Positions 1-64,000 of a stretch of DNA of 64,000 nt are shown here, one piece after another (position 1 is the stretch's first letter; every line of letters begins with the position of its first letter). The stretch comes from Mycolicibacterium porcinum. GTDB taxonomy: Bacteria; Actinomycetota; Actinomycetes; Mycobacteriales; Mycobacteriaceae. The stretch is from contig MVIG01000031.1 of the NCBI GenBank assembly GCA_002086835.1, positions 1 through 64,000 on the forward strand. Reading direction: 5' to 3'. Made by a program: the position numbers and the translations under genes. Below the pieces are notes generated by a model. It ran no database searches. It had not been told where the DNA came from and was given only the letters and a program-made list of their open reading frames with translations.

Positions 1-114
1 CCCCGGGGCCCCGCGGGGGGGCGGCCTCCGGGGGGGGGCCGCCGCCGTGGTTTTAGTGTGGGTGGGGGGGGGGGGGCCGGCCACCTCCACCACGGGCGCC
101 GGCCCACCACCCTT
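1..114. other. G/C-run low-complexity tract at window start
   Basis: The first 110 or so bases are almost only runs of G and C, including a run of about 14 G at 63-76, unlike anything else in the window. No gene is seen. It looks like poor-quality sequence at a contig edge, though a real GC tract cannot be excluded. Bases 133-273 hold no gene that I can support. Confidence 0.5.
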
Positions 115-132
115 TTTGACATACCTGTCAAA
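115..132. promoter_or_regulatory. Perfect inverted repeat, candidate operator
   Basis: TTTGACA, spacer TACC, TGTCAAA form a perfect 7-4-7 inverted repeat about 140 bases before the start of the secreted-protein gene at 274. It has the form of a dimeric repressor site. The regulator is unknown, and the adjacent low-complexity tract lowers confidence. Confidence 0.4.
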
Positions 133-273
133 GTGGAAGCGGCCGTGGAGCTTCGGCCAGCGAAGTGCCGAATTTCATCCGTAGCACGTACGGAACTGCG
201 AGTATGAGCGCAGCCGGTGCGGCGAGGGCAAACCTCCAGCCGCCCGGTTGGAGTCCGGATGAAGGAGCGGCAG

Positions 274-615
274 ATGAGTTGGCTGGTGAATTCTGAGGCA
301 CGAAGCGCGCTGAGACGAGCGGCCATGGCGGCAATCGGTGGAGCGGCCGTCCTGACCGCGGTCATCCCGGCGGGCGTGGCGCCCGTCGTTTCAGCAGCGC
401 CCCGGGTTCCCGTGGCCCTTGATCCCATGAGCCCGGATGATCCGGCATGCGCGACGGAGGGGTGGAATCCGGCCTGCTTCGGCGGCATGTACGACCAGGT
501 GCCCGACGACGGGATCCCCGGGGACAACGCAGCGGAGGGCGGGATCCCCGCACCGGCGATGGTGCCCAATGTGGACGGGTCGATGAGCCCGCCCGGCACA
601 CCTGGCGCCATCTAG
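274..615 (+). CDS. Small secreted protein of unknown function
   Basis: A 113-residue protein with a basic start, a hydrophobic segment (AAIGGAAVLTAVIPAGV) and an AxA-type end near SAAP, so a Sec signal peptide is likely. The mature part is rich in Pro, Gly, Asp and Met and contains two Cys (PACATEGWNPACFGG) that could form a disulfide. The start at 274 is chosen because AAGGAG lies about 7 bases upstream; an in-frame ATG at 259 is an alternative. Small secreted proteins of this composition are common in mycobacteria. I do not recognise the family and assign no function. Confidence 0.65.
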   Translation: MSWLVNSEARSALRRAAMAAIGGAAVLTAVIPAGVAPVVSAAPRVPVALDPMSPDDPACATEGWNPACFGGMYDQVPDDGIPGDNAAEGGIPAPAMVPNVDGSMSPPGTPGAI

Positions 616-683
616 CCTCCCCCTCCGGCGGACCGCTCGATGCGGCGCGGACCCGGCGCGCGCGACGGCCCGGGCGTCAATAG

Positions 684-699
684 TTCATCCTTTTATGAA
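684..699. promoter_or_regulatory. Candidate CmtR-type operator/promoter
   Basis: TTCATCCTTTTATGAA is an inverted repeat (arms TTCAT/ATGAA, 6-base spacer) 12 bases before the ATG at 711. The right arm overlaps a -10-like TATGAAT, which fits autorepression by the ArsR-family sensor encoded next. Binding is inferred. Confidence 0.45.
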
Positions 700-710
700 T
701 ACACAAACCG

Positions 711-1055
711 ATGTACTCTGCTGGGATGCAGACGCTCACACAGGTCGCGGTACTGGCTCGGTTCGGCCACGCCCTGTCGGATCAGACCCGGTCCAAGATC
801 CTGCTCGCACTCAAAGACTCCCCCACCTATCCGGCCGAGCTGGCCGAAGCGGCCGGAGTGTCACGCCAGAGCATGTCCAACCACCTCGCCTGCCTACGGG
901 GCTGCGGCCTGGTGGTGGCGGTTCCCGAAGGGCGGCGCACCCGGTATGAATTCGCCGATCCCAAACTGGCCCATGCATTGAACGACTTACTGCAGGTGGT
1001 GCTGGCCGCCGACTCCGAGCACTGCTCGAACGCCGCAGCTGACGGGTGCTGCTGA
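711..1055 (+). CDS. cmtR: ArsR/SmtB-family metal sensor, CmtR-like
   Basis: A 114-residue winged-helix repressor of the CmtR type, which senses Cd(II)/Pb(II) in Mycobacterium tuberculosis. The recognition helix SRQSMSNHLACLRGCGLVVA carries the Cys-x3-Cys pair (CLRGC) that supplies two CmtR ligands. A third Cys lies in the tail (DSEHC), followed by a terminal Cys-Cys. The Asn-His-Leu-x-Cys-Leu-Arg-Gly-Cys block is nearly identical to the M. tuberculosis protein as I recall it. The start may be 711 (almost leaderless) or the in-frame ATG at 726. The stop overlaps the start of the transporter gene (TGATG), so the two are translationally coupled. CmtR-type metal response is likely; the exact metal is inferred. 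Confidence 0.8.
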   Translation: MYSAGMQTLTQVAVLARFGHALSDQTRSKILLALKDSPTYPAELAEAAGVSRQSMSNHLACLRGCGLVVAVPEGRRTRYEFADPKLAHALNDLLQVVLAADSEHCSNAAADGCC

Positions 1056-1717
1056 TGGCGCCTGACCCCGAGCGACCTGCCGCTACCCTTGACCCGGCGC
1101 GACAGACATTGCTGCACCGGCGGATTCGATGGTTCGTGGCCGCAACCATCACCTATAACGTGATCGAAGCGGCCATCGCGATCGTCGAAGGCGCCCGGGT
1201 GTCCTCGACCGCACTGGTGGGGTTCGGACTCGACTCGGTGATCGAGGTGTCCTCGGCTGCCGCGGTCGCATGGCAATTCGCGGGACCCGATCCGGAAGCC
1301 AGAGAGAAGACCGCGCTGCGGATCATCGCGGTGTCGTTCTTCGCGCTGGCCGGTTACGTCACTGTCGAATCGATCTGGTCATTGACCGGAGCGGCCGAAG
1401 TCCGGCATTCGACAATCGGCATCGGGCTGACGGCGGCCAGCCTGATCATCATGCCCGTGCTCTCCTGGGCTCAGCGCCGGGCCGGCCGCGAGCTGGGCTC
1501 CCGCTCGGCCGTCGCCGACTCCAAACAGACGTTGCTCTGCACCTACCTTTCCGGCGTGGTCCTCGCCGGACTGGTCGTCAACAGCCTCTTCGGCTGGGGT
1601 TGGGCCGATTCGATCGCCGCGCTCGTCCTCGCCGGTGTTGCCGTTCGCGAAGGACGCGAAGCGTGGCGCGGCCAAACCTGCTGCGACACAGATATTCCCG
1701 TTGCGATCAGACGTTGA
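1055..1717 (+). CDS. CDF-like cation efflux protein lacking the cytoplasmic domain
   Basis: A 220-residue inner-membrane protein with about six predicted helices. Acidic residues sit where cation diffusion facilitators bind metal: FGLDS (Asp60) in helix 2 and ADSKQ (Asp155) and WADSI (Asp185) later. It ends soon after the last helix with a Cys-Cys, so the usual C-terminal cytoplasmic dimerisation domain is absent. The start overlaps the cmtR stop, so co-expression with the sensor is expected and the substrate is probably a toxic divalent metal. Family membership is fairly clear; the substrate is inferred from the neighbour. Confidence 0.75.
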   Translation: MAPDPERPAATLDPARQTLLHRRIRWFVAATITYNVIEAAIAIVEGARVSSTALVGFGLDSVIEVSSAAAVAWQFAGPDPEAREKTALRIIAVSFFALAGYVTVESIWSLTGAAEVRHSTIGIGLTAASLIIMPVLSWAQRRAGRELGSRSAVADSKQTLLCTYLSGVVLAGLVVNSLFGWGWADSIAALVLAGVAVREGREAWRGQTCCDTDIPVAIRR

Positions 1718-2102
1718 CGTCGAAGCCCAGATCGATGTCGCACGCGGCCTGCCCGCCCCGGACACCCCAGTTCTCGAGCGCACTCTCACGCAAGACGATC
1801 GTGACATGGTCGGCTGGGATGCCCAGTACCTCCAGGCGAGTGACGATCTCCCGGTAGAGATTTCGCTTGGCCTCGATGGATCGGCCGGCAAAGCAGTCGA
1901 TCGCGACAAGTGTGTAGAGCTCGGGGCGAGCCAGTCCGGGTGAATACGAGAACCGATGAGGTTCGTGGGACACCAGCCGAACATGCTTGTCGCCGCGGGG
2001 TATCTGGAACGCGGCCACGAGCGCATCATGCACCGCATCGATGATCGCCACTTCTTCGATTTCGGTGTACTCGCGCCGGACTTCGATGAGCGTGCTGGGC
2101 AT
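1707..2102 (-). CDS. Tautomerase-family protein
   Basis: The protein is 131 residues if it starts at MPSTLIEVRREY. That start places Pro directly after Met, the position of the catalytic base in the tautomerase/4-oxalocrotonate tautomerase superfamily, so it is preferred over an in-frame ATG at 2138. The body (YTEIEEVAIIDAVHDALVAA, then HRFSYSPG, then KRNLYREIVTRL) fits the double beta-alpha-beta fold of longer tautomerases. It converges on the transporter gene with an 11-base overlap. Substrate unknown. Confidence 0.7.
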   Translation of the reverse strand: MPSTLIEVRREYTEIEEVAIIDAVHDALVAAFQIPRGDKHVRLVSHEPHRFSYSPGLARPELYTLVAIDCFAGRSIEAKRNLYREIVTRLEVLGIPADHVTIVLRESALENWGVRGGQAACDIDLGFDVNV

Positions 2103-2199
2103 CCCGGAATCGTCACACACGCGGCGGGCGGTAGTCATTCCAATTTCAAGACGTGGACCCCAGCCCGGAATCACCAGGCTGGGGTCCGCGCCGCTGCTG

Positions 2200-3669
2200 C
2201 TACGCCTGCACCTGGCCCAGCGTGACGTCGACGGTGCGCGGTGCTCCCGAGGAGTCCTCGAAGGTCAGCGTCACGGTGTCCCCGGGCGCCTTGGATCGCA
2301 CCGCGGCGACCAGGGCATCAGGACCGTCGATCACCTTGTCGTCGAGCTTGGTGATCACCGCGCCCTGACTCAGGCCTGCGGCTGCCGCCGGACCGCCCTT
2401 GACGACACCGGCGACCGCTGCGCCACTGCCGGTGCCGGCGGAGAGCTGGACACCCAGCGAAGCGTGCTGAACGGTACCGGTCGAAACCAGCTCGTCGGCA
2501 ATACGTTTGGCCTGATCGACCGGGATGGCGAAGCCCAGACCGATCGACCCGGCCTGCCCTCCGCCCTGCGAGCCCTGGCCACCGCCCAGCGATGCGATTG
2601 CCGAGTTGACCCCGATGAGATCGCCGTTCATGTCGACCAGCGCACCCCCGGAATTACCGGGGTTGATCGCCGCGTCCGTCTGAATTGCGCTCATCACCGA
2701 CTGCTGCCCGCTCTGCCCGTCGCCGGTGGCGACCGGGCGGTCCAGCGCGCTGATGATGCCGGTCGTGACCGTGCCCTGCAGGCCCAGCGGTGAGCCGACC
2801 GCGACGACGTTCTGGCCCACCTTCAGGTCCTTCGACGAACCGATCGTGATCGGGGTGAGCCCGGAGACGTTCTGCGCCTTGACGACCGCGATGTCGTCGT
2901 CGGGGTCGGTGCCGACCACCGAGAACGGCACGGTACGCCCGTCGGACATCGTCACGGTCGCCTGCATGCCACCGGTGGTGCGTCCGGAGCGGTTGGTCGG
3001 TGGTCCGTCGGGCGCATACTGGTCGTCGCCGGGGAACTGCCCACCGGGGAACAGACCGCGCGGCAACCCCGGGAACTGGTCATCGGGCGAGGTCTCGGTG
3101 GCCATCGGTCCCTGAGCTCCGGCACCTCGGGCCGCGGCCGCCACCACGTGGTTGTTGGTCAGGATGAGTCCGTCCTCGCTCAGGACGATGCCGGAGCCTT
3201 CCTCCCGTCCCTGTCCGGTCTCGATCTGCAGTTTCACCACGCTGGGCAGCACCTTGGCCGAGACCTGTTCGACAGATCCAGCCGGTGCTGAACCCTTCGG
3301 CTGCGCCGGAGCCGCGCCGGCCGCGGGCGCCGGCTTGCCGATGCGGTCAGCCGCCGGTGCCTGAGCCACCGGGCTGGGCTTCCCGGACTGATCCACCACC
3401 GCTACCGCTGCCACCGCGCCCGTCGCCATGGCGACGGCAGCCGTACCGGCCACGAGCACGCCGACACGCGACTTCTTCTTCGGCTGTGAAGTTTCCTGTG
3501 CGACAGGCGCATCGAACTTCTGGGTCATTTCGGGATGCAGCCCGTACGGCGGGTAAGGCTGCTGATAACCCTTCCGGCTCCACGGGCTCGGATTCCGTTG
3601 ATCTACCGCGTGTTTCGCGTCCCACTGCTGGTTGCTGTTCTGCGGCGACATCCCCGGCCACTGATTCAT
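2200..3669 (-). CDS. pepD: Membrane-anchored HtrA-type serine protease PepD
   Basis: A 489-residue envelope protease. Residues 1-65 are a Pro/Gln-rich cytoplasmic tail and about 68-92 a transmembrane anchor. A trypsin-like domain follows with His174 (TNNHV), Asp259 (DDDIAVV) and Ser340 (NPGNSGGAL), and a C-terminal PDZ domain spans roughly residues 400-485. Order and motif wording match mycobacterial PepD/HtrA2, including GSGI-LS-DGLILTNNHV and IGLGFAIPVDQAKRIADEL. An insertion rich in Gly, Pro and Asp (about 183-235) sits between the His and Asp strands. PepD degrades misfolded envelope proteins and feeds back on the MprAB/SigE stress response. A possible MprA-type repeat lies upstream at 3743-3761. 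Confidence 0.9.
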   Translation of the reverse strand: MNQWPGMSPQNSNQQWDAKHAVDQRNPSPWSRKGYQQPYPPYGLHPEMTQKFDAPVAQETSQPKKKSRVGVLVAGTAAVAMATGAVAAVAVVDQSGKPSPVAQAPAADRIGKPAPAAGAAPAQPKGSAPAGSVEQVSAKVLPSVVKLQIETGQGREEGSGIVLSEDGLILTNNHVVAAAARGAGAQGPMATETSPDDQFPGLPRGLFPGGQFPGDDQYAPDGPPTNRSGRTTGGMQATVTMSDGRTVPFSVVGTDPDDDIAVVKAQNVSGLTPITIGSSKDLKVGQNVVAVGSPLGLQGTVTTGIISALDRPVATGDGQSGQQSVMSAIQTDAAINPGNSGGALVDMNGDLIGVNSAIASLGGGQGSQGGGQAGSIGLGFAIPVDQAKRIADELVSTGTVQHASLGVQLSAGTGSGAAVAGVVKGGPAAAAGLSQGAVITKLDDKVIDGPDALVAAVRSKAPGDTVTLTFEDSSGAPRTVDVTLGQVQA

Positions 3670-3742
3670 TGCGCTTGCTTCTTTCCTTGCGACACCGACA
3701 TTTATGCGCCGTGCCGGCGCCTACCTAGATGTTGCAGCCCCG

Positions 3743-3761
3743 TACTGAGGGTTAGCTGAGA
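3743..3761 (-). promoter_or_regulatory. Tandem 8-bp repeat, possible MprA box upstream of pepD
   Basis: Read on the minus strand, TCTCAGCT, spacer AAC, CCTCAGTA form two loosely conserved 8-bp direct repeats separated by 3 bases, about 75 bp before the pepD start. This is the published layout of MprA sites, and pepD belongs to the MprAB regulon in M. tuberculosis. The match is by layout, not by comparison with a motif model. Confidence 0.45.
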
Positions 3762-3839
3762 GTGAGCTCGGTGGGGCCCAAGACTTTGCCAGGCCGCGCG
3801 TGGGCGCGGTCACACAGTGCACCGGCGGACCCGAAAGCG

Positions 3840-4394
3840 CTACTGCGGCAGGAACGTCGCCAATCGAGCAGTAGCCAGGACCTGCTCGGCGCCGAACTCC
3901 TCGAAGGTTCCCACGCGGGTGAAACCCAGACGGTCGATCAGACGCAGCGCCGCCAGGTTTGCCGCCTGGGTGACGATCACCACCGGTTGATCACTGAGTT
4001 GCCCTGCCGCGCAGCGCAGTAACGCCCGCGCCGCCTCCGTCGCGTAGCCGCGGCCCCAGGCCTGCGCACGGAAGACATAGCTGAGCTCGAGCTCTCCGCC
4101 GCCGTCCTGCACATGGCCAGGCAGCCCCGGATCGCGGCGGTCGAGCGTCACCATGCCCAGCATATGGTCGGATTCGCGATCGACCACCACATAACAGCCT
4201 TCGGCGGCCAGCAGGGCTGCCGCCCCGGCCGAGGTCACCGCCGCGCGGACATCCGCTTCTGCACGCGGACCGCCGAGAAATCGGCGCACCCGCTCATCGG
4301 TTTGCGTCTCGATGAGCCCCTCGGCGTCGTCGTCACAGCCCTTTCTGAGCCGCACCCGCTCCGCATCGATGCGGGCGGCGGTGACGGTGCGCAT
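3840..4394 (-). CDS. GNAT-family (RimJ-like) N-acetyltransferase
   Basis: A 184-residue cytosolic enzyme expected to transfer acetyl from acetyl-CoA to an amine. It starts [17 protein letters not shown], has a central strand ELELSYVFRAQAWGRGYATEA that holds the acetyl-CoA pyrophosphate loop (Q-x-x-G-R-G-x-A), and ends with the AALRLIDRLGFTRVG segment typical of RimJ/RimL-like enzymes. The start ATG overlaps the stop of the upstream rpf gene by one base (TGATG), so translation is coupled. The acceptor is unknown. Confidence 0.8.
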   Translation of the reverse strand: MRTVTAARIDAERVRLRKGCDDDAEGLIETQTDERVRRFLGGPRAEADVRAAVTSAGAAALLAAEGCYVVVDRESDHMLGMVTLDRRDPGLPGHVQDGGGELELSYVFRAQAWGRGYATEAARALLRCAAGQLSDQPVVIVTQAANLAALRLIDRLGFTRVGTFEEFGAEQVLATARLATFLPQ

Positions 4395-4804
4395 CAGGCC
4401 AACGGATTGAGCACCAGGGTGCACAGCCGCGGCAGGTTCTTGAGGGGGATGAAGACCATCACCTGACGGCAGGCTCCGGAAGCCTGGCCGATCGGCCCAC
4501 CGCACACCGGCCACGCCCCCAGGCCTTGAGTCTGCAATACGTTGCGGGCCACGCGAATCTGCTCTTCGCGACTCGCCGCGGCAGGCGACCCAATTCCGCC
4601 GTGGGAGGCCCACGTGGCAGGGGTGAACTGCAGCCCACCGTAGAAGCCGTTGCCGGTGTCAGCTGCCCAGTTTCCACCCGATTCGCACTGTGCCATCGCA
4701 TCCCAATTCGGTTCCGCGCCGGCGTCCGGAACGGTCAAGAGGGTCTGAGCCAAGGCGAATGCACCGATGAACCCGAACACGGTGACGACCCTGCGCACGC
4801 GCAT
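4394..4804 (-). CDS. Resuscitation-promoting factor (Rpf) transglycosylase
   Basis: A 136-residue secreted muralytic protein. The signal peptide ends after AGA (residue 30). The compact Rpf domain follows with [14 protein letters not shown], whose Glu41 is the catalytic acid, then [14 protein letters not shown] and [13 protein letters not shown] Cys pair (C40 and one in WPVCGG) matches the conserved Rpf disulfide. After the domain there is a short hydrophobic tail and no LysM or G5 domain, so this is a small RpfC/E-like paralogue. Rpfs cut peptidoglycan and promote exit from dormancy. The RBS GAAGGGA is 6 bases before the ATG; a hairpin lies just upstream in the leader. Confidence 0.9.
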
Positions 4805-4824
4805 GTCGATCCCTTCGTGGCGGC

Positions 4825-4841
4825 GGGCACTGCCCGTGCCC
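4825..4841 (-). promoter_or_regulatory. Hairpin in the rpf leader
   Basis: GGGCAC and GTGCCC flank a 5-base loop, giving a perfect 6-bp stem about 20 bases before the rpf start codon. It could affect translation or mark an operator. I looked for a c-di-AMP riboswitch here, as precedes some rpf genes, and did not find one. Confidence 0.4.
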
Positions 4842-4869
4842 GTCGGTATTGGCGGGGCGAAAGGCTATT

Positions 4870-5203
4870 TGCAGCCCATCGTGATACAGAGTTTACCGAT
4901 GAGGCGAAAGTAAAATAGCCGTGCTAGAGAGTCTAATTATCTTCTTTGAGTTTATTTAATAGTTATGCGTCAATTGAGGCCAATGAGGAACATGGGATTT
5001 CACGGATCAGCACCTAGAAGTGCAGGTCATGAGACCACCGCCGGTTTTCGCGGCCAGGCGGACGGCGCGCAACACCGCTCTCATAATTCAGATCGAACCC
5101 CTGTGGCAATTTATGACTGCCGTGAATTCAGATTCTGATGAGATGGCAGTGAAGGAAATGAATTCTGATGCAAATGTGACAGCTGAGAAAGATGAGGTTG
5201 CTG
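4870..5203. other. AT-rich intergenic island between rpf and esterase genes
   Basis: About 330 bases are strikingly AT-rich for this genome, for example around 4935-4970 (TAATTATC, TTTATTTAATAG). No convincing gene is present; a 66-codon open frame at 5020-5220 has no RBS and no recognisable sequence. Such islands are often bound by the xenogeneic silencer Lsr2 in mycobacteria, and this may hold the rpf promoter. That role is inferred. Confidence 0.5.
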
Positions 5204-6559
5204 TTACAGGACGCTGCTGACAACGGCCGCCGGTTTCAGGCGCGCGAGGATGCCGTCAAGGTCTCGCAGGAACATGTCGGGACGGAACACGTGGCCTCCG
5301 GGTACCTCGTGGGCTTCAAAGGGGATACCGGCGCGGCCGAGCAGGTCCCGGAACTCACGCTGACCGGCAAGGACCTGCGTCTCGTTCACGCTGTCGAACC
5401 AGTTGAGCGGGTCGGGACTGGTACCGGCGACAAGGAAGATCCGCTTGTTGCGATAGCTCTCGATGCGCTCGACCGGATTGTCCGCAGTGACCCTGGCCTG
5501 ATCCCAGAACGGAGCGCCGTACACCGTTCCGCCCCCCAGATCCAGGACAGCCGAGGTGATGTTCGCCCAGTGCACCACCAGACCGAAATCCCGGCGCAGG
5601 CTCGCGGGTCCGGAATGGGCGCTGACCGATGCGAAGTGGCCGTAGTACTTGGCGGTGTACTTCAGTGCACCGAAGCCGCCCATCGAGAAGCCGCCGACGG
5701 CGCGCCCGTCGTATTCGGCGTAGGTCCGGAAGTTCGCCTCGATCCACGGCAGCAGCTGGGCGATGTGGAACGTCTCCCAGTTGCGCGGTCCGACGAAGGA
5801 GGTGACCGGGTTGGAGTACCACCCGGCGTGGCCGCCGTCGGGCATCACCACGATGATCGGCTTGCCTGCCGTCCAGTCACGGATCCCCAGGAAGTCGAAC
5901 TGACGGAAATCGTCGGCGCCGCCGTGGAACATGTACAGCACGGGATAGGTGCGACCACTGGTTTGGTAGTCGTCCGGAAGCAGGACGTTGACACCGGGGT
6001 TCCATCCGATGGCGGCAGTCTGGAATCGGTAGTACCACAGGCGCGGATCACTCTCGTTGCGGTCGACGATCCGCAGGCCGAACCCGTCGCTGCGGCCGCT
6101 GAAGATGACCAGTGCCTGCCCCGGGTTGATGTGGCCAGGGTCGGGGATGTGGTTGACAGCGGCGATCGGCGGATAGAACGAGGCATCCCCGTAGAAGCGG
6201 GATGCCAACGCGGACAAGGCATCCCCCGGGACAACCGTGTACTTCTTCAGTTCCGGAACGATGAGCCGCTGCCCCGGATTGAGGCCGGAACCCTCGGCGA
6301 TCCCGCTGGCTGCGGCAATCAAGCGGGACAGCTCGGGCTGGCCGTAGAAACGCGAAGCCACCGCAGGCAACGCGTCTCCCGGTGCCACCGTGTACCGGGT
6401 GTAATCGGGAAAGACCAGCTTCTGTCCGACGTTGACGACATCGGGATTCGGGATTGCGCTGGCCGCCGCGATCAGCCGGTAGAGCTCCGCGTCGCCGTAG
6501 AAGCGCAACGCCAATGCCGACAGTGTCTCCCCCGCTACCACCGTGTGAATCCTGACCAT
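5204..6559 (-). CDS. Three LysM repeats fused to an esterase-D-like hydrolase
   Basis: A 451-residue protein. Residues 3-47, 53-97 and 102-147 are three tandem LysM-like repeats (each V-x-x-GD/GE-x-L-x-x-x-A-x-R-FYG then NPG/NVGQ-L), expected to bind glycan chains. From about 155 onward it is an alpha/beta hydrolase of the esterase D/mycolyltransferase-like type: YPVLYMFHGG, nucleophile Ser292 in GGFSMGG and His423 in GGHVF; the acid is probably Asp383 or Asp389. No signal peptide is visible, which is odd for a cell-wall binder. The start at 6559 is preferred because AGGAGGGG lies 5 bases before it; an upstream in-frame ATG lies at 6625. Substrate and location are unknown. Confidence 0.8.
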   Translation of the reverse strand: MVRIHTVVAGETLSALALRFYGDAELYRLIAAASAIPNPDVVNVGQKLVFPDYTRYTVAPGDALPAVASRFYGQPELSRLIAAASGIAEGSGLNPGQRLIVPELKKYTVVPGDALSALASRFYGDASFYPPIAAVNHIPDPGHINPGQALVIFSGRSDGFGLRIVDRNESDPRLWYYRFQTAAIGWNPGVNVLLPDDYQTSGRTYPVLYMFHGGADDFRQFDFLGIRDWTAGKPIIVVMPDGGHAGWYSNPVTSFVGPRNWETFHIAQLLPWIEANFRTYAEYDGRAVGGFSMGGFGALKYTAKYYGHFASVSAHSGPASLRRDFGLVVHWANITSAVLDLGGGTVYGAPFWDQARVTADNPVERIESYRNKRIFLVAGTSPDPLNWFDSVNETQVLAGQREFRDLLGRAGIPFEAHEVPGGHVFRPDMFLRDLDGILARLKPAAVVSSVL

Positions 6560-6632
6560 GGTCCCCTCCTGCAGTTGCAACGAACTCTGGTTGACGACGA
6601 GTCCAACTCCCCTGATCCCCTCCACAAGTCTA

Positions 6633-6680
6633 GGCGCCTGATGGCGTGAAACGGTTGACTTCTAAGGGATTACAGGCGCC
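6633..6680. promoter_or_regulatory. Spaced inverted repeat in divergent promoter region
   Basis: GGCGCCTG (6633-6640) and CAGGCGCC (6673-6680) are perfect complements 32 bases apart, between the divergently transcribed esterase and oxidoreductase genes. Each half is itself nearly palindromic. They could be paired operator sites; the regulator is unknown. Confidence 0.35.
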
Positions 6681-6709
6681 GGACATCCGCTCTCACGTAC
6701 GCTCCCCAC

Positions 6710-7726
6710 GTGTACGTCGACGTGATGACCGTTCCGCAGCCGCTGGCAAAAATCGGCGAACTTGCCCAGCGCACACGGGCCGCAGGATTCTCCGGACTCG
6801 TACTCACCGAAACCGGCCGTACCGCGTATCTCAACGCGGCGGTGGCATCTCAGTCGGCTCCGGGCCTCGAGCTCTCGACCGGTGTGGCCGTTGCCTTTCC
6901 ACGCAGCCCGTTCGTCACGGCAGCCTCGGCCTGGGAACTTCAGGAAGCGACGGGCGGCAGGTTCCGGCTCGGCCTCGGCACTCAGGTCCGTACTCACGTG
7001 GTCCGGCGTTACGGGATGCCGTTCGAACACCCTGGGCCCCGTCTGCGCGATTACGTGCTGGCGGTGAAGGCATGCTTCGCCGCGTTCCGGACCGGCAAGC
7101 TCGATCATCACGGCGAGTTCTACGAACTCGACTTCATCACGCCCCAGTGGAGCCCGGGGCCGATCGACGTACCCGACCCCAAGGTCGACATCGCCGCTGT
7201 GAATCCGTGGATGCTGCGCATGGCAGGCGAGGTGGCCGACGGAGTCCACATCCACCCGATCGGCGAGCCGGGTTACATCGCCCGCCACGTGCTGCCCAAC
7301 CTCGCCGCGGGGGCGGCCAAGGCAGGGCGATCCACCGCCGACATCGCCACGATCATCCCCGTCATGACGATCGTCGGTGACAGCGACGAGGAACGCGCGA
7401 GCGAACGCGAGTTCGTGCGGGCCAGCATGAGCTTCTACGGGAGCACACCGAACTACGCGTTCATCTGGGACGAGGCGGGCTTCGACGGCACCACCGCCCG
7501 TTTACGGGAGAAGCAGAAGGCCGGTGACATCCCCGGGATGGCGGCCCAGATCACCGACGACCACATCGCCGCCTTCGCCACCGAATCGACCTGGGACGGT
7601 TTGGCCGAGGCCTTGACCGCCAAGTACGCGGGAATCGCGACCCGCATCGTGCTGTACAACGCGCTCGGCGGGCCCGAGCGCTTCGAGCGGTACGGCGAGA
7701 TCGCCAGGCAGTTGTCCGCGGCATAG
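6710..7726 (+). CDS. LLM-class (F420-dependent type) oxidoreductase
   Basis: A 338-residue luciferase-like TIM-barrel oxidoreductase, beginning at GTG 6710 (MYVDVMTVPQPLAKIGELA). Family features are the FSGLVLTET strand, the ATGGRFRLGLGTQ turn near residue 85 and the MAGEVADGVHIHPIGEP segment that lines the cofactor pocket. In mycobacteria most such proteins use F420 as hydride carrier, so F420 is more likely here than FMN, but this is not shown. It is divergent from the LysM esterase gene and stands alone. Substrate unknown. Confidence 0.8.
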   Translation: MYVDVMTVPQPLAKIGELAQRTRAAGFSGLVLTETGRTAYLNAAVASQSAPGLELSTGVAVAFPRSPFVTAASAWELQEATGGRFRLGLGTQVRTHVVRRYGMPFEHPGPRLRDYVLAVKACFAAFRTGKLDHHGEFYELDFITPQWSPGPIDVPDPKVDIAAVNPWMLRMAGEVADGVHIHPIGEPGYIARHVLPNLAAGAAKAGRSTADIATIIPVMTIVGDSDEERASEREFVRASMSFYGSTPNYAFIWDEAGFDGTTARLREKQKAGDIPGMAAQITDDHIAAFATESTWDGLAEALTAKYAGIATRIVLYNALGGPERFERYGEIARQLSAA

Positions 7727-7747
7727 CGCCAGCTCAAGCCCAGCCTT

Positions 7748-7781
7748 GTAGCATTCTGCTACGCTTGTTTCAGACTGCTAC
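7748..7781. promoter_or_regulatory. Operator of the zeta-like toxin-antitoxin pair
   Basis: GTAGCA-TTC-TGCTAC is a perfect inverted repeat at 7748-7762, and a third TGCTAC half-site follows at 7776-7781, 19 bases downstream of the second. The cluster ends 14 bases before the antitoxin ATG, the place expected for autorepression by a toxin-antitoxin complex. Confidence 0.6.
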
Positions 7782-7795
7782 AACGGAGGTCCGCC

Positions 7796-8185
7796 ATGAC
7801 TGAGACCGCAGACCGGGTCACCCGGTTCGCCGCTGATCTCATAGACAGTGCCGCCGCGGAAGGCGCACGTCAGAGCCGGTCGGCCAAACAGCAGCTCGAC
7901 CATTGGGCCCGCGTGGGACGGGCAGTGTCCAGCCAGCACAGCGCGGCACGCCGCAAGGTCGAGTCCGCGTTGTCAGGCACTACTCCCCTGCGCGAGTTGA
8001 CCGCCGAGGAAGGTGCGGTGTTCGACGCCGAGATCGCCGCTTCCGTCGAGGAGAGCCTGGCGCGGGCCGACTACGGCAGGATCCTGGCCGGCCGTGGCAT
8101 CACCACCGTGGCGCTCGACGAGAACGGCGACATCGTGCAATACCGGCCCGACGGCACCACTGCGGTGCTGGCGCCACCGCAGTGA
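7796..8185 (+). CDS. ParD-like antitoxin candidate
   Basis: A 129-residue protein with a helical N-terminal half (TRFAADLIDSAAAEGARQSRSAKQQLDHWARVGRAV), resembling the ParD-like antitoxin family, and a C-terminal segment ending DENGDIVQYRPDGTTAVL. It has a good RBS (ACGGAGG) and is preceded by palindromic TGCTAC elements. The next gene, 38 bases later, encodes a zeta-like kinase, so this is the presumed antitoxin and autorepressor. M. tuberculosis Rv0367c/Rv0366c appears to be the same kind of pair, from memory. The antitoxin role rests on context. Confidence 0.7.
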   Translation: MTETADRVTRFAADLIDSAAAEGARQSRSAKQQLDHWARVGRAVSSQHSAARRKVESALSGTTPLRELTAEEGAVFDAEIAASVEESLARADYGRILAGRGITTVALDENGDIVQYRPDGTTAVLAPPQ

Positions 8186-8222
8186 TCGCCGCCTGCGCTG
8201 ACCTGGACCGCGCCGCCACGCG

Positions 8223-8801
8223 GTGAAGCGCCTCGATCTCGTTGTCGGCTGCAACGGTGCCGGCAAGTCGACCTTCGTCGAACTGACCCTCTCGCCTCTG
8301 CTCCCCGGCTGCCCGTTCGTGAACGCGGACGAGATCGCCAGGCGACGCTGGCCCGACGACCCTGCCCCGCACTCCTACGAGGCGGCCGTGGTCGCCGCAG
8401 AAACCCGGGCCAAACTCATCGAGCTCGGTGAGTCCTTCATCGCCGAGACGGTGTTCTCCCACCCCTCCAAGCTCGAACTGATCGACGATGCGTGTGCCGC
8501 CGGGTACACCGTGGTCCTGCACTGCGTCCTGATCCCCGAAGACCTGGCGGTGCAGCGAGTACGCCACCGCGTGCAGGCCGGCGGACACGATGTCCCAGAG
8601 GCCAAGATCCGCGAACGCTACCAACGACTTTGGGATCTCGTCGCGGTAGCCGCGATGCATGCGGACTCGGCGACGTTCTACGACAACAGCGCCGTGAGCG
8701 GGCCGCGCATCGTCGCTCAGCTCGCGGGCGGATTCGTCGTCGGATCCCCCACGTGGCCCAAATGGACGCCCGCCGTGCTGAGTTCGCGCTGGCCCGGTTA
8801 G
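8223..8801 (+). CDS. Zeta-toxin-like P-loop kinase
   Basis: A 192-residue protein from GTG 8223. Walker A is residues 9-17 (GCNGAGKST). NADEIARRRWPDD follows, with the Asp expected to activate the substrate, then FIAETVFSH and the Arg-rich helix QRVRHRVQAGGHDVPEAKIRERYQRL that forms the nucleotide lid. This order is that of zeta toxins, which phosphorylate UDP-N-acetylglucosamine and block cell-wall synthesis. Many chromosomal relatives are uncharacterised kinases, so toxicity is inferred from the upstream antitoxin-like gene. Confidence 0.75.
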   Translation: MKRLDLVVGCNGAGKSTFVELTLSPLLPGCPFVNADEIARRRWPDDPAPHSYEAAVVAAETRAKLIELGESFIAETVFSHPSKLELIDDACAAGYTVVLHCVLIPEDLAVQRVRHRVQAGGHDVPEAKIRERYQRLWDLVAVAAMHADSATFYDNSAVSGPRIVAQLAGGFVVGSPTWPKWTPAVLSSRWPG

Positions 8802-8961
8802 CTGTCGCTTGCGACCCTCGAACTCGCCGACTTCCACTCCAGGGATGTGAGTGACCAGGTGGTCACGGCCCAGCCGCAGAAGTCTGCGGAAGATTTGACG
8901 AGGGATACCAGGAGCGGCCCATCCGCCGACCGTATCGATCTGCGGCTGTAGCGTGACGAGC

Positions 8962-9600
8962 ATGAACTCCTTTCGCGTGCCTTCCTCCGTTGCGCTCGTG
9001 GCCTGCGCCGCGTCGTTGACCATGGCGCTCGCCGCGTGCGGCTCCGACACGGAAACCCCCTCGGCCTCGTCCTCGGCGAGCACGCCGTCGGTCGCCGATG
9101 TGCTCACCCCCTCCATCGCCGAGACCGCCACCGAGGCCAGCACCTGCCCGACCGCGGCGCCGCAGAACGCGGGCACTCCCGAATGGACGACGTCCGGGGC
9201 CACCGGCAGCATCTCGGTCACCGGTTCCACCGACACCACCGCGCCCGCGGTCAAGGTGGACGGTCCGTTCAGCGTGACCGAGACCCAGGTGCACACCCTC
9301 AAGGCCGGCGACGGACCGGTCGTCGCGCCGAACGCAAATGTCACGGTCTGCTACATGGGCGTCAACGGGCGCGACGGATCGGTGTTCGACAGCAGCTACC
9401 AGCGTGGCGAGACAGTCGACTTCCCGCTCAACGGCGTCGTGCCCGGCTTCCAGAAAGCCATCTCGGGACAGAAGGTCGGCTCCACGGTGGGCGTCGCGGT
9501 GGCGTCCGCTGACGGGTACCCCCAGGGACAGCCCGCCGCCGGCATTCAGCCGGGTGACACGTTGATCTTCGCGATCAAGATTCTCGACGCCCAGCAGTAA
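8962..9600 (+). CDS. FKBP-type peptidyl-prolyl isomerase lipoprotein
   Basis: A 212-residue lipoprotein. The lipobox LAAC places lipidation at Cys26; a Ser/Ala/Thr-rich linker (to about 90) leads to one FKBP domain with VTVCYMGVNGRDGSVFDSSYQRGETVDFPL, VVPGFQKAISGQKVG and GDTLIFAIKIL. FKBPs catalyse cis-trans isomerisation at prolines; this one would act on exported proteins at the outer face of the membrane. ATG 8962 is preferred to GTG 8953. Bases 8802-8961 hold no gene. Confidence 0.85.
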   Translation: MNSFRVPSSVALVACAASLTMALAACGSDTETPSASSSASTPSVADVLTPSIAETATEASTCPTAAPQNAGTPEWTTSGATGSISVTGSTDTTAPAVKVDGPFSVTETQVHTLKAGDGPVVAPNANVTVCYMGVNGRDGSVFDSSYQRGETVDFPLNGVVPGFQKAISGQKVGSTVGVAVASADGYPQGQPAAGIQPGDTLIFAIKILDAQQ

Positions 9601-9648
9601 GCACGCACCGCCCAGCGAGCGCCCGGGTGCGGTTGCAACAATGCTCAC

Positions 9649-10254
9649 ATGGTCGAGCGGAGCATCTGGATGCAAAAAGTCGCGGCCGATCCCGGGCACT
9701 CGCAGTGGTACATCGAGCGGTTCCGCGCCATGCAGCGTGCCGGTCAGGACCTGGCCGGGGAAGCTCGCCTGGTCGACGCGATGGCACCGCGTCAGGCCCG
9801 CATCCTCGATGCCGGCTGCGGCCCAGGGCGGGTTGGCGGATATCTGTCCAAAGCCGGGCACCGGGTGGTCGGCGTCGACGTGGACCCGGCGCTGGTCGAG
9901 GCGGCCGAGAACGACCATCCCGGCCCGCAGTGGCTGGTCGGCGACCTCGCTGAGCTCGACCTGCCGGCACGGGGCATAACCGAACCGTTCGACATCATCG
10001 TGTCGGCCGGCAACGTGATGACCTTCCTCGCGCCGAGCACCCGGGTCCGGGTGTTGACGCGGCTGCGCGCTCACCTCGCCGCCGACGGCCGCGCGGTGAT
10101 CGGATTCGGAGCCGGCCGGGAATACGAGTTCGGCCAGTTCCTCGACGACGCGGCAACCGCCGGCTTCGCGCCGGATCTCTTGTTGTCGACATGGGATCTG
10201 CGGCCGTTCGACCAGAATTCGGACTTCCTCGTCGCGATCCTGCGGTCCGCCTAG
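9649..10254 (+). CDS. Class I SAM-dependent methyltransferase
   Basis: A 201-residue Rossmann-fold methyltransferase. Motif I is ILDAGCGPGRVGGYL (about residues 52-66), with the acidic motif II in VVGVDVDPALVEAA, motif III around WLVGDLAELDLP and FDIIVSAGNVMTFL beyond. It belongs to the broad Methyltransf_25/11-type group. Substrate unknown. It converges with the thioesterase gene, overlapping by four bases. Confidence 0.8.
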   Translation: MVERSIWMQKVAADPGHSQWYIERFRAMQRAGQDLAGEARLVDAMAPRQARILDAGCGPGRVGGYLSKAGHRVVGVDVDPALVEAAENDHPGPQWLVGDLAELDLPARGITEPFDIIVSAGNVMTFLAPSTRVRVLTRLRAHLAADGRAVIGFGAGREYEFGQFLDDAATAGFAPDLLLSTWDLRPFDQNSDFLVAILRSA

Positions 10255-11045
10255 CCCGAGCCGTTCGGGCTGAAGTTGAAATTTGCTGCGGCGGTGGATA
10301 ATCCGGTGCCGATCGGACCAGATGTGTCATAGAGGCAGGCACTGCCCGTCGCGACCCCCTCGGCGCTGGTGTGCGTGATCGCCGCCATGCCGATGTAGGG
10401 ACCGACCGGGAGTCTGCTGAGTGCCAGCGTGTAGTCCGCGTTGATGAAAGCCAAACCGGTCGAACTGAAGTTCGTCATCGAGCTCGTGACGTCGACAGCC
10501 AAGGCCGCGCGCACGAACGGCGAGAGTTCTTCACCGGCGACCAATTCGCGGACTTCGCGCAGCCACGCGTAGCGGGGACCGCTTTGTTGCCATGGAAAAC
10601 CCTCACCGGTCCATTCCGAATCGGGGCCGTAGGCGCGGATGAACATCGGCATGGTGTCGTCGAATTCGGCCGGTTCCTCAGGCAGCGGGGGCAGGTCGAC
10701 CGCGGTCGACCAGAACTCGCCGTCGGGTTGCGTGCCGCGCCTCAGATACAGCGCCGACGCGCGGGCCACCAAGTCGCCGTCCTGGGTCATCGCGGCATCG
10801 ACCGCCTGCATACGGGAACCGGACCGGACGACCGACGCCGAGACACGGACCGGTGCGCTGGCGACCCGGCGCAGGATCTCCACCGTGAATCGCGCCGGCT
10901 GCAGACCGTCGTCGGTGACGAGTTCTTCGACCGCGCGAGCCAGGAGTCCGCCGACGACCTGGCCACCCAGCGTGGGCCCCCACCCGCCGTGCGCGATCTC
11001 GTTCGGCACGAACCCGTCGTCACCGCTCACAAAGAACGGCGTCAT
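10251..11045 (-). CDS. Acyl-CoA thioesterase-like double-hotdog protein
   Basis: About 264 residues from ATG 11045, chosen for the GGAG eight bases upstream; a GTG at 11063 is an alternative. The N-terminal hotdog has GGWGPTLGGQVVGGLLARA and a FTVEILRRVASAPVRVSASVVRSGSRM strand pair. A second hotdog follows (FVRAALAVDVTSSMTNFSSTGLAFINADYTLALSR). This layout is that of TesB-like/acyl-CoA thioesterase family proteins, which hydrolyse acyl-CoA. The exact chain length is unknown. Confidence 0.75.
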   Translation of the reverse strand: MTPFFVSGDDGFVPNEIAHGGWGPTLGGQVVGGLLARAVEELVTDDGLQPARFTVEILRRVASAPVRVSASVVRSGSRMQAVDAAMTQDGDLVARASALYLRRGTQPDGEFWSTAVDLPPLPEEPAEFDDTMPMFIRAYGPDSEWTGEGFPWQQSGPRYAWLREVRELVAGEELSPFVRAALAVDVTSSMTNFSSTGLAFINADYTLALSRLPVGPYIGMAAITHTSAEGVATGSACLYDTSGPIGTGLSTAAANFNFSPNGSG

Positions 11046-11183
11046 CGCAGTGCGCTCCACAGGAACACCTCTCGTCAGCCACATCGGGCAAGTAGGGACT
11101 CTATTACAGAGGTAACTACAGTTGTCTCGACGGTAGCGTGCCACCGCAATCGAGCCGACTGCCGAGTCGCCTGGATACCACCA

Positions 11184-11456
11184 ATGACGGCGGACGCGCC
11201 CTCAGCTATTGCCACCCAGACCTTGCGTGGACATCCTCGTGCGCCCGACCTCGCGATCTTCACCGGCGTCGGCAGTGCCGTCGTGTTCACCTATGCGCAC
11301 CTGCTGCCGAATTTCTGGCCGGATTTCCAGGACAGCTATCTCAGTGGTCCCCGCGTCAACGTCACCTGGTTCTCCTGGATCACGGCCCTGTCCGAGATCG
11401 GCACCGGACTGCTGTTCGCGTACGCGGGCCTGCGAGCCAAGCGAGCCGGGGCGTAG
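11184..11456 (+). CDS. Small two-helix membrane protein, unknown function
   Basis: A 90-residue protein from ATG 11184. Two hydrophobic stretches, LAIFTGVGSAVVFTYAHLL (about 23-41) and VTWFSWITALSEIGTGLLFAYAGL (about 60-83), are separated by a loop PNFWPDFQDSYLSGPRVN. It is divergent from the thioesterase gene and 39 bases before the next gene on its own strand. I do not recognise the family. Confidence 0.6.
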   Translation: MTADAPSAIATQTLRGHPRAPDLAIFTGVGSAVVFTYAHLLPNFWPDFQDSYLSGPRVNVTWFSWITALSEIGTGLLFAYAGLRAKRAGA

Positions 11457-11495
11457 CTGCGGACGCGGAGCGACTCCTCCGGGTAACGTCGGCAG

Positions 11496-12857
11496 ATGGG
11501 ATTGGTGTACTCCAGCATCATCGACGCACCGCAAGAAGAGGTCTTCGCCTGGCACAGCCGCCCGGGCGCTTTCGCCAGGCTGTCACCACCGTGGCAAGCG
11601 ATGCGGCTCGTATCCGAGGCGGACTCGCTGCGCGACGGCCGCGCCGAACTCGCGTTGCCCGGCGGCCTGCGGTGGGTGGCGCAGCACCAGTCCGATGGCT
11701 ACGGCCCACCGCGCCGGTTCGTCGACCAGATCGCCGGCGGTGGGCCGGCCTCTCTGCCGGCAGCACTGGCCGTGCGCTGGAAGCATATTCACGAATTCGA
11801 CGCGATCGACGCCACGCGCACCCGGATGACCGACCGCGTCGAGACGCCGGTGCCCGGCCGGCTCCTGCGTCCGATGTTCGCCTACCGTCACCGCCAGCTC
11901 GCCGACGACCTCGCCGCGCACCACCAGGCCCGCGCCCACGGGGCGGTGCCGCTGACGATCGCGATCACCGGGGCGTCGGGGCTGGTCGGTTCGGCGCTTA
12001 CCGCGTTTTTGAGCACCGGCGGCCATCGGGTGATTCGGCTGGTCCGCCACACGGCAACCAAACCCGATGAGCGGCAATGGAACCCGGACGCGCCCCACCC
12101 GGAACTGCTGTCCGGCGTGGACGCCGTCATCCACCTGGCCGGCGCATCGATCGCCGGCCGGTTCACCGAGAGTCACCGCCGCGCCATTCGCGACAGCCGC
12201 ATCGAGCCGACACGTCGGCTGGCAGAAGTGGTTGCCGCGACCGATCAGGGACCGCGGGTCGTCGTCAGCGCGTCGGCGGTGGGTTTCTATGGTTATGACC
12301 GCGGCGACGAGGTTCTCACCGAGACGGCCGCGCGTGGCGACGGGTTTCTCGCCGACGTGGTGGCCGACTGGGAGGACGCGCTGACCCCGGCTGAACAATC
12401 CGGGGCACGAGTGGTGCGGATCCGTACCGGTATCGTCCAGTCCCCGCGTGGCGGCACCCTACGACTGCTGCGCCCACTGTTCGCGGCGGGACTCGGGGGC
12501 CGGATCGGTGACGGGCAGCAGTGGCTGCCCTGGATCGGCATCGATGACCTGGTCGACATCTATTACCGCGCGTTGTGGGACACGCAGCTGTCCGGCCCGG
12601 TGAACGCCGTGGCGCCGGAGCCGGTGCGCAACGCCGAATACACCGAGACCCTCGGACACGTTCTGCACCGTCCGACGATTGTGCCGGTGCCGACCCTGGG
12701 GCCACGGCTACTGCTGGGCGACCAGGGCGCCCGCGAACTGGCATGCGCCAGCCAGCGGGCGGACCCGGCGGTCCTGACCGCCGCCGGCCACCCCTTCCGT
12801 CACCCGCGCCTGGACCAGGCGCTGAGCCACGTGTTGGGGCGTCCGGTTACGGAGTAG
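11496..12857 (+). CDS. SRPBCC-NAD(P) epimerase fusion, TIGR01777/YfcH type
   Basis: A 453-residue protein. Residues 1-145 are an SRPBCC/polyketide-cyclase-like lipid pocket domain (MGLVYSSIIDAPQEEVFAWHS). From about 152 there is an extended-SDR domain with the dinucleotide loop ITGASGLVGSALTAFL and the signature VVSASAVGFYG, as in TIGR01777/SDR39U1 sugar-nucleotide-epimerase-like proteins. It ends with the DUF1731-type segment (LDQALSHVLGRP). The fused form is widespread in actinobacteria; its substrate is not known. Confidence 0.85.
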   Translation: MGLVYSSIIDAPQEEVFAWHSRPGAFARLSPPWQAMRLVSEADSLRDGRAELALPGGLRWVAQHQSDGYGPPRRFVDQIAGGGPASLPAALAVRWKHIHEFDAIDATRTRMTDRVETPVPGRLLRPMFAYRHRQLADDLAAHHQARAHGAVPLTIAITGASGLVGSALTAFLSTGGHRVIRLVRHTATKPDERQWNPDAPHPELLSGVDAVIHLAGASIAGRFTESHRRAIRDSRIEPTRRLAEVVAATDQGPRVVVSASAVGFYGYDRGDEVLTETAARGDGFLADVVADWEDALTPAEQSGARVVRIRTGIVQSPRGGTLRLLRPLFAAGLGGRIGDGQQWLPWIGIDDLVDIYYRALWDTQLSGPVNAVAPEPVRNAEYTETLGHVLHRPTIVPVPTLGPRLLLGDQGARELACASQRADPAVLTAAGHPFRHPRLDQALSHVLGRPVTE

Positions 12858-13422
12858 GAGGTGCCGGCGGTGCAGCGGGCCCCGGCGGCGCAGCCGGTTG
12901 CCGCCCCGGTGAGTTGTACTCGTATCCCGGTGGCGGCGGACCGTTGAGCGAGTAGTACCCAGGCGGCAGTGCCGGGCCGGCGGGAGCGCTGCCGGGAGCC
13001 GGCGCGGTGACCGGCGTCTCCGAGCCGGGAGCGTTGATCGACACATAACCAGGTGGCAGCGGAGGTGCCGGGCCGGCTCCGGGAGGCGGTGCGACCCCTT
13101 CGGGTGCTCCCCCGCCACCTTGGAAGCCGCCCGGGTCATGCGCTTGATGCCACAGATCTCTGAGCGTGCCGACCGGGCCGCCGCCGTACTGGCCCGAGCC
13201 GTACACGGGGTTGGCGATCTCGGGTACCTGTGGCGGACCGGCCGGTGCGGGCGGCGGGGGTGCCGCCTGCGCCGGATCCGCCGGTGCAGGCGCTGGATCA
13301 GGCACAACGGGATCCGCTGCGGCCTGGCCTGCCGCGGCCAGCACGGCACCGACGGCGGTCAGGCCTGCGATCGCGAGCTTCGCTCCGTTGCGGGCGAGCG
13401 TGGCGCGGTGCGCTTCGGTCAT
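12847..13422 (-). CDS. Secreted proline-rich protein
   Basis: A 191-residue protein with a signal peptide ending QAAA (residue 36). The mature chain is dominated by Pro, Ala and Gly. Two related units, LPPGYVSINAPGSE and LPPGYYSLNGPPPPGYEYN, form an imperfect repeat near the C terminus. Such proteins are exported in mycobacteria, but I recognise no domain. It converges with the epimerase gene by 11 bases. Confidence 0.65.
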   Translation of the reverse strand: MTEAHRATLARNGAKLAIAGLTAVGAVLAAAGQAAADPVVPDPAPAPADPAQAAPPPPAPAGPPQVPEIANPVYGSGQYGGGPVGTLRDLWHQAHDPGGFQGGGGAPEGVAPPPGAGPAPPLPPGYVSINAPGSETPVTAPAPGSAPAGPALPPGYYSLNGPPPPGYEYNSPGRQPAAPPGPAAPPAPPTP

Positions 13423-13588
13423 CTATCCGGCGGTCCTCTCTCGATGCGCCCGCGAAGCTCCCCTCGGGAAGCAGTCGAACAGCGGGCGGGTCCGTGCATC
13501 GTCGCATACCGCCATGGGGACGCGCTGGGTTAGAACGGCGCCGGCGATATCGGCGATTCCGAAGTGTCTCGCGTGGCAGGCTGAATCC

Positions 13589-14818
13589 GTGCCGCGGGTG
13601 CTGGTCGTCGGGTCCGGTTTCGCCGGGTTGTGGGCGGCGCTCAGCGCGGCGAGGCGCGTCGACGAACTCGGATCAGCCGCCGACGGTGTGCGGATCACGG
13701 TGGTCACCGAGCGTCCCTTTCACGACATCCGGGTCCGCAATTACGAGACCGATCTCGCCGACTGCCGAATCCCGTTGGAGAAGCTGCTCGATCCCGTCGG
13801 CGTCGACCACATCGCTGCGGAAGTCACCGCGATCGACCTGGAAGCTCGGAATGTCACGGCACAGCAAGGCACGCGCACGGTGATCATCGGCTATGACCGC
13901 CTGGTGCTGGCCGCCGGCAGTCAGGTGGCACGGCCGAGAATCCCCGGGCTGGCCGAGTTCGGTTTCGACGTCGACACATTCGACGGTGCGAGCCGTCTCG
14001 CCGCCCACCTCGACACGTTGGCCGACAATCCTCAGGTGTCGGGTGCGGACACGGTCGTCGTCGTCGGGGCAGGGCTCACCGGCATCGAGACCGCCTGCGA
14101 ATTGCCCACGCGGCTCGCCTCGATCTTCGACAGTTCGCTGACGCCGAAGGTCCTGCTCGTCGACCACAACCCGCAGGTCGGCTCGGACATGGGTGCGTCG
14201 GCCCGCCCGGTGATCGAAGCGGCGTTGTCCGACAACGGAGTTCAGGTCATGACCGGAGTCGGCCTGACCGCGGTCGACATCGGGGCGGTGGCGCTGTCGT
14301 CGGGGACCACGATGTCGGCGGCCACCGTGGTGTGGTGCGCCGGAATGCGGGCCAACCCGCTGACGACGCAGTTGCCGGTGCCGCTGGATCGGTTGGGCCG
14401 GCTGCCGGTCGACGACTATCTCCGCGTCGAAGGCGTGTCCGCGGTGTTCGCTGCCGGCGACGTCGCAGCCGCACGGGTGGACGACGGACACCTGTCGGTG
14501 ATGTCGTGTCAGCACGGCAGGCCGATGGGCCGCTACGCCGGGTACAACGTGATCGGCGATCTTCTCGGCCGCCCCATGCGGGCTCTGCGAATCCCTTGGT
14601 ATGTCACGGTTCTCGACCTGGGTCCGGCCGGCGCGGTGTACACCGAAGGGTGGGATCGCGATGTCGTGGCCACCGGAGCGGTGGCCAAAGCCACCAAGCA
14701 GACCATCAACACCGAACGGATCTATCCCCCGCTGACCGGTGATCGACAGGCTCTCCTCGCGGCGGCCGCTCCCGACCTTGAGACCCGGCCGGTCCGCGGC
14801 TCCGGAACCGTCAGTTGA
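13589..14818 (+). CDS. NAD(P)/FAD-dependent oxidoreductase, NDH-2-like
   Basis: A 409-residue two-dinucleotide-binding flavoprotein. The first Rossmann motif is RVLVVGSGFAGLWAALSAARR (residues 3-23, FAD) and the second VVVGAGLTGIETACEL (NADH). VFAAGDVAAARVD near 290 is the C-terminal FAD motif with Asp. A C-terminal segment without clear membrane helix ends RYP-like (ERIYPP). It resembles NADH dehydrogenase-type pyridine nucleotide-disulfide oxidoreductases. The GTG at 13589 is preferred because it directly precedes the first strand. Electron acceptor unknown. Confidence 0.8.
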   Translation: MPRVLVVGSGFAGLWAALSAARRVDELGSAADGVRITVVTERPFHDIRVRNYETDLADCRIPLEKLLDPVGVDHIAAEVTAIDLEARNVTAQQGTRTVIIGYDRLVLAAGSQVARPRIPGLAEFGFDVDTFDGASRLAAHLDTLADNPQVSGADTVVVVGAGLTGIETACELPTRLASIFDSSLTPKVLLVDHNPQVGSDMGASARPVIEAALSDNGVQVMTGVGLTAVDIGAVALSSGTTMSAATVVWCAGMRANPLTTQLPVPLDRLGRLPVDDYLRVEGVSAVFAAGDVAAARVDDGHLSVMSCQHGRPMGRYAGYNVIGDLLGRPMRALRIPWYVTVLDLGPAGAVYTEGWDRDVVATGAVAKATKQTINTERIYPPLTGDRQALLAAAAPDLETRPVRGSGTVS

Positions 14819-15287
14819 ACGGGAACTGGACGACCGCGTTGTTACCGCCGCGGCAGGTCACCCACCCGCCCTCCCGGACACACGCCATGGTGTAGGTCTG
14901 GTGCGTCACCGGGCTGAAGACGTTGATCTGTACCGAATCTCCCGGCACGGCGAAGTACTCCTGGCGAACGTTCTGGGCGAACGGACATGAGGTGCTCGGG
15001 CTGGCGAGAATGCCTCCGCTGCATTGCTTCAGCTCCTCACCGGCCCCGCCGCCCTGGGTTGTCAGCTCGTCGAGCTTTGCGAGCGTCTCCGGTCCCGCGA
15101 CGCCGTTGACGATCAGGCCGGCCCGCTTCTGGAACTCCCGGATGACGGCTTCGGTCTGCGCGCCGAACTCGCCGTCGACCGCCAGGTGCGAATAGGCCGG
15201 GTAGTCCAGGTTCAGCAGTGCCTGCAGCGTCGCGACCTGCTGGCCCTGGCTGCCGTTCTTCAATGTGACTGTCGGATATGGAGGCAT
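14811..15287 (-). CDS. Peptidoglycan-binding domain protein
   Basis: A 158-residue protein with an N-terminal PG_binding_1 domain: GSQGQQVATLQALLNL, then VDGEFGAQTEAVIREFQKRAGL and VNGVAGPETLAKL (about residues 12-72). The C-terminal half has three or four Cys (CSGG, CPFAQ, CVREGGWVTC), suggesting disulfides and export, yet no signal peptide is seen. No catalytic domain is attached. Converges with the flavoprotein gene by 8 bases. Confidence 0.75.
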   Translation of the reverse strand: MPPYPTVTLKNGSQGQQVATLQALLNLDYPAYSHLAVDGEFGAQTEAVIREFQKRAGLIVNGVAGPETLAKLDELTTQGGGAGEELKQCSGGILASPSTSCPFAQNVRQEYFAVPGDSVQINVFSPVTHQTYTMACVREGGWVTCRGGNNAVVQFPFN

Positions 15288-15399
15288 GACAGCGCTCCTC
15301 TCATCTCGGTGGCGTTGAGCCGACTTCAGATGTTCGGAACGTAACCGCGTCCGACGGCCGCAGACACGCGTAGCCGACTACTCGAAACGGGGCCCCGGC

Positions 15400-16749
15400 C
15401 TAGCGATCGCTCGCCTCCGGCGGCGCCTCGGGCGGCGGGGTGAGCGCGTCCCATGTGGTCCACGTATACCGTTGCTCGGGAAGGCCGGTCGCGCCGAGCA
15501 TGAACGCGCGGTGGGCGCGGCGCGCCCGCGCGATGGTGCCCAGCCAGGTGGTCACGGTGCTGAGCCGGTTGCGGATCCCGGTGAGAAACGCGATGTGCAG
15601 GAATCCCCACGCCAGCCAGCCGAGCACCCCGGCGATCTTGACCGGACCGACCTGCAGAAGTGCTTGTCCCCGAGCGATATACGCCGCTGAACCGAGGTCG
15701 TGGTAGCGGAACGGCCGTCGCGGCTTTCCGGCAAGCTCCCTGCGGATGCACGAGGCGACGTGCAGCCCGCCCTGCATCGCGTTCTCGGCGACCCCTGGCA
15801 GGTTGTCGCGACCGGCCAGGTCACCGATCACGAAGACCTCGGGATAGCCGGCCACCGAAAGATCAGGCCCCACAGCGATTCTCCCGCTGCGATCCGGTTC
15901 GGCGCCCAGCACCTTCGCGATGTGCCGCGCGAAGGGAACCGCCTCGACACCGGCCGTCCACAACACGGTCCGGGCCACGTACTGCTCGTCGGGTCCTCCG
16001 GCCTTCGGGCTGACCGTCACCCCGTCCCGGTTGACATCGGTCACGTGCACACCCATGTGGAGCTCGACCCCCAGCCGCTGCAGCGACCGCGTCGCCTTCT
16101 CCCCCAGCTCGGGACAGAAGGCCTTCAGTACCCGCTCGCCGCCGTCGAACAGCAGCACTCGGGCTTCCTCGGGCTCGATGCTGTGGAACTCGTGGGCCAG
16201 GGTGCGGGTTGCCATCTCGCGGATCTGCCCGGCCAACTCCACCCCGGTGGGGCCACCGCCTGCGACGGCGAAGGTGAGCCACCCGTCACGCTCCGGCCCG
16301 GGCGGCAACGTCTCGGCGATTTCAAAGGCGGTGAACACCCGCTGCCGGATGTTGGCCGCATCGTCGAGCGTCTTCATCCCCGGGGCCCACTGCGCGAAGT
16401 GTTCGTTGCCGAAGTAGGACTGCTGCATCCCGGCAGCCACCACGAGCACGTCGTAGTCGATGGTGAACGTCGTCTCGTCCGGCCGTCGGGCGGTGACCTG
16501 CCGTTGCTGCGGGTCGATGTCTACCGCCTCACCGAGCAGCGTGGTGACGTTGCGGTGCCGGGCGAACTCCTCGCGCAGCGGGCGGCTGATCTGTCCGAAG
16601 CTCAGCGTTCCGGTGGCGCACTGGTAGAGCAGCGGCTGGAACAGGTGGCCGGCCGTCCGGTCCAGCAGCGTCACATCGACGTCGGCTCCGCCCAACCGGC
16701 GGGCACAGAACAGACCGCCGAATCCCCCACCGATGATCAACACCCTCAT
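15400..16749 (-). CDS. Type II NADH dehydrogenase-like flavoprotein
   Basis: A 449-residue protein with IIGGGFGGLFCARRL at residues 5-19 (FAD), FAVAGGGPTGVELAGQI (NADH) and PEVFVIGDLAG (FAD C-terminal motif). The tail, with LGWLAWGFLHIAFLTG, fits the membrane-associating end of NDH-2 enzymes, which pass electrons from NADH to menaquinone without proton pumping. The start lies 25 bases after the end of the sigma-factor gene on the same strand, so it probably belongs to the YCII-sigma operon, an unusual partner for an NDH-2-like enzyme. Confidence 0.8.
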   Translation of the reverse strand: MRVLIIGGGFGGLFCARRLGGADVDVTLLDRTAGHLFQPLLYQCATGTLSFGQISRPLREEFARHRNVTTLLGEAVDIDPQQRQVTARRPDETTFTIDYDVLVVAAGMQQSYFGNEHFAQWAPGMKTLDDAANIRQRVFTAFEIAETLPPGPERDGWLTFAVAGGGPTGVELAGQIREMATRTLAHEFHSIEPEEARVLLFDGGERVLKAFCPELGEKATRSLQRLGVELHMGVHVTDVNRDGVTVSPKAGGPDEQYVARTVLWTAGVEAVPFARHIAKVLGAEPDRSGRIAVGPDLSVAGYPEVFVIGDLAGRDNLPGVAENAMQGGLHVASCIRRELAGKPRRPFRYHDLGSAAYIARGQALLQVGPVKIAGVLGWLAWGFLHIAFLTGIRNRLSTVTTWLGTIARARRAHRAFMLGATGLPEQRYTWTTWDALTPPPEAPPEASDR

Positions 16750-16774
16750 TCGACTGTTGCCCACAACTAGGAGG

Positions 16775-17944
16775 TTAACCGTCCTCCTCGGAAATGCGCC
16801 CGTGCAAGACCGATGCCCGCAGGGTGAGGTGGTTGCGCTCGGCCAGCGACGGGGCCTCGGCCGCCGCCTGCACGTAGAGTTGTGCGGCCCTCGCGAGGTC
16901 GCCCGCGCGCTCGTGCAGATAGGCAACCGCGGCGGTGTAACGCGGCAGCGCGGGGTCGAGTTCGGCGAGGGCCGCCAGACCCGCCTGCGGTCCGTCGGCT
17001 TCACCCACGGCGACAGCACGGTTGAGCCGCACCACCGGGCTGTCGGTGAGCGCCACGAGCTCGTCGTACCACTCGACGATCTGCACCCAGTCGGTCTCCT
17101 CGGCGGATCGGGCGTCGGCGTGCAACGCCGCCACCGCCGCCTGCGCCTGGTACTCCCCGAGCCGATCACGCGCCAGGGCGGCCTGCAGTATCCACACCCC
17201 CTCGGCGATGAGGTCGCGCCGCCACAGCGCGCGGTCCTGCTCGGCCAGGGGAACCAGGGTCCCGTCGGCGCGAGTCCGCGCTCCGCGCCTGGCGTCGTGC
17301 AGCAGGAACAACGCGAGCAGGCCCGCGACTTCCGGATCGTCGGTGGTCCGGGCCAGTTGGCGGGCCAGCCTGATCGCCTCGGCCGCCAGGTCGATATCGC
17401 CGCTGTAGCCCTCGTTGAACACCAGATACAGCACGCGCAGCACTGTGCCCAGGTCGCCGGGGCGGTCCAGCCGGACCGTGCTGACGGTGCGCTTGGCCCG
17501 GCTGATGCGTTGCGCCATCGTCGATTCCGGCACCAGGTAGGCCTGCGCGATCTGGCGTGTGGTCAGGCCACCGACCGCGCGCAACGTCAGAGCGACGGCC
17601 GAGGACGAGGACAGGCTCGGGTGGGCACACAGGAAGTAGAGCTGCAGCGTGTCGTCGGCCGCCGGTGCAGGTCCGGCGGCCGGTTCGGCCGAGACTCGCG
17701 CCTCACGGTCGCGTCGAGCCACGTCGGATCGGGTGATGTCGAGGAAACGCCGCCACGCCGTGGTGATCAGCCAGGCCCTGGGGTCTTCGGGTGGCCGGTC
17801 CGGCCAGGTCTCCCAGGCGCGGACCACAGCCTCCTGCACGGCATCCTCGGCCGTCGCGAAGTCCGCCCCGCGGCGGACGAGGGCGGCCAGGACACCGGGA
17901 ATGAGATCCCGCAACCGGCCCTCGTCCACCGCGCCGGAGTCCAT
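16775..17944 (-). CDS. ECF sigma factor of the ECF42 type
   Basis: A 389-residue sigma factor. Sigma-2 is at about 18-75 (TAEDAVQEAVVRAWETWP, DPRAWLITTAWRRFLDITRSD), and sigma-4 at about 105-160 (GLTTRQIAQAYLVPESTMAQRISRAKR). A long C-terminal extension (160-389) rich in helical TPR-like repeats follows (DEGYSGDI-type NEGYSGDIDLAAEAIRLA, then WYDELVALTDSPVVRLNRAVAV). This architecture, together with a YCII/DGPF gene directly upstream, is the signature of ECF42 factors. The ATG abuts the YCII stop codon with no gap. No anti-sigma gene is present; the extension is thought to regulate this group. Confidence 0.88.
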   Translation of the reverse strand: MDSGAVDEGRLRDLIPGVLAALVRRGADFATAEDAVQEAVVRAWETWPDRPPEDPRAWLITTAWRRFLDITRSDVARRDREARVSAEPAAGPAPAADDTLQLYFLCAHPSLSSSSAVALTLRAVGGLTTRQIAQAYLVPESTMAQRISRAKRTVSTVRLDRPGDLGTVLRVLYLVFNEGYSGDIDLAAEAIRLARQLARTTDDPEVAGLLALFLLHDARRGARTRADGTLVPLAEQDRALWRRDLIAEGVWILQAALARDRLGEYQAQAAVAALHADARSAEETDWVQIVEWYDELVALTDSPVVRLNRAVAVGEADGPQAGLAALAELDPALPRYTAAVAYLHERAGDLARAAQLYVQAAAEAPSLAERNHLTLRASVLHGRISEEDG

Positions 17945-18352
17945 CTACTCGGTAACCGTGGGCGCAGCGGTCAGGAACGGGCGCACCTCGAGCCACTCGT
18001 GGATGGGCTTGCCGCCGGCCCCCGGGGCGGCAGACAATTCGCCGGCCAACTCCACCGCGCGGTCGTAGGACTCGACGTCGACGATCATCCAGCCCGCGAT
18101 GAGATCCTTGGTCTCGGCGAACGGGCCGTCGGTCACCGGCGGTTTGCCCGCGCCGTCGTGGCGGACCCAGGCCCCCTCCGGGGCCAGGGCCTGGCTGTCG
18201 ACGTACTCACCGCTGTCTTTCAGCCGGTCCGCGAAGTCGTTCATGTACCGGATGTGGGCCTGGATCTCCTCTGGCGTCCACTCACTCATGGGGACGTCGT
18301 TGACTGCCGCAGGCGCGCCTCGGTAGTGCTTGAGAAACAGATACTTGGCCAT
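17945..18352 (-). CDS. YCII-related (DGPF) protein
   Basis: A 135-residue YCII-fold protein with the DGPF signature at residues 75-78 (VTDGPFAETKDLIAGWMIVDVESYDRAVELA). It is the fixed genomic partner of ECF42 sigma factors, and the stop directly touches the sigma-factor start codon. Its molecular role is unknown; it may sense a ligand or carry out an enzymatic step in the pathway the sigma factor controls. First gene of a likely three-gene operon. Confidence 0.85.
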   Translation of the reverse strand: MAKYLFLKHYRGAPAAVNDVPMSEWTPEEIQAHIRYMNDFADRLKDSGEYVDSQALAPEGAWVRHDGAGKPPVTDGPFAETKDLIAGWMIVDVESYDRAVELAGELSAAPGAGGKPIHEWLEVRPFLTAAPTVTE

Positions 18353-18585
18353 GGGGTTCTCCCTTCAATTGTGCGACCCTAGTTGGTCACTCACCTCTGG
18401 GACGGAACCGTCGCGGCGTTCTCGACATCCGGAACCGAAATATTTCTGAACTCGGCATCGGGCCACGTCGTGCGGGTTCAGGATGAGGTATGTGCCCGTC
18501 GCCGACCTCAAGTGCGCAACCAATCACTTCGTTTGGCTAAGCTTCGGGTACCAAGTTCTTCAGTCAAGCACCGAGGTGGACATTC

Positions 18586-18822
18586 ATGTTCGGAAGCAAG
18601 GCAACCCTGGCGACCATCGCCGCCACAGGCATGATCGGGGCCGCTCTCGGCCTGGGCACCGCCATCGCGAGCGCGGACCCGGATCCGAGCCTCCCGCCGC
18701 CGCCGAACGCGCCGAAGAAGCCGGCCGAGACGTGGCAGGGGCACCCGATGGTCTGGTGGAACCTGCCTGCGGGCGGTCACTGGGGCGTCTGGGTCAACGG
18801 CGACTTCCTGCCCTTCACCTGA
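18586..18822 (+). CDS. Small secreted protein with Trp-rich C terminus
   Basis: A 78-residue protein. Signal peptide residues 1-30 end ASA; the short mature part begins DPDPSLPPPPN and ends with a Trp/Gly-rich piece (MVWWNLPAGGHWGVWVNGDFLPFT). No Cys. It has no match that I know. Separated by 26 bases from the next gene on the same strand, so the two may be co-transcribed. Confidence 0.6.
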   Translation: MFGSKATLATIAATGMIGAALGLGTAIASADPDPSLPPPPNAPKKPAETWQGHPMVWWNLPAGGHWGVWVNGDFLPFT

Positions 18823-18847
18823 TCGCCGCACCGGACCCGAGGGCCCG

Positions 18848-19696
18848 ATGACTTCGGTCGAAGCGATCGCCGCGGTCCCATTCGTCGACGGGATCGTCTA
18901 CGGCGAGGGCCCCCGTTGGCACGGTGAGCGGCTGTGGTTCACCGACGGCCTGGCCGGCCGGGTGTACTCGGCCGGCGAAACCGGCGACCTCACCGTTGAG
19001 GTCGAGCTCGCCCGTGCTTCCGGGCTCGGCTGGCTGCCCGATGGAACTCTCGTGCTGTCAACACTTTTCGCAGCCGAGGTGCACCACGCCGACGCCGGCG
19101 GAAACGTGACGGCCAGCTACGACGTCAGCGACATCGCGTGGTCCACCAACGATCTGCTGGTGGCGCCGGACGGTCGTACCTACGTCGACCTCTACATCGC
19201 CGACGGCGGCAACGTGACCGGTGCCATCGGGCTGGTCGGCTCCGATGGCACCGTGCGGGTCGTGGCTACCGGGCTGTCGATGCCCAACGGCCTCGGGTTC
19301 CTGCCCGACGAATCGACTCTGGTGGTCAGCGAGACCCACGGCTCCCGGTTGTTGGCCTTCACCGCCGCGGCCGACGGCGACCTCAGCGCGGCTTCCGTGT
19401 TCGCCGACCTCGGTCCCGACCGGCACCCCGACGGATTGTGCGTCGATACCGTGGGAGGAGTCTGGGTCGGCTGCTATGACACCGGCGAGTTCCTGCGGGT
19501 CATCGCCGGCGGTGAGATCACGCACCGCATCGAGATCGACCGCGGCTGGGCGGTGGCACCGGCGCTGGGCGGCCCCGACGGGCGAACGCTGTACCTCGTG
19601 GTCGATGACACCACCCACGAGGGCCTGCTGGCCGGCAAATCGACGGGGCGGATCCTGCAGGCTCGGGTCGACGTCCCCGGCGTGGGATCACCCTGA
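18848..19696 (+). CDS. SMP-30/gluconolactonase-family beta-propeller
   Basis: A 282-residue six-bladed propeller of the SMP-30/LRE family. EGPRWHGERLWFTDGLAGRV provides the first metal-binding Glu; PNGLGFLPDESTLVVSET, DRHPDGLCVDTVGGVWVGCYDTGE and similar blade motifs carry the Asn/Asp ligands. Family members hydrolyse lactones (gluconolactone and others) with a divalent metal. The substrate is not predictable. It converges with the ThrE gene by 9 bases. Confidence 0.8.
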   Translation: MTSVEAIAAVPFVDGIVYGEGPRWHGERLWFTDGLAGRVYSAGETGDLTVEVELARASGLGWLPDGTLVLSTLFAAEVHHADAGGNVTASYDVSDIAWSTNDLLVAPDGRTYVDLYIADGGNVTGAIGLVGSDGTVRVVATGLSMPNGLGFLPDESTLVVSETHGSRLLAFTAAADGDLSAASVFADLGPDRHPDGLCVDTVGGVWVGCYDTGEFLRVIAGGEITHRIEIDRGWAVAPALGGPDGRTLYLVVDDTTHEGLLAGKSTGRILQARVDVPGVGSP

Positions 19697-21265
19697 CGTC
19701 TGACCTCGCTGGCCCGGCTCCTCGGCCTCATCGGCGTCCGGCTCATCGGCCGACGGCGGCTCCAGCGGGACACTTTCCGCACGTGGCGGGCTGACCGCAG
19801 AGGCGTTGTCGGCCGGCTGCAACTGGACCACCTGACCCACCGCACGGCGCAACCCGGGCGGTCCCTCTTTACGGAAGAACTCACCGATCCGGCCGGCGCG
19901 GTAGCGCAGCGGCGAGCCGAGCAGCTCACCCATCACCACACCGCTGCCCAGCGCCAACGCCGTCGCCGCCGCAGTCAGCAGGTGCGCCAGTCCCTCACCG
20001 AAGTTCTCGTCCACGGCGAACGCGAACACCGCCCAGAACACCGCGAGCCCGGGCAGCATCGGCATGATGCCCGCGGTAGCCGTGACCAGTGCCGGGGACT
20101 GCCGGCGAATGGAGATCAAGGTGGCCAGGAAACCCACCCCGATCGCCGCGATCCCGGTGGCCGCCCACTGGCCGAACCCGGCGGTCCCCAGCCCGATCAA
20201 CGTCAGCTCCGCCAGCCCGGCGGCCAGCCCGGCCGTTGGCAGTGAACGCAGCGGCGCATAGCTGGCCATGGTCAGGCAGATCCCGGCCAGCGACGCGCCG
20301 AGGACCGCCAGGACGATCGGCAGCGGACCTCTCGGGGTGATGAAGGTACCGGCCGTGTTGACGTGCAGTTCGATCTGGAACCCGAGCAGCGTGGCAGCCT
20401 GCAGTGCACCGGTGATGCCGACCACGATCCCGGCGGTGAGAAAGACCGCATCACCGAGCCGCGCGACCGCGGTGACCATGTACCCGGTCAACGCGTCCTG
20501 AACGGCACCGACCAAGGTCATGCCGGACAGCAACAACACGATCCCGGTGGCGACCAGCGCACTGAGCCCCTGACCGGTGTAGCGGTAGGCACCCAGGGCG
20601 ATCAGGGTGGCGATCGCCGCACCGACCGCATGCTGGAAGAAGAACGGGGTGCCGACCCGGTTCAGCAGACGGCCGACACGGTCGATCAGCGCGGCGGTGA
20701 GGCTGGCGAGCAGACAGGTCAGCCAGTTGCCCCCCAGCAGCATGGCAATGCCCAGCGCGAAACCCGCCCAGCCCGCCGTCGCGAGCCACCGCGGGAACGG
20801 ATGCGGGCTCTCGGTGAGTTCGTCCATCGCCTCGTGTGCCTCGTCGACCGTGATGCCGCCGGAGGTGATGCGCCGCACGAGCCGGTCGAGGTGGGCAAGC
20901 CGGGTGTAGTCCGTCGATCTGGTGCGCACCGCGCGCATGATCGTGACCGGCGGGCTGTCCGCGGTGGGTAGCGCCGACACGATGATGGTCGCGACGGTGA
21001 TGTCGACGACGCAGTCGGTGAGCCGATAGGCCTGCGCGACATCTTGGGTGGTGGCGACGACGTCGGCGGTGCCCGAGCCTGACGAGAGCATGACCTCTGC
21101 CAGGCGGATGGTCAGGTCGAGGACCTTGCGGGTGTGGACGTCCCCCATACCGGCCGACGCGCGACTGCGCCGACCGGCCACCGGTGCCGGGTCCCGCCGG
21201 CCGCGCAGGGCGATGCGCAACCCTCCGCGCAGGCGATCTCTGCCGTTCAGACCTTCCTCAGCCAT
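19688..21265 (-). CDS. thrE: Threonine/serine exporter family protein
   Basis: A 525-residue membrane protein. Residues 45-150 are the cytoplasmic ThrE N-terminal part (LRLAEVMLSSGSGTADV, then VDITVATIIVSALP), followed by about ten transmembrane helices, including two similar five-helix bundles (PF06738 plus PF12821 type). The Pro/Asp/Glu-rich C-terminal tail is cytoplasmic. M. tuberculosis Rv3737 and Corynebacterium ThrE have this layout and export threonine and serine. The start at 21265 leaves a basic N-terminal extension of 40 residues; an internal start (MGDVHTRK) is also possible. Confidence 0.85.
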   Translation of the reverse strand: MAEEGLNGRDRLRGGLRIALRGRRDPAPVAGRRSRASAGMGDVHTRKVLDLTIRLAEVMLSSGSGTADVVATTQDVAQAYRLTDCVVDITVATIIVSALPTADSPPVTIMRAVRTRSTDYTRLAHLDRLVRRITSGGITVDEAHEAMDELTESPHPFPRWLATAGWAGFALGIAMLLGGNWLTCLLASLTAALIDRVGRLLNRVGTPFFFQHAVGAAIATLIALGAYRYTGQGLSALVATGIVLLLSGMTLVGAVQDALTGYMVTAVARLGDAVFLTAGIVVGITGALQAATLLGFQIELHVNTAGTFITPRGPLPIVLAVLGASLAGICLTMASYAPLRSLPTAGLAAGLAELTLIGLGTAGFGQWAATGIAAIGVGFLATLISIRRQSPALVTATAGIMPMLPGLAVFWAVFAFAVDENFGEGLAHLLTAAATALALGSGVVMGELLGSPLRYRAGRIGEFFRKEGPPGLRRAVGQVVQLQPADNASAVSPPRAESVPLEPPSADEPDADEAEEPGQRGQTSG

Positions 21266-21328
21266 CGTTGAAAGCGTACTGATGAACTGTCGGCTCCCGG
21301 GGGAACTACGCCACGGCCTGCGGTGTCG

Positions 21329-21988
21329 TCAGCGAGTGAGGTCGGCGGCCCGGATCACGTCGGAGCCGACGAAGTCGAAGATCTGAGCCCCGGTCACCAG
21401 AGGCTCTGGCTGCCGGGTGAAGCGGTGGGCCCCGACGCCGTAGCTCACATCCGGTGGCGACACCCAGATCAAGTCGAATCCCTGCTCCTCAAACCAGTTG
21501 AGGATCAGCGGAATCCGGTCCGGGACGGTGCGTCCGCGGGTCCACAGCACGGTGGCGCCGGTTTTGGCCAGCTGCGGCAGAATGCGGATCGTCCGCTCGA
21601 TGTCCTCATCGGTGATGTTCCCGAAGATGCCACAGGCCACCACGATGTCGGCCGGTGCCAGGTCGGCGTAGTGGTCGATGAGCGATGCGTCGCCGGTCAC
21701 CACCTCCACCCCGCTCAGCCCGTATCGGTCCACCGTCTCGGCGGCGACCGCAGCGTTACGCGGATCCAACTCGACCAGGCGCGCCCGGACGTCGCGGCGC
21801 CGCGGGTGCTCGGCGAGCACCTCGAGCAGGTCCCGCCCCTGGCCTGCGCACAGACTGACCACCTGCAGCGGACCGTCCGGGGCCTCGTCCAGCGCTTGCT
21901 TGATCAGCGTCTGCACGGCACGAAGCCGGTGCGCCAGGGCTGAATCGGGTCGGTCATAGTCCTCGTGCCAGCTGTGCCAATCCACCAC
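21329..21988 (-). CDS. SAM-dependent methyltransferase family protein
   Basis: A 219-residue protein with the glycine loop LQVVSLCAGQGRDLLEVL (about residues 41-58), VELDPRNAAVAAE as the acidic strand and DIVVACGIFGNITDEDIERTI beyond. The Cys-Ala-Gly-Gln-Gly form of motif I recalls the Methyltransf_20-type group. It lies just upstream of thrE on the same strand but 63 bases away. Substrate unknown. Confidence 0.7.
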   Translation of the reverse strand: MVDWHSWHEDYDRPDSALAHRLRAVQTLIKQALDEAPDGPLQVVSLCAGQGRDLLEVLAEHPRRRDVRARLVELDPRNAAVAAETVDRYGLSGVEVVTGDASLIDHYADLAPADIVVACGIFGNITDEDIERTIRILPQLAKTGATVLWTRGRTVPDRIPLILNWFEEQGFDLIWVSPPDVSYGVGAHRFTRQPEPLVTGAQIFDFVGSDVIRAADLTR

Positions 21989-22178
21989 GGCACGAACTGT
22001 ATGGCCGCGGCGCCTTGGCTCGTCCGGATGCGGGCAGGTCCGAAGGGGTCGCGCTTGACCGGGAAATGCGGCTCGTTCGTCGTGAATGAGACTGCGGCAG
22101 AGAGTTATTCGATCTCTGCGGGCGCATCGACCCGAGCTCGGACAGGATTAACCGCTGGATGATCGATATTGGCCGCTA

Positions 22179-23207
22179 CTACCGCTGGAAGCGCACGTAG
22201 CGGTCCTCGGTGCCCGCATCACCCTGGGAGTAGGTGACACTGTCGACCTGGGTGCCTCGATCGTCGACCAGCAGCAGATTGCCGCCCGAATTGCCGAGCT
22301 GGGCACCGGATCCGTCGAGCACGATGACGGCTGAAGCTCCCCCGGCCAGATCGGCATCCAGCTTGCTTTCCCGGCCGTTGCGATCGACCAGCCGCCAGCC
22401 GTGCAGCGACACCGACGTGGTGGCGCAGTTGCCGATCACCACGGCTTCGTGTCCGGGATCCGGACCGGTGGGATTGATCAGCGCCCGCTCCAGGTAGGCC
22501 GGCACCGGGGCGCCCGGCCCGGCCGGTCCCGCGCCGATCAGCCGGGACAGCGGCTGCGCACCGACGGCGGCATCTCCCCGCGCATCGGTGGGTACCTGCT
22601 GGGTCTGGAAAGCCAGCAGGATGCCGACGACCCGGTCGGGGAAGGCCAGTAGGAGCCCGCCGTCGTGGAAGGCGCCGTTGTCCCCGGCGTGGGCGCCGAC
22701 GTTGCCCTGGTTCATGTGGATGTCGTGGACGCCGTGCAGGCCGTCGGCGTTGCCGAACTCGGCATCGATCGGCTTGTGCAGGTTGCGGTCGAACTTCGCG
22801 CCGAAGGCGTAGAGCTCGCCGCCCGCGGCCTGGCATTGGGTCAGGTACAGACTCAAGAGGTCCTGCAGGTCGTCGGCATTCGCACTGCCGCTGGACGGCA
22901 AAGCCCGGCCCAGAGTGAAGTCGAACAGTGGCGCCTTGACGTAGTCCAGTGACGCCGCCGACGTGGCGGGGGTGATCGAGAATCCGGACGCCACCGCTGC
23001 CAGTCCGTTCAGAACCGGATGGCCGACCAGCGGATCCACCACCCAGAACACGACTTCGCTGCCGTCGTTGGACTCGACGTTGACCGCGACCCGCCACGGT
23101 TGCCCGGAGTCGTCGACTGCCCGAATCTGCAGGTGCGGACTGGATTGCCCATCTTCGCGGACGAACCGGTCCGGTCGTGCGCGCAGTACGCCGTACGTGA
23201 TCGCCAT
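22179..23207 (-). CDS. YukJ/DUF2278 protein with C-terminal lamin-tail domain
   Basis: A 342-residue protein. Residues 1-225 match the DUF2278 (YukJ) family: MAITYGVLRARPDRFVRE at the start, LHKPIDAEFGNADGLHGVHDIHMNQGN, then AFHDGGLLLAFPDRVVGILLAFQTQ. Residues 235-340 look like a lamin tail domain: LERALINPTGPDPGHEAVVIGNCATTSVSLHGWRLVDRNG, typical of the W-R-L-x-D-x-x-G strand. Function unknown; an effector or nuclease-related role has been guessed for relatives. No signal peptide. Confidence 0.7.
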   Translation of the reverse strand: MAITYGVLRARPDRFVREDGQSSPHLQIRAVDDSGQPWRVAVNVESNDGSEVVFWVVDPLVGHPVLNGLAAVASGFSITPATSAASLDYVKAPLFDFTLGRALPSSGSANADDLQDLLSLYLTQCQAAGGELYAFGAKFDRNLHKPIDAEFGNADGLHGVHDIHMNQGNVGAHAGDNGAFHDGGLLLAFPDRVVGILLAFQTQQVPTDARGDAAVGAQPLSRLIGAGPAGPGAPVPAYLERALINPTGPDPGHEAVVIGNCATTSVSLHGWRLVDRNGRESKLDADLAGGASAVIVLDGSGAQLGNSGGNLLLVDDRGTQVDSVTYSQGDAGTEDRYVRFQR

Positions 23208-23325
23208 GATCGACTCCTGTCACTTCGGTGCGGGCACAAGGACTTTCATCAGACCGCCTTCGCCGAAGGTATCGGCCGCACGTGACGCGGACACGCGTAG
23301 CGGACTACGCGATTCGGCGATACGC

Positions 23326-24249
23326 CTATCGGCCGTGAGAGGCGAAGAACTGCGCGGAGGCGTCCGACGCGTCGAACGCCCGGCTGGCGGCACCGACTTC
23401 CTGCACCGGCAGAATCTCGGGCACACCCGGCCAGGTGTGACCGCCCCCGTCGACCCTCATGAACACCACCGAGGTTCCGGCCGCACAACCGTCCGAGGCG
23501 ATGCGGTGGGTTTCGGTGCCGTCACCGGTGGCGGGCAGCACCTCGTCAGACGGGGCGGGGCAGCCGTTGATCTGGCGCCACCGATCGACCATCGCCGGCC
23601 CAGACACCACCGTGCTGCCGCCACCGCGCCCGGTCATCGGCCCGCCATTGAACGGCACGATGGGGTCCGCGGTGCCGTAGGTGGCCAGGACCGAGACGGG
23701 TCGCGACGGACTGCAGCCCACGTTCGTCCCGAGGGTGCCTGCGACCGGTGCAATCGCCGCGAACAGGTCCGCCCGGTCGCAGGCCAGGCGGTTGGCCATG
23801 AACCCGCCCGCCGACAGGCCGGTGGCGTAGACCCGGCCGCGCGGGATGCCGTTCTCGGCGACAAGGCGCTCGACCAGGGTCGAGATGAACCCCACGTCGT
23901 CGACGCCTTGGCGGTCCGGCACCGAGGCGCCGCGGCCGTCGGCCCAGCTGTAGTCGATGCCGTCGGGGTAGACCACGGCGAACCCGTAGGCATCGGCCAC
24001 GCCGTCGTAGTGGGTGAGCGCCGCCTGGTCGGCTCCGGTCGATCCCGCCGCATGCAGATTCACGACCAGCCCCGATGGCGCGCCGCCGGCAGGCAGGTGC
24101 ACCCGGTAGGTGCGCATCGTCCCGCCGAAGTCGATCTGCGCCGACGGTACCGGTGCCGCCGTCGCGGGTGCGGGGCCGACCGCGCACCACGAGAGCGCGA
24201 CCAGCGCCGCGCATACCACTGTCCTCAGCCGTCCCGGCGTGAAAAGCAC
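23326..24249 (-). CDS. Secreted PHB depolymerase-like esterase
   Basis: About 307 residues if translation begins at GTG 24249; the RBS is weak and upstream in-frame starts exist. The signal peptide (LRTVVCAALVALSWCAVGPAPATA) precedes an alpha/beta hydrolase of the LpqC/polyhydroxybutyrate depolymerase type. Catalytic residues are probably Ser146 (GLSAGG), Asp195 (TADPIV) and His271 (GGGHTWPG). Four Cys suggest disulfides outside the membrane. It is expected to cleave ester bonds of polyesters or aryl esters; substrate unknown. Confidence 0.8.
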   Translation of the reverse strand: MLFTPGRLRTVVCAALVALSWCAVGPAPATAAPVPSAQIDFGGTMRTYRVHLPAGGAPSGLVVNLHAAGSTGADQAALTHYDGVADAYGFAVVYPDGIDYSWADGRGASVPDRQGVDDVGFISTLVERLVAENGIPRGRVYATGLSAGGFMANRLACDRADLFAAIAPVAGTLGTNVGCSPSRPVSVLATYGTADPIVPFNGGPMTGRGGGSTVVSGPAMVDRWRQINGCPAPSDEVLPATGDGTETHRIASDGCAAGTSVVFMRVDGGGHTWPGVPEILPVQEVGAASRAFDASDASAQFFASHGR

Positions 24250-24427
24250 CGGGGCAGAGTAGATATCACGGGCGAACTTCCGGGCAACACCGCGTGACCG
24301 GCCGGAGAAAATCCTCCCGGCAACCGTCGCCCTGGGCTTCCACGCCATCCCGGCCCCCACCGTTTCGTCGTCCAGCAAACGAAGTACCGACGCTACCTGC
24401 TCATGGCGACCGGCGGGGTGGGAAAGA

Positions 24428-25441
24428 TCAGATCGTCAGGACCATGCGGTAGCGCGCCCGGCCCTGCTCCATCGCCGCATACGCACTCGCCGCATCGTCG
24501 AGCGGACGCTCCTCGATGCGGGCCCGCACCCCCGACAGCACCGCGAAATGCATCGTCTCCTCGACATCACGCGCAGTCCCGGACGGATGCCCGGAAATCG
24601 TCAGGGCAGGCTGGATCAGCTGCACCGGGCTGATCGGCAGCGGATCGGCCGAGACCCCGATCGCCACCAGCTCGCCGCGCGGGGCCAGCCCGCCGACCGT
24701 GTCCGCCATCGCCTGCGAATTGCCCACCGTCGCCAGAACTACTGCCGCACCGCCCAAGTCGCGCAGGGCCGCGCCGACATCGGCGGCGGTCGAGTCGATG
24801 TAGTGCCTGGCCCCCAGCGAACGGGCGTCCGTCTCTTTGCCGGGGCCACGCGCGATCGCGACCGTCTCGAAACCCATCGCGTCGGCGAACTGCAGCCCGA
24901 GGTGTCCCAGACCTCCGACGCCGAGCACGGCAACCACGTCGCCGGGCAGAGCGCGGGTGTGGCGAAGCGCGTTATAGGTCGTCACACCGGCACACCCCAT
25001 CGGGGCGGCCTCTGCGAATGACAATTCGTCGGGGATCCGGGCGAGCGCGTTGGCGGGTACCGTCACCGATTCCGCATAGCCGCCCGGGTAGTGCAGGCTG
25101 GGAATCTGTCCCGTCACGCAATGGATGAACAGGCCCTTGCGACACGGGATGCAGACTCCGCAGTGTCCGCCGAACCACCCCACGGCGACGCGGTCCCCTA
25201 CCGCGAAATCGGTGACGCCCGCACCGACTTCGGCGATGGTGCCGGCGATCTCGTGGCCCGGGGTCACCGGCCAGGTCAGGCCCGGGAACCCGCCGTTGAC
25301 GATCGCCTGATCGGTACCGCAGACGCCGCACGCCGCCACGGCCACCCGCACCTGCCCGCGGTCCGGCGAGAGTGTTTGGGCGTCAACAAGTTCCAGCGCG
25401 CCACCGGCGGACTGGACGTGAACAGCTCGATGAATAGACAT
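24428..25441 (-). CDS. Zinc-dependent alcohol dehydrogenase
   Basis: A 337-residue medium-chain dehydrogenase. Cys41 (GVCGTD), His63-Glu64 (GHE) and Cys at GCAGVTTY are the catalytic-zinc ligands, and Cys94, Cys97, Cys100 and Cys108 bind the structural zinc. The NAD(P) loop is VLGVGGLGHLG. It is related to the AdhP/yeast ADH1-like group. Substrate alcohol unknown. The start at 25441 is an ATG with a clear MSIHRAVHV start. Confidence 0.85.
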   Translation of the reverse strand: MSIHRAVHVQSAGGALELVDAQTLSPDRGQVRVAVAACGVCGTDQAIVNGGFPGLTWPVTPGHEIAGTIAEVGAGVTDFAVGDRVAVGWFGGHCGVCIPCRKGLFIHCVTGQIPSLHYPGGYAESVTVPANALARIPDELSFAEAAPMGCAGVTTYNALRHTRALPGDVVAVLGVGGLGHLGLQFADAMGFETVAIARGPGKETDARSLGARHYIDSTAADVGAALRDLGGAAVVLATVGNSQAMADTVGGLAPRGELVAIGVSADPLPISPVQLIQPALTISGHPSGTARDVEETMHFAVLSGVRARIEERPLDDAASAYAAMEQGRARYRMVLTI

Positions 25442-25514
25442 GAAGATCCTTACCGTCGCCGTCTGCTATCAGGTAATCATCGACCGTCGACGCTCTCTTG
25501 ACCAGCGTCAAGCG

Positions 25515-26177
25515 TCAGCCGAGTACGAACGGCAGTTGCGCCGCCGTCGCTCCCAGCGCTGTGCGCTCCGTATCGGTCGGGGCCCGCCGGCCCGTCCCCA
25601 CCCTCAGGACGTCACTGTCCGAGAACTCCGCCGGGAACCGGAACCCGGTGATTTCGCCGAGCATCGCGCGCGATCGGGCCAGACCGGCCGCGGGCGGTCC
25701 AGCCGTGGCCGGCAGGTGCGCCACCAGATCCAGGTGGTGCAGCGTCCATTCCAGAACGTAGGCATCCAGGTAGTCCCCGGCGGTGAGGACCTGCTCCTGC
25801 GTGACCACCCGCAGGACGGGGTCGACGAGGTCAGCCGCCCGGCCTGCGGCGGAACCCACATCGTCGAGGTGGAACTTGAGCAGGTCCGGATCCTCATACG
25901 CGGCGGCCAGCCGGACGGTCAGTGCCGCCAACGGATCCGCACCGTCGGGAGGCGACCCGGACACCGCCCAATAGGTGAGCGCGTTGCGGGTCGGTTCGGC
26001 ATCGGCGCCGGCAGGAGTAACCAGCGTGATCAACACATCCTGGGCATCAATGATGAGGTGGCACACCAGGTCTCGAACGAGCCAGCCTGCGCAGCCGGAG
26101 GGCAGATCGAAGTCCTGGGGCTCGAGACCTGCCACCGCTGCCCGCAGCGCCGCCCACGAATCCGAGAACTGGCTCAC
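25515..26177 (-). CDS. Maleylpyruvate isomerase N-terminal (DinB-like) protein
   Basis: A 220-residue four-helix protein of the mycothiol-dependent maleylpyruvate isomerase/DinB-like fold. The N-terminal WAALRAAVAGLEPQDFDLPSGCAGWLVRDLVCHLIIDAQDVL gives the metal-binding His of the VAWHLAH-type motif in divergent form; a second His pair is in YVLEWTLHHLDLVAHL. Such proteins may transfer or use mycothiol. Function beyond the fold is unknown. 23 bases separate it from cynS. Confidence 0.65.
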   Translation of the reverse strand: MSQFSDSWAALRAAVAGLEPQDFDLPSGCAGWLVRDLVCHLIIDAQDVLITLVTPAGADAEPTRNALTYWAVSGSPPDGADPLAALTVRLAAAYEDPDLLKFHLDDVGSAAGRAADLVDPVLRVVTQEQVLTAGDYLDAYVLEWTLHHLDLVAHLPATAGPPAAGLARSRAMLGEITGFRFPAEFSDSDVLRVGTGRRAPTDTERTALGATAAQLPFVLG

Positions 26178-26199
26178 GCCCGCACGCTAGCAGCGGGTG

Positions 26200-26655
26200 T
26201 TACTCCTCCGCTGCGGTCCAGTCGTACGGCAGGAACTTTCCGTCGAAGGTCACCACCACCCGGTCACCGGACGGGTGCGACTTGCGTTGCACGTCGACGC
26301 TGAAGTTGATGGCGCTCATGATGCCGTCGCCGAACTGCTCGTGGATCAGCTCCTTGAGCGCGCCGCCGTAAACCTGCAGCGCCTCGTAGAACCGGTAGAT
26401 CGTGGGATCGGTGGGCACGGCAGTGGGCAATCCACCGCGCATCGGCACCGCCGCCAGCACCGGAACCACCGACTCGTCGAGCCCGAGCAGCTCCGCGATG
26501 ACCTTGCCGGATTCGACCGGCACCGGGTGCTGTCCGAGCAACGCCGACACCGTCCACACCACGGGTTTGTCGATGGCATCGGCCAACTGCTGCCACGTGA
26601 GGCCCTTGGTCAGCCGGGCTTCCACGATCGCGGCGGTGATCTCGTCTCTGCTCAT
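26200..26655 (-). CDS. cynS: Cyanate hydratase
   Basis: A 151-residue cyanase that converts cyanate and bicarbonate to ammonia and CO2. All three catalytic residues are present with the spacing of the E. coli enzyme: Arg88, Glu91 (IYRFYEALQVYG) and Ser114 (GIMSAINF). Residues 1-75 form the HTH-like helical domain (GLTWQQLADAIDKPVVW). Ends NFSVDVQRKSHPSGDRVVVTFDGKFLPY as usual. Neither carbonic anhydrase cynT nor transporter cynX is next to it. The start at MSRDEIT is preferred over an upstream in-frame one at 26685. Confidence 0.93.
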   Translation of the reverse strand: MSRDEITAAIVEARLTKGLTWQQLADAIDKPVVWTVSALLGQHPVPVESGKVIAELLGLDESVVPVLAAVPMRGGLPTAVPTDPTIYRFYEALQVYGGALKELIHEQFGDGIMSAINFSVDVQRKSHPSGDRVVVTFDGKFLPYDWTAAEE

Positions 26656-26681
26656 ACCAGCAGCATGCCTGCGGTGAACAA

Positions 26682-28538
26682 TCACCGCACGCCAAGGGCT
26701 CCCGCCAGATACTCGCCGCGACAGGCCAACCGGGCCAGCTTTCCGCTCGTGGTCCGCGGGATCGCACCCGCGGGAAGGAACCGCAGATCCGCCACGGCCA
26801 GTCCGTGCCGGGCGGCCACCGCCGCGCGGATGGCCTCACCGGCCTCCTCCGGATCGGCTTGCTTGGTGCGGGCCGCGCGTTCGGCGATCACCACCAATCG
26901 GGCGCCGTCACCGTCGCCGTCGGAAGTCACGGTGAACGCCGTGACGTAGCCGCGCCGCACCAGCGGCGAAGCGTCCGCCACGGTGGCCTCGATGTCCTGC
27001 GGGTAGTGACTGCGTCCGTCGATCTGCACGAGGTCGGCCATCCGGCCGGTCACGTAGAACTGCCCCTCGAAGTACACCCCGAGATCTCCGGTGCGCAACC
27101 AGGTGGCGTCCTCGGGAAGCCCATCGGCGTGACTGCCCGAGGCCAGCCGCGACTGCAGCGGCACCCCGAACACCTTCCGCGTCTCGGTTGGCCGGCCCCA
27201 GTAGCCGCGACCGATGTTGTCGCCGTGCAGCCAGATCTCCCCGACCCGTCCGTCGGCCACCTCTTCTGCGGGCCCGTCGGCGGTCGCGGGGTCGACGATC
27301 ACCGCCCACAAACTGCGGGCCGGGTGCCCACATGACACATGGGCGACGGCCCCGTCGGCGTGAGCGTCGACGCGCACGGCGCGCCCGACCGCGAGCTGCT
27401 CGCGGTCGAAGTAGACCACCGACGCCTGCTCGGCCGGCGCGATCGTCGAGATCAGCAGCGTTGCCTCGGCGATGCCGTACGACGGCTTGAACGCCGTGGG
27501 CGGCAGCCCATGGGGTGCGAACACCTCGTTGAATGCCGTTATCACCTCGGGGTTTACCGGCTCGGACCCGATGATGAGCACCACGTTGCTCAGGTCGATG
27601 TCCTCCCCAGCCGAGGGAACGCCGCGCTGCGCGGTCCATTCGTAGGCGAAGTTCGGTGCGGCGGTGATCACGCGGCCGTGTTTCGAGGCGTCGGACATGG
27701 CTCGGATCCACCGCTGCGGGCGGCGGATGAACGCCGTCGGTGACATCAGCGTCGAGTGCCCGCCGTAGACCGCGGGAAACCCGATCATCGACAGACCCAT
27801 GTCGTGATACAGCGGTAACCAGCTGAGGCCGTGGGTGTTTCGGTTCAGCAGATCGATGGACAGGATCATCTGCAGCAGATTGGTTCCGACCGCGCGGTGG
27901 GTGATCTCCACCCCGACCGGCGGACGCGTCGAACCCGAGGTGTACTGCAGGTGCGAGATGTCGTCGGGATCGACCGGGATCGGGGTGAACCCGTCCCCCT
28001 CCGAATCCGGAATCTCATCGATGAGCTCGACTCGGGGCCGCAGGGTGTCCGGCATCTTCGCGAGGAACTCCCGCACGGCAGCGTCGCCCGCGGCGGTGGT
28101 GAGCACCGTGGTCGGCCGGGAGTCGAGCAGCGCGGTCTCGAGGCGTTCGGCGTGCCCCTGCAGTTCCGGCGCGAACAGCGGCACCGCGATGTTGCCTGCC
28201 TTGATCGCCGCGAAGAACCCGACGACGTAGTCGAGTCCTTGAGGCGCGAGGATGGCGATGCGGTCACCGCGCGCGGCCACCTCTTGCAGGCGCGCCGCGA
28301 CGGCCCGCAGCCGCACGCCCAGCTGGGTCCACGTCAGCTCGATGACGTCTTCCTCGGCGTGGCTGTGGTCGAGGTAGCGGTAGGCGACCAGGTCGGGAAC
28401 GTGGGCGATGTTGCGGTCGATCAGCGATATCAGGGTGGTGCCCGGGGGCAGCACGATGCCGCCGTTCTCGTCCAGGCAGTCCTCGATGCGGAGCAGGCCT
28501 GCCGGAGCCTCGTACTGAACCTGAGTGCCGCTGTCCAT
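26682..28538 (-). CDS. Fatty-acyl-AMP ligase (FadD/FAAL family)
   Basis: A 618-residue adenylate-forming enzyme. ISHLQYTSGSTRPPVGVEITHRAV is the ATP-binding A3 loop, in the FAAL form without the usual lysine. GLSWLPLYHDMGLSMIGFP and PSYGIAEATLLIS are typical A4/A5 motifs of FAALs; DIEATVADASPLV and RTTSGKLAR give the C-terminal subdomain with the catalytic Lys. FAALs make acyl-adenylates and hand them to polyketide synthases or lipid carriers. No PKS gene is adjacent. The Mycobacterium FadD number cannot be assigned by eye. Confidence 0.85.
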   Translation of the reverse strand: MDSGTQVQYEAPAGLLRIEDCLDENGGIVLPPGTTLISLIDRNIAHVPDLVAYRYLDHSHAEEDVIELTWTQLGVRLRAVAARLQEVAARGDRIAILAPQGLDYVVGFFAAIKAGNIAVPLFAPELQGHAERLETALLDSRPTTVLTTAAGDAAVREFLAKMPDTLRPRVELIDEIPDSEGDGFTPIPVDPDDISHLQYTSGSTRPPVGVEITHRAVGTNLLQMILSIDLLNRNTHGLSWLPLYHDMGLSMIGFPAVYGGHSTLMSPTAFIRRPQRWIRAMSDASKHGRVITAAPNFAYEWTAQRGVPSAGEDIDLSNVVLIIGSEPVNPEVITAFNEVFAPHGLPPTAFKPSYGIAEATLLISTIAPAEQASVVYFDREQLAVGRAVRVDAHADGAVAHVSCGHPARSLWAVIVDPATADGPAEEVADGRVGEIWLHGDNIGRGYWGRPTETRKVFGVPLQSRLASGSHADGLPEDATWLRTGDLGVYFEGQFYVTGRMADLVQIDGRSHYPQDIEATVADASPLVRRGYVTAFTVTSDGDGDGARLVVIAERAARTKQADPEEAGEAIRAAVAARHGLAVADLRFLPAGAIPRTTSGKLARLACRGEYLAGALGVR

Positions 28539-28547
28539 GCCCGCAGT

Positions 28548-28991
28548 CTAGGTCGAGGCACCTCCGAGGCGGGCCGCCAGTTGCTCGAAGGTGAGGGTCC
28601 ATCCGTTGTGGAAGTCGTCGAATTCCCCTGGAGGCAAAAGGGAATGCTCGATCGACATCATCGTCTGCCCGTCGCCGGCCGGCTCGAATTCCACGTTGAC
28701 GATGCTGACCACGGTCGGGTCGGCCCAGTCCGAGTTGCTCCAGGTGAACCGCAGCACCCGGGGCCGGTCGATCGTCAGGAACTGTCCGGTGATCAGCACG
28801 CTCGATCCCGAATCGTCGAGGTCGAACCGCACCAGCCCACCCACCCGAGGTTCGACCGACACCTCGACGCAGTACACCGGCCGCGGGCACATCCACTCCC
28901 GCAGCGACTCGGGGTCGAGCCATTCGTCGAACACCACATCGGGCGTCGCGGGCATCAGTCGCCGCACGCGCACCGTCTGCGCGTCGGTCAT
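28548..28991 (-). CDS. SRPBCC (AHSA1-like) protein
   Basis: A 147-residue protein of the START/SRPBCC fold (MTDAQTVRVRRLMPATPDVVFDEWLDPESLREWM, then GGLVRFDLDDSGSSVLITGQFLTIDRPRVLRFTW). This pattern matches AHSA1-like activator proteins paired with ArsR regulators. Start at 28991 overlaps the regulator stop by four bases (ATGA), so the two genes are translationally coupled. Ligand unknown. Confidence 0.8.
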   Translation of the reverse strand: MTDAQTVRVRRLMPATPDVVFDEWLDPESLREWMCPRPVYCVEVSVEPRVGGLVRFDLDDSGSSVLITGQFLTIDRPRVLRFTWSNSDWADPTVVSIVNVEFEPAGDGQTMMSIEHSLLPPGEFDDFHNGWTLTFEQLAARLGGAST

Positions 28992-29320
28992 CGAGGATCT
29001 GCCTTGCGACGCAACCGGGCGGCCAGCGCATCCGCGCGGCTCGACCAGAAGTCCGTCTGCTCCGTCATCCACTGCTGGGCCATGGTCAGCCCGTCCTGTT
29101 TGAGCGACACCCAGTGCTCTCGACCGCGCACCTCGCGCTGCACCAGACCGGCGGCCTCCAACACCCCGATGTGCCGCGAGACGCCGGCGAAGGTCATCGG
29201 CAACGGGGCGGCCAGGTCGCTGATGCGCGCATCACCCTCCCGCAGGGCCTCCAGCAACCGGCGCCGGGTCGAATCGGCCAGAGCCGAATAAGCGCGATCC
29301 AGAACCTGATCTTCAACCAC
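28988..29320 (-). CDS. ArsR-family transcriptional repressor
   Basis: A 110-residue winged-helix repressor beginning at GTG 29320 (VVEDQVLDRAYSALADSTRRRLLEAL). The HTH (ISDLAAPLPMTFAGVSRHIGVLEAAGLVQRE) is of the non-metal ArsR type that precedes SRPBCC proteins. There is no Cys in the recognition helix, so metal sensing is unlikely. Two copies of TTCAAC-N6-GTTGA lie at its start codon and 53 bases upstream, suggesting autorepression and joint control of the divergent DUF899 gene. Confidence 0.85.
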   Translation of the reverse strand: MVEDQVLDRAYSALADSTRRRLLEALREGDARISDLAAPLPMTFAGVSRHIGVLEAAGLVQREVRGREHWVSLKQDGLTMAQQWMTEQTDFWSSRADALAARLRRKADPR

Positions 29321-29329
29321 ATTGTTGAC
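29312..29329. promoter_or_regulatory. ArsR operator copy 1
   Basis: TTCAAC, 6-base spacer CACATT, GTTGAC. It overlaps the regulator GTG start codon. Same arms and same spacer length as the copy at 29366-29385; one base of the right arm differs. Confidence 0.65.
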
Positions 29330-29365
29330 TATAGCCGCGAGTCGTGGTTCGCTGAAGGACGCAAT

Positions 29366-29385
29366 ATTCAACTGATTTGTTGAAT
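29366..29385. promoter_or_regulatory. ArsR operator copy 2
   Basis: ATTCAAC, 6-base spacer TGATTT, GTTGAAT is a perfect 7-bp-arm inverted repeat in the intergenic region shared with the DUF899 gene at 29425. Its position would allow repression of both divergent promoters. Confidence 0.7.
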
Positions 29386-29424
29386 GTTGGATGAGCATCG
29401 CACGTACCGACAACGGGAGCAGCC

Positions 29425-30195
29425 GTGAAGAATCCTCCGATTGTGCCGGCCGCCGACTGGCGGGCCGCACTCGACGAAATGCTGGTCAAGGAAAAAGAAT
29501 TCACCCGGGCCCGCGACCGGCTCGCGGCGCTGCGCCGGCGCATGCCGTGGACACCGGTGGACAAGGACTACGAGTTCGAAGGCCCCGAAGGTCGGGCCAC
29601 CCTGCTGGATCTGTTCGCCGGGCGCCGGCAGCTGATCGTCTACCGCGCCTTTCTCGATCCAGGAGTGGACGACTGGCCGGAGCACGGCTGCGTCGGCTGC
29701 TCGCTGATGGCCGACCACATCGGCAACCTCGCCCACCTCAACGCCCGCGACACCACCCTCGTCTACGCCTCCCGCGGATCGCAGGCCGACCTCGCCCGGA
29801 TCAAGGCCCGCATGGGATGGAGCCACCCCTGGTACACCATGATTCCCCGGCCCGGCGCGGAGTTCGACGTGGATTTCGACGTCGACCAATGGCACGGCAC
29901 CAACGCGTTCATCCGTGACGGCGACCGGATCTTCCGCACCTATTTCATCGACAATCGAGGCGACGAGGCCTTCGTCAACACCTGGAACTTCCTGGACATG
30001 ACCGCGCTCGGCCGTCAAGAGACCTGGGAGGATTCCCCACCCGGATACCCGCAGACCAAGGCCTACGAGTGGTGGTCCTGGCACGACACCTACGCCGAGC
30101 ACGAGCCGTCGCGGTGGTTCGGCGATCCCGACCCTGACAATCCGCGCGATCCACGTCCGCCCCGAGACGATTGCCCGGCCTGCGGGAGCCGCTGA
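29425..30195 (+). CDS. DUF899 thioredoxin-like protein
   Basis: A 256-residue DUF899 protein from GTG 29425. Typical features are AADWRAALDEMLVKEKEFTRARDRLAALRRRMPW at the start, YEFEGPEGRATLLDLFAGRRQLIVYRAF and GCVGCSLMADHIGNL with a Cys-x2-Cys, then WHGTNAFIRDGDRIFRTYFIDNRGDEA. The thioredoxin-like fold and Cys pair suggest a redox role. It ends with another Cys-x2-Cys (CPACGSR). Divergent from the ArsR-SRPBCC operon and probably regulated by it. Confidence 0.85.
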   Translation: MKNPPIVPAADWRAALDEMLVKEKEFTRARDRLAALRRRMPWTPVDKDYEFEGPEGRATLLDLFAGRRQLIVYRAFLDPGVDDWPEHGCVGCSLMADHIGNLAHLNARDTTLVYASRGSQADLARIKARMGWSHPWYTMIPRPGAEFDVDFDVDQWHGTNAFIRDGDRIFRTYFIDNRGDEAFVNTWNFLDMTALGRQETWEDSPPGYPQTKAYEWWSWHDTYAEHEPSRWFGDPDPDNPRDPRPPRDDCPACGSR

Positions 30196-30240
30196 GCCAC
30201 CGCGGGCGGACCGGCGCCGGCCATTGGAGATGATGGGCGG

Positions 30241-31800
30241 GTGACGCAACTTCCGTTGACTGTTCCCGCGCTCCTGCGGCGCAGCGTCGCCGAGTTCGGT
30301 GAATCCGGCTACCTGGTCACCCCGACCGACCGGCTCACCTATCTCGACGCCGAACAGCGATCCGCCGAGTCGGCGCGGTGGCTGCTGCACCATGGGGTGG
30401 GCAAGGGCAGTCGCGTCGGCCTGTTCTTCCCCAACGGAGCCGAGTGGGTGACGTGGTGGCTCGCGGTATCGCGCATCGGAGCGGTGGCGGTGCCGCTGAG
30501 CACGCTGTACACGCCCGCCGAGATCGCAAAAGTGTTGCGCCTGGCCGACATCGGTCTGCTCATCGCCCCCAGCGCGGTGCTGACCATCGATGTCGCCGAC
30601 CGGTTGGAGGCGGCCCTGCCCGAACTGGCGGACCATTCCACGAACCGACTGGCCCTGCGCGCCGCCCCCTACCTGCGCCGCATCGCGCTGATCGGCGACA
30701 CCGACCGACCGTGGGCATCAGGCGGATGCGATGCCGCCGACGTCGTGCCGATCGATGTGCTGGCGGCAGCGGAAGCCGAGGTCTCCCCCGCCGACCTCGC
30801 CATCATGGTGCACACGTCCGGGTCGACTGCGGACCCCAAAGGAGTGCTGCACACCCACGGCACGCTGGCGCGTCAAACCTCGACCTGGCCGGCGGCCATC
30901 CGGGCGATCGCCAAAACCCCGGACCAGTCCCGCATCCTGTGCGCCATGCCGTTCTTCTGGATCGGCGGACTGCTCGCCGTCACCGGCGCCCTGCACGAGC
31001 CGGTCACCCTGGTGGTGATGCCCAAACTTGACCCGGAAACCGCTCTGGATCTTGCCGAGCGGGAACGGATCACCGGGATCGTGGGCTGGCCCGCCTTCAC
31101 CCAACAGTTGCGCGAGCACCCGTCCTTCCCCGACCGCGACCTGAGCAGCGCACCGATGCTTCGCGAGGGTCCGCTGGACATCGCCATGACCGATGTTCCG
31201 GACGGATTCCCGGTGCACCGCACCATGTCTGAGACCGCCGGCGGATTCGCCTTCACCGATATCGCCATCGTCGACGAGCACGGCGCCCCGGTCCCCGACG
31301 GGGACACCGGCGAACTCCTGGTTCGCGGGATCGGGGTGATGGCCGGGTACAACAAGCGCGAACGGTCGGAGACCTTCGACGCCGACGGCTGGTACCACAC
31401 CGGAGACAAGGTGTACCGGCGCGACGGCGATCCCCGACTGTTCTACGTCGGGCGCACCACCGACCTGATCAAGGCCGCCGGAGCCAACGTCTCCCCACTG
31501 GAGGTCGAGGCCGTCATCTCCGAGTCCGCCGCCGTGGCGCAATGTGTGGTCGTCGGTATCGACGACCCGCAGCGCGGTGAAGAAGTCTGCGCGGTCGTGG
31601 TGCCTGCCGCGGAGCTCGACCTGGCGGCCCTGGCGGCCTACTCGCGGGAACAGTTGTCCGCCTACAAGGTGCCGACCCGATGGGCACTGACCACCAGCGA
31701 CCGGATCCCGACTCTGGCCAGTGGCAAATTTGATCGGAAACGCCTGCGGCAGTTGATCATCGACGGACCGCTGAAGACGGTGCGCCTCACGCCGCAGTGA
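30241..31800 (+). CDS. Acyl-CoA synthetase-type (FadD-like) enzyme
   Basis: A 519-residue adenylate-forming enzyme from GTG 30241. A3 is IMVHTSGSTADPKGVLHTHG with Lys; A5 is VHRTMSETAGGFAFTDIAIVDEHG; A7/A8 are GWYHTGDKVYRRDGDPRLFYVGRTTDLIKAAGANVSPLEVE; and the catalytic Lys of A10 is in LASGKFDRKRL. It activates a carboxylic acid as CoA thioester. It ends 14 bases before the disrupted HNH gene fragment. Substrate unknown. Confidence 0.85.
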   Translation: MTQLPLTVPALLRRSVAEFGESGYLVTPTDRLTYLDAEQRSAESARWLLHHGVGKGSRVGLFFPNGAEWVTWWLAVSRIGAVAVPLSTLYTPAEIAKVLRLADIGLLIAPSAVLTIDVADRLEAALPELADHSTNRLALRAAPYLRRIALIGDTDRPWASGGCDAADVVPIDVLAAAEAEVSPADLAIMVHTSGSTADPKGVLHTHGTLARQTSTWPAAIRAIAKTPDQSRILCAMPFFWIGGLLAVTGALHEPVTLVVMPKLDPETALDLAERERITGIVGWPAFTQQLREHPSFPDRDLSSAPMLREGPLDIAMTDVPDGFPVHRTMSETAGGFAFTDIAIVDEHGAPVPDGDTGELLVRGIGVMAGYNKRERSETFDADGWYHTGDKVYRRDGDPRLFYVGRTTDLIKAAGANVSPLEVEAVISESAAVAQCVVVGIDDPQRGEEVCAVVVPAAELDLAALAAYSREQLSAYKVPTRWALTTSDRIPTLASGKFDRKRLRQLIIDGPLKTVRLTPQ

Positions 31801-31814
31801 AGTGCACCGCGGCG

Positions 31815-32065
31815 CTATGCGGCTTGCGGTGGTGGTTGGGGTTCAAACGGTGGGTACCACCACCATTGGGCGCGTTCCCCGGTCGGCCCGGGGCACGGCC
31901 GAACGTCAGGTGGGGGTGTGGTGGGTGGACGGGCCAATGATCCACCGTGCAATGGTCTGCCGGTGGGGTCGGTGACCCGCAACCGGTCAGCGGGCCCGGT
32001 GATCGTGATGCCCCTCCGGTGATGCAGCCGGTGATGATACGGACAGAGCAGTACCAGGTTGGTGA
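31815..32065 (-). pseudogene. 3' part of a 13E12-family HNH endonuclease, split by the element
   Basis: Read on the minus strand this begins NLVLLCPYHHRLHHRRG (HNH core His residues), then ITITGPADRLRVTDPTG, and ends AQWWWYPPFEPQPPPQAA with a TAG at 31817-31815. These are the C-terminal residues of REP13E12 HNH endonucleases, which have no start of their own here. The missing 5' part is at 54101-55120. Joined at a shared dinucleotide the reading becomes GGPTDLTNLVLLC in one frame. So a single gene was cut by the 22-kb element. Confidence 0.85.
32064..32065. other. Left attachment site (attL) crossover, inferred
   Basis: The host flank (CCAGGTTGGT before, on the plus strand) and element flank (CAAGTTCCTAATATA after) meet at GA, the proposed crossover dinucleotide. 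The right end has GA at 54101-54102. Reconstructed attP is imperfectly palindromic around GA (ATATT...CTT on both sides), as expected for serine integrase sites. Exact core inferred from sequence only. Confidence 0.6.
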
Positions 32066-32244
32066 CAAGTTCCTAATATACCCTCCTGGCAGCCGTCCGG
32101 TTACCCCGAGATAGGTAGGTGCCGGGCCACCGACGACACACTCCGGGGCCTTAAAAATCATTGGTCTCCTAACCCTGTTGGGGTCCAGGCTGGTGGTCGA
32201 GCATCGGTGTCCGGTATCTGATCCCCACGGAGGCACTGCTGATA

Positions 32245-33603
32245 ATGGCTGAACAACGCCAACTACATTTGGCCGGGTTTTTCTCGGCCGGCAACGTCAC
32301 TCACGCGCATGGCGCGTGGCGCCATGTTGGTGCCACGAACGGATTTCTGACTGGCGAGTTCTACAAGCAGATTGCACGGACCCTGGAGCGGGGAAAGTTT
32401 GACCTGTTATTTCTTCCCGATGGCCTGGCCATCGAAGACAGCTATGGTGAGAACTTGGAGACCGGGGTCGGCCTGGGTGGCCAGGGCGCGGTGGCGCTGG
32501 AGCCGACCAGCGTGATAGCGACTATGGCTGCGGTGACGGAACGTTTGGGTCTGGGCGCTACGGTTTCCACAACGTACTACCCGCCGTATCACGTGGCTCG
32601 GGTGTTTGCCACGCTCGACAACCTGTCTGATGGCCGGATCTCGTGGAATGTGGTCACGTCGCTCAACGACTCGGAAGCACGCAACTTCGGCGTGGACGAG
32701 CACCTTGAGCACGACATCCGATATGACCGCGCTGACGAATTCTTGGAGGCAGTCAAGAAGCTATGGAGTTCTTGGTCCGAGGATGCCTTGTTGTTGGACA
32801 AGATTGGCGGTCGGTTCGCCGACCCCAAGAAGGTTCAATACGTCAATCATCGTGGCCACTGGTTGTCCGTCCGTGGCCCCTTGCAGGTTCCACGGTCACG
32901 CCAGGGCGAACCGGTGATCCTGCAGGCCGGCTTGTCACCGCGCGGGCGTCGCTTCGCGGGGCGCTGGGCCGAAGCAGTATTCAGCGTCTCGCCCAACCTC
33001 GACATCATGCGCGCGGTCTATCAGGACATCAAAGCTCACGTTGCGGCCGCGGGACGTGACCCGGAGCAAACAAAGGTGTTCACCGCGGTAATGCCAGTAC
33101 TCGGTGAGACTGAGCAGGTGGCCCGTGAGCGTCTGGAATATCTCAATTCTCTGGTCCATCCCGAGGTGGGTTTGTCGACGTTGTCGAGCCATAGCGGTTT
33201 GGATCTCTCCAAGTATCCGCTGGATACGAAGTTTTCCGACATCGTCGCCGATCTCGGTGATCGTCACGTGCCGACCATGTTGCAGATGTTTTCTGCGGTG
33301 GCCGGTGGCGGTGCGGACCTGACGTTGGCCGAGCTGGGTCGACGATACGGCACCAACGTCGGGTTTGTACCGCAGTGGGCCGGAACTGCCGAACAGATCG
33401 CTGATCAATTGGTTAGTCACTTTGAGGCCGGGGCCGCTGACGGATTCATCATTTCGGCGGCGTATCTGCCTGGGATTTACGAGGAATTCGTCGACCAGGT
33501 GGTGCCGCTGCTGCAGCAACGTGGTGTGTTCCGTACTGAGTACGAAGGGGCAACGCTGCGTGAGCACCTTGGGTTGGCTCGGCCTGAAGTTGGGAGCATC
33601 TGA
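32245..33603 (+). CDS. dszA: Dibenzothiophene-sulfone monooxygenase DszA
   Basis: A 452-residue FMNH2-dependent monooxygenase of the NtaA/SnaA/DszA branch of bacterial luciferase-like proteins. It opens the ring of dibenzothiophene sulfone to 2'-hydroxybiphenyl-2-sulfinate. The start [68 protein letters not shown] and [18 protein letters not shown] follow Rhodococcus erythropolis IGTS8 DszA closely as I recall it, but with many substitutions. Start ATG 32245 has GGAGG 11 bases upstream. First gene of the dszABC operon; the stop overlaps dszB by one base (TGATG). DszA needs a separate flavin reductase (DszD), which is not in the element. Confidence 0.93.
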
Positions 33604-34673
33604 TGACCACCACGGGCATAGATCGAGATATTCTTGCCTACAGCAATTGCCCGGTTCCTAACGCGTTGCTGACAGCGCTGGAGTCAAACCTGTTGGCTGG
33701 CAACGGTATTTCGCTGAATGTGCTGAGCGGCGCGCAAGCTGGGTTGCATTTCACCTACGATCATCCCGCCTACACCCGTTTTGGTGGCGAAATTCCACCT
33801 CTTATCAGTGAGGGCCTGCGAGCACCAGGACGCACCCGTCTGCTGGGCATCACACCTCTGGCCGGTCGGCAAGGGATCTATGTCCGTGCTGACAGCCCGG
33901 TGACATCACCCGAGCAGCTGCGGGGTCGGCGGGTGGGTGTGTCCGGCGCAGCGATCCGCATTCTCACCGGCGAGTTGGGTGACTACCGGCAATTGGATCC
34001 GTGGCGGCAAACACTGATCGCGCTGGGCACCTGGGAGGCGCGGGGACTTTTGCAGACCCTGCATATCGGAGGCATCGGGATCAGTGACGTCGAATTGGTG
34101 CGTATCGAAAGCCCTGGCGTCGACGTGCCCGAAGAGCGGCTGGAAGCAGCGGCCAGTGTCAAAGGCGCTGACCTGTTTCCCGACGTGGCCGCCCACCAGA
34201 GCGACATCCTGAGTAGTGGCAACGTTGATGCGCTATTCACGTGGTTGCCCTGGGCGGCGGAGCTAGAAGACCTCAGCGGCGCGCGGGTACTCGCCGATCT
34301 CGGCGACGACAAACGAAACCGGTATGCCAGTGTTTGGACGGTCAGCGCCCAGTTGGTTGACGAGCGACCCGACCTGGTGCAACGACTCGTCGATGCGGCT
34401 GTCCAAGCCGGCCGTTGGGCACAGGCCCACCCCGAGGACACCGTTGGCATCCATGCCGCCAACCTCGGGGTAGCACCTTCGGCGATCGGACGCGGTTTCG
34501 GCGCTGATTTCGCCCAACATCTGATCCCAACGCTTGACGACTCGGCGCTGGCCGTTGTCGACCAAACTCAACAGTTCCTCATCGACCACAATCTGCTCGA
34601 CCGTCCGGTGGACCTCACACAGTGGGCAGCACCGCAATTCCTCACCCAATCCGCGACTGGAGAACAGCAATGA
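33603..34673 (+). CDS. dszB: 2'-hydroxybiphenyl-2-sulfinate desulfinase DszB
   Basis: A 356-residue desulfinase that releases sulfite and leaves 2-hydroxybiphenyl, the last step of the 4S pathway. The catalytic Cys is Cys16 (SNCPVPN), with His49 (LHF) and Arg59 (AYTRFGG); these correspond to Cys27, His60 and Arg70 of IGTS8 DszB, so all three active-site residues are present with the same spacing and an N terminus 11 residues shorter. ALLTALES, RLLGITPL, KGADLFPDVA and VWTVS further match. Fold is that of periplasmic-binding-protein-like NMT1/THI5 proteins. TGATG overlap with dszA and ATGA overlap with dszC. Confidence 0.94.
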   Translation: MTTTGIDRDILAYSNCPVPNALLTALESNLLAGNGISLNVLSGAQAGLHFTYDHPAYTRFGGEIPPLISEGLRAPGRTRLLGITPLAGRQGIYVRADSPVTSPEQLRGRRVGVSGAAIRILTGELGDYRQLDPWRQTLIALGTWEARGLLQTLHIGGIGISDVELVRIESPGVDVPEERLEAAASVKGADLFPDVAAHQSDILSSGNVDALFTWLPWAAELEDLSGARVLADLGDDKRNRYASVWTVSAQLVDERPDLVQRLVDAAVQAGRWAQAHPEDTVGIHAANLGVAPSAIGRGFGADFAQHLIPTLDDSALAVVDQTQQFLIDHNLLDRPVDLTQWAAPQFLTQSATGEQQ

Positions 34674-35917
34674 CGTTGACCGATGACACCACCACGGCAC
34701 AGAACAGTAGGCATGGCGACCCAATCGAGGTCGCGCGCGAGCTGACGCGAAAGTGGCAAACTACCGTCGTCGAGCGCGACAAGGCAGGTGGTTCGGCAAC
34801 AGAAGAGCGTGAGGATCTACGCGCCAGTGGGCTGCTCTCGGTGACCGTTCCCCGGCACCTGGGCGGTTGGGGAGCCGACTGGCCTACCGCCCTGGAAGTG
34901 GTGCGCGAGATCGCCAAGGTCGACGGATCCCTTGGGCACTTGTTCGGATACCACCTCAGCACCCCAGCCGTTATCGATCTGTGGGGTTCACCCGAGCAAA
35001 AGGAACGCCTGCTTCGTCAACTGGCCGAAAACAATTGGTGGACCGGAAACGCCTCCAGCGAGAACAACAGCCACATCCTGGATTGGAAGGTGACGGCCAC
35101 CCCGGCCGATGACGGCGGGTACTTTTTCAACGGCATTAAGCACTTCAGCAGTGGCGCCAAGGGCTCAGATCTGCTCTTGGTGTTCGGTGTGATACCGGAG
35201 GGTTTCCCACAGCAAGGTGCCATCGTAGCGGCGGCCATTCCCACCACCAGAGAAGGCGTTCAGCCAAACGATGACTGGCAGGCGCTGGGGATGCGGCGCA
35301 CCGACAGCGGCACCACCGAATTCCACAATGTTGCGGTCCGTCCCGACGAGGTGCTCGGCAAACCCAATGCCATCCTCGAGGCGTTCCTGGCGTCCGGGCG
35401 CGGAAGCCTGTTCGGCCCGATCGTGCAGTTGGTGTTCTCCTCGGTTTACCTAGGGATCGCGCGCGGAGCGCTCGAGACAGCCCGCGAGTACACCCGAACG
35501 CAGGCACGTCCTTGGACGCCGGCCGGGGTCACTCAAGCCGTCGAAGATCCGTACACCATTCGCAGCTACGGCGAATTCGGCATCCAACTACAAGCCGCCG
35601 ATGCTGCAGCCCGCGAGGCCGCACAACTCCTACAGGCCGCGTGGGACAAAGGTGACGCATTAACTTCGCAGGAACGCGGCGAACTCATGGTGCAGATTTC
35701 TGGAGTCAAAGCCATAGCCACCCAAGCGGCCCTGGACGTGACCAGCCGTATTTTCGAGGTCATCGGTGCCCGCGGCACCCACCCCAAATACGGATTCGAC
35801 CGGTTCTGGCGCAACATCCGCACCCACACGCTGCACGATCCTGTCTCCTACAAAATCGCTGAAGTCGGAAACTACGTCCTCAACCAACGCTATCCGATAC
35901 CCGGCTTCACTTCCTGA
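34670..35917 (+). CDS. dszC: Dibenzothiophene monooxygenase DszC
   Basis: A 415-residue flavin-dependent monooxygenase of the acyl-CoA dehydrogenase fold, which oxidises dibenzothiophene to the sulfoxide and sulfone. Matching blocks to IGTS8 DszC are AGGSATEEREDLRASGLLSV, WTGNASSENNSHILDWKV, KHFSSGAKGSDLLLVFGV, EYTRTQARPWTPAGV and the C-terminal RFWRNIRTHTLHDPVSYKI...RYPIPGFTS. Start at 34670 gives the ATGA overlap with dszB; an earlier in-frame ATG at 34622 lies inside dszB and is unlikely. Last gene of the operon. Confidence 0.94.
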   Translation: MTLTDDTTTAQNSRHGDPIEVARELTRKWQTTVVERDKAGGSATEEREDLRASGLLSVTVPRHLGGWGADWPTALEVVREIAKVDGSLGHLFGYHLSTPAVIDLWGSPEQKERLLRQLAENNWWTGNASSENNSHILDWKVTATPADDGGYFFNGIKHFSSGAKGSDLLLVFGVIPEGFPQQGAIVAAAIPTTREGVQPNDDWQALGMRRTDSGTTEFHNVAVRPDEVLGKPNAILEAFLASGRGSLFGPIVQLVFSSVYLGIARGALETAREYTRTQARPWTPAGVTQAVEDPYTIRSYGEFGIQLQAADAAAREAAQLLQAAWDKGDALTSQERGELMVQISGVKAIATQAALDVTSRIFEVIGARGTHPKYGFDRFWRNIRTHTLHDPVSYKIAEVGNYVLNQRYPIPGFTS

Positions 35918-35918
35918 C

Positions 35919-35938
35919 CCCGGCGTCGCGCTGCCGGG
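35919..35938 (+). terminator. Possible dsz operon terminator hairpin
   Basis: CCCGGC and GCCGGG flank an 8-base loop directly after the dszC stop. No U tract follows, as is common in mycobacterial intrinsic terminators. Bases 35939-36097 hold no gene. Confidence 0.4.
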
Positions 35939-36097
35939 CACGCGTGAATTCGTCAGATCGGCGGGTCCGTCTTACCCAGTGGTGGCCGACGGTCCCGCCG
36001 TTTTGGGTGCAACAATGCGGTCGTTGGGTGACGGTGTGACCCAACCGGATGCGGCTGGCCAAGCGACGGAACGTGGTTCAGAGCAGTCTCATTAGCG

Positions 36098-36766
36098 CTA
36101 TTGGTTCGGACTCGACGCCTCGACCCAAGCCGGTTGATCGCCGGTTTGCGCGGCAATGAAGCCTTCGACGATGCGGGTGCAATCTTGGTGGGTGATGACG
36201 CGTAGACCGGTCATTCGGGCAAAGACCAGAGGGCCAACAAGTTGACAGAGTGCGAGTTCAATGTCGAGTTCGCCGAGTTGATCGACGCTTTCGGGGCTGT
36301 ACAGGATTTCGTCGAACGGCCGTCGGTATTGTTCGATCACACGCATCCGCAGAGTGCCGGCACCGGCGTGTTGCACAGTGTTTGGTTCGTGAGTCTCGGC
36401 GGGGCCCAACGCGGCCCAGGCCAGGGTGGTGACTTGTACGGGCGCTTCGGCGAACAGGTCGGCTTGGCGGGAGAGCAGTTCGATGAGCCGCTCACGGAGG
36501 GTGCCGCTGGTCGGGGCGGGCGGGATGACTTGGGGCAGAAGGCGTTCGAAGGTGGCCGCGAGCAGTTGCGAGGAACTGTTGAAATGGCGGTAGAGGGTGG
36601 TGCGGGCGACCTTGGAGGCTTTGGTGACCGCGTCGATGGTGACGGCTTCGATCCCACCGGTTTTGAGCAGGTTGGCCGCGGCGTCGAGCAGTCGGGTGCG
36701 TGATCGGGTGCGGCGCGGGTCGACGTCGTCCTCGTCGTCGGGTGTCTCCGCGGGCTGCGTCCCCAC
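36098..36766 (-). CDS. TetR-family regulator, left of the thioesterase gene
   Basis: A 222-residue TetR-type repressor. The DNA-binding domain is at about 20-65 (LLDAAANLLKTGGIEAVTIDAVTKASKVARTTLYRHFNSSSQLLAATFERL); a helical ligand domain follows with VTTLAWAALGPAETHEPNT. GTG 36766 is chosen because AGGAGG ends 4 bases upstream, although an in-frame ATG exists at 36811. It diverges from the thioesterase gene across an operator-like region at 36822-36855. Inducer unknown. Confidence 0.75.
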   Translation of the reverse strand: MGTQPAETPDDEDDVDPRRTRSRTRLLDAAANLLKTGGIEAVTIDAVTKASKVARTTLYRHFNSSSQLLAATFERLLPQVIPPAPTSGTLRERLIELLSRQADLFAEAPVQVTTLAWAALGPAETHEPNTVQHAGAGTLRMRVIEQYRRPFDEILYSPESVDQLGELDIELALCQLVGPLVFARMTGLRVITHQDCTRIVEGFIAAQTGDQPAWVEASSPNQ

Positions 36767-36821
36767 CTGACCTCCTGATGTGTTCCGATTGCCGGTGCGT
36801 TGCCCCCGCACTCCCGGTTAT

Positions 36822-36855
36822 GGTACCGATAGTAGCGCAGCGAAACTGCTAGTAC
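36822..36855. promoter_or_regulatory. Imperfect palindromic operator, TetR/thioesterase intergenic
   Basis: GGTACCGATAG and its partner CTGCTAGTACC are partly complementary and surround AGCGCAGCGAA. The CGATAGTA and AGTACC words also appear in the palindromes at 38043-38063 and 38616-38644, which suggests a shared regulator in this cargo module. Confidence 0.45.
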
Positions 36856-36911
36856 CGGCGGTCCCGGGTCGGGACGCGGTGGCGGGGCTGCCCGGGTGCG
36901 AGGAGGCCGTG

Positions 36912-37424
36912 ATGGGTGTTGATCAGCCGCAGCGGTTGCCGTCGCACACGCCGACCTGCATGGGCTGCGGGTCGGACAATCCGCACGGTTTGCAGCTGGA
37001 GGTGTTTCGGTGCGGCGATGAGGTGTTCGCTGATCTGGTGTTCGATGAGCGCCATATCGGTGCGCCGGGGCTGGCGCACGGTGGCGCGATCGCCGCGGCC
37101 TGTGATGACGTGCTGGGTTTTTCGTTGTGGATCGCGGCCACCCCGGCGGTGACGCGCCGTTTGACGGTGGACTATCTGCAGCCGGTGCCGTTGGGATGTA
37201 CGCATCGGCTGACCGCGCGGATCGCCTCCCGCGAGGGCCGGGCGTTGCATGTGGACGGGGTGGGGGTCGGTGTGGACGGTGTCACCCGGTTCACCGCCTC
37301 GGCGGTGTTCATCACGGTGGATGCGGCCCATTTCGCCGCCCACGGTGACATCAGCGGTTTCGGGGAGTTGTTCGCCGAGCTGACCCGCTACGGTGGCGCC
37401 GGCCCCGACGCGGGGTCGCGGTGA
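36912..37424 (+). CDS. PaaI-type hotdog thioesterase
   Basis: A 170-residue single-hotdog protein. MGCGSDNPHGLQLEVF is the N-terminal strand pair of the PaaI/YbgC-like group, and APGLAHGGAIAAACDDVLGFSLW carries the HGG catalytic helix; SAVFITVDAAHF ends the core. Start ATG 36912 follows AGGAGG by 5 bases. The stop overlaps the next TetR gene by four bases (GTGA). Hydrolyses some acyl-CoA or aryl-CoA; substrate unknown. Confidence 0.75.
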   Translation: MGVDQPQRLPSHTPTCMGCGSDNPHGLQLEVFRCGDEVFADLVFDERHIGAPGLAHGGAIAAACDDVLGFSLWIAATPAVTRRLTVDYLQPVPLGCTHRLTARIASREGRALHVDGVGVGVDGVTRFTASAVFITVDAAHFAAHGDISGFGELFAELTRYGGAGPDAGSR

Positions 37425-38044
37425 GTGCGCCCACCGCCGCACCCCGGGACCGGGTGCGGCACCCGCGCCGGCCGGCGGACTCGGTGTTGGTGCGTCGCGA
37501 GGCGATCCTGGATGCCGCGTGGGCGGTAGCCTCAGCACAAGGTTTTGACGGTGTGCAGATGCGTGCGGTGGCCGCGCAGGCCGGCATTGCCGCCAGCTCC
37601 CTGTATCGGCATTTCCGATCCAAAAGCCATCTGCTGGTGACGGTGCTGGCCCGCGAATTCGAACGTCTCGACACCGAATTCGATTGCACTACCGGTGAAC
37701 TGGCGCCGCAGGCCCGGCTGGGGCGGTTGACCACCCACCTGCACATGGCCTGGCAGGCCAACCCGCACCTGACCGAGGCGATGGTGCGTGCGTTCGTCGT
37801 GGCCGACTCCGAGGCCGCCGGCGCGATCGAGCACGCTGTCGCGGTGATCGAGGACATGCTGGCCCGCGCCCTGGGCGGGCCCACACCCAGCGCGCATGAC
37901 CGTGACGTGGCCAGCCTGATCGCCGACGTGTGGCTGGCCAACCTGATCGCCGTCATCGGCGGCCGGATCGATGCGGACCTGGCCCGCGAGCGCATCGACC
38001 GCACAACCCGACAGCTGGTGCACGGCACCGACACCACCACTTAG
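37421..38044 (+). CDS. TetR-family regulator (KstR-like)
   Basis: A 207-residue TetR-type regulator from GTG 37421. HTH: REAILDAAWAVASAQGFDGVQMRAVAAQAGIAASSLYRHFRSKSHLL (about 26-72). The ligand domain includes HMAWQANPHLTEAMVRAFVVADSEAAGAIEH, as in KstR-type sterol/acyl-CoA sensors, but assignment to KstR is not secure. Translationally coupled to the thioesterase. The strong palindrome at 38043-38063 overlaps its stop codon; it may bind there. Confidence 0.75.
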   Translation: MSAPTAAPRDRVRHPRRPADSVLVRREAILDAAWAVASAQGFDGVQMRAVAAQAGIAASSLYRHFRSKSHLLVTVLAREFERLDTEFDCTTGELAPQARLGRLTTHLHMAWQANPHLTEAMVRAFVVADSEAAGAIEHAVAVIEDMLARALGGPTPSAHDRDVASLIADVWLANLIAVIGGRIDADLARERIDRTTRQLVHGTDTTT

Positions 38045-38063
38045 CGATACTAGTAGTATCGCT
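38043..38063. promoter_or_regulatory. Strong TetR-type palindrome upstream of the DUF6188 gene
   Basis: Arms AGCGATACT and AGTATCGCT are a perfect 9-bp inverted repeat around the centre AGT. It lies 55 bases before the DUF6188 start and at the end of the TetR gene. Arm CGATACT is shared with the mmpL operator. Confidence 0.7.
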
Positions 38064-38118
38064 GCGCTACTCCCAGTACCATAAAGCGACACAATGACGT
38101 GTCGAAAGGGACCCGGGC

Positions 38119-38544
38119 ATGCATACCCCCTGGATCGAGCGGTGCACCGTTCAGCGTGTCTCGTTGCGCGACGGATTGGTGCTCGACCTCGACGATTACA
38201 ACGAATTGGTGATCGCCACCCCGATCCGGCTGACCCTGCCGCCGATCGGTTCGTCTTATCCCGAAGAGCAGGTCCTCATCGACCCGGGCAACGTCTCGGT
38301 CCAGCAGCGTCCGTTGCTGGACCTGGCCGGCGCGGTGTGCACGGGCGCGTGGTGCGACGAGGGCGGCGGGTTGCACCTGGGTTTTTCCCGCGGGCATCGC
38401 ATCGATGTCGCCCCCCAGGAGGCCGCGACCTCCTGGGAGCTCTACGGCAAACGCCACGGCTACATGGCATGCCTGCCCCGCGGGCGGGTGCGGGTGGTGC
38501 GCCACGACCTGCCCGACGACGAATCTGAGGACACCGCAAGTTAA
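38119..38544 (+). CDS. DUF6188-family protein
   Basis: A 141-residue protein. VQRVSLRDGLVLDLDDYNELVIATPIRLTLPP and SWELYGKRHGYMACLPRGRVRVVRHD match the DUF6188 family found in mycobacteria, often near lipid or transport genes. The fold and function are not known. The gene has a palindromic operator before and after it (38043-38063 and 38616-38644) and precedes mmpL. Confidence 0.65.
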   Translation: MHTPWIERCTVQRVSLRDGLVLDLDDYNELVIATPIRLTLPPIGSSYPEEQVLIDPGNVSVQQRPLLDLAGAVCTGAWCDEGGGLHLGFSRGHRIDVAPQEAATSWELYGKRHGYMACLPRGRVRVVRHDLPDDESEDTAS

Positions 38545-38615
38545 TTCACCCCCACCGCGCCCAGCCCCAACCATGGCCCGAAAGGTCGGCGCGGCCCTTC
38601 CGATCCTCGTGTGGG

Positions 38616-38644
38616 ACTATTAGTATCGTAGCGATACCGATAGT
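38616..38644. promoter_or_regulatory. Operator of the mmpL gene
   Basis: A 29-bp imperfect palindrome: ACTATTAGTATCG on the left and CGATACCGATAGT on the right, with centre TAG; 11 of 13 arm positions pair. The inner 15 bp, GTATCG-TAG-CGATAC, are perfect. It sits 24 bases before the mmpL start codon. Confidence 0.65.
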
Positions 38645-38667
38645 TTCGTTTCTTGGGAGGCGTGGGG

Positions 38668-41600
38668 ATGGGCGATCGAACCGGAGATGCTGGGCCTTCC
38701 CGTGGCCGGCGCGGCGTCGATCTGTCCGGATCTTCGGAATACAGCGCCCGGCTGGGTCGGCTCGCGGCGTTCACGGTGGGCCACAAGGCATTAGTGATCG
38801 GTGGATGGATCGCGGCCGCGGTGGTGCTGGCGCTGCTGTTCCCGCAGTTGGAGACGGTGGTGCGCCAACAATCGGTCGATCTGATCCCGCGTGATGTGCC
38901 CTCGTTTCAGACCGTGGACCGCATGAGTGAGGCGTTCGGTGAGCAGGGGTCCAAGACGATGCTGTTCGTCGCGATGCAAGACCCGGCCGGTCTGACCCCC
39001 GATAATCAGCTGCGCTATCAGGATCTGGTAGGGCGGTTGCGCGCCGATCACGACCATGTCCTGCTGGTCCAGGATCTGCTGGCCGACCCGGTCACCAGAA
39101 CCCAGGCGGTCAGCGGTGACGGCAAGGCCTGGTATCTGCCGGTCGGGGTGGCCGGCACGCTCGGTGATCCCACCGCGGCCGAATCCGTGCAAGCCGTGCG
39201 CGATCTCACCGACACGGCATTCGCCAACACGTCCACCACGGCCTATGTGACAGGGCCACCGGCCACGTTCGCCGATCAGATCGCCTCAGCCGAGCACGAC
39301 CTGGTGTTCATCTCGATCGCCACCGCCGGGCTGATCGCGCTGATCCTGCTGATCGTGTACCGGTCGGTGTTCACCGCGCTGCTGCCGCTGCTGGTGATCG
39401 GGATCAGCCTGGCCGTCGGGCGTGGGGTGCTCTCTGCACTCGGGGAAATCGGCATGCCGGTCTCGCAGTTCACCGTGGCGTTCATGACCGCGATCCTGCT
39501 GGGCGCCGGCACCGACTACACCGTGTTTCTGATCAGCCGCTACCACGAACAACGCCGCGCCCAGGTGCCCGCCGAGCAGGCGGTCATCGCGGCCACCGCC
39601 AGCATCGGCCGAGTCATCCTGGCCTCGGCCGGCACCGTGGCCCTGGCCTTTCTGGCCATGGTGTTCGCCACCTTGAGTGTGTTCGCCGGACTCGGCCCGG
39701 CCTGCGCGGTCGCCGTGGCAGTCGGATTCGCCGCCACCGTGACCCTGCTGCCCCCGGTGCTGGCGCTGGCGGCCACCCGCGGCATCGGCGAACCCAAACC
39801 CGACCGCACCCGACGCTACTGGAACAGCGTGGCCGTGGCCGTGGTGCGCCGCCCGGTGCCGCTGCTGGTCATCAGCCTGACCATCCTGGTGGCACTGTCG
39901 GCGGCCGCGGCGACCATGACCATCAGCTATGACGACCGCCAAGGACAGCCCGCCACTACCGCCAGCAACCAGGGCTATCAGCTGCTGGACCGCCATTTCC
40001 CTAAAGACGTCGTCATCACCGAATTCCTCGTCGTGGAAAACCCGACCGACATGCGCACCGGCAAAGGCCTGGCCGACCTCGACGAGATGGCCTCACGCAT
40101 CGCCCAAATCCCGGCCGTGACACGTGTTTCCGGGATCACCAGACCGGCCGGGCAACGCCTCGACCAAGCCCAACTGTCCTGGCAGAACGGACAAATCGGC
40201 GACAAGATGGCCGACTCGGTCGCCCAGGGCAACGACCGGCGCACCGACCTGGACAAGCTCACCCACGGCGCCGACCAACTCGCCGGCGGCCTGGCCCAAC
40301 TCGACACCACCGTGCGCACCGCGCTCACCCCCCTGGGCGGTGTACTCACCCAAGCCGGCGCCGCCGGTGAGAGCATGCAGCGCTTCGGCCCGCTGCTGCA
40401 ACAACTCTCAGCCACCGCACCCGAGGTCGACACCGCCATCCAAGCCGGCCCCGGCATCCGACCCCTGGCCGAACGCGCCCAGAACGCTATCGCCGCCCTC
40501 GACCCGCTCGTCACCGCACTCAACACCTCACCGTGGTGTATGACCACCCCGCAATGCGCCCAGATCCGCGACCAGGTCAGTATCCTGACCACCCTGCGCG
40601 ACGACGGATTCTTCACCCAGCTCGCCACCCTGGGCGACCAGTACAACCCGGCCACCAACGCCACCGTCACCGGCACCCTCACCGAAGTTCAACACACCGT
40701 GGCCACCATGAACAACGCCTTCAAAACCCTCGGCAACCCCGAGAACCTGGCCGCTGACATCGGCCGACTCCAACACGGCATCAGCCAACTGGCCTCCGGC
40801 GCACGCGCCCTGGCCACCGGCGTGCACACCCTGGCCGACAGCAACATCCAAATGCTGTCCGGGATGAGTCAAATCGCGGCCCAACTGCAAAACTCCGCCC
40901 GCGCCACCGCCGGATCCGATGCCGCCACCGGCTTCTACCTGCCCCCCGAAGCCTTCGACAACCGCCAATTCGCCGACGTCGCCAAACATTTCCTCTCACC
41001 CGACGGCAAAACCGCCCGCTTCGCCATCGACACCAGCACGGACCCCTACAGCGGCGAGGCGATGAACCTGGCCCGCCAGATCACAGACGTCGCCAACACC
41101 GCCCGACCCAACACCTCCCTGGCCCAAGCCACCGTCTCGGTTGCCGGATTCCCCGCCGTCAACTCCGACATCCAACGCCTACTCTCATCCGACTTCACCC
41201 AGCTGGCCATCGCCACCCTGGTCATCGTCGGACTCATCCTCATCGCCCTGCTACGCGCCCTGATCGCCCCGCTATATCTGCTGGGCACCGTCGTGCTGAA
41301 CTACCTGGCCTCACTAGGCATCGGAGTCATCGTCTTCCAATGGATCCTCGGCCACGAAATCGCTTGGCCCGTACCACTATTAGCGTTCATCATCCTCGTC
41401 GCCGTCGGCGCCGACTACAACATGCTGCTCGTATCACGACTACGCGAAGAATCCACCCACAACATCCGCGTCGGCGTCCTGCGCACCGTAGCCACCACCG
41501 GCTCAGTCATCACCTCCGCCGGCCTGATCTTCGCTGCCAGCATGTTCGGCCTGATGATCGGATCGGTAGCCATCATGATCCAAACCGGACTCATCATCGG

Positions 41601-41895
41601 CTGCGGACTACTGCTGGACACGTTCCTCGTACGCACCCTCACCGTCCCAGCCATCGCCACCCTGCTCCGCCAAGCCAGCTGGTGGCCACACATGAACCGT
41701 CACCCCGCATCGATGCCAGCTAAGCATCTCACCGGTGTGGGCGCGCTGAGCGCAACACGCGGACCGCACCTCCAGATATCGGCGAAGTGGGGTGGCGTCT
41801 CACCTGGGGGCGACCATGTACGAAGAATGGATGTGGGGACCGATAGTGGAAACGGGAAAGCAGCTGACCCAGAATCGCTCACATCCGACAACTGA
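38668..41895 (+). CDS. MmpL/RND-family membrane exporter
   Basis: A 1075-residue RND transporter with about 12 predicted helices and two large extracytoplasmic loops. Proton-relay signatures of MmpL proteins are present twice: GAGTDYTVFLISRYHEQ near 281-297 and VAVGADYNMLLVSRLREE near 912-929. The start ATG 38668 has GGGAGG nine bases before it. A second extracellular region is long, helical and Ala/Gln-rich (about 480-740). It is probably a proton-driven exporter for lipids or other hydrophobic compounds. The stop overlaps the next TetR gene (TGATG). It is cargo, not AICE core; substrate unknown. Confidence 0.85.
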   Translation: MGDRTGDAGPSRGRRGVDLSGSSEYSARLGRLAAFTVGHKALVIGGWIAAAVVLALLFPQLETVVRQQSVDLIPRDVPSFQTVDRMSEAFGEQGSKTMLFVAMQDPAGLTPDNQLRYQDLVGRLRADHDHVLLVQDLLADPVTRTQAVSGDGKAWYLPVGVAGTLGDPTAAESVQAVRDLTDTAFANTSTTAYVTGPPATFADQIASAEHDLVFISIATAGLIALILLIVYRSVFTALLPLLVIGISLAVGRGVLSALGEIGMPVSQFTVAFMTAILLGAGTDYTVFLISRYHEQRRAQVPAEQAVIAATASIGRVILASAGTVALAFLAMVFATLSVFAGLGPACAVAVAVGFAATVTLLPPVLALAATRGIGEPKPDRTRRYWNSVAVAVVRRPVPLLVISLTILVALSAAAATMTISYDDRQGQPATTASNQGYQLLDRHFPKDVVITEFLVVENPTDMRTGKGLADLDEMASRIAQIPAVTRVSGITRPAGQRLDQAQLSWQNGQIGDKMADSVAQGNDRRTDLDKLTHGADQLAGGLAQLDTTVRTALTPLGGVLTQAGAAGESMQRFGPLLQQLSATAPEVDTAIQAGPGIRPLAERAQNAIAALDPLVTALNTSPWCMTTPQCAQIRDQVSILTTLRDDGFFTQLATLGDQYNPATNATVTGTLTEVQHTVATMNNAFKTLGNPENLAADIGRLQHGISQLASGARALATGVHTLADSNIQMLSGMSQIAAQLQNSARATAGSDAATGFYLPPEAFDNRQFADVAKHFLSPDGKTARFAIDTSTDPYSGEAMNLARQITDVANTARPNTSLAQATVSVAGFPAVNSDIQRLLSSDFTQLAIATLVIVGLILIALLRALIAPLYLLGTVVLNYLASLGIGVIVFQWILGHEIAWPVPLLAFIILVAVGADYNMLLVSRLREESTHNIRVGVLRTVATTGSVITSAGLIFAASMFGLMIGSVAIMIQTGLIIGCGLLLDTFLVRTLTVPAIATLLRQASWWPHMNRHPASMPAKHLTGVGALSATRGPHLQISAKWGGVSPGGDHVRRMDVGTDSGNGKAADPESLTSDN

Positions 41896-42491
41896 TGACC
41901 GCGACAACCAACCCGGACGTAGAACCTACTTCGTGGTCACCCAGAGAGACAGAGCTGCTGCGAGTAGCATTGGGTATCCTGCAGGATCGTGGGTACCACG
42001 GCCTAACAGTGGAGGCTGTCGCGGGCGCTGCTCATGCCAGTAAAGCCACCATCTACCGGCGCTGGCCCTCGAAATCTGAACTGATCCTAGCGGCCGTCAT
42101 CGAAGGCACCCGTCAGAGCGCTGTTGCACCCAACACTGGCACCCTGCGCGGCGACTTGTTGTGTCTCGGCCAGATCATCTACAAACAGTGCCGAGACCAC
42201 GCCAGCACCATCCGGGCAGTGCTTGTCGAGATATCCCGTGATCGCGCGCTCAACAACGTTATGCAAGACCGGTTTCTTCATGAACAGAGAACCCTGGTCC
42301 GGCAGGTCCTACAGCAGGCGATCAGCCGCGGCGAGATCGGCGCGTCAACAATCAACGAAGAGCTCTGCGACCTGTTGCCAGGCTATCTGATCTTCCGATG
42401 CATCTTTTCCAACCGCCCGCCGACCCATCTCACCATCGAAACTCTGGTCGACAATGCAATCCTCCCGAAACTCATCTCAGCAACTGAATAG
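41895..42491 (+). CDS. TetR/AcrR-family regulator, coupled to mmpL
   Basis: A 198-residue TetR-type repressor. HTH: VALGILQDRGYHGLTVEAVAGAAHASKATIYRRWPSKSELILAAV (residues 23-67), of the AcrR C-terminal type (TetR_C_16-like, with RAVLVEISRDRALNNVMQDRFL). The overlap with mmpL (TGATG) shows co-translation, a design also seen in mycobacterial mmpS/mmpL operons. Confidence 0.8.
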   Translation: MTATTNPDVEPTSWSPRETELLRVALGILQDRGYHGLTVEAVAGAAHASKATIYRRWPSKSELILAAVIEGTRQSAVAPNTGTLRGDLLCLGQIIYKQCRDHASTIRAVLVEISRDRALNNVMQDRFLHEQRTLVRQVLQQAISRGEIGASTINEELCDLLPGYLIFRCIFSNRPPTHLTIETLVDNAILPKLISATE

Positions 42492-42671
42492 CTCCCGCGA
42501 CGTCGGAGCCACTGTTGTCAGGGAATGCGAGTTCCGCGCTGGAGCGGCCTAGGTGTTGCCTACACGCTTGATACCAGTAAAGAAAGTTCTCACATCGCAG
42601 GTCAGAGGGCTGTTTTGCGGCGATGGCCCGGTGGTTCGGCGGCGGACGGAGGGTGAAGCGTAGCGACCGGC

Positions 42672-42699
42672 GCGGACGGGAGCGCCAGCGGACGGGAGC
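42672..42699. repeat. 12-bp direct repeat in gene-poor stretch
   Basis: GCGGACGGGAGC occurs at 42672-42683 and 42688-42699, 16 bases apart, in the 42492-42823 interval. The interval otherwise consists of purine-rich GAGCGAAGCGAAGC-type words and holds no gene. Role unknown. Confidence 0.35.
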
Positions 42700-42823
42700 A
42701 GAGGGAGCGAAGCGAAGCCCGCAGGTAGCCGCCACATAGTGGTTGGAGATGGGTGGACGCTCAGTAAGTGCTGCTGCGGTGGAGATACTGCGACGTGATA
42801 CTGGGGCTCGTAAGCTGGCTGGC

Positions 42824-43360
42824 ATGAGCGGGGCGGTGGCGCAGCGTGCACGGCGGGAGGCCGAGACACGGCTGGCTGAGCAGCCGCGGCGGTTGGCGCA
42901 TGTGCGGGGTGTGGCCGCTGCGGCGGAACGGCTGAGTCAGCATTTCGCCGGCGAGGCGGCGGATTGTCTGGTGGCGGCGGCGTGGCTGCACGATATCGGG
43001 TATGCACCGTCGGTGCGCCGAACCGGTTTTCATCCGCTCGATGGCGCGGTGTTCGTCCGGTCGGCCGGTTTCGGGGAGCTGGTCGCGTCGTTGGTGGCGT
43101 TTCATACCGGCGCGCACCTGGAGGCATCCGAGCGTGGCGTCTCCGGTTTAGGGGCTTTCGTCCAACCGCCGCGCGATGTGATGGATGCGTTGACGTTTTG
43201 CGATTTGACGACCGGACCTGACGGCACGCCGGTATCAGCTGAGGACCGCCTGCGTGAGGTGTTGGCGCGTTATGGACCGCAGGATCCGGTGCACCGGGCG
43301 GTCGATGCTGGCCGCGAGGAGTTGCTGGCGGCGGTGGGTCGGGTGCGCGGCTGGCTGTAA
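42824..43360 (+). CDS. HD-domain hydrolase of the element core
   Basis: A 178-residue HD superfamily protein. His26 (RRLAHVRGV) and His56-Asp57 (AAWLHDIGY), and further His in HPLDGAVF and AFHTGAH, give a metal-binding HD site. Relatives are common beside NUDIX and Pra-type regulators in AICEs. Probably a nucleotide or phosphate-ester hydrolase; substrate unknown. Start ATG 42824 (MSGAVAQRARREAE) is preferred over the TTG/ATG upstream. Confidence 0.75.
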   Translation: MSGAVAQRARREAETRLAEQPRRLAHVRGVAAAAERLSQHFAGEAADCLVAAAWLHDIGYAPSVRRTGFHPLDGAVFVRSAGFGELVASLVAFHTGAHLEASERGVSGLGAFVQPPRDVMDALTFCDLTTGPDGTPVSAEDRLREVLARYGPQDPVHRAVDAGREELLAAVGRVRGWL

Positions 43361-43373
43361 CCCCTGCATGGGG

Positions 43374-43841
43374 TTAGCAGAGGTAGGGGCTGTCGCGGTG
43401 TTGCAGGTAGTGCTCGATCCGCAGACGCATCGAGGGATGCATGTCCAGGTCGGCGATGTCGTCGGGATCAGTCCAGGCGATGTCGGTGCTTTCGTGGTCG
43501 ATGGCCAGCTCACCACCGAGCACCCTGGTGGTGAACAACAAGGAGAATTGTTGGCGGACTTCGCCATCGGTGAATGCCACGACGTGCCGCGGGTTGGTGT
43601 AGACACCGACCAGGCCGGTGATTTCGACGTCGAGCCCGGTTTCCTCTTTGACTTCGCGCACAGCGGTTTGTTCGATGGTCTCGCCGATGTCGTGTCCGCC
43701 GCCGGGTAGCGCCCACAGGGTGTTGTCGCGGCGTTTGATCAGCAAAATTCGACCGCGTTCGTCAGCGACGATCGCCGAAGCCGAGGGGACGACACTGTTA
43801 GGCCGTGGGGCGTTGGGGTCGTTGTAGTAGTCGGTGCGCAT
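43374..43841 (-). CDS. NUDIX hydrolase
   Basis: A 155-residue NUDIX protein. The box is complete at residues 48-70: Gly48, Glu54, Arg62-Glu63, Glu66-Glu67 and Gly69 are all in place. RILLIKRRDNTLWALPGGG precedes it. NUDIX genes are a regular part of AICE cores, next to the Pra-type activator; their substrate there is not known. It follows the XRE gene by 7 bases on the same strand, so the two are co-transcribed. Confidence 0.85.
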   Translation of the reverse strand: MRTDYYNDPNAPRPNSVVPSASAIVADERGRILLIKRRDNTLWALPGGGHDIGETIEQTAVREVKEETGLDVEITGLVGVYTNPRHVVAFTDGEVRQQFSLLFTTRVLGGELAIDHESTDIAWTDPDDIADLDMHPSMRLRIEHYLQHRDSPYLC

Positions 43842-43848
43842 CGGCGGG

Positions 43849-44661
43849 TCAGCCTTTCGTCGTTAGGGGTGTGGCGTGGTCCCACACCTGGGTGAAGGCC
43901 TCTTCGAGGGTGGCCCAGAGCCGGGGTTCGTGGTGACGGGACAGTACGAGTACGGGGTTGTTGCGTCCGGGTGAGCCGTAGATGTGGAAGTTGACGATCA
44001 TGGCGTCATCGACCCGAAAGATGGATGTGTAGAGCGTGGTGTCGTGGGTGCGGATGTCCAGTCCCGGGGTGCCGGCGTGTGGGGCGAGCAGCTCGACTGA
44101 GGTGCGGCAGCGGGCGATGACGGCTTCACCGATCCCTTCCTCCACGCCGCGCAGGATCATGGTGGCGGTGTCGGGGTCGCCGACGAGGAATCGCACCGCC
44201 ACGCCGCGGGCGGCGGCGTCGAGCAGGGTGTCGAGGAATCCGTCGAGGGTGTCGAACAGGAACGTGGCGGCCAGCACGAGGATGTCGATGCTGGTGGTGG
44301 CGTCGGCGAAATGCTGCTGCCACGCGCTGATCGGTAGCTGGGTGCGGCTGGCATACAGGGTCGCGGTGAACGGGCCACTTGGTGACATGGTCGCCAATGC
44401 GCTCGCCATAGTAGGCGAGTACTGATTGGGCCACAGATCGTGCGGCGTGCAGCCCAGCAGCGTGGCTGCGCGCCGCGCGTTGTCCTCGCGGATGTTGTAG
44501 TTGGTGTTGGACAGCCAGCGGCGCACCGTCTTGACATCCACGCTCATCGCGGTGGCAAAGCGCTGCGGGGACAGTCCCTTGGCCTGCAGCCGCTGCATGA
44601 GGCGATTGTTGGGGATCGCGGCCGCCTTGCCGTCGTGATCGTCCATCGTCTCAGCGCACAT
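43849..44661 (-). CDS. XRE-type regulator with PLD-like C-terminal domain
   Basis: A 270-residue protein. A Cro/XRE helix-turn-helix is near residues 20-75 (GLSPQRFATAMSVDVKTVRRWLS, then ARRAATLLGCTPHDLWPNQ). A C-terminal domain of about 170 residues has SIDILVLAATFLFDTLDGFLDTLL and an RFLVGDPDTATMI strand, as in DUF5919 regulators with a phospholipase-D-like fold. In AICEs such genes (pra-like) activate replication and transfer. It is divergent from a 44900 gene, across a phased GTCC repeat array. Confidence 0.75.
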   Translation of the reverse strand: MCAETMDDHDGKAAAIPNNRLMQRLQAKGLSPQRFATAMSVDVKTVRRWLSNTNYNIREDNARRAATLLGCTPHDLWPNQYSPTMASALATMSPSGPFTATLYASRTQLPISAWQQHFADATTSIDILVLAATFLFDTLDGFLDTLLDAAARGVAVRFLVGDPDTATMILRGVEEGIGEAVIARCRTSVELLAPHAGTPGLDIRTHDTTLYTSIFRVDDAMIVNFHIYGSPGRNNPVLVLSRHHEPRLWATLEEAFTQVWDHATPLTTKG

Positions 44662-44738
44662 CTTTCCGTGTCGTCTCCGTGTATCGCCAGCGCGTGGCGT
44701 CTAGTTTGCCATGCGCGTGGTGCCACCCCGCGGCGGTG

Positions 44739-44840
44739 ATGCCCACGTGATGTCCACGGGTATGTCCCGGTGGTGTCCGGAATGTCGCCGGCGATGTCGG
44801 CAATGCCGCTAGATGTCCCTGGCTACGTCGGTGGTGTCCA
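44739..44840. repeat. Helically phased GTCC/GTCG repeat array
   Basis: The words GTCC or GTCG, mostly inside ATGTC, occur at 44752, 44764, 44775, 44784, 44796, 44815, 44827 and 44836, with a degenerate GCCC at 44741 and GCCG at 44805. Spacing is 9-12 bases, about one helical turn, so the copies face one side of the DNA. The array ends 60 bases before the 44900 gene and lies between it and the XRE gene. It is probably a multi-site operator or an iteron set. Confidence 0.55.
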
Positions 44841-44842
44841 CG

Positions 44843-44855
44843 TGAACTGAGTTCA
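44843..44855. promoter_or_regulatory. Perfect 13-bp palindrome before the SCO3933-type gene
   Basis: TGAACTGAGTTCA is symmetrical about its central G. It lies just after the GTCC array and 45 bases before the gene start, where a core promoter should be. Candidate operator. Confidence 0.5.
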
Positions 44856-44899
44856 GCGCCGCAAGGGCGCATACGGTTCACGAAAGGAACTACAGGACA

Positions 44900-45244
44900 A
44901 TGCGTTTGAGAATCGATACGTCAGGGACACGGTTCATCGTCACCCGTGCGGCTGAGCCGCGGCTGAACTTTGAGACCGGCAGCCCCAAAATCGACACTGC
45001 CACCGGGCTGCCGCAGCATTCGGTGCAGTTGCTGGCGTTGGATGACACTGGCGGCGAAGTGCTCAATGTGACGGTGGCCGGTGACCCGAACGTCGGGGTC
45101 ACCCAACCGGTCTCGGTGACCAGCCTGGTGGCCATCCCGTGGGCGCAAGGCGATCGCAGTGGTGTGGCCTTCCGCGCTGATGCCATCACCGGCGCCACAG
45201 CCGGCGCCCCGGCGGGTGAGCCGGGGTCGCGCACCCAGAAATAG
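44900..45244 (+). CDS. SCO3933-family regulatory protein of AICE core
   Basis: A 114-residue protein. The core VLNVTVAGDPNVGVTQPVSVTSLVAIPWAQGDRSGVAFRADAI matches the SCO3933 family found directly before the FtsK/TraB gene in Streptomyces and related AICEs. Function is poorly known; it is thought to be a regulatory or plasmid-associated factor. Here too it precedes the translocase gene, by 99 bases. Confidence 0.75.
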   Translation: MRLRIDTSGTRFIVTRAAEPRLNFETGSPKIDTATGLPQHSVQLLALDDTGGEVLNVTVAGDPNVGVTQPVSVTSLVAIPWAQGDRSGVAFRADAITGATAGAPAGEPGSRTQK

Positions 45245-45343
45245 CACCCGCTGCCGAGGCGCGACACCAGCACGTGCCGCGCCTCGGCCCGGGTCCGCCG
45301 TCGACCACTGGCTCGTCCACGCACACACGGAGAACACACCGTC

Positions 45344-46786
45344 ATGGCATCAAACAATAAGAACACCAACAACACTCAATCGGACAATGACGACTGGTTC
45401 GGCGATCTGGTCATATCACTGTTGACCGCCGCGGGATATCTGCTGTGGTGGGCCGTGCTGTTCCCAGCGATCAGTGTCCCGATCATCGCCAGCCTCACTC
45501 TCGGCATCACCCACGGACCCCGCGCCGGGATCGTCGGTGCCATCGCGTTCGGCGCCGGATATATGGGGTGGGCTTGGCTAGACCCAGGCTCGTTTTGCTC
45601 GTGGGTGACCGAACCTGTACGGCGCCGCTGGTTGACCTGGTCGCGCTACACCCGCACCTGGGAATCGACGTGCACCCTGCACGGCCTGACCGCCAAACTT
45701 GGTGAGCGCACCCTGACTCCGACCCTGCGCACCGTCACGATCGGTAGAACCACCGATGTGTTGGCGGTGCGGATCGTCACCGGCCAATCCCTAACTAACT
45801 GGCACCAACAATCCGAGGCGCTGGCCGCGGCCTGGCGCGCCGACCGGATCACCATCACCGCCACCACACCCGGGGAACTACGCATCGCGCTGATGCGCGG
45901 GGACGTGCTGGCCGAACCGATCGCGCTGCCCATGCCTACATCGTCGACTCCGGTGGATCTGGGATCGGTGCGGGTCGGGATCACCGAAACCCGCCACCAC
46001 TGGCAGATGCCGCTGCTCGGGCATCACCTCCTGGTCGCCGGGGCCACCGGCGCGGGCAAAGGCAGCGTGCTGTGGTCCCTGATCGCCGGGATCGCCCCCG
46101 CGATCAAGACCGGGCTGGTCCGGCTGTGTGTCATCGACCCCAAAGGCGGCATGGAACTGGGCGCCGGCGCACCCATGTTCACCGTGTTCAGCCACGACGC
46201 CACCGACACCACCCTCCAACTCCTGCGCCAGCTCGTGAACGTGATGCACGCCCGCGCAAATCGTCTGCGCGGCCACACCCGCCTGCACACCCCGACACCG
46301 GCCGACCCGCTGTTTGTGGTCCTGATCGATGAGATCGCCGCGCTCACCGCGTATGTGACCGACCGCAAGATCCGCACCGAAATCGAACAACTGCTCGGGC
46401 TACTGCTCTCCCAAGGCCGCGCGGTGGGGATCTCGGTGGTGGCCGCAGTGCAAGACCCCGCCAAAGACACCCTGCCGGTCCGGCAACTGTTCACCGTGCG
46501 GATCGGGTTGCGGCTGACCGAAGCCACCCAAACCACCATGGTGCTGGGACAAGGAGCACGTGATGCCGGGGCGGAATGCGACCGCATCCCCGATGCCACC
46601 CCCGGTGTGGGCTACATGCTCATCGACGGCAGCACCCAATCCGTGCGGGTACGCGCCTTCCACGTCACCGACCACGACATCACCACCCTCGCGGCCCGAT
46701 TCCGCCGCCCCGCGCGCCGGCCCAGTGGCGACCAGGCCTCAACGACGGGCGACAGTGACACCAACAGAGGTGCCAGCGGTGAATAG
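45344..46786 (+). CDS. FtsK/SpoIIIE-type conjugal DNA translocase (TraB/TraSA-like)
   Basis: A 480-residue protein with two N-terminal hydrophobic segments (about residues 21-75: LVISLLTAAGYLLWWAVLFPAI...). Walker A is GATGAGKGS (233-241) and Walker B VLIDEIAALTA with Asp329-Glu330. In actinomycete conjugation a single FtsK-like protein pumps double-stranded DNA between cells, so no relaxase or type IV secretion system is needed. The stop overlaps the RepSA gene by eight bases. The gene is the main evidence that this element could transfer. Confidence 0.85.
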   Translation: MASNNKNTNNTQSDNDDWFGDLVISLLTAAGYLLWWAVLFPAISVPIIASLTLGITHGPRAGIVGAIAFGAGYMGWAWLDPGSFCSWVTEPVRRRWLTWSRYTRTWESTCTLHGLTAKLGERTLTPTLRTVTIGRTTDVLAVRIVTGQSLTNWHQQSEALAAAWRADRITITATTPGELRIALMRGDVLAEPIALPMPTSSTPVDLGSVRVGITETRHHWQMPLLGHHLLVAGATGAGKGSVLWSLIAGIAPAIKTGLVRLCVIDPKGGMELGAGAPMFTVFSHDATDTTLQLLRQLVNVMHARANRLRGHTRLHTPTPADPLFVVLIDEIAALTAYVTDRKIRTEIEQLLGLLLSQGRAVGISVVAAVQDPAKDTLPVRQLFTVRIGLRLTEATQTTMVLGQGARDAGAECDRIPDATPGVGYMLIDGSTQSVRVRAFHVTDHDITTLAARFRRPARRPSGDQASTTGDSDTNRGASGE

Positions 46787-48278
46787 CTCCACACCACCGG
46801 CCCAGCTCGCCCTGCCAGGCATTCCGGACACGGTCGACACCACCCGGGTGGTCGATGAGATGGTGCGCCGCGCCTCCTCGATGGGATACGAATCCTGGTG
46901 GCGACGCGCGGAATCCGTCGGGTTCTGTGCCCATCCCATCCAACTCACGGGCACCGAAGACTACGGACGCCAGCAGGTGGTGTGGACCCGGTGCAACAAC
47001 CGCCGCGCCCACATCTGCCCCTCCTGCTCAGACCTCTACGCCCGCGACACGTGGCAACTCGTGCACGCCGGCGCCGCGGGCGGCCACCACGACATGCCCG
47101 CCGCCGTCGCTGATCGTCCGCAAGTGTTTCTCACGCTGACCGCCCCCAGCTTCGGGGCCGTCCACACCACCACACCCACAGACCCCAGCGGATCCCGACA
47201 CGGTGTGTGCCGCGATCATGACCGCATCGGTGGCTACCGGCGCTGTTCACATAGAAATCCATTGTGGTGCAGCACTATCCACGACCACACCGATCCACAG
47301 GTTGGCCAGCCGCTCTGCCGGGAATGCTACGACTATTTCGGGCATGTGCTGTTCACCTGGCATCTGCCTGAGCTGTGGCGACGATTCACCATCACCCTGC
47401 GGCGAGCACTCCGCAGGCATCTGAAAGCCGCCGGGGCCGATCCGGATGACGTGCGGGTCAGCTTTCTCAAAGTCGTCGAAATGCAAGCCCGCGCCATCCC
47501 GCACATCCACGCCCTGATCCGCCTCGACCCCTACGAGGATCCCGATCAGACCGGTTGGGAATCACCAATCAGTGCAACCGAACTCGCGATGATCATCCAG
47601 CACGCCGCCCGTACCGTCACCCTCACCGTCCACGACCCCACCACCGAGGGCGGCGTGCGGGTGATCGCCTTCGGTCCCCAAATCGATACCCAACCCATCA
47701 CCGCACCCACTAACTCGACGAATGCGCTGACAGCAGAACATTGTTCACCGGATAGCCGGGCACTGTCGGGCCGGCGGGTTGCTCGCTATCTGGCCAAATA
47801 CGTGACTAAATCTTTGGCCGATCTCGGGATCAGCGTCCGCCGGCTGTCCACCGAATCGATACCCGACCTGGATGTATCCGAGCATGTGCGGGCCATCCTG
47901 ACCACCATCAGCGACCTCGCTGACAACGGAGTGTCGGGTATTCGGCGGTGGCTGCACACCCTCGGGTTCCGCGGGCACATCACCAGCAAGTCCCGCCGCT
48001 ACTCGACCACCATGACCGCACTACGGCAACGCCGTGCCACTTGGACCCGCGAACGCTACGCGAAATCTACTGAACACAAGCATAATCCGGATCGTCGACA
48101 CGGCGATGATGGCAATGATCTGGTGGCGTGGGAGTTCGACCGCGCCGGTCACGCCAGCCTCGGTGAGCGCACCCTCATCGTCAGCGCGGCGCTACGTCGG
48201 ATCGACCGGCGCCGCACTGCCCGCGAAGCACTATTGCACCAGCGTGGTGATCTTCCTGTCGAGGTACCCGATGGCTAG
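46779..48278 (+). CDS. RepSA-type replication initiator (HUH family)
   Basis: A 499-residue RepSA-like protein, beginning at GTG 46779 with AGAGG 8 bases upstream. WWRRAESVGFCAHPIQLTG, then the zinc-knuckle-like RRAHICPSCSDLYARDTW, further Cys pairs, His242-x-His244 in AIPHIHALIRLD (the HUH metal site), and a Tyr-containing YLAKYVTKS near residue 337, match RepSA of pSAM2 and relatives. Such proteins nick DNA for rolling-circle replication of the excised element. Longer in-frame starts lie inside the ftsK gene and are not favoured. The stop overlaps the 48271 ORF. Confidence 0.85.
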   Translation: MNSSTPPAQLALPGIPDTVDTTRVVDEMVRRASSMGYESWWRRAESVGFCAHPIQLTGTEDYGRQQVVWTRCNNRRAHICPSCSDLYARDTWQLVHAGAAGGHHDMPAAVADRPQVFLTLTAPSFGAVHTTTPTDPSGSRHGVCRDHDRIGGYRRCSHRNPLWCSTIHDHTDPQVGQPLCRECYDYFGHVLFTWHLPELWRRFTITLRRALRRHLKAAGADPDDVRVSFLKVVEMQARAIPHIHALIRLDPYEDPDQTGWESPISATELAMIIQHAARTVTLTVHDPTTEGGVRVIAFGPQIDTQPITAPTNSTNALTAEHCSPDSRALSGRRVARYLAKYVTKSLADLGISVRRLSTESIPDLDVSEHVRAILTTISDLADNGVSGIRRWLHTLGFRGHITSKSRRYSTTMTALRQRRATWTRERYAKSTEHKHNPDRRHGDDGNDLVAWEFDRAGHASLGERTLIVSAALRRIDRRRTAREALLHQRGDLPVEVPDG

Positions 48279-48432
48279 CCGGGAGGTGCGATCCGCGGAT
48301 AGGCAGACTGGAAAGTCTTACAGTCGTCAAGAATTCACCGCCTGGCTTGTCGAATCCTGTGAACGCCAGCACGTCGCGGTCACCATCACCAACCCGGCTG
48401 TCCTCGCTGACATCGCCACCCTGCTGCGGTAA
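48271..48432 (+). CDS. Small ORF downstream of repSA, candidate excision factor
   Basis: A 53-residue protein (MASREVRSADRQTGKSY... CERQHVAVTITNPAVLADIATLLR). It overlaps the repSA stop by 8 bases, so it is translationally coupled. In AICEs this slot often holds xis, but no MerR-type or winged-helix signature is visible and I cannot call it Xis. Short helical protein of unknown role. Confidence 0.5.
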   Translation: MASREVRSADRQTGKSYSRQEFTAWLVESCERQHVAVTITNPAVLADIATLLR

Positions 48433-48515
48433 GGCGCGGCACAGCGTCAGCTCAGTGCGACCAGGCCGTCACATTCTGACGCTGTTTCCTCGCCTGGTCA
48501 CAGCGGTCCAATGCT

Positions 48516-48597
48516 GTTGGCTGGCAATTGATGTCAGGGCCGGCGCCGCAGGCGGGCGAACCCCCGGTTCGAGCCTTGACATCAACTGCCAGTCAAC
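48516..48597. repeat. Large stem-loop after repSA, possible replication origin or RNA
   Basis: Left arm 48516-48539 and right arm 48574-48597 pair over 24 positions (21 identical, plus two G-U in RNA, one mismatch). The 34-base loop contains a second hairpin, CGAACC-CCC-GGTTCG, at 48557-48571. It is in a 392-base interval (48433-48824) with no gene. Position next to repSA suggests a single-strand or double-strand origin; a structured RNA is an alternative. Confidence 0.6.
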
Positions 48598-48824
48598 GAA
48601 TAGTCGAAGGTGACCAGTGAAAATTGCACAACCGTGCACGCAGACGGCGTTCTCTGGAAGTAGGATGCGGATCCCGCGAATACTCCTGCACCAGGAGATT
48701 GCTCGGTCAGTCCGTTGAGCCCTTCGTCGATACCCAAAGGGATCGTCGACCGTTCCTATCAGGGTTCGCAAGTGAACATTGCTAGATTTGGTAATGCGCG
48801 GAATACAGCGGCATAAAAGCTTGG

Positions 48825-51383
48825 CTAGGTTTGGATTTCGACGGTTGTGCTGATCTGTTGGGCGACGGGAGCCCATAGGTCAACGTCGACGTGTGGGGAT
48901 TCGATGCTGACGATGAGTGAGTAGTCAACGCCGTGGTTGCTTTGGTCGTATTTGCGTTGGTTTTTCCACCATCCCGCGACCGGGTACACGGCGATGGCTC
49001 CCTTGCTGGCGAGGTTGGCGGCTGGACCTGTCCAGATGTCGGTGTGTAGTGAGCCGGGGGCCTGCTGCAGGTTGCTGCCGAAGAACCAGCCTTTCTCGGT
49101 GTCGAGTGCAGGTGGGCGTTGCCCGTCGATACGTGCGCGGGTGTTGATGCGCTGGCGGAACGATTCGATGTTGTCCTCCGGGCGTCGGGTGGCGAACCGT
49201 AGGCCATGGGAGGGATAGATATAGCGGCCCGTCCAGCCGCGGCTGGAAGGGTTGGGTTCAACGAAGTAGGACAGGGTCACGCGCATGCGTACTTCGGTTT
49301 CGCCTAGCCCTTCGAGTATTTCGGTCGGCCATGGCAGTTGGTGGAGATTCATCTCCCGCACTTTGCCTGAGTTGCTGTCGCGGTCGCGCTCGTAGGGATG
49401 GATTCGGGCCTCTGCGATGAGGGTGAGCGCATCGGTGGCGCTACGCAGTGCGCGGGCCGCGTCGGGTACACCCATCCCGTAGCGGCGCAGCAGGCTGGCG
49501 AGGCGAGTCTTGTTCGATTCGGTGTTGAAGCGGTTGCGCATGGCGTCGGTCCACTGAGCCGAGTGCACGATCAACCCGCGGATGGTCTCGGGGCGCAGCT
49601 GCGGGTAGGCCTGGGAGAGATTGCCGGCGATGGCTGCGACCTGAGCGGTGGCGGCCGAGGTGTCTCGCGTCGCGGTGAAGAAACCGTGTCCCGGGCGTTG
49701 GAGGCGGGTTGTGAGCAGAGCGAGATTGGGCGGCGTATCAACGTCTGTGCGGTCCGGTGATACTGCGACGTTGCCGCCATCAGCGACCACATCGGGTTTG
49801 AACGGCCATTTCGTGCGGTCAAAGACTACCGACGTGCGGCTGACCGGGGATAGTTCACCCCTCTTGGCTACCGGCACGTAGCCGGCGAAATCAGCTGGTG
49901 CGCCGGACATGTCGTCACGATTGGAGTAAGCGCCAACCGTGAGCGCGTTCCACGACTGGGCGGGGTCTTCGACCGGCTCGACATCACTTCGAGCGAGGTG
50001 ATCATCGGTGCCACGAAGGTCGCGGATGTTGCCGGCCGAGACGAGGAACAGGCGCGGGCGCCGCGGCTCGTCACGGTCGAGGTAGGTGAGCTTGGGATCG
50101 CTGTCATCGATGGCCCGGCCGAAGGCCAGAGCGTCGATCGCCGCCGACCACGACGTGGGTCTGCCGGTGTCGATTCGTGTGGTCGGTTCGGTGTCAGTTC
50201 CGTCGACGGAGGGGCGGCGCGCAGTGACCGCGAGCATGAACACGCGGCGCCGGGCGGCGGCTTGGATCTCTGGGCGGTCGACCGCGCGAGCAGTGATAGC
50301 ACCGTAGAGATCACGATCGTTGTGGGCGTTATCGGGCAAGAACTTCACCGACTCCAGGCGGTGAGTCAATTGGACCGGCTGGGTGTCGACGAGTGCGGCG
50401 TGCAGGTCTCCGTAGAGGGCCAGGCCTGCCATCTCAGTTCCGTGCGATTGGACGGGCGTGGTCTGCCAGCGCGGGTCTGCGACGTGCAGGTCCGCGGCTC
50501 CAATCGAGTCGGTGAGCAGAGGGTGCGTGTCCTGCACGCCAGTGTCGAGGATGCACACCACCGCAGCATCCTTGTCGGCCATCCGTAGACGCGCGCGCAG
50601 ATCGTCCACCCACTCGGTCTGCTCGGCGGCGGGCAGTTCTGTCAACAAAGTGGCAACGTCGTGCGGTCGGCGCAACTCGGCGATGTCGTCAACTGATTGA
50701 AACGTCTGCGCCAGTTGGTCTGCCGAAGCGTATAGCAACACTACGGTGCGGTCACCGAAACCCAGATAGTGCTCACTGGTGCGCAGTTCGTGTTGGACAA
50801 CAAAGTCGCTGAATCTTGCTTGTTCGCGGCGGTCACGGTTAAGCAGCCACACCTCCCACCAACGGACTTCGGTGGGGTCGTCGGGAAACAATTCATCGGG
50901 ATCGGTCCATAGTTCGCGGATCGTCGCTCGACGGATCGACTGGATACTCTCAATTAGTGCGGCATTGTCAGCCTTGGTCCGGTCTGCAGACGACACGTAG
51001 GCGTCCAACCGTTTGAGGAAGTACTCTTTCTTGCCCCGCGGGATGTACACGGTCGCCATCTGAACGATCCCGTCGGTGGTCTGCGTCTCCCGGACGGCGA
51101 CCAACTCGGGCTGCTCACCAGAGCGCTGCGGGTCCAGACTTTGCAACGCCAGTTCCAAATCTGGAAACGACACAAACGTGACGTAGGTTCCTGCAGGCTC
51201 GATCTCATCGTCGGCTGTAGGCGCGACTGCGGCGTTGAATTCGTCAGTGAGGCGTCGGCCATGCCCCTTGCGATCGCCGGTGAACTCGTGCTTGTCGCCA
51301 CCGCCACCAGCGCTGGCGAGCGTAAAGGACTCCGATACTGGCGCTACCGACACGACAAGGTGAGGACGATCTCGCTCTGCCAT
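48825..51383 (-). CDS. ietS: Subtilisin-like protease of an IetAS-type system (IetS)
   Basis: An 852-residue protein with an S8 (subtilisin) domain. The triad is Asp280 (VVCILDTGVQDTHPL), His314 (QSHGTEMAGLAL) and Ser576 (TRDTSAATAQVAAIAGNL). It has an N-terminal region of about 270 residues without known domain and a C-terminal beta-rich part of about 240. No signal peptide, so it acts in the cytoplasm. The gene follows an AAA ATPase gene by 5 bases. AAA ATPase plus subtilisin is the composition of IetAS, first described as a plasmid-stability and incompatibility locus and later reported as an anti-phage system (Gao_Iet). Confidence 0.8.
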   Translation of the reverse strand: MAERDRPHLVVSVAPVSESFTLASAGGGGDKHEFTGDRKGHGRRLTDEFNAAVAPTADDEIEPAGTYVTFVSFPDLELALQSLDPQRSGEQPELVAVRETQTTDGIVQMATVYIPRGKKEYFLKRLDAYVSSADRTKADNAALIESIQSIRRATIRELWTDPDELFPDDPTEVRWWEVWLLNRDRREQARFSDFVVQHELRTSEHYLGFGDRTVVLLYASADQLAQTFQSVDDIAELRRPHDVATLLTELPAAEQTEWVDDLRARLRMADKDAAVVCILDTGVQDTHPLLTDSIGAADLHVADPRWQTTPVQSHGTEMAGLALYGDLHAALVDTQPVQLTHRLESVKFLPDNAHNDRDLYGAITARAVDRPEIQAAARRRVFMLAVTARRPSVDGTDTEPTTRIDTGRPTSWSAAIDALAFGRAIDDSDPKLTYLDRDEPRRPRLFLVSAGNIRDLRGTDDHLARSDVEPVEDPAQSWNALTVGAYSNRDDMSGAPADFAGYVPVAKRGELSPVSRTSVVFDRTKWPFKPDVVADGGNVAVSPDRTDVDTPPNLALLTTRLQRPGHGFFTATRDTSAATAQVAAIAGNLSQAYPQLRPETIRGLIVHSAQWTDAMRNRFNTESNKTRLASLLRRYGMGVPDAARALRSATDALTLIAEARIHPYERDRDSNSGKVREMNLHQLPWPTEILEGLGETEVRMRVTLSYFVEPNPSSRGWTGRYIYPSHGLRFATRRPEDNIESFRQRINTRARIDGQRPPALDTEKGWFFGSNLQQAPGSLHTDIWTGPAANLASKGAIAVYPVAGWWKNQRKYDQSNHGVDYSLIVSIESPHVDVDLWAPVAQQISTTVEIQT

Positions 51384-51388
51384 GACGT

Positions 51389-52387
51389 CTAGATCGCCGA
51401 CTCGCCGTGGTGATTGGCACGCGGCCGTTCGTGCAGGGCGGCCACCAGGTCGTCGGTGCGCACCCGGGCCCGGCCAGCCAGAACTGTTCGCTTCGCCGCA
51501 TTCTCTGCTGCAGTCGCGATCTCTCCGTGACTGAGCCCGCGCGCGGCAGCGACGACCCTCGGCCAACTCAGGTTGCCGATTTGGAACCGAGCGAGTCGGT
51601 TGCGGATGACGGCCTCGGTGGCCGCGTCGTCGGGCAGTGCGAAGTCCATCACTGTGTCAAATCGGCGATAGAGGGCGTTGTCGAGCAACTTGGGGTGATT
51701 GGTGGCCGCGATGATGATGCTGTCCGAGGAATCCTCTTCGAGGAATTGAAGAAAGGAGTTGAGGACTCGGCGGATCTCGCCGACGTCGTTGGGTGCGGCC
51801 CGATCTCCGGCAAGCGCATCGACCTCGTCGAACAAGTAGACCCCCCGCGTGTCGATGAGCGCATCGAAAATCAAGCGCAGTTTCGCTGCCGTCTCACCCA
51901 TGTATTTGGTGATGATTGTGTCCAGCCGCACCGAAAACAGTGGAAGCCCCAACTCGCCGGCAATAACTCGCGCGGTTGAAGTCTTGCCGGTCCCTGGCGG
52001 GCCGGTGAGCAGCAACCGGCCCGCGGCCCGAAGACCGTGGCGGGCAAGCATGTCTCGTTGACGCTGCTCAAGCAATACATGCCGCAGGTGCTCGGCAAGA
52101 CCCGGGGATAACACGAGGTCTGCCAGTCGAGACTCCGGATAGCTGACAGCGAGCAGAGAGCCCAGTTCACCCCGGGGCTGCGCCACCGGCACCACCGAGG
52201 CCACCCGCGACTTCACTGCACCACGCTTACGCAACTCGTCAACCAGGTCGCGCAGTTCTTGGGCGAACTTTGCGTGCCCAGCTCGTGCAGCTTTTGCAGC
52301 CACCTGCATCGCCACGGCGTAGAACTGGGGGTCGTCGCCCTCGGCGTGGCTCATGACGAGAGCCTTCAACTGGTCATTTGTCGCCAC
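51389..52387 (-). CDS. ietA: AAA ATPase of an IetAS-type system (IetA)
   Basis: A 332-residue AAA+ ATPase of the FtsH/CDC48-like type. Walker A is GPPGTGKT (129-136), Walker B VYLFDEVD with Asp187-Glu188, sensor SIIIAATNHPKLLD and Arg finger DNALYRRFDTVMDF. The N-terminal region is a short helical bundle. IetA was reported as the antitoxin-like partner of the protease. Both genes face the integrase on the same strand. Confidence 0.8.
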   Translation of the reverse strand: MATNDQLKALVMSHAEGDDPQFYAVAMQVAAKAARAGHAKFAQELRDLVDELRKRGAVKSRVASVVPVAQPRGELGSLLAVSYPESRLADLVLSPGLAEHLRHVLLEQRQRDMLARHGLRAAGRLLLTGPPGTGKTSTARVIAGELGLPLFSVRLDTIITKYMGETAAKLRLIFDALIDTRGVYLFDEVDALAGDRAAPNDVGEIRRVLNSFLQFLEEDSSDSIIIAATNHPKLLDNALYRRFDTVMDFALPDDAATEAVIRNRLARFQIGNLSWPRVVAAARGLSHGEIATAAENAAKRTVLAGRARVRTDDLVAALHERPRANHHGESAI

Positions 52388-52596
52388 CGCTGACCTCCCT
52401 TCGGGTCAAACAACCGTCCTGACCAGCACGGCAGGCCCCGTGAGCTGAGTCTAACGGGCGTGATGACTGCTTCCCGACACCACGCCTGACGCAAGTACAC
52501 CAACCTGGCCCGACGAGGAATGCCCGAATGCAGCGAATGCCGGGCGCCACACGCAAAGTCGTACGTGTTCTAAAGGCAAAGTTTCGGCATGTACCG

Positions 52597-52630
52597 ACGG
52601 ACGAGACGTTTACCCAACGGACGAGACGTT
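52597..52630. repeat. 14-bp direct repeat after the integrase stop
   Basis: ACGGACGAGACGTT occurs at 52597-52610 and 52617-52630, 20 bases apart (about two helical turns). The second copy touches the integrase stop codon. Bases 52388-52596 hold no gene. It could be a binding site of a directionality factor or of a host protein. Confidence 0.5.
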
Positions 52631-54070
52631 CTAAATCCGCCAATGCGGCTGTACCCGGTTGATATCCAACTTGCGCGACCCGGGCGTGCCGGGTGCGATG
52701 ACGGCGTGATCGAGCACTGATTTGATGATGGCTTGTTGGCGGTCGATGTCAAGGTCATCCCACTGACCGCGCAGCACCTCGCCGCAGCCCACCAGATCCA
52801 TCACCGCACTGGTGTCGGTGGCCTTGGCGATGTCGCGGCGGGCGCGGGCGATGCGGTCGGTGATGGGGTCGCGGGCAGCGATCCATTCCCGCGCCGACAC
52901 CGCCCCCTCTGCATACAGCCCGGCCAATTCATCCAAGCGGGCCTGGTCGGCCTCCAACTGGGCGGCCAACGCGGCGACGTCGGCGTCCACACTGGACCTA
53001 CCTGCTAATGCTCCTGCCAGCTGGGGTGAGTCCAGTCGGGTCAGCACCGCATCGGTGAGCAATTCCTCGACCGGCAGCGCCACCACGGTCAGTCGCCCGC
53101 AGCCACCGTGATCGGGACCTTTCAAACACACGTAGCGCCGCACCCGGTTAGTCGGATTGTTATGGCGGGCTTGGGAAAACAACCGATTCCCACACCGCCC
53201 GCACCGCAACATCCCCGACAGCAGGTAGGTGCGCGGGGCGCGAGTTTTCGTGACGCTGCGAGCAGTCATCCGGGCAAGGATGCGGTCGCGCTCGCCCGCG
53301 GTGATGATCGCCGGCCACGCCGCGGCGCCGATCACCTCACCATGATGCTCCCGGAGCCCGGCGATCCGTCCGGAGGCCAAAATGTTGCGCACCGTGGTGG
53401 TCTGCCACGACTTCGACGCGGGCGGGGCCACACCGGTGTCGCTGAGCCAGATGGTCAACGACCGGATCGACGCACCCGCGAGATACCGGTCGACCATCTC
53501 CCGCACGATCTTGGCTTCCTCAGGGCGCAGGGTAATTTTGTCGGGCTCGTATCCGAAAGGGCGCGCCGGGCCGTGCGGCAGGCCTTTTTCGGCGTTCTGC
53601 AACATCTTGCGGCGGATACGCGCGGATTTGCGGCCAGATTCTTTGGCGGCGAACGCGGCGAAAATCCGGGCCATGAACAACCCGTCATCGTTACCCAAAT
53701 CGATGTCGGCGGTCACGGTAGCGACATCACGCACCCCGACCGACTCACACAGCGTCACGAAGTCTTCCAACTCGACCGGACGGCGATGTAGCCGGTCGAG
53801 GTTGTAGACGATCACCGCATCCCGCGCACCGGATTTCAGGTCATCCAGCATGCGGGCGTACTCGCGGCGCGGCTTTCCCGAATACGCTGAGACATCATTG
53901 TCGACGTACTCGTCACCGATCGGCCAGCCTCGCTCCGCGGCGAGCTTGCGGCAGTCTTCGAGTTGACGGGCGACCCCCAGGCCGGTGCCCTCCACATCGG
54001 CTGAGATGCGGGCGTAGATCGCCGCGGACCGCGCCCCGACACGCTGAGCTGGAGTTTTCGCTTTCCCCAT
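52631..54070 (-). CDS. Large serine integrase (phiRv1-like)
   Basis: A 479-residue large serine recombinase. The catalytic Ser23 is in YARISADVEG. The resolvase domain (16-160) has GVARQLEDCRKLA, DNDVSAYSGKPRREYARML and VIVYNLDRLHRRPVELEDF. A recombinase domain (about 165-270), a zinc ribbon (RCGRCGNRLF... CLKGPDHGGCGR) and a coiled-coil region follow. The wording in the catalytic domain and the C terminus (INRVQPHWR) strongly recall the phiRv1 integrase of M. tuberculosis, which integrates into REP13E12 repeats. That is also where this element sits. attP lies 31 bases before its start codon. Confidence 0.92.
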   Translation of the reverse strand: MGKAKTPAQRVGARSAAIYARISADVEGTGLGVARQLEDCRKLAAERGWPIGDEYVDNDVSAYSGKPRREYARMLDDLKSGARDAVIVYNLDRLHRRPVELEDFVTLCESVGVRDVATVTADIDLGNDDGLFMARIFAAFAAKESGRKSARIRRKMLQNAEKGLPHGPARPFGYEPDKITLRPEEAKIVREMVDRYLAGASIRSLTIWLSDTGVAPPASKSWQTTTVRNILASGRIAGLREHHGEVIGAAAWPAIITAGERDRILARMTARSVTKTRAPRTYLLSGMLRCGRCGNRLFSQARHNNPTNRVRRYVCLKGPDHGGCGRLTVVALPVEELLTDAVLTRLDSPQLAGALAGRSSVDADVAALAAQLEADQARLDELAGLYAEGAVSAREWIAARDPITDRIARARRDIAKATDTSAVMDLVGCGEVLRGQWDDLDIDRQQAIIKSVLDHAVIAPGTPGSRKLDINRVQPHWRI

Positions 54071-54079
54071 GAGGGTAGT

Positions 54080-55120
54080 TTAGCGATATTTCAGCTTATC
54101 GAGGTCGGTGGGGCCGCCATCTTCCCAGTGCACGATGTGGTGGGCGTGGAGACCGCGGGTGGCTCCGCAGCCGGGCACCACGCAGCAGCAGTCGCGGTGC
54201 TCCAGAGCGCGGCGCAGTCGTCGGCTGATGGTGCGGGTGCTGCGCCCAACGCTGATCGGTTGGCCGTAGCGTTCGAGCCACACCTCGCAGGTGGTATCAC
54301 AGAGCAGGTAGCGGCGCTCCTCATCGGTCAGCACCGGGCCCAGATGCAGCGCGGCGATGCGGTCGGTGAGGTTCAGATGGACCGCGACGGTGGTGTGCTG
54401 TCCGTGTGGGCGGGCGGCGACGTCCGTGTCCCAGCCGGCCTGAATCAGGCTCATGAACGCATCCACCGAATTGGGGAACGGCGGTGCCTGAGCTGAGGTC
54501 GGCTCCCCGGTATCGAGGTCGAGGTCGTGGTCGCGTTTCCAGTCGGCCACCAGCGCATCGTGATGCGACTGCAGGGCGGCCTGGAATTTCGCGGCTTCCA
54601 GCCGTGGTAGCCGGATCCGCCAGGTGGTGTAGTCGTCGGCGGGGCCGGGGATGGTGGTGATCTCCCGCTGCGGTTCGGGGCGCCGCTCGGGTTCGGGGCG
54701 CGGCTCGAGTTTGACCGCGGTGCGCAACTGGGTCACGGTGGCCACTGCGGCCAGTTCGGCGTAGTGCGCATCGGACCCGTCGGCGGCACGTTCGGCAATC
54801 ACCCCAACCTGATCCAGCGAGAGCCGGCCTTCGCGCAAATCTTGGGTGCAGCGGGGAAACTCCTCAAGCCGACGTGCCACCGCGACCACGATCTCGGCAT
54901 TGCGTGGGGTGATGCCAGTTTTCCAGGCCACCAGGGCTTTCATGGAGCGGGCACCGGTGATTCCGCACAACTCGTCGCGCTCAAGTTCGGCGACGATGTC
55001 CACGATGCGCCCATCGATCGCGTTGCGCTGACCGCACAGCTGCGACAACTCGTCGAACAACACCTCCAACCGCTCAGCTGGGGATACCTCAGCGGCGAAA
55101 GTGGCTGCGTCCGAAGACAT
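54080..55120 (-). pseudogene. 5' part of a 13E12-family HNH endonuclease, split by the element
   Basis: The open frame from ATG 55120 encodes 346 residues: a DUF222-type N-terminal domain (RLEVLFDELSQLCGQRNAIDGRIVDIVAELER) and the start of the HNH site (DCCCVVPGCGATRGLHAHHIVHWEDGGPTDL). Host sequence ends at 54101; the last six residues, DKLKYR, and the stop are read from the element. The HHxxH part of the nuclease core is missing, so it is probably inactive. An upstream in-frame ATG at 55183 is possible. The missing 3' part is at 31815-32065. Confidence 0.85.
54101..54102. other. Right attachment site (attR) crossover, inferred
   Basis: Element sequence GATATTTCAGCTTATC precedes GA and host HNH sequence GGTCGGTGGGG follows it. 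Joining the host halves across GA gives CCAGGTTGGTGAGGTCGGTG, the restored attB, with the HNH reading frame intact. Confidence 0.6.
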
Positions 55121-55200
55121 AACACCATCAAAGCAGACAGGACCGACAAATTTTCGGACCGGAATGACTACAACCGCACTCATCCGGCAAGATAGCTGGA

Positions 55201-55950
55201 GTGGGGATAAGCCTGTTGCCGTTCACTCGCCTGTCGGACGCCGACGTCGCGGGTGCGCTCGATCACGCCGTATCCGTGATCAACCCGGCCATCGATGTGT
55301 TCAGCCGTTTCGATCCGCTCGGGTTGCGACGACGCACCCATCGCGAGGAACCCGGCGAGGGCCCGGTGGGCAAGTCCCTCGACGTCGCGGCCGCTTTGCT
55401 CAACTTCGCCGAGTTGCCCGGCACCAAGGCCTGGGCCGAGATGGATCAGCACGGGCACGTGAAATGGTGGGTACATCGCGCGGGAGCGGTCACCACCATC
55501 CTCGTCGCATTCCCCGGGGCATTCGGGGTCCTCGCGGACCGGCTCGGCATTCAGGACTTCCTGGGCTTCACCAACCAGGCCATCGTGTTGTGCGCTGTGG
55601 CCAGGGAGGACGGCGTCACCGAGCACGGCGACCAAGTCCAGTTGCTGGGCGCCGTCCTGTGCGAGCGTGAGCTGACCAGCAGTCCGGCCGATGGCACGGA
55701 AGCTCCGCCACAATCGTTACCGATGAGGCTATGGGAGTTCGCGGGGACGATGCGGGCGGCGGGCGAGGAACTCACGAAAAGACCACACCCGCAGCAGTTT
55801 TACCGCTACCTCGGGATGTTGCCCGGCGTCGGCGCGGTGGCCGCGTACTTTGGCGAGTACGGAGCTCTGCGGCACGCGGCACACGAGGGTGAGAGTTGGA
55901 TCAGCGAGCACTCTCCGCGGCCGCCGGCTCCGGAGCCGGCCCGAACTTGA
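55201..55950 (+). CDS. Conserved protein of unknown function
   Basis: A 249-residue protein from GTG 55201 (MGISLLPFTRLSDADVAGALDHAVSVINPAIDVF). It has hydrophobic stretches (VTTILVAFPGAFGVLADRLGIQDFLGFTNQAIVLCAVA and FYRYLGMLPGVGAVAAYFGEYGALRHAAHEG) but no clear helix pattern of a carrier. No domain recognised. It converges with the YoaK gene and overlaps it by 50 bases. Confidence 0.55.
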   Translation: MGISLLPFTRLSDADVAGALDHAVSVINPAIDVFSRFDPLGLRRRTHREEPGEGPVGKSLDVAAALLNFAELPGTKAWAEMDQHGHVKWWVHRAGAVTTILVAFPGAFGVLADRLGIQDFLGFTNQAIVLCAVAREDGVTEHGDQVQLLGAVLCERELTSSPADGTEAPPQSLPMRLWEFAGTMRAAGEELTKRPHPQQFYRYLGMLPGVGAVAAYFGEYGALRHAAHEGESWISEHSPRPPAPEPART

Positions 55951-56599
55951 AGATGAGCGCACTGGTCGCCACCACCACCGCCGCCAGCGCGATCACCGGC
56001 GCAACAGTGAAGCGCGACAGCGTCGCTCCCAAAACAGCGCCGCCACACATCGTCAGCACCACGCCGTAACGCAACTTCTCGCGGTCCCCGGTGCCGCCGG
56101 CCAGTCGGCTGTCGTAACCGATGCCGACGATCGTCTGCGTCAGCACCGTCGTGCTCAACTCCTGGATGCCGAACTGCCGTGCCGTCGCGTTCTGGATCCC
56201 GAATGTCATCGCCAGAACGATCAGCATGAACTTGCGATTGTCGTGATAGTCCACGACACCCGTCCCGGCGAGGATCGAAAGCACAGCCAGCAGAACGACT
56301 TCCACACCCAGTGCGGTCGCCAGCCAGTTGCGGACATGACTGTCGAGATGACGTCGCAACCGTCCGCCCACCACGGTGCCCAACACGAATCCGATGAAGG
56401 CCACCAGGGCTCCGGTCACGTCAACGCCCGAGCCGGGAACGAACCAGAACCCCAGGAAGATCACGTTTCCGGTCATGTTGGCGACGAACACATGGCCCAG
56501 CACCAGCACACTGACTGCGTCGACGATCCCGGTGGCGGACGTCAACAACAGCAGGGCCACGACAGTCGACCGCTGCGTCACCGGTGAGGCGATGGCCAT
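55901..56599 (-). CDS. YoaK/DUF1275 membrane protein
   Basis: A 232-residue membrane protein of the DUF1275 family, with about six helices. ATGIVDAVSVLVLGHVFVANMTGNVIFLGF is the family signature at residues 22-51, and AMTFGIQNATARQFGI is the second conserved helix. Function unknown, possibly transport. It ends with a proline-rich tail. It is 16 bases from the end of the mas1D gene on the same strand. Confidence 0.8.
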   Translation of the reverse strand: MAIASPVTQRSTVVALLLLTSATGIVDAVSVLVLGHVFVANMTGNVIFLGFWFVPGSGVDVTGALVAFIGFVLGTVVGGRLRRHLDSHVRNWLATALGVEVVLLAVLSILAGTGVVDYHDNRKFMLIVLAMTFGIQNATARQFGIQELSTTVLTQTIVGIGYDSRLAGGTGDREKLRYGVVLTMCGGAVLGATLSRFTVAPVIALAAVVVATSALIFKFGPAPEPAAAESAR

Positions 56600-56615
56600 G
56601 GCTACATCCTCGCCT

Positions 56616-57578
56616 CTACAGCTGCGGCGACAGGTCCAATTGGGTCAACGCCGGCATCTGCGTGATCCGCCATTGGCCGTCCGTGCGTTGCAGTATCAGC
56701 CGATACGACATGTACCGCAGTGACGGGACGTTCTTGGTCACCGGGCTGGTCGACACCGTGTTGGTGTAGACGATCGCAGTGGCCTCGTCACGGCTGATGG
56801 TCTCCACCGCGGTACCCATCACCTCGGTGTTGTTGGTGACCTGCGCCTGCTTGTTCGTCGGCACGAGGGTGTCGATCAACTGCCGGTACTGGTTGGCGAA
56901 GTCGCCCGACAGGTACTTCGCGGCCCGATCCGGCAGGCTTTCGATGTTGTCCGGGTTGTACGTCCACAACGTGGTGATCGCGTCGGCCGAAGTCCGGGCC
57001 ACTTGAAGTTTGGTCGCCACCAACGCCCGGTCGGCCAGGTACGGCTGCAGCATCGCACCGCCGAACGCACCCGCCGCCACGAACACCGCGGCAGCACCGG
57101 CGGCGAAGTACGTCAGCCGCTTGCCTGCCTGGCGGTGCGGAACGAGGACGACCTCCTCATCGGATTCGGCCTCCTCGGGCTCGGATTCACTCGGGTCCGA
57201 TTCGCTCGATTCCGCCTCGTCCGCTTCCGCGCCGGCCTCCTCGGAGTCCGTCCCCACAGCGTCAACGTCGGTCTCAGCGTCGGGTTTCGCCTCAGCCTCC
57301 GGCTCAACGTCCGCCTCAGCCGTCGGCTCAGGCTCGACGTCGCCTTCGGCCTCGGTCCCGGCCTTGCGGCGAGTTTTGCCCACTGGCGTACGGCGTTCCG
57401 GAGTGCCCGCGGCCTCGGTTTCCGAGTCGGGTTCGGCCTCAGATTCCGAGTCGGTGTCCGGCACCGTCTCCTCACCCATCGCCTCGGCACGGCGGCGCCG
57501 TCCGAAACGCAGTCTGCGGCGCGGCTTGTCGGGCTCGCCGGTGGTCAGATCACCTGAATCAGCTGGCTGATCTTCCAC
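56616..57578 (-). CDS. mas1D: Mce-associated protein with acidic cytoplasmic domain (mas1D position)
   Basis: A 320-residue protein. About 130 residues of Glu/Asp/Ser/Thr/Ala-rich, low-complexity sequence come first; a transmembrane helix (LTYFAAGAAAVFVAAGAFGGAML) is near 168-190, and an extracytoplasmic domain with the SNTF2-like Mce-associated fold (ALVATKLQVARTSADAITTLWTYNPDNI, then DGQWRITQMPAL) follows. Corresponds in position to Rv0178 of M. tuberculosis, which is shorter, so the acidic extension is a variable part. GTG 57578 is preferred. It overlaps mas1C by 34 bases. Confidence 0.75.
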   Translation of the reverse strand: MEDQPADSGDLTTGEPDKPRRRLRFGRRRRAEAMGEETVPDTDSESEAEPDSETEAAGTPERRTPVGKTRRKAGTEAEGDVEPEPTAEADVEPEAEAKPDAETDVDAVGTDSEEAGAEADEAESSESDPSESEPEEAESDEEVVLVPHRQAGKRLTYFAAGAAAVFVAAGAFGGAMLQPYLADRALVATKLQVARTSADAITTLWTYNPDNIESLPDRAAKYLSGDFANQYRQLIDTLVPTNKQAQVTNNTEVMGTAVETISRDEATAIVYTNTVSTSPVTKNVPSLRYMSYRLILQRTDGQWRITQMPALTQLDLSPQL

Positions 57579-58096
57579 TGCTGTCCTTCCCAAATCGTCG
57601 TCGCAATCCAACGGCTGCCGCTTTCGACCACGGACTTTCCGTCGGGAGTTCGGGTGCTGATCTTCGTGGCGACCAGAACGTCGGCGCTGCCGTTGTCGTT
57701 CCATCGCTGGACACCGGCATCGAGTACCGAACCTTCGGTCGGTTCGGCCCGCGCCACCTGAACGACGATCTCGTTCTGCTTCTCCTGGAACATCTTTCGG
57801 AAATCACCGGTCGCCTGCGACGCGATGCGATCGGCATAGTCGTTGGCGTGGTACGGATCCAGCGTCGTGTAGATCGTCATGAACTCGCGCACATAGTCCA
57901 ACGCCCCCGCGGTCTTGATCTCCGCCCGGCGGTCCGATTCGTGCCGCACCAGAATCAGCGAGCTGCCCGCGATGGCAGCCGCGATGACCAGCGCCGAGAT
58001 CATGCCGACGATCGGCAGACCCCAGCGGATCGGTTCCTTGGGCTCGACGGCGAAGTAGTCGCGCTCGTCGGGCTCGATCCGACGACGCGGGCTCAC
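57545..58096 (-). CDS. mas1C: Mce-associated membrane protein (mas1C position)
   Basis: A 183-residue protein with one transmembrane helix (LPIVGMISALVIAAAIAGSSLIL) and an extracytoplasmic SNTF2-like domain (DYVREFMTIYTTLDPYHANDYADRIASQATGDFRKMF, then WEGQQWKISQLIQVI). Starts at GTG 58096, overlapping the RDD gene stop by four bases (GTGA). Same place as Rv0177. Mce-associated proteins are thought to stabilise the Mce1 lipid-import complex. Confidence 0.82.
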   Translation of the reverse strand: MSPRRRIEPDERDYFAVEPKEPIRWGLPIVGMISALVIAAAIAGSSLILVRHESDRRAEIKTAGALDYVREFMTIYTTLDPYHANDYADRIASQATGDFRKMFQEKQNEIVVQVARAEPTEGSVLDAGVQRWNDNGSADVLVATKISTRTPDGKSVVESGSRWIATTIWEGQQWKISQLIQVI

Positions 58097-59070
58097 TGTC
58101 CGCCTCCGTTCAGCACCGGCCGCTTGAGCACCGTCAGATTGTCGACGAGCCAATGGTCGTCCGACTTCTGGAACTCCACCCGCACCGTGGCGGTGATGAA
58201 CTTCAGCTCCTGGGGGTTGGTGCCACGCTGCCCCTGCAACGCCACCAGCATCGAGGCCGTGTCCTCGGTGATGCCAGGCAGCACCGCGCTGCTCACGGCC
58301 CAGTAGTCGTTGGTGGTCGGACCGGCCTTGCGTACCGCGTCCTGCTGGGCGACCAGCTGTTGCCGGTAGTTGTCGGTGGTCAGCGACTGTGCCTTGGAGA
58401 AATCGGCGTCCACGGAATCCACCCCGTAGCTCAGCAGCTGCTCGACGATCCGCGGACCTTGGTCGGCGATCTGCGTGCGGGCCTGGTCCACGGCCCGGTC
58501 CTGCCGGTACACCAGCAGGTATCCCAGCCCGACGGCAATTCCACTGAGTAGCGCGAGCGTCAGCAACATCGCGCCGACGCGGCGACGGACGTCGGACTCG
58601 GGCCGGTCGACGCGACGCACCTCGGTCTTGGTCAGCAAATCGGCGAAGGTCCGGTTGCGCGAATCCCACAGCGGCCACAGCCAGCCCAGGAACACCGCGG
58701 CGGTGTCCAGCAGATGGGCCAGGTCGCGCAGCAGCAGCCGCCCCAGACCGGCGTCACCGGCCGAGGACACCACCCGGATCCCGAACACCGAGCGCCCCGG
58801 GCTCCAGCCCGTCAACGCCGGCAACAGAATGCGGTTCACACACGAGACGGCGACCAGCAGGACCAGTCCGCCCGCGTACACCGCCCACCACAACCACTTG
58901 CCCAGCGCCGTGCCCTGGGTGACCAGGGTGGCCGTCACGATCAGACCGGCGGGCGCCAGTACATCGATGGCGAACGCCCCGGCCCGCGCCGGCCAGGACG
59001 CCAACCGCGCCTGGTCCGCCCCGGCCCCCGAGGTGGAGACAGTGCCGGCGTTGTCCAGCACAGCGGTCAC
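58093..59070 (-). CDS. mas1B: RDD-domain Mce-associated protein (mas1B position)
   Basis: A 325-residue protein. An RDD domain spans about 25-160: ASWPARAGAFAIDVLAPAG, then GWSPGRSVFGIRVV and a helix pair ending FLGWLWPLWDSRNRTFADLLTKTEV. A further helix (MLLTLALLSGIAVGLGYLLV) and a C-terminal SNTF2-like domain (VDADFSKAQSLTTDNYRQQ) follow. The RDD-Mas fusion is typical of the mce1 locus (Rv0176), which identifies this cluster as mce1. Overlaps mas1A by four bases. Confidence 0.85.
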   Translation of the reverse strand: MTAVLDNAGTVSTSGAGADQARLASWPARAGAFAIDVLAPAGLIVTATLVTQGTALGKWLWWAVYAGGLVLLVAVSCVNRILLPALTGWSPGRSVFGIRVVSSAGDAGLGRLLLRDLAHLLDTAAVFLGWLWPLWDSRNRTFADLLTKTEVRRVDRPESDVRRRVGAMLLTLALLSGIAVGLGYLLVYRQDRAVDQARTQIADQGPRIVEQLLSYGVDSVDADFSKAQSLTTDNYRQQLVAQQDAVRKAGPTTNDYWAVSSAVLPGITEDTASMLVALQGQRGTNPQELKFITATVRVEFQKSDDHWLVDNLTVLKRPVLNGGGQ

Positions 59071-59711
59071 GACGTGACCTGGTCGAGCCGCGCGACCTTG
59101 TAGTTGCCGTCCTCGGCGCGGGCCATCTTCACCCGCAGCCGGTAGCCCTGCTCTTCGTCGGACTTCTCGGTGTTGGTGACCAGCACACGCACCGCGACCA
59201 GCAGATCCATCGACCCGTCGTCGTTGTGCTTCTCCACCGCGGCCCGCATGTCCGAAACCTTCACCTGCACGTTGGCAGCCTGATAGGCGTCGAGCAGCAT
59301 GCCGCTGTACAGGCCGGCCTGCGCCCCGAAGTCACCGGTCGAACATTCGATGATCTTGGTCTGGGCCGCGATCATCGCCTGGGTGTCAGGCGCCTGGGTC
59401 GCGGTCACGCAGTCCTTGGCCGCGGCCAGGGCCTCGGCCTCGTCGCTGGCGATCCGTTCACTGTCCTGATGTGCCCGCAGTGCCAGGTAGCCGCCGACGC
59501 CCACGGCCGCCGCCAGGACGAGCAGCCCGGCGAGGATCGCCGCCATCCAGCCCCGCCCCAGCCGGGACTCGGACTCCTGAGAAGCCTCCTCGGCATCCGT
59601 GGCCGAGATCGGGTCGACGATCTCGGTTACGGCCTCCGCTTGCGGTTCGGTGGTGTGAGGGTCCTGCTGGTCGGTGAGGTTCAGCTGGCTGGTGCCAGCA
59701 TCTCCTTCCAT
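59067..59711 (-). CDS. mas1A: Mce-associated membrane protein (mas1A position)
   Basis: A 214-residue protein with a short cytoplasmic part, a helix (WMAAILAGLLVLAAAVGVGGYLAL) near residues 55-78 and an extracytoplasmic domain that contains two Cys (AKDCVTATQ, IIECSTGDF). Fits Rv0175. Start ATG 59711 has GGAG seven bases before and overlaps mce1F by 31 bases. Confidence 0.82.
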   Translation of the reverse strand: MEGDAGTSQLNLTDQQDPHTTEPQAEAVTEIVDPISATDAEEASQESESRLGRGWMAAILAGLLVLAAAVGVGGYLALRAHQDSERIASDEAEALAAAKDCVTATQAPDTQAMIAAQTKIIECSTGDFGAQAGLYSGMLLDAYQAANVQVKVSDMRAAVEKHNDDGSMDLLVAVRVLVTNTEKSDEEQGYRLRVKMARAEDGNYKVARLDQVTS

Positions 59712-61237
59712 CCGTCATCTCCTGGTTTATTCGAGTTGGTGACGGAGTACTTCACACCGCCGGGACCGACCACCTCGCCGCTGGACGGGCTATAGGTAGC
59801 GGTCGAACCTGCTGCCGGAGTGTAGATGCAGGGGTTCGGCTGCTGTCCACTACAACTCACATTGCCACCCCGCGGCGCGGTCAGCGGGTCGCTGCGCATC
59901 GCCGTTGATTCCGGTGGTGGAAGCTGACTTGCCGGCAACGGGTTCATCCCATTATTCACCGACGGCGCGGGGATGACCCGGCCCGGATCCACGGGCTGAT
60001 CGCAGCGCGCGGCCGGGGCCGGGCAGTTGCGGATCTGGTTCGGGTCGCCGTACCACGGGTTGGTGCCCAACGGCTGGTAAGGCTCGTTGCTACGGCACTC
60101 GGCGGGCGAAGCGGCCCGCTTGCCGGGCACGTCGGCACACGGATAGTTACGCGCACCGCGCACCGCGTTGGGCGCGTCCTTCGGGATCTTGCAGTACAGC
60201 CCCGACGGCAGCGGGGCTGTCGACGTATCCGCAGGCGAACGCCACTCCGACGCAGGCAGGAACCCGGTCAGGCACGGCGGCGGCATGTTGATGCCGAGAC
60301 CGAAGTGCAGCAGACCCTTGGGCGCGAAGATCGTCGCGGTCTGGGCGACGGCACCACCCTGCGGCAGCGCCACCAACACCTGCTCGACGTTCTTGTTGTA
60401 CCGCTTGAGCATGTCGATGACGATTTCCAGGTTCGCCAGCGTCTGCGGCAGAGACTCCTGGACATCACCGAACACCGAGTTCAGCTGATCGGCCGTCGGT
60501 GCCGCCTGCTGGATGCCACTGCGCAACGCCGCGTCGTTCTGAGCGCTCTGCGCCGCCAGCGTGTTCAGGTTCTTGGCCCACCGCGAGATCGCGTCGCCCG
60601 AGTTCACCTGGCTGTCGATGATCGGCCCGGAATTCTCGACGATGTCGTTGACCGGACCGATGTTGTCCTTGAAGTCGCTGGCAATCGCCTGGGTGGAATC
60701 GACCAGGCGCTGCAGTGACGGGCCGAGACCACCGACGGCCTGAGCCGTCTCGTCGAGCAGAACCGCGATCTTCTCCTTCGGCAATGCCGCCAGGCCGCGC
60801 TGGGCGGCGTCGAGCGACGGACCGACCTCGGCGGGCACGGTGCCCTTCTCGATGGTGTCACCGTCGCGGAAGTACTTACCTTGACTGCCGCCCTCGGACA
60901 CCAGATCGATGAACTGCTCACCGACCGCCGACACCGAGTGCACGTTGGCACTGGCGTCCAGCGGCACCCGGTACTGGTTGTAGATGTTCATCTGGACATG
61001 AGCGCCCTGTTCGGTGGGCTCGACGGAGGTGACCTTGCCGATCGTCGTTCCGCGGTAGGTGACGTTGGCCGTCGCATACAACCCGCCCGAGTTCGGGAGG
61101 TTGGCGTTCAGGTTGTACATCCCGACCCCGGCCCACGTCGGCAACCGCAGGTACACGAGCGCCAGCACGACCAGAGCGACCGCCGTCAGCACGGTGAACA
61201 GAACGAGCTGCATCTTGATGAAGCGGGTCAGCAACAT
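59681..61237 (-). CDS. mce1F: Mce-family substrate-binding protein Mce1F
   Basis: A 518-residue exported MCE protein. The N-terminal helix is MQLVLFTVLTAVALVVLALVYL; the MlaD/MCE domain spans about 36-115 (YATANVTYRGTTIGKVTSVE...YRVPLDASANVHSVSAVGEQFIDLV). A long helical region, the tunnel-forming part, is at about 150-300, and a Pro/Cys-rich tail follows. Mce1 proteins A-F form the outer part of a mycobacterial fatty-acid importer. Starts 3 bases after the mce1E stop. Confidence 0.9.
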   Translation of the reverse strand: MLLTRFIKMQLVLFTVLTAVALVVLALVYLRLPTWAGVGMYNLNANLPNSGGLYATANVTYRGTTIGKVTSVEPTEQGAHVQMNIYNQYRVPLDASANVHSVSAVGEQFIDLVSEGGSQGKYFRDGDTIEKGTVPAEVGPSLDAAQRGLAALPKEKIAVLLDETAQAVGGLGPSLQRLVDSTQAIASDFKDNIGPVNDIVENSGPIIDSQVNSGDAISRWAKNLNTLAAQSAQNDAALRSGIQQAAPTADQLNSVFGDVQESLPQTLANLEIVIDMLKRYNKNVEQVLVALPQGGAVAQTATIFAPKGLLHFGLGINMPPPCLTGFLPASEWRSPADTSTAPLPSGLYCKIPKDAPNAVRGARNYPCADVPGKRAASPAECRSNEPYQPLGTNPWYGDPNQIRNCPAPAARCDQPVDPGRVIPAPSVNNGMNPLPASQLPPPESTAMRSDPLTAPRGGNVSCSGQQPNPCIYTPAAGSTATYSPSSGEVVGPGGVKYSVTNSNKPGDDGWKEMLAPAS

Positions 61238-61240
61238 GTC

Positions 61241-62482
61241 TCACTCCCCCCTTTCCACAAGCGGGCCACCAGGTGCATCGTGCGGGTTCGGCGTGAACCG
61301 GACGTCCGGGATCATCGTCGCCGGATCGCGGCCCCACGCCTGCTCCAGTGCCCGGAGCATGCCCGAGACACCCGTGCCGGACAGGAACGCGTTGTCCACC
61401 GAGCTCAACGTCAGGTCGATCGTCAGCGACACGTTGATGTAGTCGCCGCGGACCGCCTTCGGGATGTTCTCGATGTTGAACGGCACCGTCAGGATCAGCT
61501 TGAGCGCTTCCACCAGATACGGGGCCGACCGCGCCAGCTGCTTGAGCGGACGCTGCAGGTTCTGCAGGTTGGTGTGCAGGTTCGCGTTGCTGTTCGACAA
61601 CGTGTCGTCGGCAGCCTTGGACAGCCGGCCCAGCGAGGTCACCGCGTCGGCGAACAAGTCGCGCGTGTCGGCGAAATGCTGGATCAGCGGCGGGAACTCG
61701 GTGAGCACCCGGTCCAGCGTGTCGTTGCGCGCCGCGACGATGTTCAGCAGCCGGTTGGTCGAATCGATCGCCCGGGTGATGTCGTTGCGCTGCTGGTTGA
61801 GCTCATCGGTGAACGTGTCCAGCCGGCCCAGGAAGTCGCGGATCTGATCGGCGCGACCGTTGAGGATGTTGAACACCTCGGTCTGGATGGTCTCGATGTT
61901 CGGGATGCCACCGCCGGTCAGGATGCCCGAGATACCGGCCAGCGTCCGCTCGATCGTCGGATAGGCCGACGACTGGGCCAGCGGGATGGTGTCCCCGTTG
62001 CGCAGCTTCTCCTCGGACGGCTTCGCCGGCGGGTTGAGCTCGACGTGCTGCGAACCCAGCAAGCTGGTCTGGCCGATCTTGGCCTCGGTGTTCTTCGGCA
62101 GCACGATGCCCGGCTCAAGGTCCACGGTCAACGTGGGCACCCAGTTGATCAGCTCGATCTTGCGGACCCGGCCGACGAACACGTCACGCACCCGCACCCG
62201 GCTGTTGGCGTTGAGCGCCAACGTCTCCGGCATCTGCACGTAGAGCGTGGTGCGGCCGGACTCGGTGCCCGGCCCACCCGGCAGCGGCACGTTGGCCACA
62301 CCGCGCCACTGCCCACACGAGGTGAGGATCAGCGCGGACGCCGACAACACCGCGACGCGTCGGCCGACGCGACGCCACGTGGGTGTCCTCATCCGTCCCG
62401 TCTGCCCTTCGCGCAAGCGGCTCATCGGTCCCGATTGCTCTTCGCGCAAGCGGCTCATCGGCCCTGTCTTTCGGCTCATCAC
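61241..62482 (-). CDS. mce1E: Mce1E lipoprotein (LprK)
   Basis: A 413-residue MCE lipoprotein. The lipobox is LTSC, following a hydrophobic segment SASALILTSC. MCE domain: LYVQMPETLALNANSRVRVRDVFVGRVRKIELINWVPTLTVDL; then GQTSLLGSQHVEL and the tunnel region with FLGRLDTFTDELNQQRNDITRAIDSTNRLL. It ends NPHDAPGGPLVERGE. This is lprK-like throughout. The start overlaps mce1D by four bases (ATGA), although it then has a 30-residue extension with two near-copies of MSRLRE-GQ. An internal ATG at 62392 would remove it. Confidence 0.88.
   Translation of the reverse strand: MMSRKTGPMSRLREEQSGPMSRLREGQTGRMRTPTWRRVGRRVAVLSASALILTSCGQWRGVANVPLPGGPGTESGRTTLYVQMPETLALNANSRVRVRDVFVGRVRKIELINWVPTLTVDLEPGIVLPKNTEAKIGQTSLLGSQHVELNPPAKPSEEKLRNGDTIPLAQSSAYPTIERTLAGISGILTGGGIPNIETIQTEVFNILNGRADQIRDFLGRLDTFTDELNQQRNDITRAIDSTNRLLNIVAARNDTLDRVLTEFPPLIQHFADTRDLFADAVTSLGRLSKAADDTLSNSNANLHTNLQNLQRPLKQLARSAPYLVEALKLILTVPFNIENIPKAVRGDYINVSLTIDLTLSSVDNAFLSGTGVSGMLRALEQAWGRDPATMIPDVRFTPNPHDAPGGPLVERGE
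62407..62461. repeat. 22-bp tandem repeat at the 5' end of mce1E
   Basis: A 22-base unit beginning CTTCGCGCAAGCGG is found at 62407-62428 and 62440-62461, period 33 (in-frame). It encodes MSRLREEQ/MSRLREGQ. It is an expansion of the N-terminal region before the signal sequence and may have no role in the protein if translation begins downstream. Confidence 0.7.
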
Positions 62483-64000
62483 GGCTGCCCTCCGACCTCA
62501 GCGGGCAGCGCCGGTCCGGCGGGAGCCGGGCCAGGTGCCGGAGCGGCCGGTGCGGGACCCGACATCGGATCACCCGGGATCACCCCCGGCGCGGGCGCCG
62601 GCGGCGGTCCGGGCTGCGGGTACCACGGCGGGGGCAGCGGATTGCGCTCGTCGTACGAGTTCGGCGGTCCGGGCAGGTTGCCTCCCGGAGGCGCACCGAA
62701 CGCGGGCGGGGCCGGCGGGGCCACGATGTCCGGGCCACCCATCAACTCGGACAACGACTCCGGGGTCAGCATCTGCTGAGTGGCAGGCTGCACCTGCACA
62801 CCCTGCATACCCGGCGCCACGGTCCAGCCCGGCTCATGGTTGCCGTGCGAGAACAAGGTGTCCCGCGACCAGATACCCGGCACGGTGGTGTCCTTGTAAC
62901 CGCCGGGCGGCTGCAGACGCGGATCCGAGTAGGAGATCTGCTTCGGCAGCGTCATCGCGGTGTTGGCCAGGTTCTGGCCGAACGGCAGGAAGTTGAACTT
63001 GATCGCGTCCAGGATCGGCGCCAGGTACTGCGCACACAGCTCGGCCGAATCCTGGTACCCCAACCGGCTGCCCGCCTGGATCGAACTGCAGACGAACTGC
63101 AGCGGGTTGGAGAAGTTGGTCAGACCCGGCAGAACCGGCAGACCCACGATGCCGCCCTGGTTGGGCGAGACGATGTTGAGCACGTTGGCGGCCAGGTTCG
63201 GGTAGGCGTGCAGACCCGTCTCCAGACCATTTCGCGGTTCTGGCTGCAGGATCGCCGTCGTCGCCTCCGACAAGTTGTTGATGTCGTGCGTGAGCACGCC
63301 ACCGTTCTTGTCCAGGAAATCGCGGGTGGTCTTGAGCACCTTGTTGAGATCCTGCAGGGCTGTCGCCAGCTCCTGGTCGGTGTTGGTGAACGAGTTGGTG
63401 AACTGCGCCAGATCGTTGTTGAGCGCCACGAACTGCTGATCGCTCTTGTGCAGGGCATTGACGAACAACGCCAGGCTCTTGACCACCTGGAAGAAGTCGC
63501 CGCGGCCCTGGTTGAGCGTGGTCAGCGCCTCCGACAACCCGTTGAGGGTGCGGTTGAGCTGGTCACCCTTGCCCTGGAAACCGTCGGCGAACGACTCGAT
63601 GATGTCGCCGAACGGGCCTTTGGGCTGTTCGGCGGTCGGGCCGAGTTCGTCGAGCAGACGGGTGATCTGGTTGCGCAACTCGTCGTACTCGACCGGGATC
63701 TGGGTGTTCTCGATCGGGATCACCGCGTTGTTCTTCAACTGCGGCCCGCCGGTGTACGGCGGCGACAGCTGGATGACGCGCGAGGCCACCAGGCTGGGGT
63801 TCAGCACAGACGCCGTGACGTTCTCGGGCACCTTGTACTTGTTGTTGACGTGGAAGACGACCTTCATCTTGTCGCCGTCGGTTTCGATGCTGTCGATCGC
63901 ACCGACCTTGACGCCCATGATGAGGACCTTGTCGCCGGGGTACAGCGCGAGCACCTCGGGGAAGTACGCCGTCACCGTGGTGGTGGTCATCTTCTTGTAC
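62479..64000 (-). CDS. mce1D: Mce-family protein Mce1D, 5' end beyond window
   Basis: 507 residues of an MCE protein, incomplete at the right edge: the reading frame YKKM continues past 64000, and about 40 N-terminal residues with the transmembrane helix are missing. The MCE domain includes ALYPGDKVLIMGVKVGAIDSIETDGDKMKVVFHVNNKYKVPENVTASVLNPSLVASRVIQL. The following helical part includes GPFGDIIESFADGFQGKGDQLNRTLNGLSEALTTLNQGRGDFF. The C-terminal tail is Pro/Gly-rich and longer than usual. Part of the mce1 operon. Confidence 0.9.
   Translation of the reverse strand, partial: YKKMTTTTVTAYFPEVLALYPGDKVLIMGVKVGAIDSIETDGDKMKVVFHVNNKYKVPENVTASVLNPSLVASRVIQLSPPYTGGPQLKNNAVIPIENTQIPVEYDELRNQITRLLDELGPTAEQPKGPFGDIIESFADGFQGKGDQLNRTLNGLSEALTTLNQGRGDFFQVVKSLALFVNALHKSDQQFVALNNDLAQFTNSFTNTDQELATALQDLNKVLKTTRDFLDKNGGVLTHDINNLSEATTAILQPEPRNGLETGLHAYPNLAANVLNIVSPNQGGIVGLPVLPGLTNFSNPLQFVCSSIQAGSRLGYQDSAELCAQYLAPILDAIKFNFLPFGQNLANTAMTLPKQISYSDPRLQPPGGYKDTTVPGIWSRDTLFSHGNHEPGWTVAPGMQGVQVQPATQQMLTPESLSELMGGPDIVAPPAPPAFGAPPGGNLPGPPNSYDERNPLPPPWYPQPGPPPAPAPGVIPGDPMSGPAPAAPAPGPAPAGPALPAEVGGQP

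Follow-up and report, generated by a model that had tools for sequence, protein, structure and literature searches.

The locus analysed here, in a stretch of 64,000 nucleotides from Mycolicibacterium porcinum (positions 1 to 64,000 of contig MVIG01000031.1, assembly GCA_002086835.1; hereafter the window), raises the question whether its genes for the removal of sulfur from dibenzothiophene (DBT) make up a complete 4S pathway, what carries them, and to which branch of such genes they belong. We consider it very probable that a complete 4S operon of the Bds branch is carried as cargo of an integrated actinomycete integrative and conjugative element (AICE).

The dszABC genes and their products

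Three adjacent and intact frames on the forward strand make up the operon: dszA (32245..33603; 452 aa), encoding an FMN-dependent DBT-sulfone monooxygenase of the NtaA/DmoA family, dszB (33603..34673; 356 aa), encoding 2'-hydroxybiphenyl-2-sulfinate desulfinase, and dszC (34670..35917; 415 aa), encoding dibenzothiophene monooxygenase. DszC passes the NCBIfam equivalog model NF043015, albeit narrowly (857.5 bits for a cut-off of 850), and the best solved relatives of the three proteins are Dsz enzymes A, B and C: BdsA (PDB 5xkc; 443/452 residues identical), the DszB chain 2de2 (232/343) and the DszC chain 4doy (298/405), respectively. The corresponding E-values of 2.4e-302, 5.2e-152 and 1.9e-210 exclude a chance likeness to Dsz enzymes. 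The initial annotation, which had recognized a complete dszABC set at this place, was thus confirmed, as were the 1-base and 4-base overlaps that it reported (TGATG at the dszA–dszB junction and ATGA at the dszB–dszC junction).

The active sites are also kept. Cys27, His60 and Arg70 of the Rhodococcus IGTS8 DszB, which we take, by number and role, to be its catalytic residues, align with C16, H49 and R59 of the porcinum protein with unchanged spacing, which bears out the claim made for this triad from the sequence. Likewise, all eight BdsA residues named in the excerpted text of PMC5819316 (seven DBT-sulfone-binding residues and Ser139) are identical in the porcinum DszA. Finally, the operon is under purifying selection, as shown by dN/dS ratios computed over 12 hand-chosen gapless pairs: 0.030 (dszA), 0.140 (dszB) and 0.072 (dszC) in the comparison with J2b, and 0.292 (dszB) and 0.081 (dszC) in the comparison with G226, whose interrupted dszA was left out.

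By its gene content, the operon would work as follows: supplied with reduced FMN by a flavin reductase of the host, DszC would convert dibenzothiophene, or some natural thiophene, into the sulfone; ring opening by DszA would then yield the sulfinate, from which DszB would release sulfite for assimilation by the cell, with a phenolic by-product remaining. No flavin reductase for the DszD role was found among the scanned element proteins; the host genome has seven flavin reductase genes of family PF01613. We infer this Dsz activity, as well as the excision and transfer of the element discussed below, from sequence. As to the DNA around the start of the operon, the GC content dips to 0.60 at 32001–34000, versus 0.66–0.69 in the 2-kb windows of 26001–32000, and a promoter scan matched no sigma-70-like site (0 versus 1.0 in shuffles). 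A stretch 5' of dszA (about 32148–32175) is conserved in the near relatives and, in part, also in M. peregrinum.

Ends, target and hosts of the element

According to the initial annotation, the operon adjoins the left end of an integrative element; this position is right and could be made exact. The integrated AICE spans 32059..54095 (22,037 bp, the TT core being counted once), and dszABC starts about 185 bases inside its left end. At attL, the TT crossover core (32059..32060) has the host 13E12 gene on its left and the invariant end GGTGACAAGTTCC on its right, as established from five left junctions; at attR, the TT core (54096..54097) has the invariant end ATATTTCAGC on its left and host 13E12 on its right, as established from four right junctions. 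Rejoining the element ends gives ATATTTCAGC-TT-GGTGACAAG as the predicted attP. The view of the operon as element cargo survives.

The interrupted gene (DUF222/HNH) lies on the reverse strand, its N-terminal part at 54098..55183 (PF02720; the open frame extends to 54080) and its C-terminal part at 31828..32058. Both halves align, with an overlap of 7 bp, to an uninterrupted 432-codon copy elsewhere in the same genome, where 13E12 matches five places. Mycobacteria often carry several 13E12 copies, which would offer the element several landing sites.

The same element is present in four other Mycobacterium species, each time in a different 13E12 copy. Compared with the porcinum element, those of genomes G501, G692 and G709 show 2, 1 and 2 differences over 22,037, 22,036 and 22,037 aligned bases, respectively, and that of M. 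palustre, which is spread over three overlapping contigs and of which the left junction only was compared, shows one. By contrast, the left flanks of the other carriers are 71–83% identical to that of the window, the right flanks (three hosts) are 73–82% identical, and the rpoB regions are 87.4–96.8% identical to that of porcinum (3–13% differences). The presence of a near-identical element in five species suggests that it passed between them very recently. In G692, which by rpoB is the host closest to porcinum, a site that matches the right flank of the window is without the element; it is not a clean empty site, as that 13E12 gene lacks its middle part and the far left flank of the window is found elsewhere in the G692 chromosome. 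Related backbones without a dsz match also occur, in four regions.

These comparisons bear on whether the element moves by itself. A related backbone on the M. avium plasmid record H71 (7% query coverage, 77%) could be taken to mean that the element has lost its self-mobility, its copies having been spread by plasmid or chromosome exchange. We regard this as improbable, since near-identical element DNA with the same ends (five left and four right junctions) sits in different 13E12 sites in five hosts, whereas homologous recombination would be expected to bring host flanks along.

Gene content and predicted transfer

Downstream of dszC lies a second cargo block. Encoded in this region are a TetR-family regulator (36098..36811, reverse strand; PF00440) and, on the forward strand, a 4HBT/PaaI-type thioesterase (36900..37424, start provisional; PF03061), a second TetR-family regulator (37421..38044; PF17925, PF00440), a DUF6188 protein (38119..38544; PF19686), an MMPL transporter (38671..41895, start provisional; PF03176) and a third TetR-family regulator (41895..42491; PF16859, PF00440), a homologue of which lies directly 3' of dszC in G226 and WUMAC-067. 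A plasmid of M. dioxanotrophicus matches positions 36143–41690 of the window at 94.7%, in a place where it shows no match to dsz.

We considered the MMPL transporter as a possible part of the dsz module, as dsz has an MMPL gene in its vicinity in the porcinum element, on pMyong1 (77% identical), in G703 (an 85% identical fragment) and in Williamsia (58%). It was rejected: relatives with E ≤ 1e-300 occur in 179 of the 396 genomes of the genus, so that the gene is not dsz-specific, and four genomes with full-length, 98% identical copies (G088, G610, G666 and G585) are absent from the 13 DszC matches.

The genes that follow are those of an AICE backbone. They encode an HD-domain hydrolase (42743..43360, forward; PF01966), resembling AICE mdp, a Nudix hydrolase (43374..43841, reverse; PF00293), resembling nud/Pif, an HTH protein at the position of AICE xre (43849..44661, reverse; PF01381 at its gathering score, 23 bits), an FtsK/SpoIIIE-type transfer ATPase of the TraSA/TraB kind (45344..46786, forward; PF01580, 61.8 bits for a gathering score of 24, although only 46 bits against the plasmid TraB model NF041214, cut-off 800) and RepSA, a pSAM2-type replication initiator (46692..48278, forward, start provisional; PF20199, 422 bits for a gathering score of 34, and 247.6 bits with NF041486, under its stricter cut-off of 700). 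Two reverse-strand genes encode an IetAS-like anti-phage pair: an S8 peptidase (48825..51353, start provisional; PF00082; PADLOC IetS, 121.7 bits) and an AAA ATPase (51389..52387; PF00004; PADLOC IetA, 249 bits), which score 62 of 900 bits with NF042956 (IetS) and 216 of 510 bits with NF042959 (IetA). A large serine integrase (52631..54070, reverse; PF00239, PF07508, PF13408) adjoins attR; no excisionase was recognized in the element. AICEs are described in excerpts of PMC3218068 as having RepSA, an mdp–nud–xre set and Nudix immunity, and all but one of those found in Mycobacterium as using serine recombinases. The porcinum element combines a site-specific integrase and att sites with RepSA and an FtsK/SpoIIIE-type protein.

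The 13E12 gene is also the target of phiRv1. A prophage-type element like phiRv1 would share this target and the large serine integrase, relatives of which occur in mycobacteriophages (37.5% identity at the best place). That the mobile unit is such an element rather than an AICE is nevertheless very improbable: genes for RepSA, an FtsK-type protein and an HD/Nudix/HTH set are in keeping with an AICE, none of the 14 element proteins 3' of dsz that were scanned with Pfam, small frames aside, matches a phage structural family, and a search of viral contigs found none that encodes dsz. A search of viral contigs for the regenerated attP found no match; this counts against the proposed mobility of the AICE, though weakly, as a viral contig does not have to contain attP.

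As an AICE, the element would be expected to excise when its serine integrase recombines the TT cores of attL and attR; the circle would replicate via RepSA, and the FtsK-type protein would pass it on in double-stranded form to a recipient, where it would enter a 13E12 gene. With confidence only a little better than even, we go further and propose that a self-transmissible AICE is now spreading the full 4S pathway and an anti-phage pair across Mycobacterium, with multi-copy 13E12 as a genus-wide landing pad. If so, desulfurization would be an accessory trait now circulating among environmental mycobacteria, and not the speciality of Rhodococcus and Gordonia from oil soils.

Both dsz genes and AICEs are already known, as is a genomic island of M. 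cosmeticum that carries dsz. Searches of open-access PubMed Central turned up no paper that places dsz on a defined ICE or AICE (the match there concerned ICEhbp), and none linking 13E12 with attB and an integrase. Movement of dsz between genera has also long been known, its vehicle having been deduced for the most part from plasmids and insertion sequences; excerpts of PMC3366232 describe dsz flanking sequences as wanting and laboratory transfer data as scarce. The porcinum AICE provides a natural integrating dsz element, and, with the whole vehicle mapped and five hosts comparable, transfer of the 4S pathway becomes directly testable. It also raises the question of which thiophene-like substrate favours dsz cargo in mycobacteria.

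Branch of the operon and comparison with known systems

Recent transfer of IGTS8-type Rhodococcus plasmid genes, which are widely spread according to excerpts of PMC3366232, has virtually no chance of being the origin of the operon, being refuted by the identities of DszB (67.6%) and DszC (73.6%) to the IGTS8-type chains and by trees in which the window falls in well-supported groups with IGTS8 outside (DszC, five rows, support 100/100; DszB, seven rows, support 100/99; broken G439 copies and the four copies identical in both proteins, from M. palustre, G501, G692 and G709, were left out). An IGTS8-like set does occur elsewhere in the genus, in genome G747. DszA has nine substitutions relative to BdsA of 'Bacillus subtilis' WU-S2B, the only protein compared from BdsABC (PDB 5xkc, 5xkd). 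The dszC genes of WU-S2B and Mycobacterium sp. G3 form a separate branch in the excerpted text of PMC3366232, and the porcinum operon, judged by its sequence, is of this Bds branch, already in the literature. The view that it is no recent copy of the Rhodococcus genes therefore holds, the alignment with IGTS8 being far from near-identity. The 'older divergent branch' of the initial annotation stands as regards the old divergence from IGTS8; the branch had been published, and its spread by the element is very recent.

The uneven identities to the best solved relatives (DszA 98%, DszB 68%, DszC 74%) might suggest a mosaic operon. This was rejected, as the unevenness arises not from recombination but from the different strains of the references (BdsA versus IGTS8-type chains). 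Named genomes were scanned for exact matches to six peptide patterns taken from a single DszB, which gave at least 10 loci. In two other loci, one from Mycolicibacter, DszA equals BdsA at 452/452 residues, and the Mycolicibacter protein points to a mycobacterial lineage as the one to which the thermophilic 'Bacillus' enzymes belong.

Among known systems, IGTS8 has the same three genes, located on a 120-kb linear plasmid according to excerpts of PMC3366232, whereas the porcinum set is on an AICE. In M. cosmeticum UM_RHS and UM_NYF, dszABC likewise lies on a mycobacterial island gained by horizontal transfer, which the authors of PMC6456199 trace to M. goodii X7B; in the excerpts of that paper, neither an integrase nor att sites nor genes of an AICE are described for it. 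The mycobacterial serine-integrase AICEs and pSAM2, as described in excerpts of PMC3218068, share RepSA, the FtsK-type Tra protein, the HD–Nudix–HTH set and insertion into a protein-coding gene with the porcinum element, which differs from them, by the same description, in its dszABC and IetAS-like cargo and in its 13E12 target. Finally, pMyong1 of M. intracellulare subsp. yongonense gives a mycobacterium a complete dszABC too; this set is plasmid-borne, belongs to another tree group and is 87.2% (DszA), 74.3% (DszB) and 70.8% (DszC) identical to that of porcinum. In the plasmid collection, DszB identity above 60% was seen only in pMyong1.

The dszABC genes and their branch

The initial annotation placed a complete dszABC operon at 32245–35917, and translation confirmed it: three intact ORFs encode DszA (452 aa), DszB (356 aa) and DszC (415 aa), with dszA and dszB overlapping by 1 base and dszB and dszC by 4, as reported. 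The catalytic Cys, His and Arg of DszB, described as kept, were indeed found in the alignment opposite IGTS8 residues that we take to be numbered Cys27, His60 and Arg70. DszC scored 857.5 bits (cut-off, 850) against the curated equivalog for dibenzothiophene monooxygenase, and the nearest solved structures for all three proteins are Dsz or Bds proteins. In DszA, alignment showed that all eight of the residues named for BdsA in the available text of PMC5819316 are kept. Judging from their families, the enzymes would carry out the 4S reactions, with reduced flavin presumably supplied by the host, whose genome contains seven PF01613 genes as a possible source. Selection is maintaining the dszABC genes: dN/dS, computed for 12 chosen pairs, was at most 0.292, with values of 0.030, 0.140 and 0.072 for dszA, dszB and dszC against the J2b copy, 0.292 and 0.081 for dszB and dszC against genome G226, and 0.034 for dszA against locus L009 of Mycolicibacter sp. 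MYC123.

The genes had also been described as an older divergent branch rather than a recent copy of the Rhodococcus genes. They do stand apart from the latter, with 232/343 identical residues in DszB and 298/405 in DszC compared to chains 2de2 and 4doy, respectively, both of which we take to be of the IGTS8 type. Trees were built from 13 DszC and 15 DszB rows, and in both the window's protein clusters with further mycobacterial sequences, with support of 100/100 for DszC and 100/99 for DszB; in the midpoint-rooted DszC tree, the sister to this cluster is the IGTS8/G747 pair (99/98), the group of plasmid pMyong1 and M. peregrinum being more distant. The branch itself, however, was already known, since the dszC genes of WU-S2B and Mycobacterium sp. 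G3 appear as a branch of their own in the accessible part of PMC3366232. DszA is identical to BdsA of 'Bacillus subtilis' WU-S2B (PDB 5xkc, according to the available text of PMC5819316) at 443 of 452 residues.

Note that G747 carries an IGTS8-like set within the same genus (identity to the IGTS8-type chains is 89.7% for DszB and 92.0% for DszC). The DszA of MYC123 locus L009 equals BdsA (452/452), as does that of a contig of 3,008 bp assigned to Candidatus Omnitrophota, which is probably mis-binned mycobacterial DNA.

An integrated AICE and its ends

To the right of dszABC lies a TetR/thioesterase/TetR/DUF6188/MMPL/TetR block, followed by HD, Nudix and HTH genes, an FtsK/SpoIIIE-type ATPase, RepSA (PF20199, 422 bits), an S8 peptidase, an AAA ATPase and a large serine integrase. 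This is the pattern of the AICEs in the available text of PMC3218068 (HD–Nudix–XRE, RepSA and an FtsK-type protein, with a serine integrase in mycobacteria). The S8/AAA pair (48825–52387) resembles the IetAS anti-phage system (PADLOC; IetS 121.7 bits, IetA 249 bits), with scores under the strict NCBIfam cut-offs. Related HD–Nudix–HTH–FtsK–RepSA backbones occur in regions fetched from G226, MYC123, Mycolicibacterium sp. J2 and WUMAC-067 (where the integrase is 82% identical to the window's), none of the four stretches containing a dsz match; the operon is therefore cargo, as initially proposed. Excision, transfer and Dsz activity are predicted from sequence. Searches of the open-access PubMed Central literature yielded no paper describing a dsz operon carried by an AICE; a dsz genomic island has been published for M. 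cosmeticum (PMC6456199, available text).

The element splits a DUF222/HNH gene, which we take to be of the 13E12 type: the N-terminal portion lies past the integrase and the C-terminal one to the left of dszA, and an uninterrupted relative spanning both halves exists in the same genome (G000 C70, 432-codon frame). At attL, the base preceding TT varies with the host, G692 having A and the window, G501, G709 and M. palustre having G, while at attR it is C at all four right junctions compared, a position occupied by G or A in the uninterrupted 13E12 copies seen. Because this base is host-type at attL and constant at attR, TT (32059–32060 and 54096–54097) is the crossover core, of the 2-bp kind that would be expected of serine integrases. 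The element measures 22,037 bp.

Spread among species

DszC was detected in 13 of the 396 genomes of the genus sample (E <= 1e-120) and DszB in 2 of the 397 of the order-level sample (E <= 1e-40), this host included in both. G501, G692 and G709 each carry the whole element on a chromosome-size contig (5.1, 6.6 and 7.1 Mb, respectively); relative to the window's, these copies show 2, 1 and 2 differences. In M. palustre DSM 44572, it spans three overlapping contigs and shows 1 difference. By comparison, identity to this host over the rpoB region (~4.4–4.8 kb aligned) is 87.4% for G501, 96.8% for G692, 91.5% for G709 and 88.1% for M. palustre.

Contamination could in principle produce such near-identical copies, but is unlikely because every copy compared has its own host's flank. 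Left 13E12 flanks are 71–83% identical to the window's (G501, G692, G709, M. palustre) and right ones 73–82% (G501, G692, G709); the regions fetched from G501, G692 and G709 contained no match to the window's flanks outside this gene (20001–31800 and 55201–64000). In G692, the locus corresponding to the window's right flank lacks the element, and 31807–31933 abuts 55126 onward there; this is an imperfect empty site, the middle of that 13E12 gene being missing and the far left flank lying elsewhere in the chromosome. Repeated, very recent transfer of the element between species is the simplest reading. An AICE with mapped ends, near-identical across hosts, reads as an unusually clear trace of recent spread; the enzyme genes themselves were known.

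J2 harbors a diverged element (95.6% over 32147–48617) plus a second dsz copy; at the counterpart of 48825–52387, it showed no S8 match and an AAA match of only 31%.

Cargo history and other dsz copies

In G226 and WUMAC-067, a homologue (80–81% identical) of the window's third TetR lies directly 3' of dszC. In the window, ~5.7 kb separates the two, most of which (36143–41690, the regulator/thioesterase/DUF6188/MMPL block) aligns in two pieces, at 94.7% identity, with an M. dioxanotrophicus plasmid. The plasmid locus, which gave no dsz match, has TetR, thioesterase, TetR and DUF6188 as its named features. The cargo therefore looks composite. In G642, homologues of the first three genes of this block sit upstream of dszA.

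Several other dsz copies look damaged. The G226 dszA is split by ~1.46 kb, with matches overlapping by 8 bp (window 32811–32818), a pattern such as an insertion sequence would leave. MYC123 has two apparently damaged loci on one chromosome, one with DszA in two pieces and the other, whose DszA equals BdsA, with dszB matching only to residue 187. G439 contains two decayed copies with stops in a single genome. Finally, near relatives share the stretch upstream of dszA at 32148–32175, a possible promoter or operator, and M. peregrinum retains part of it.
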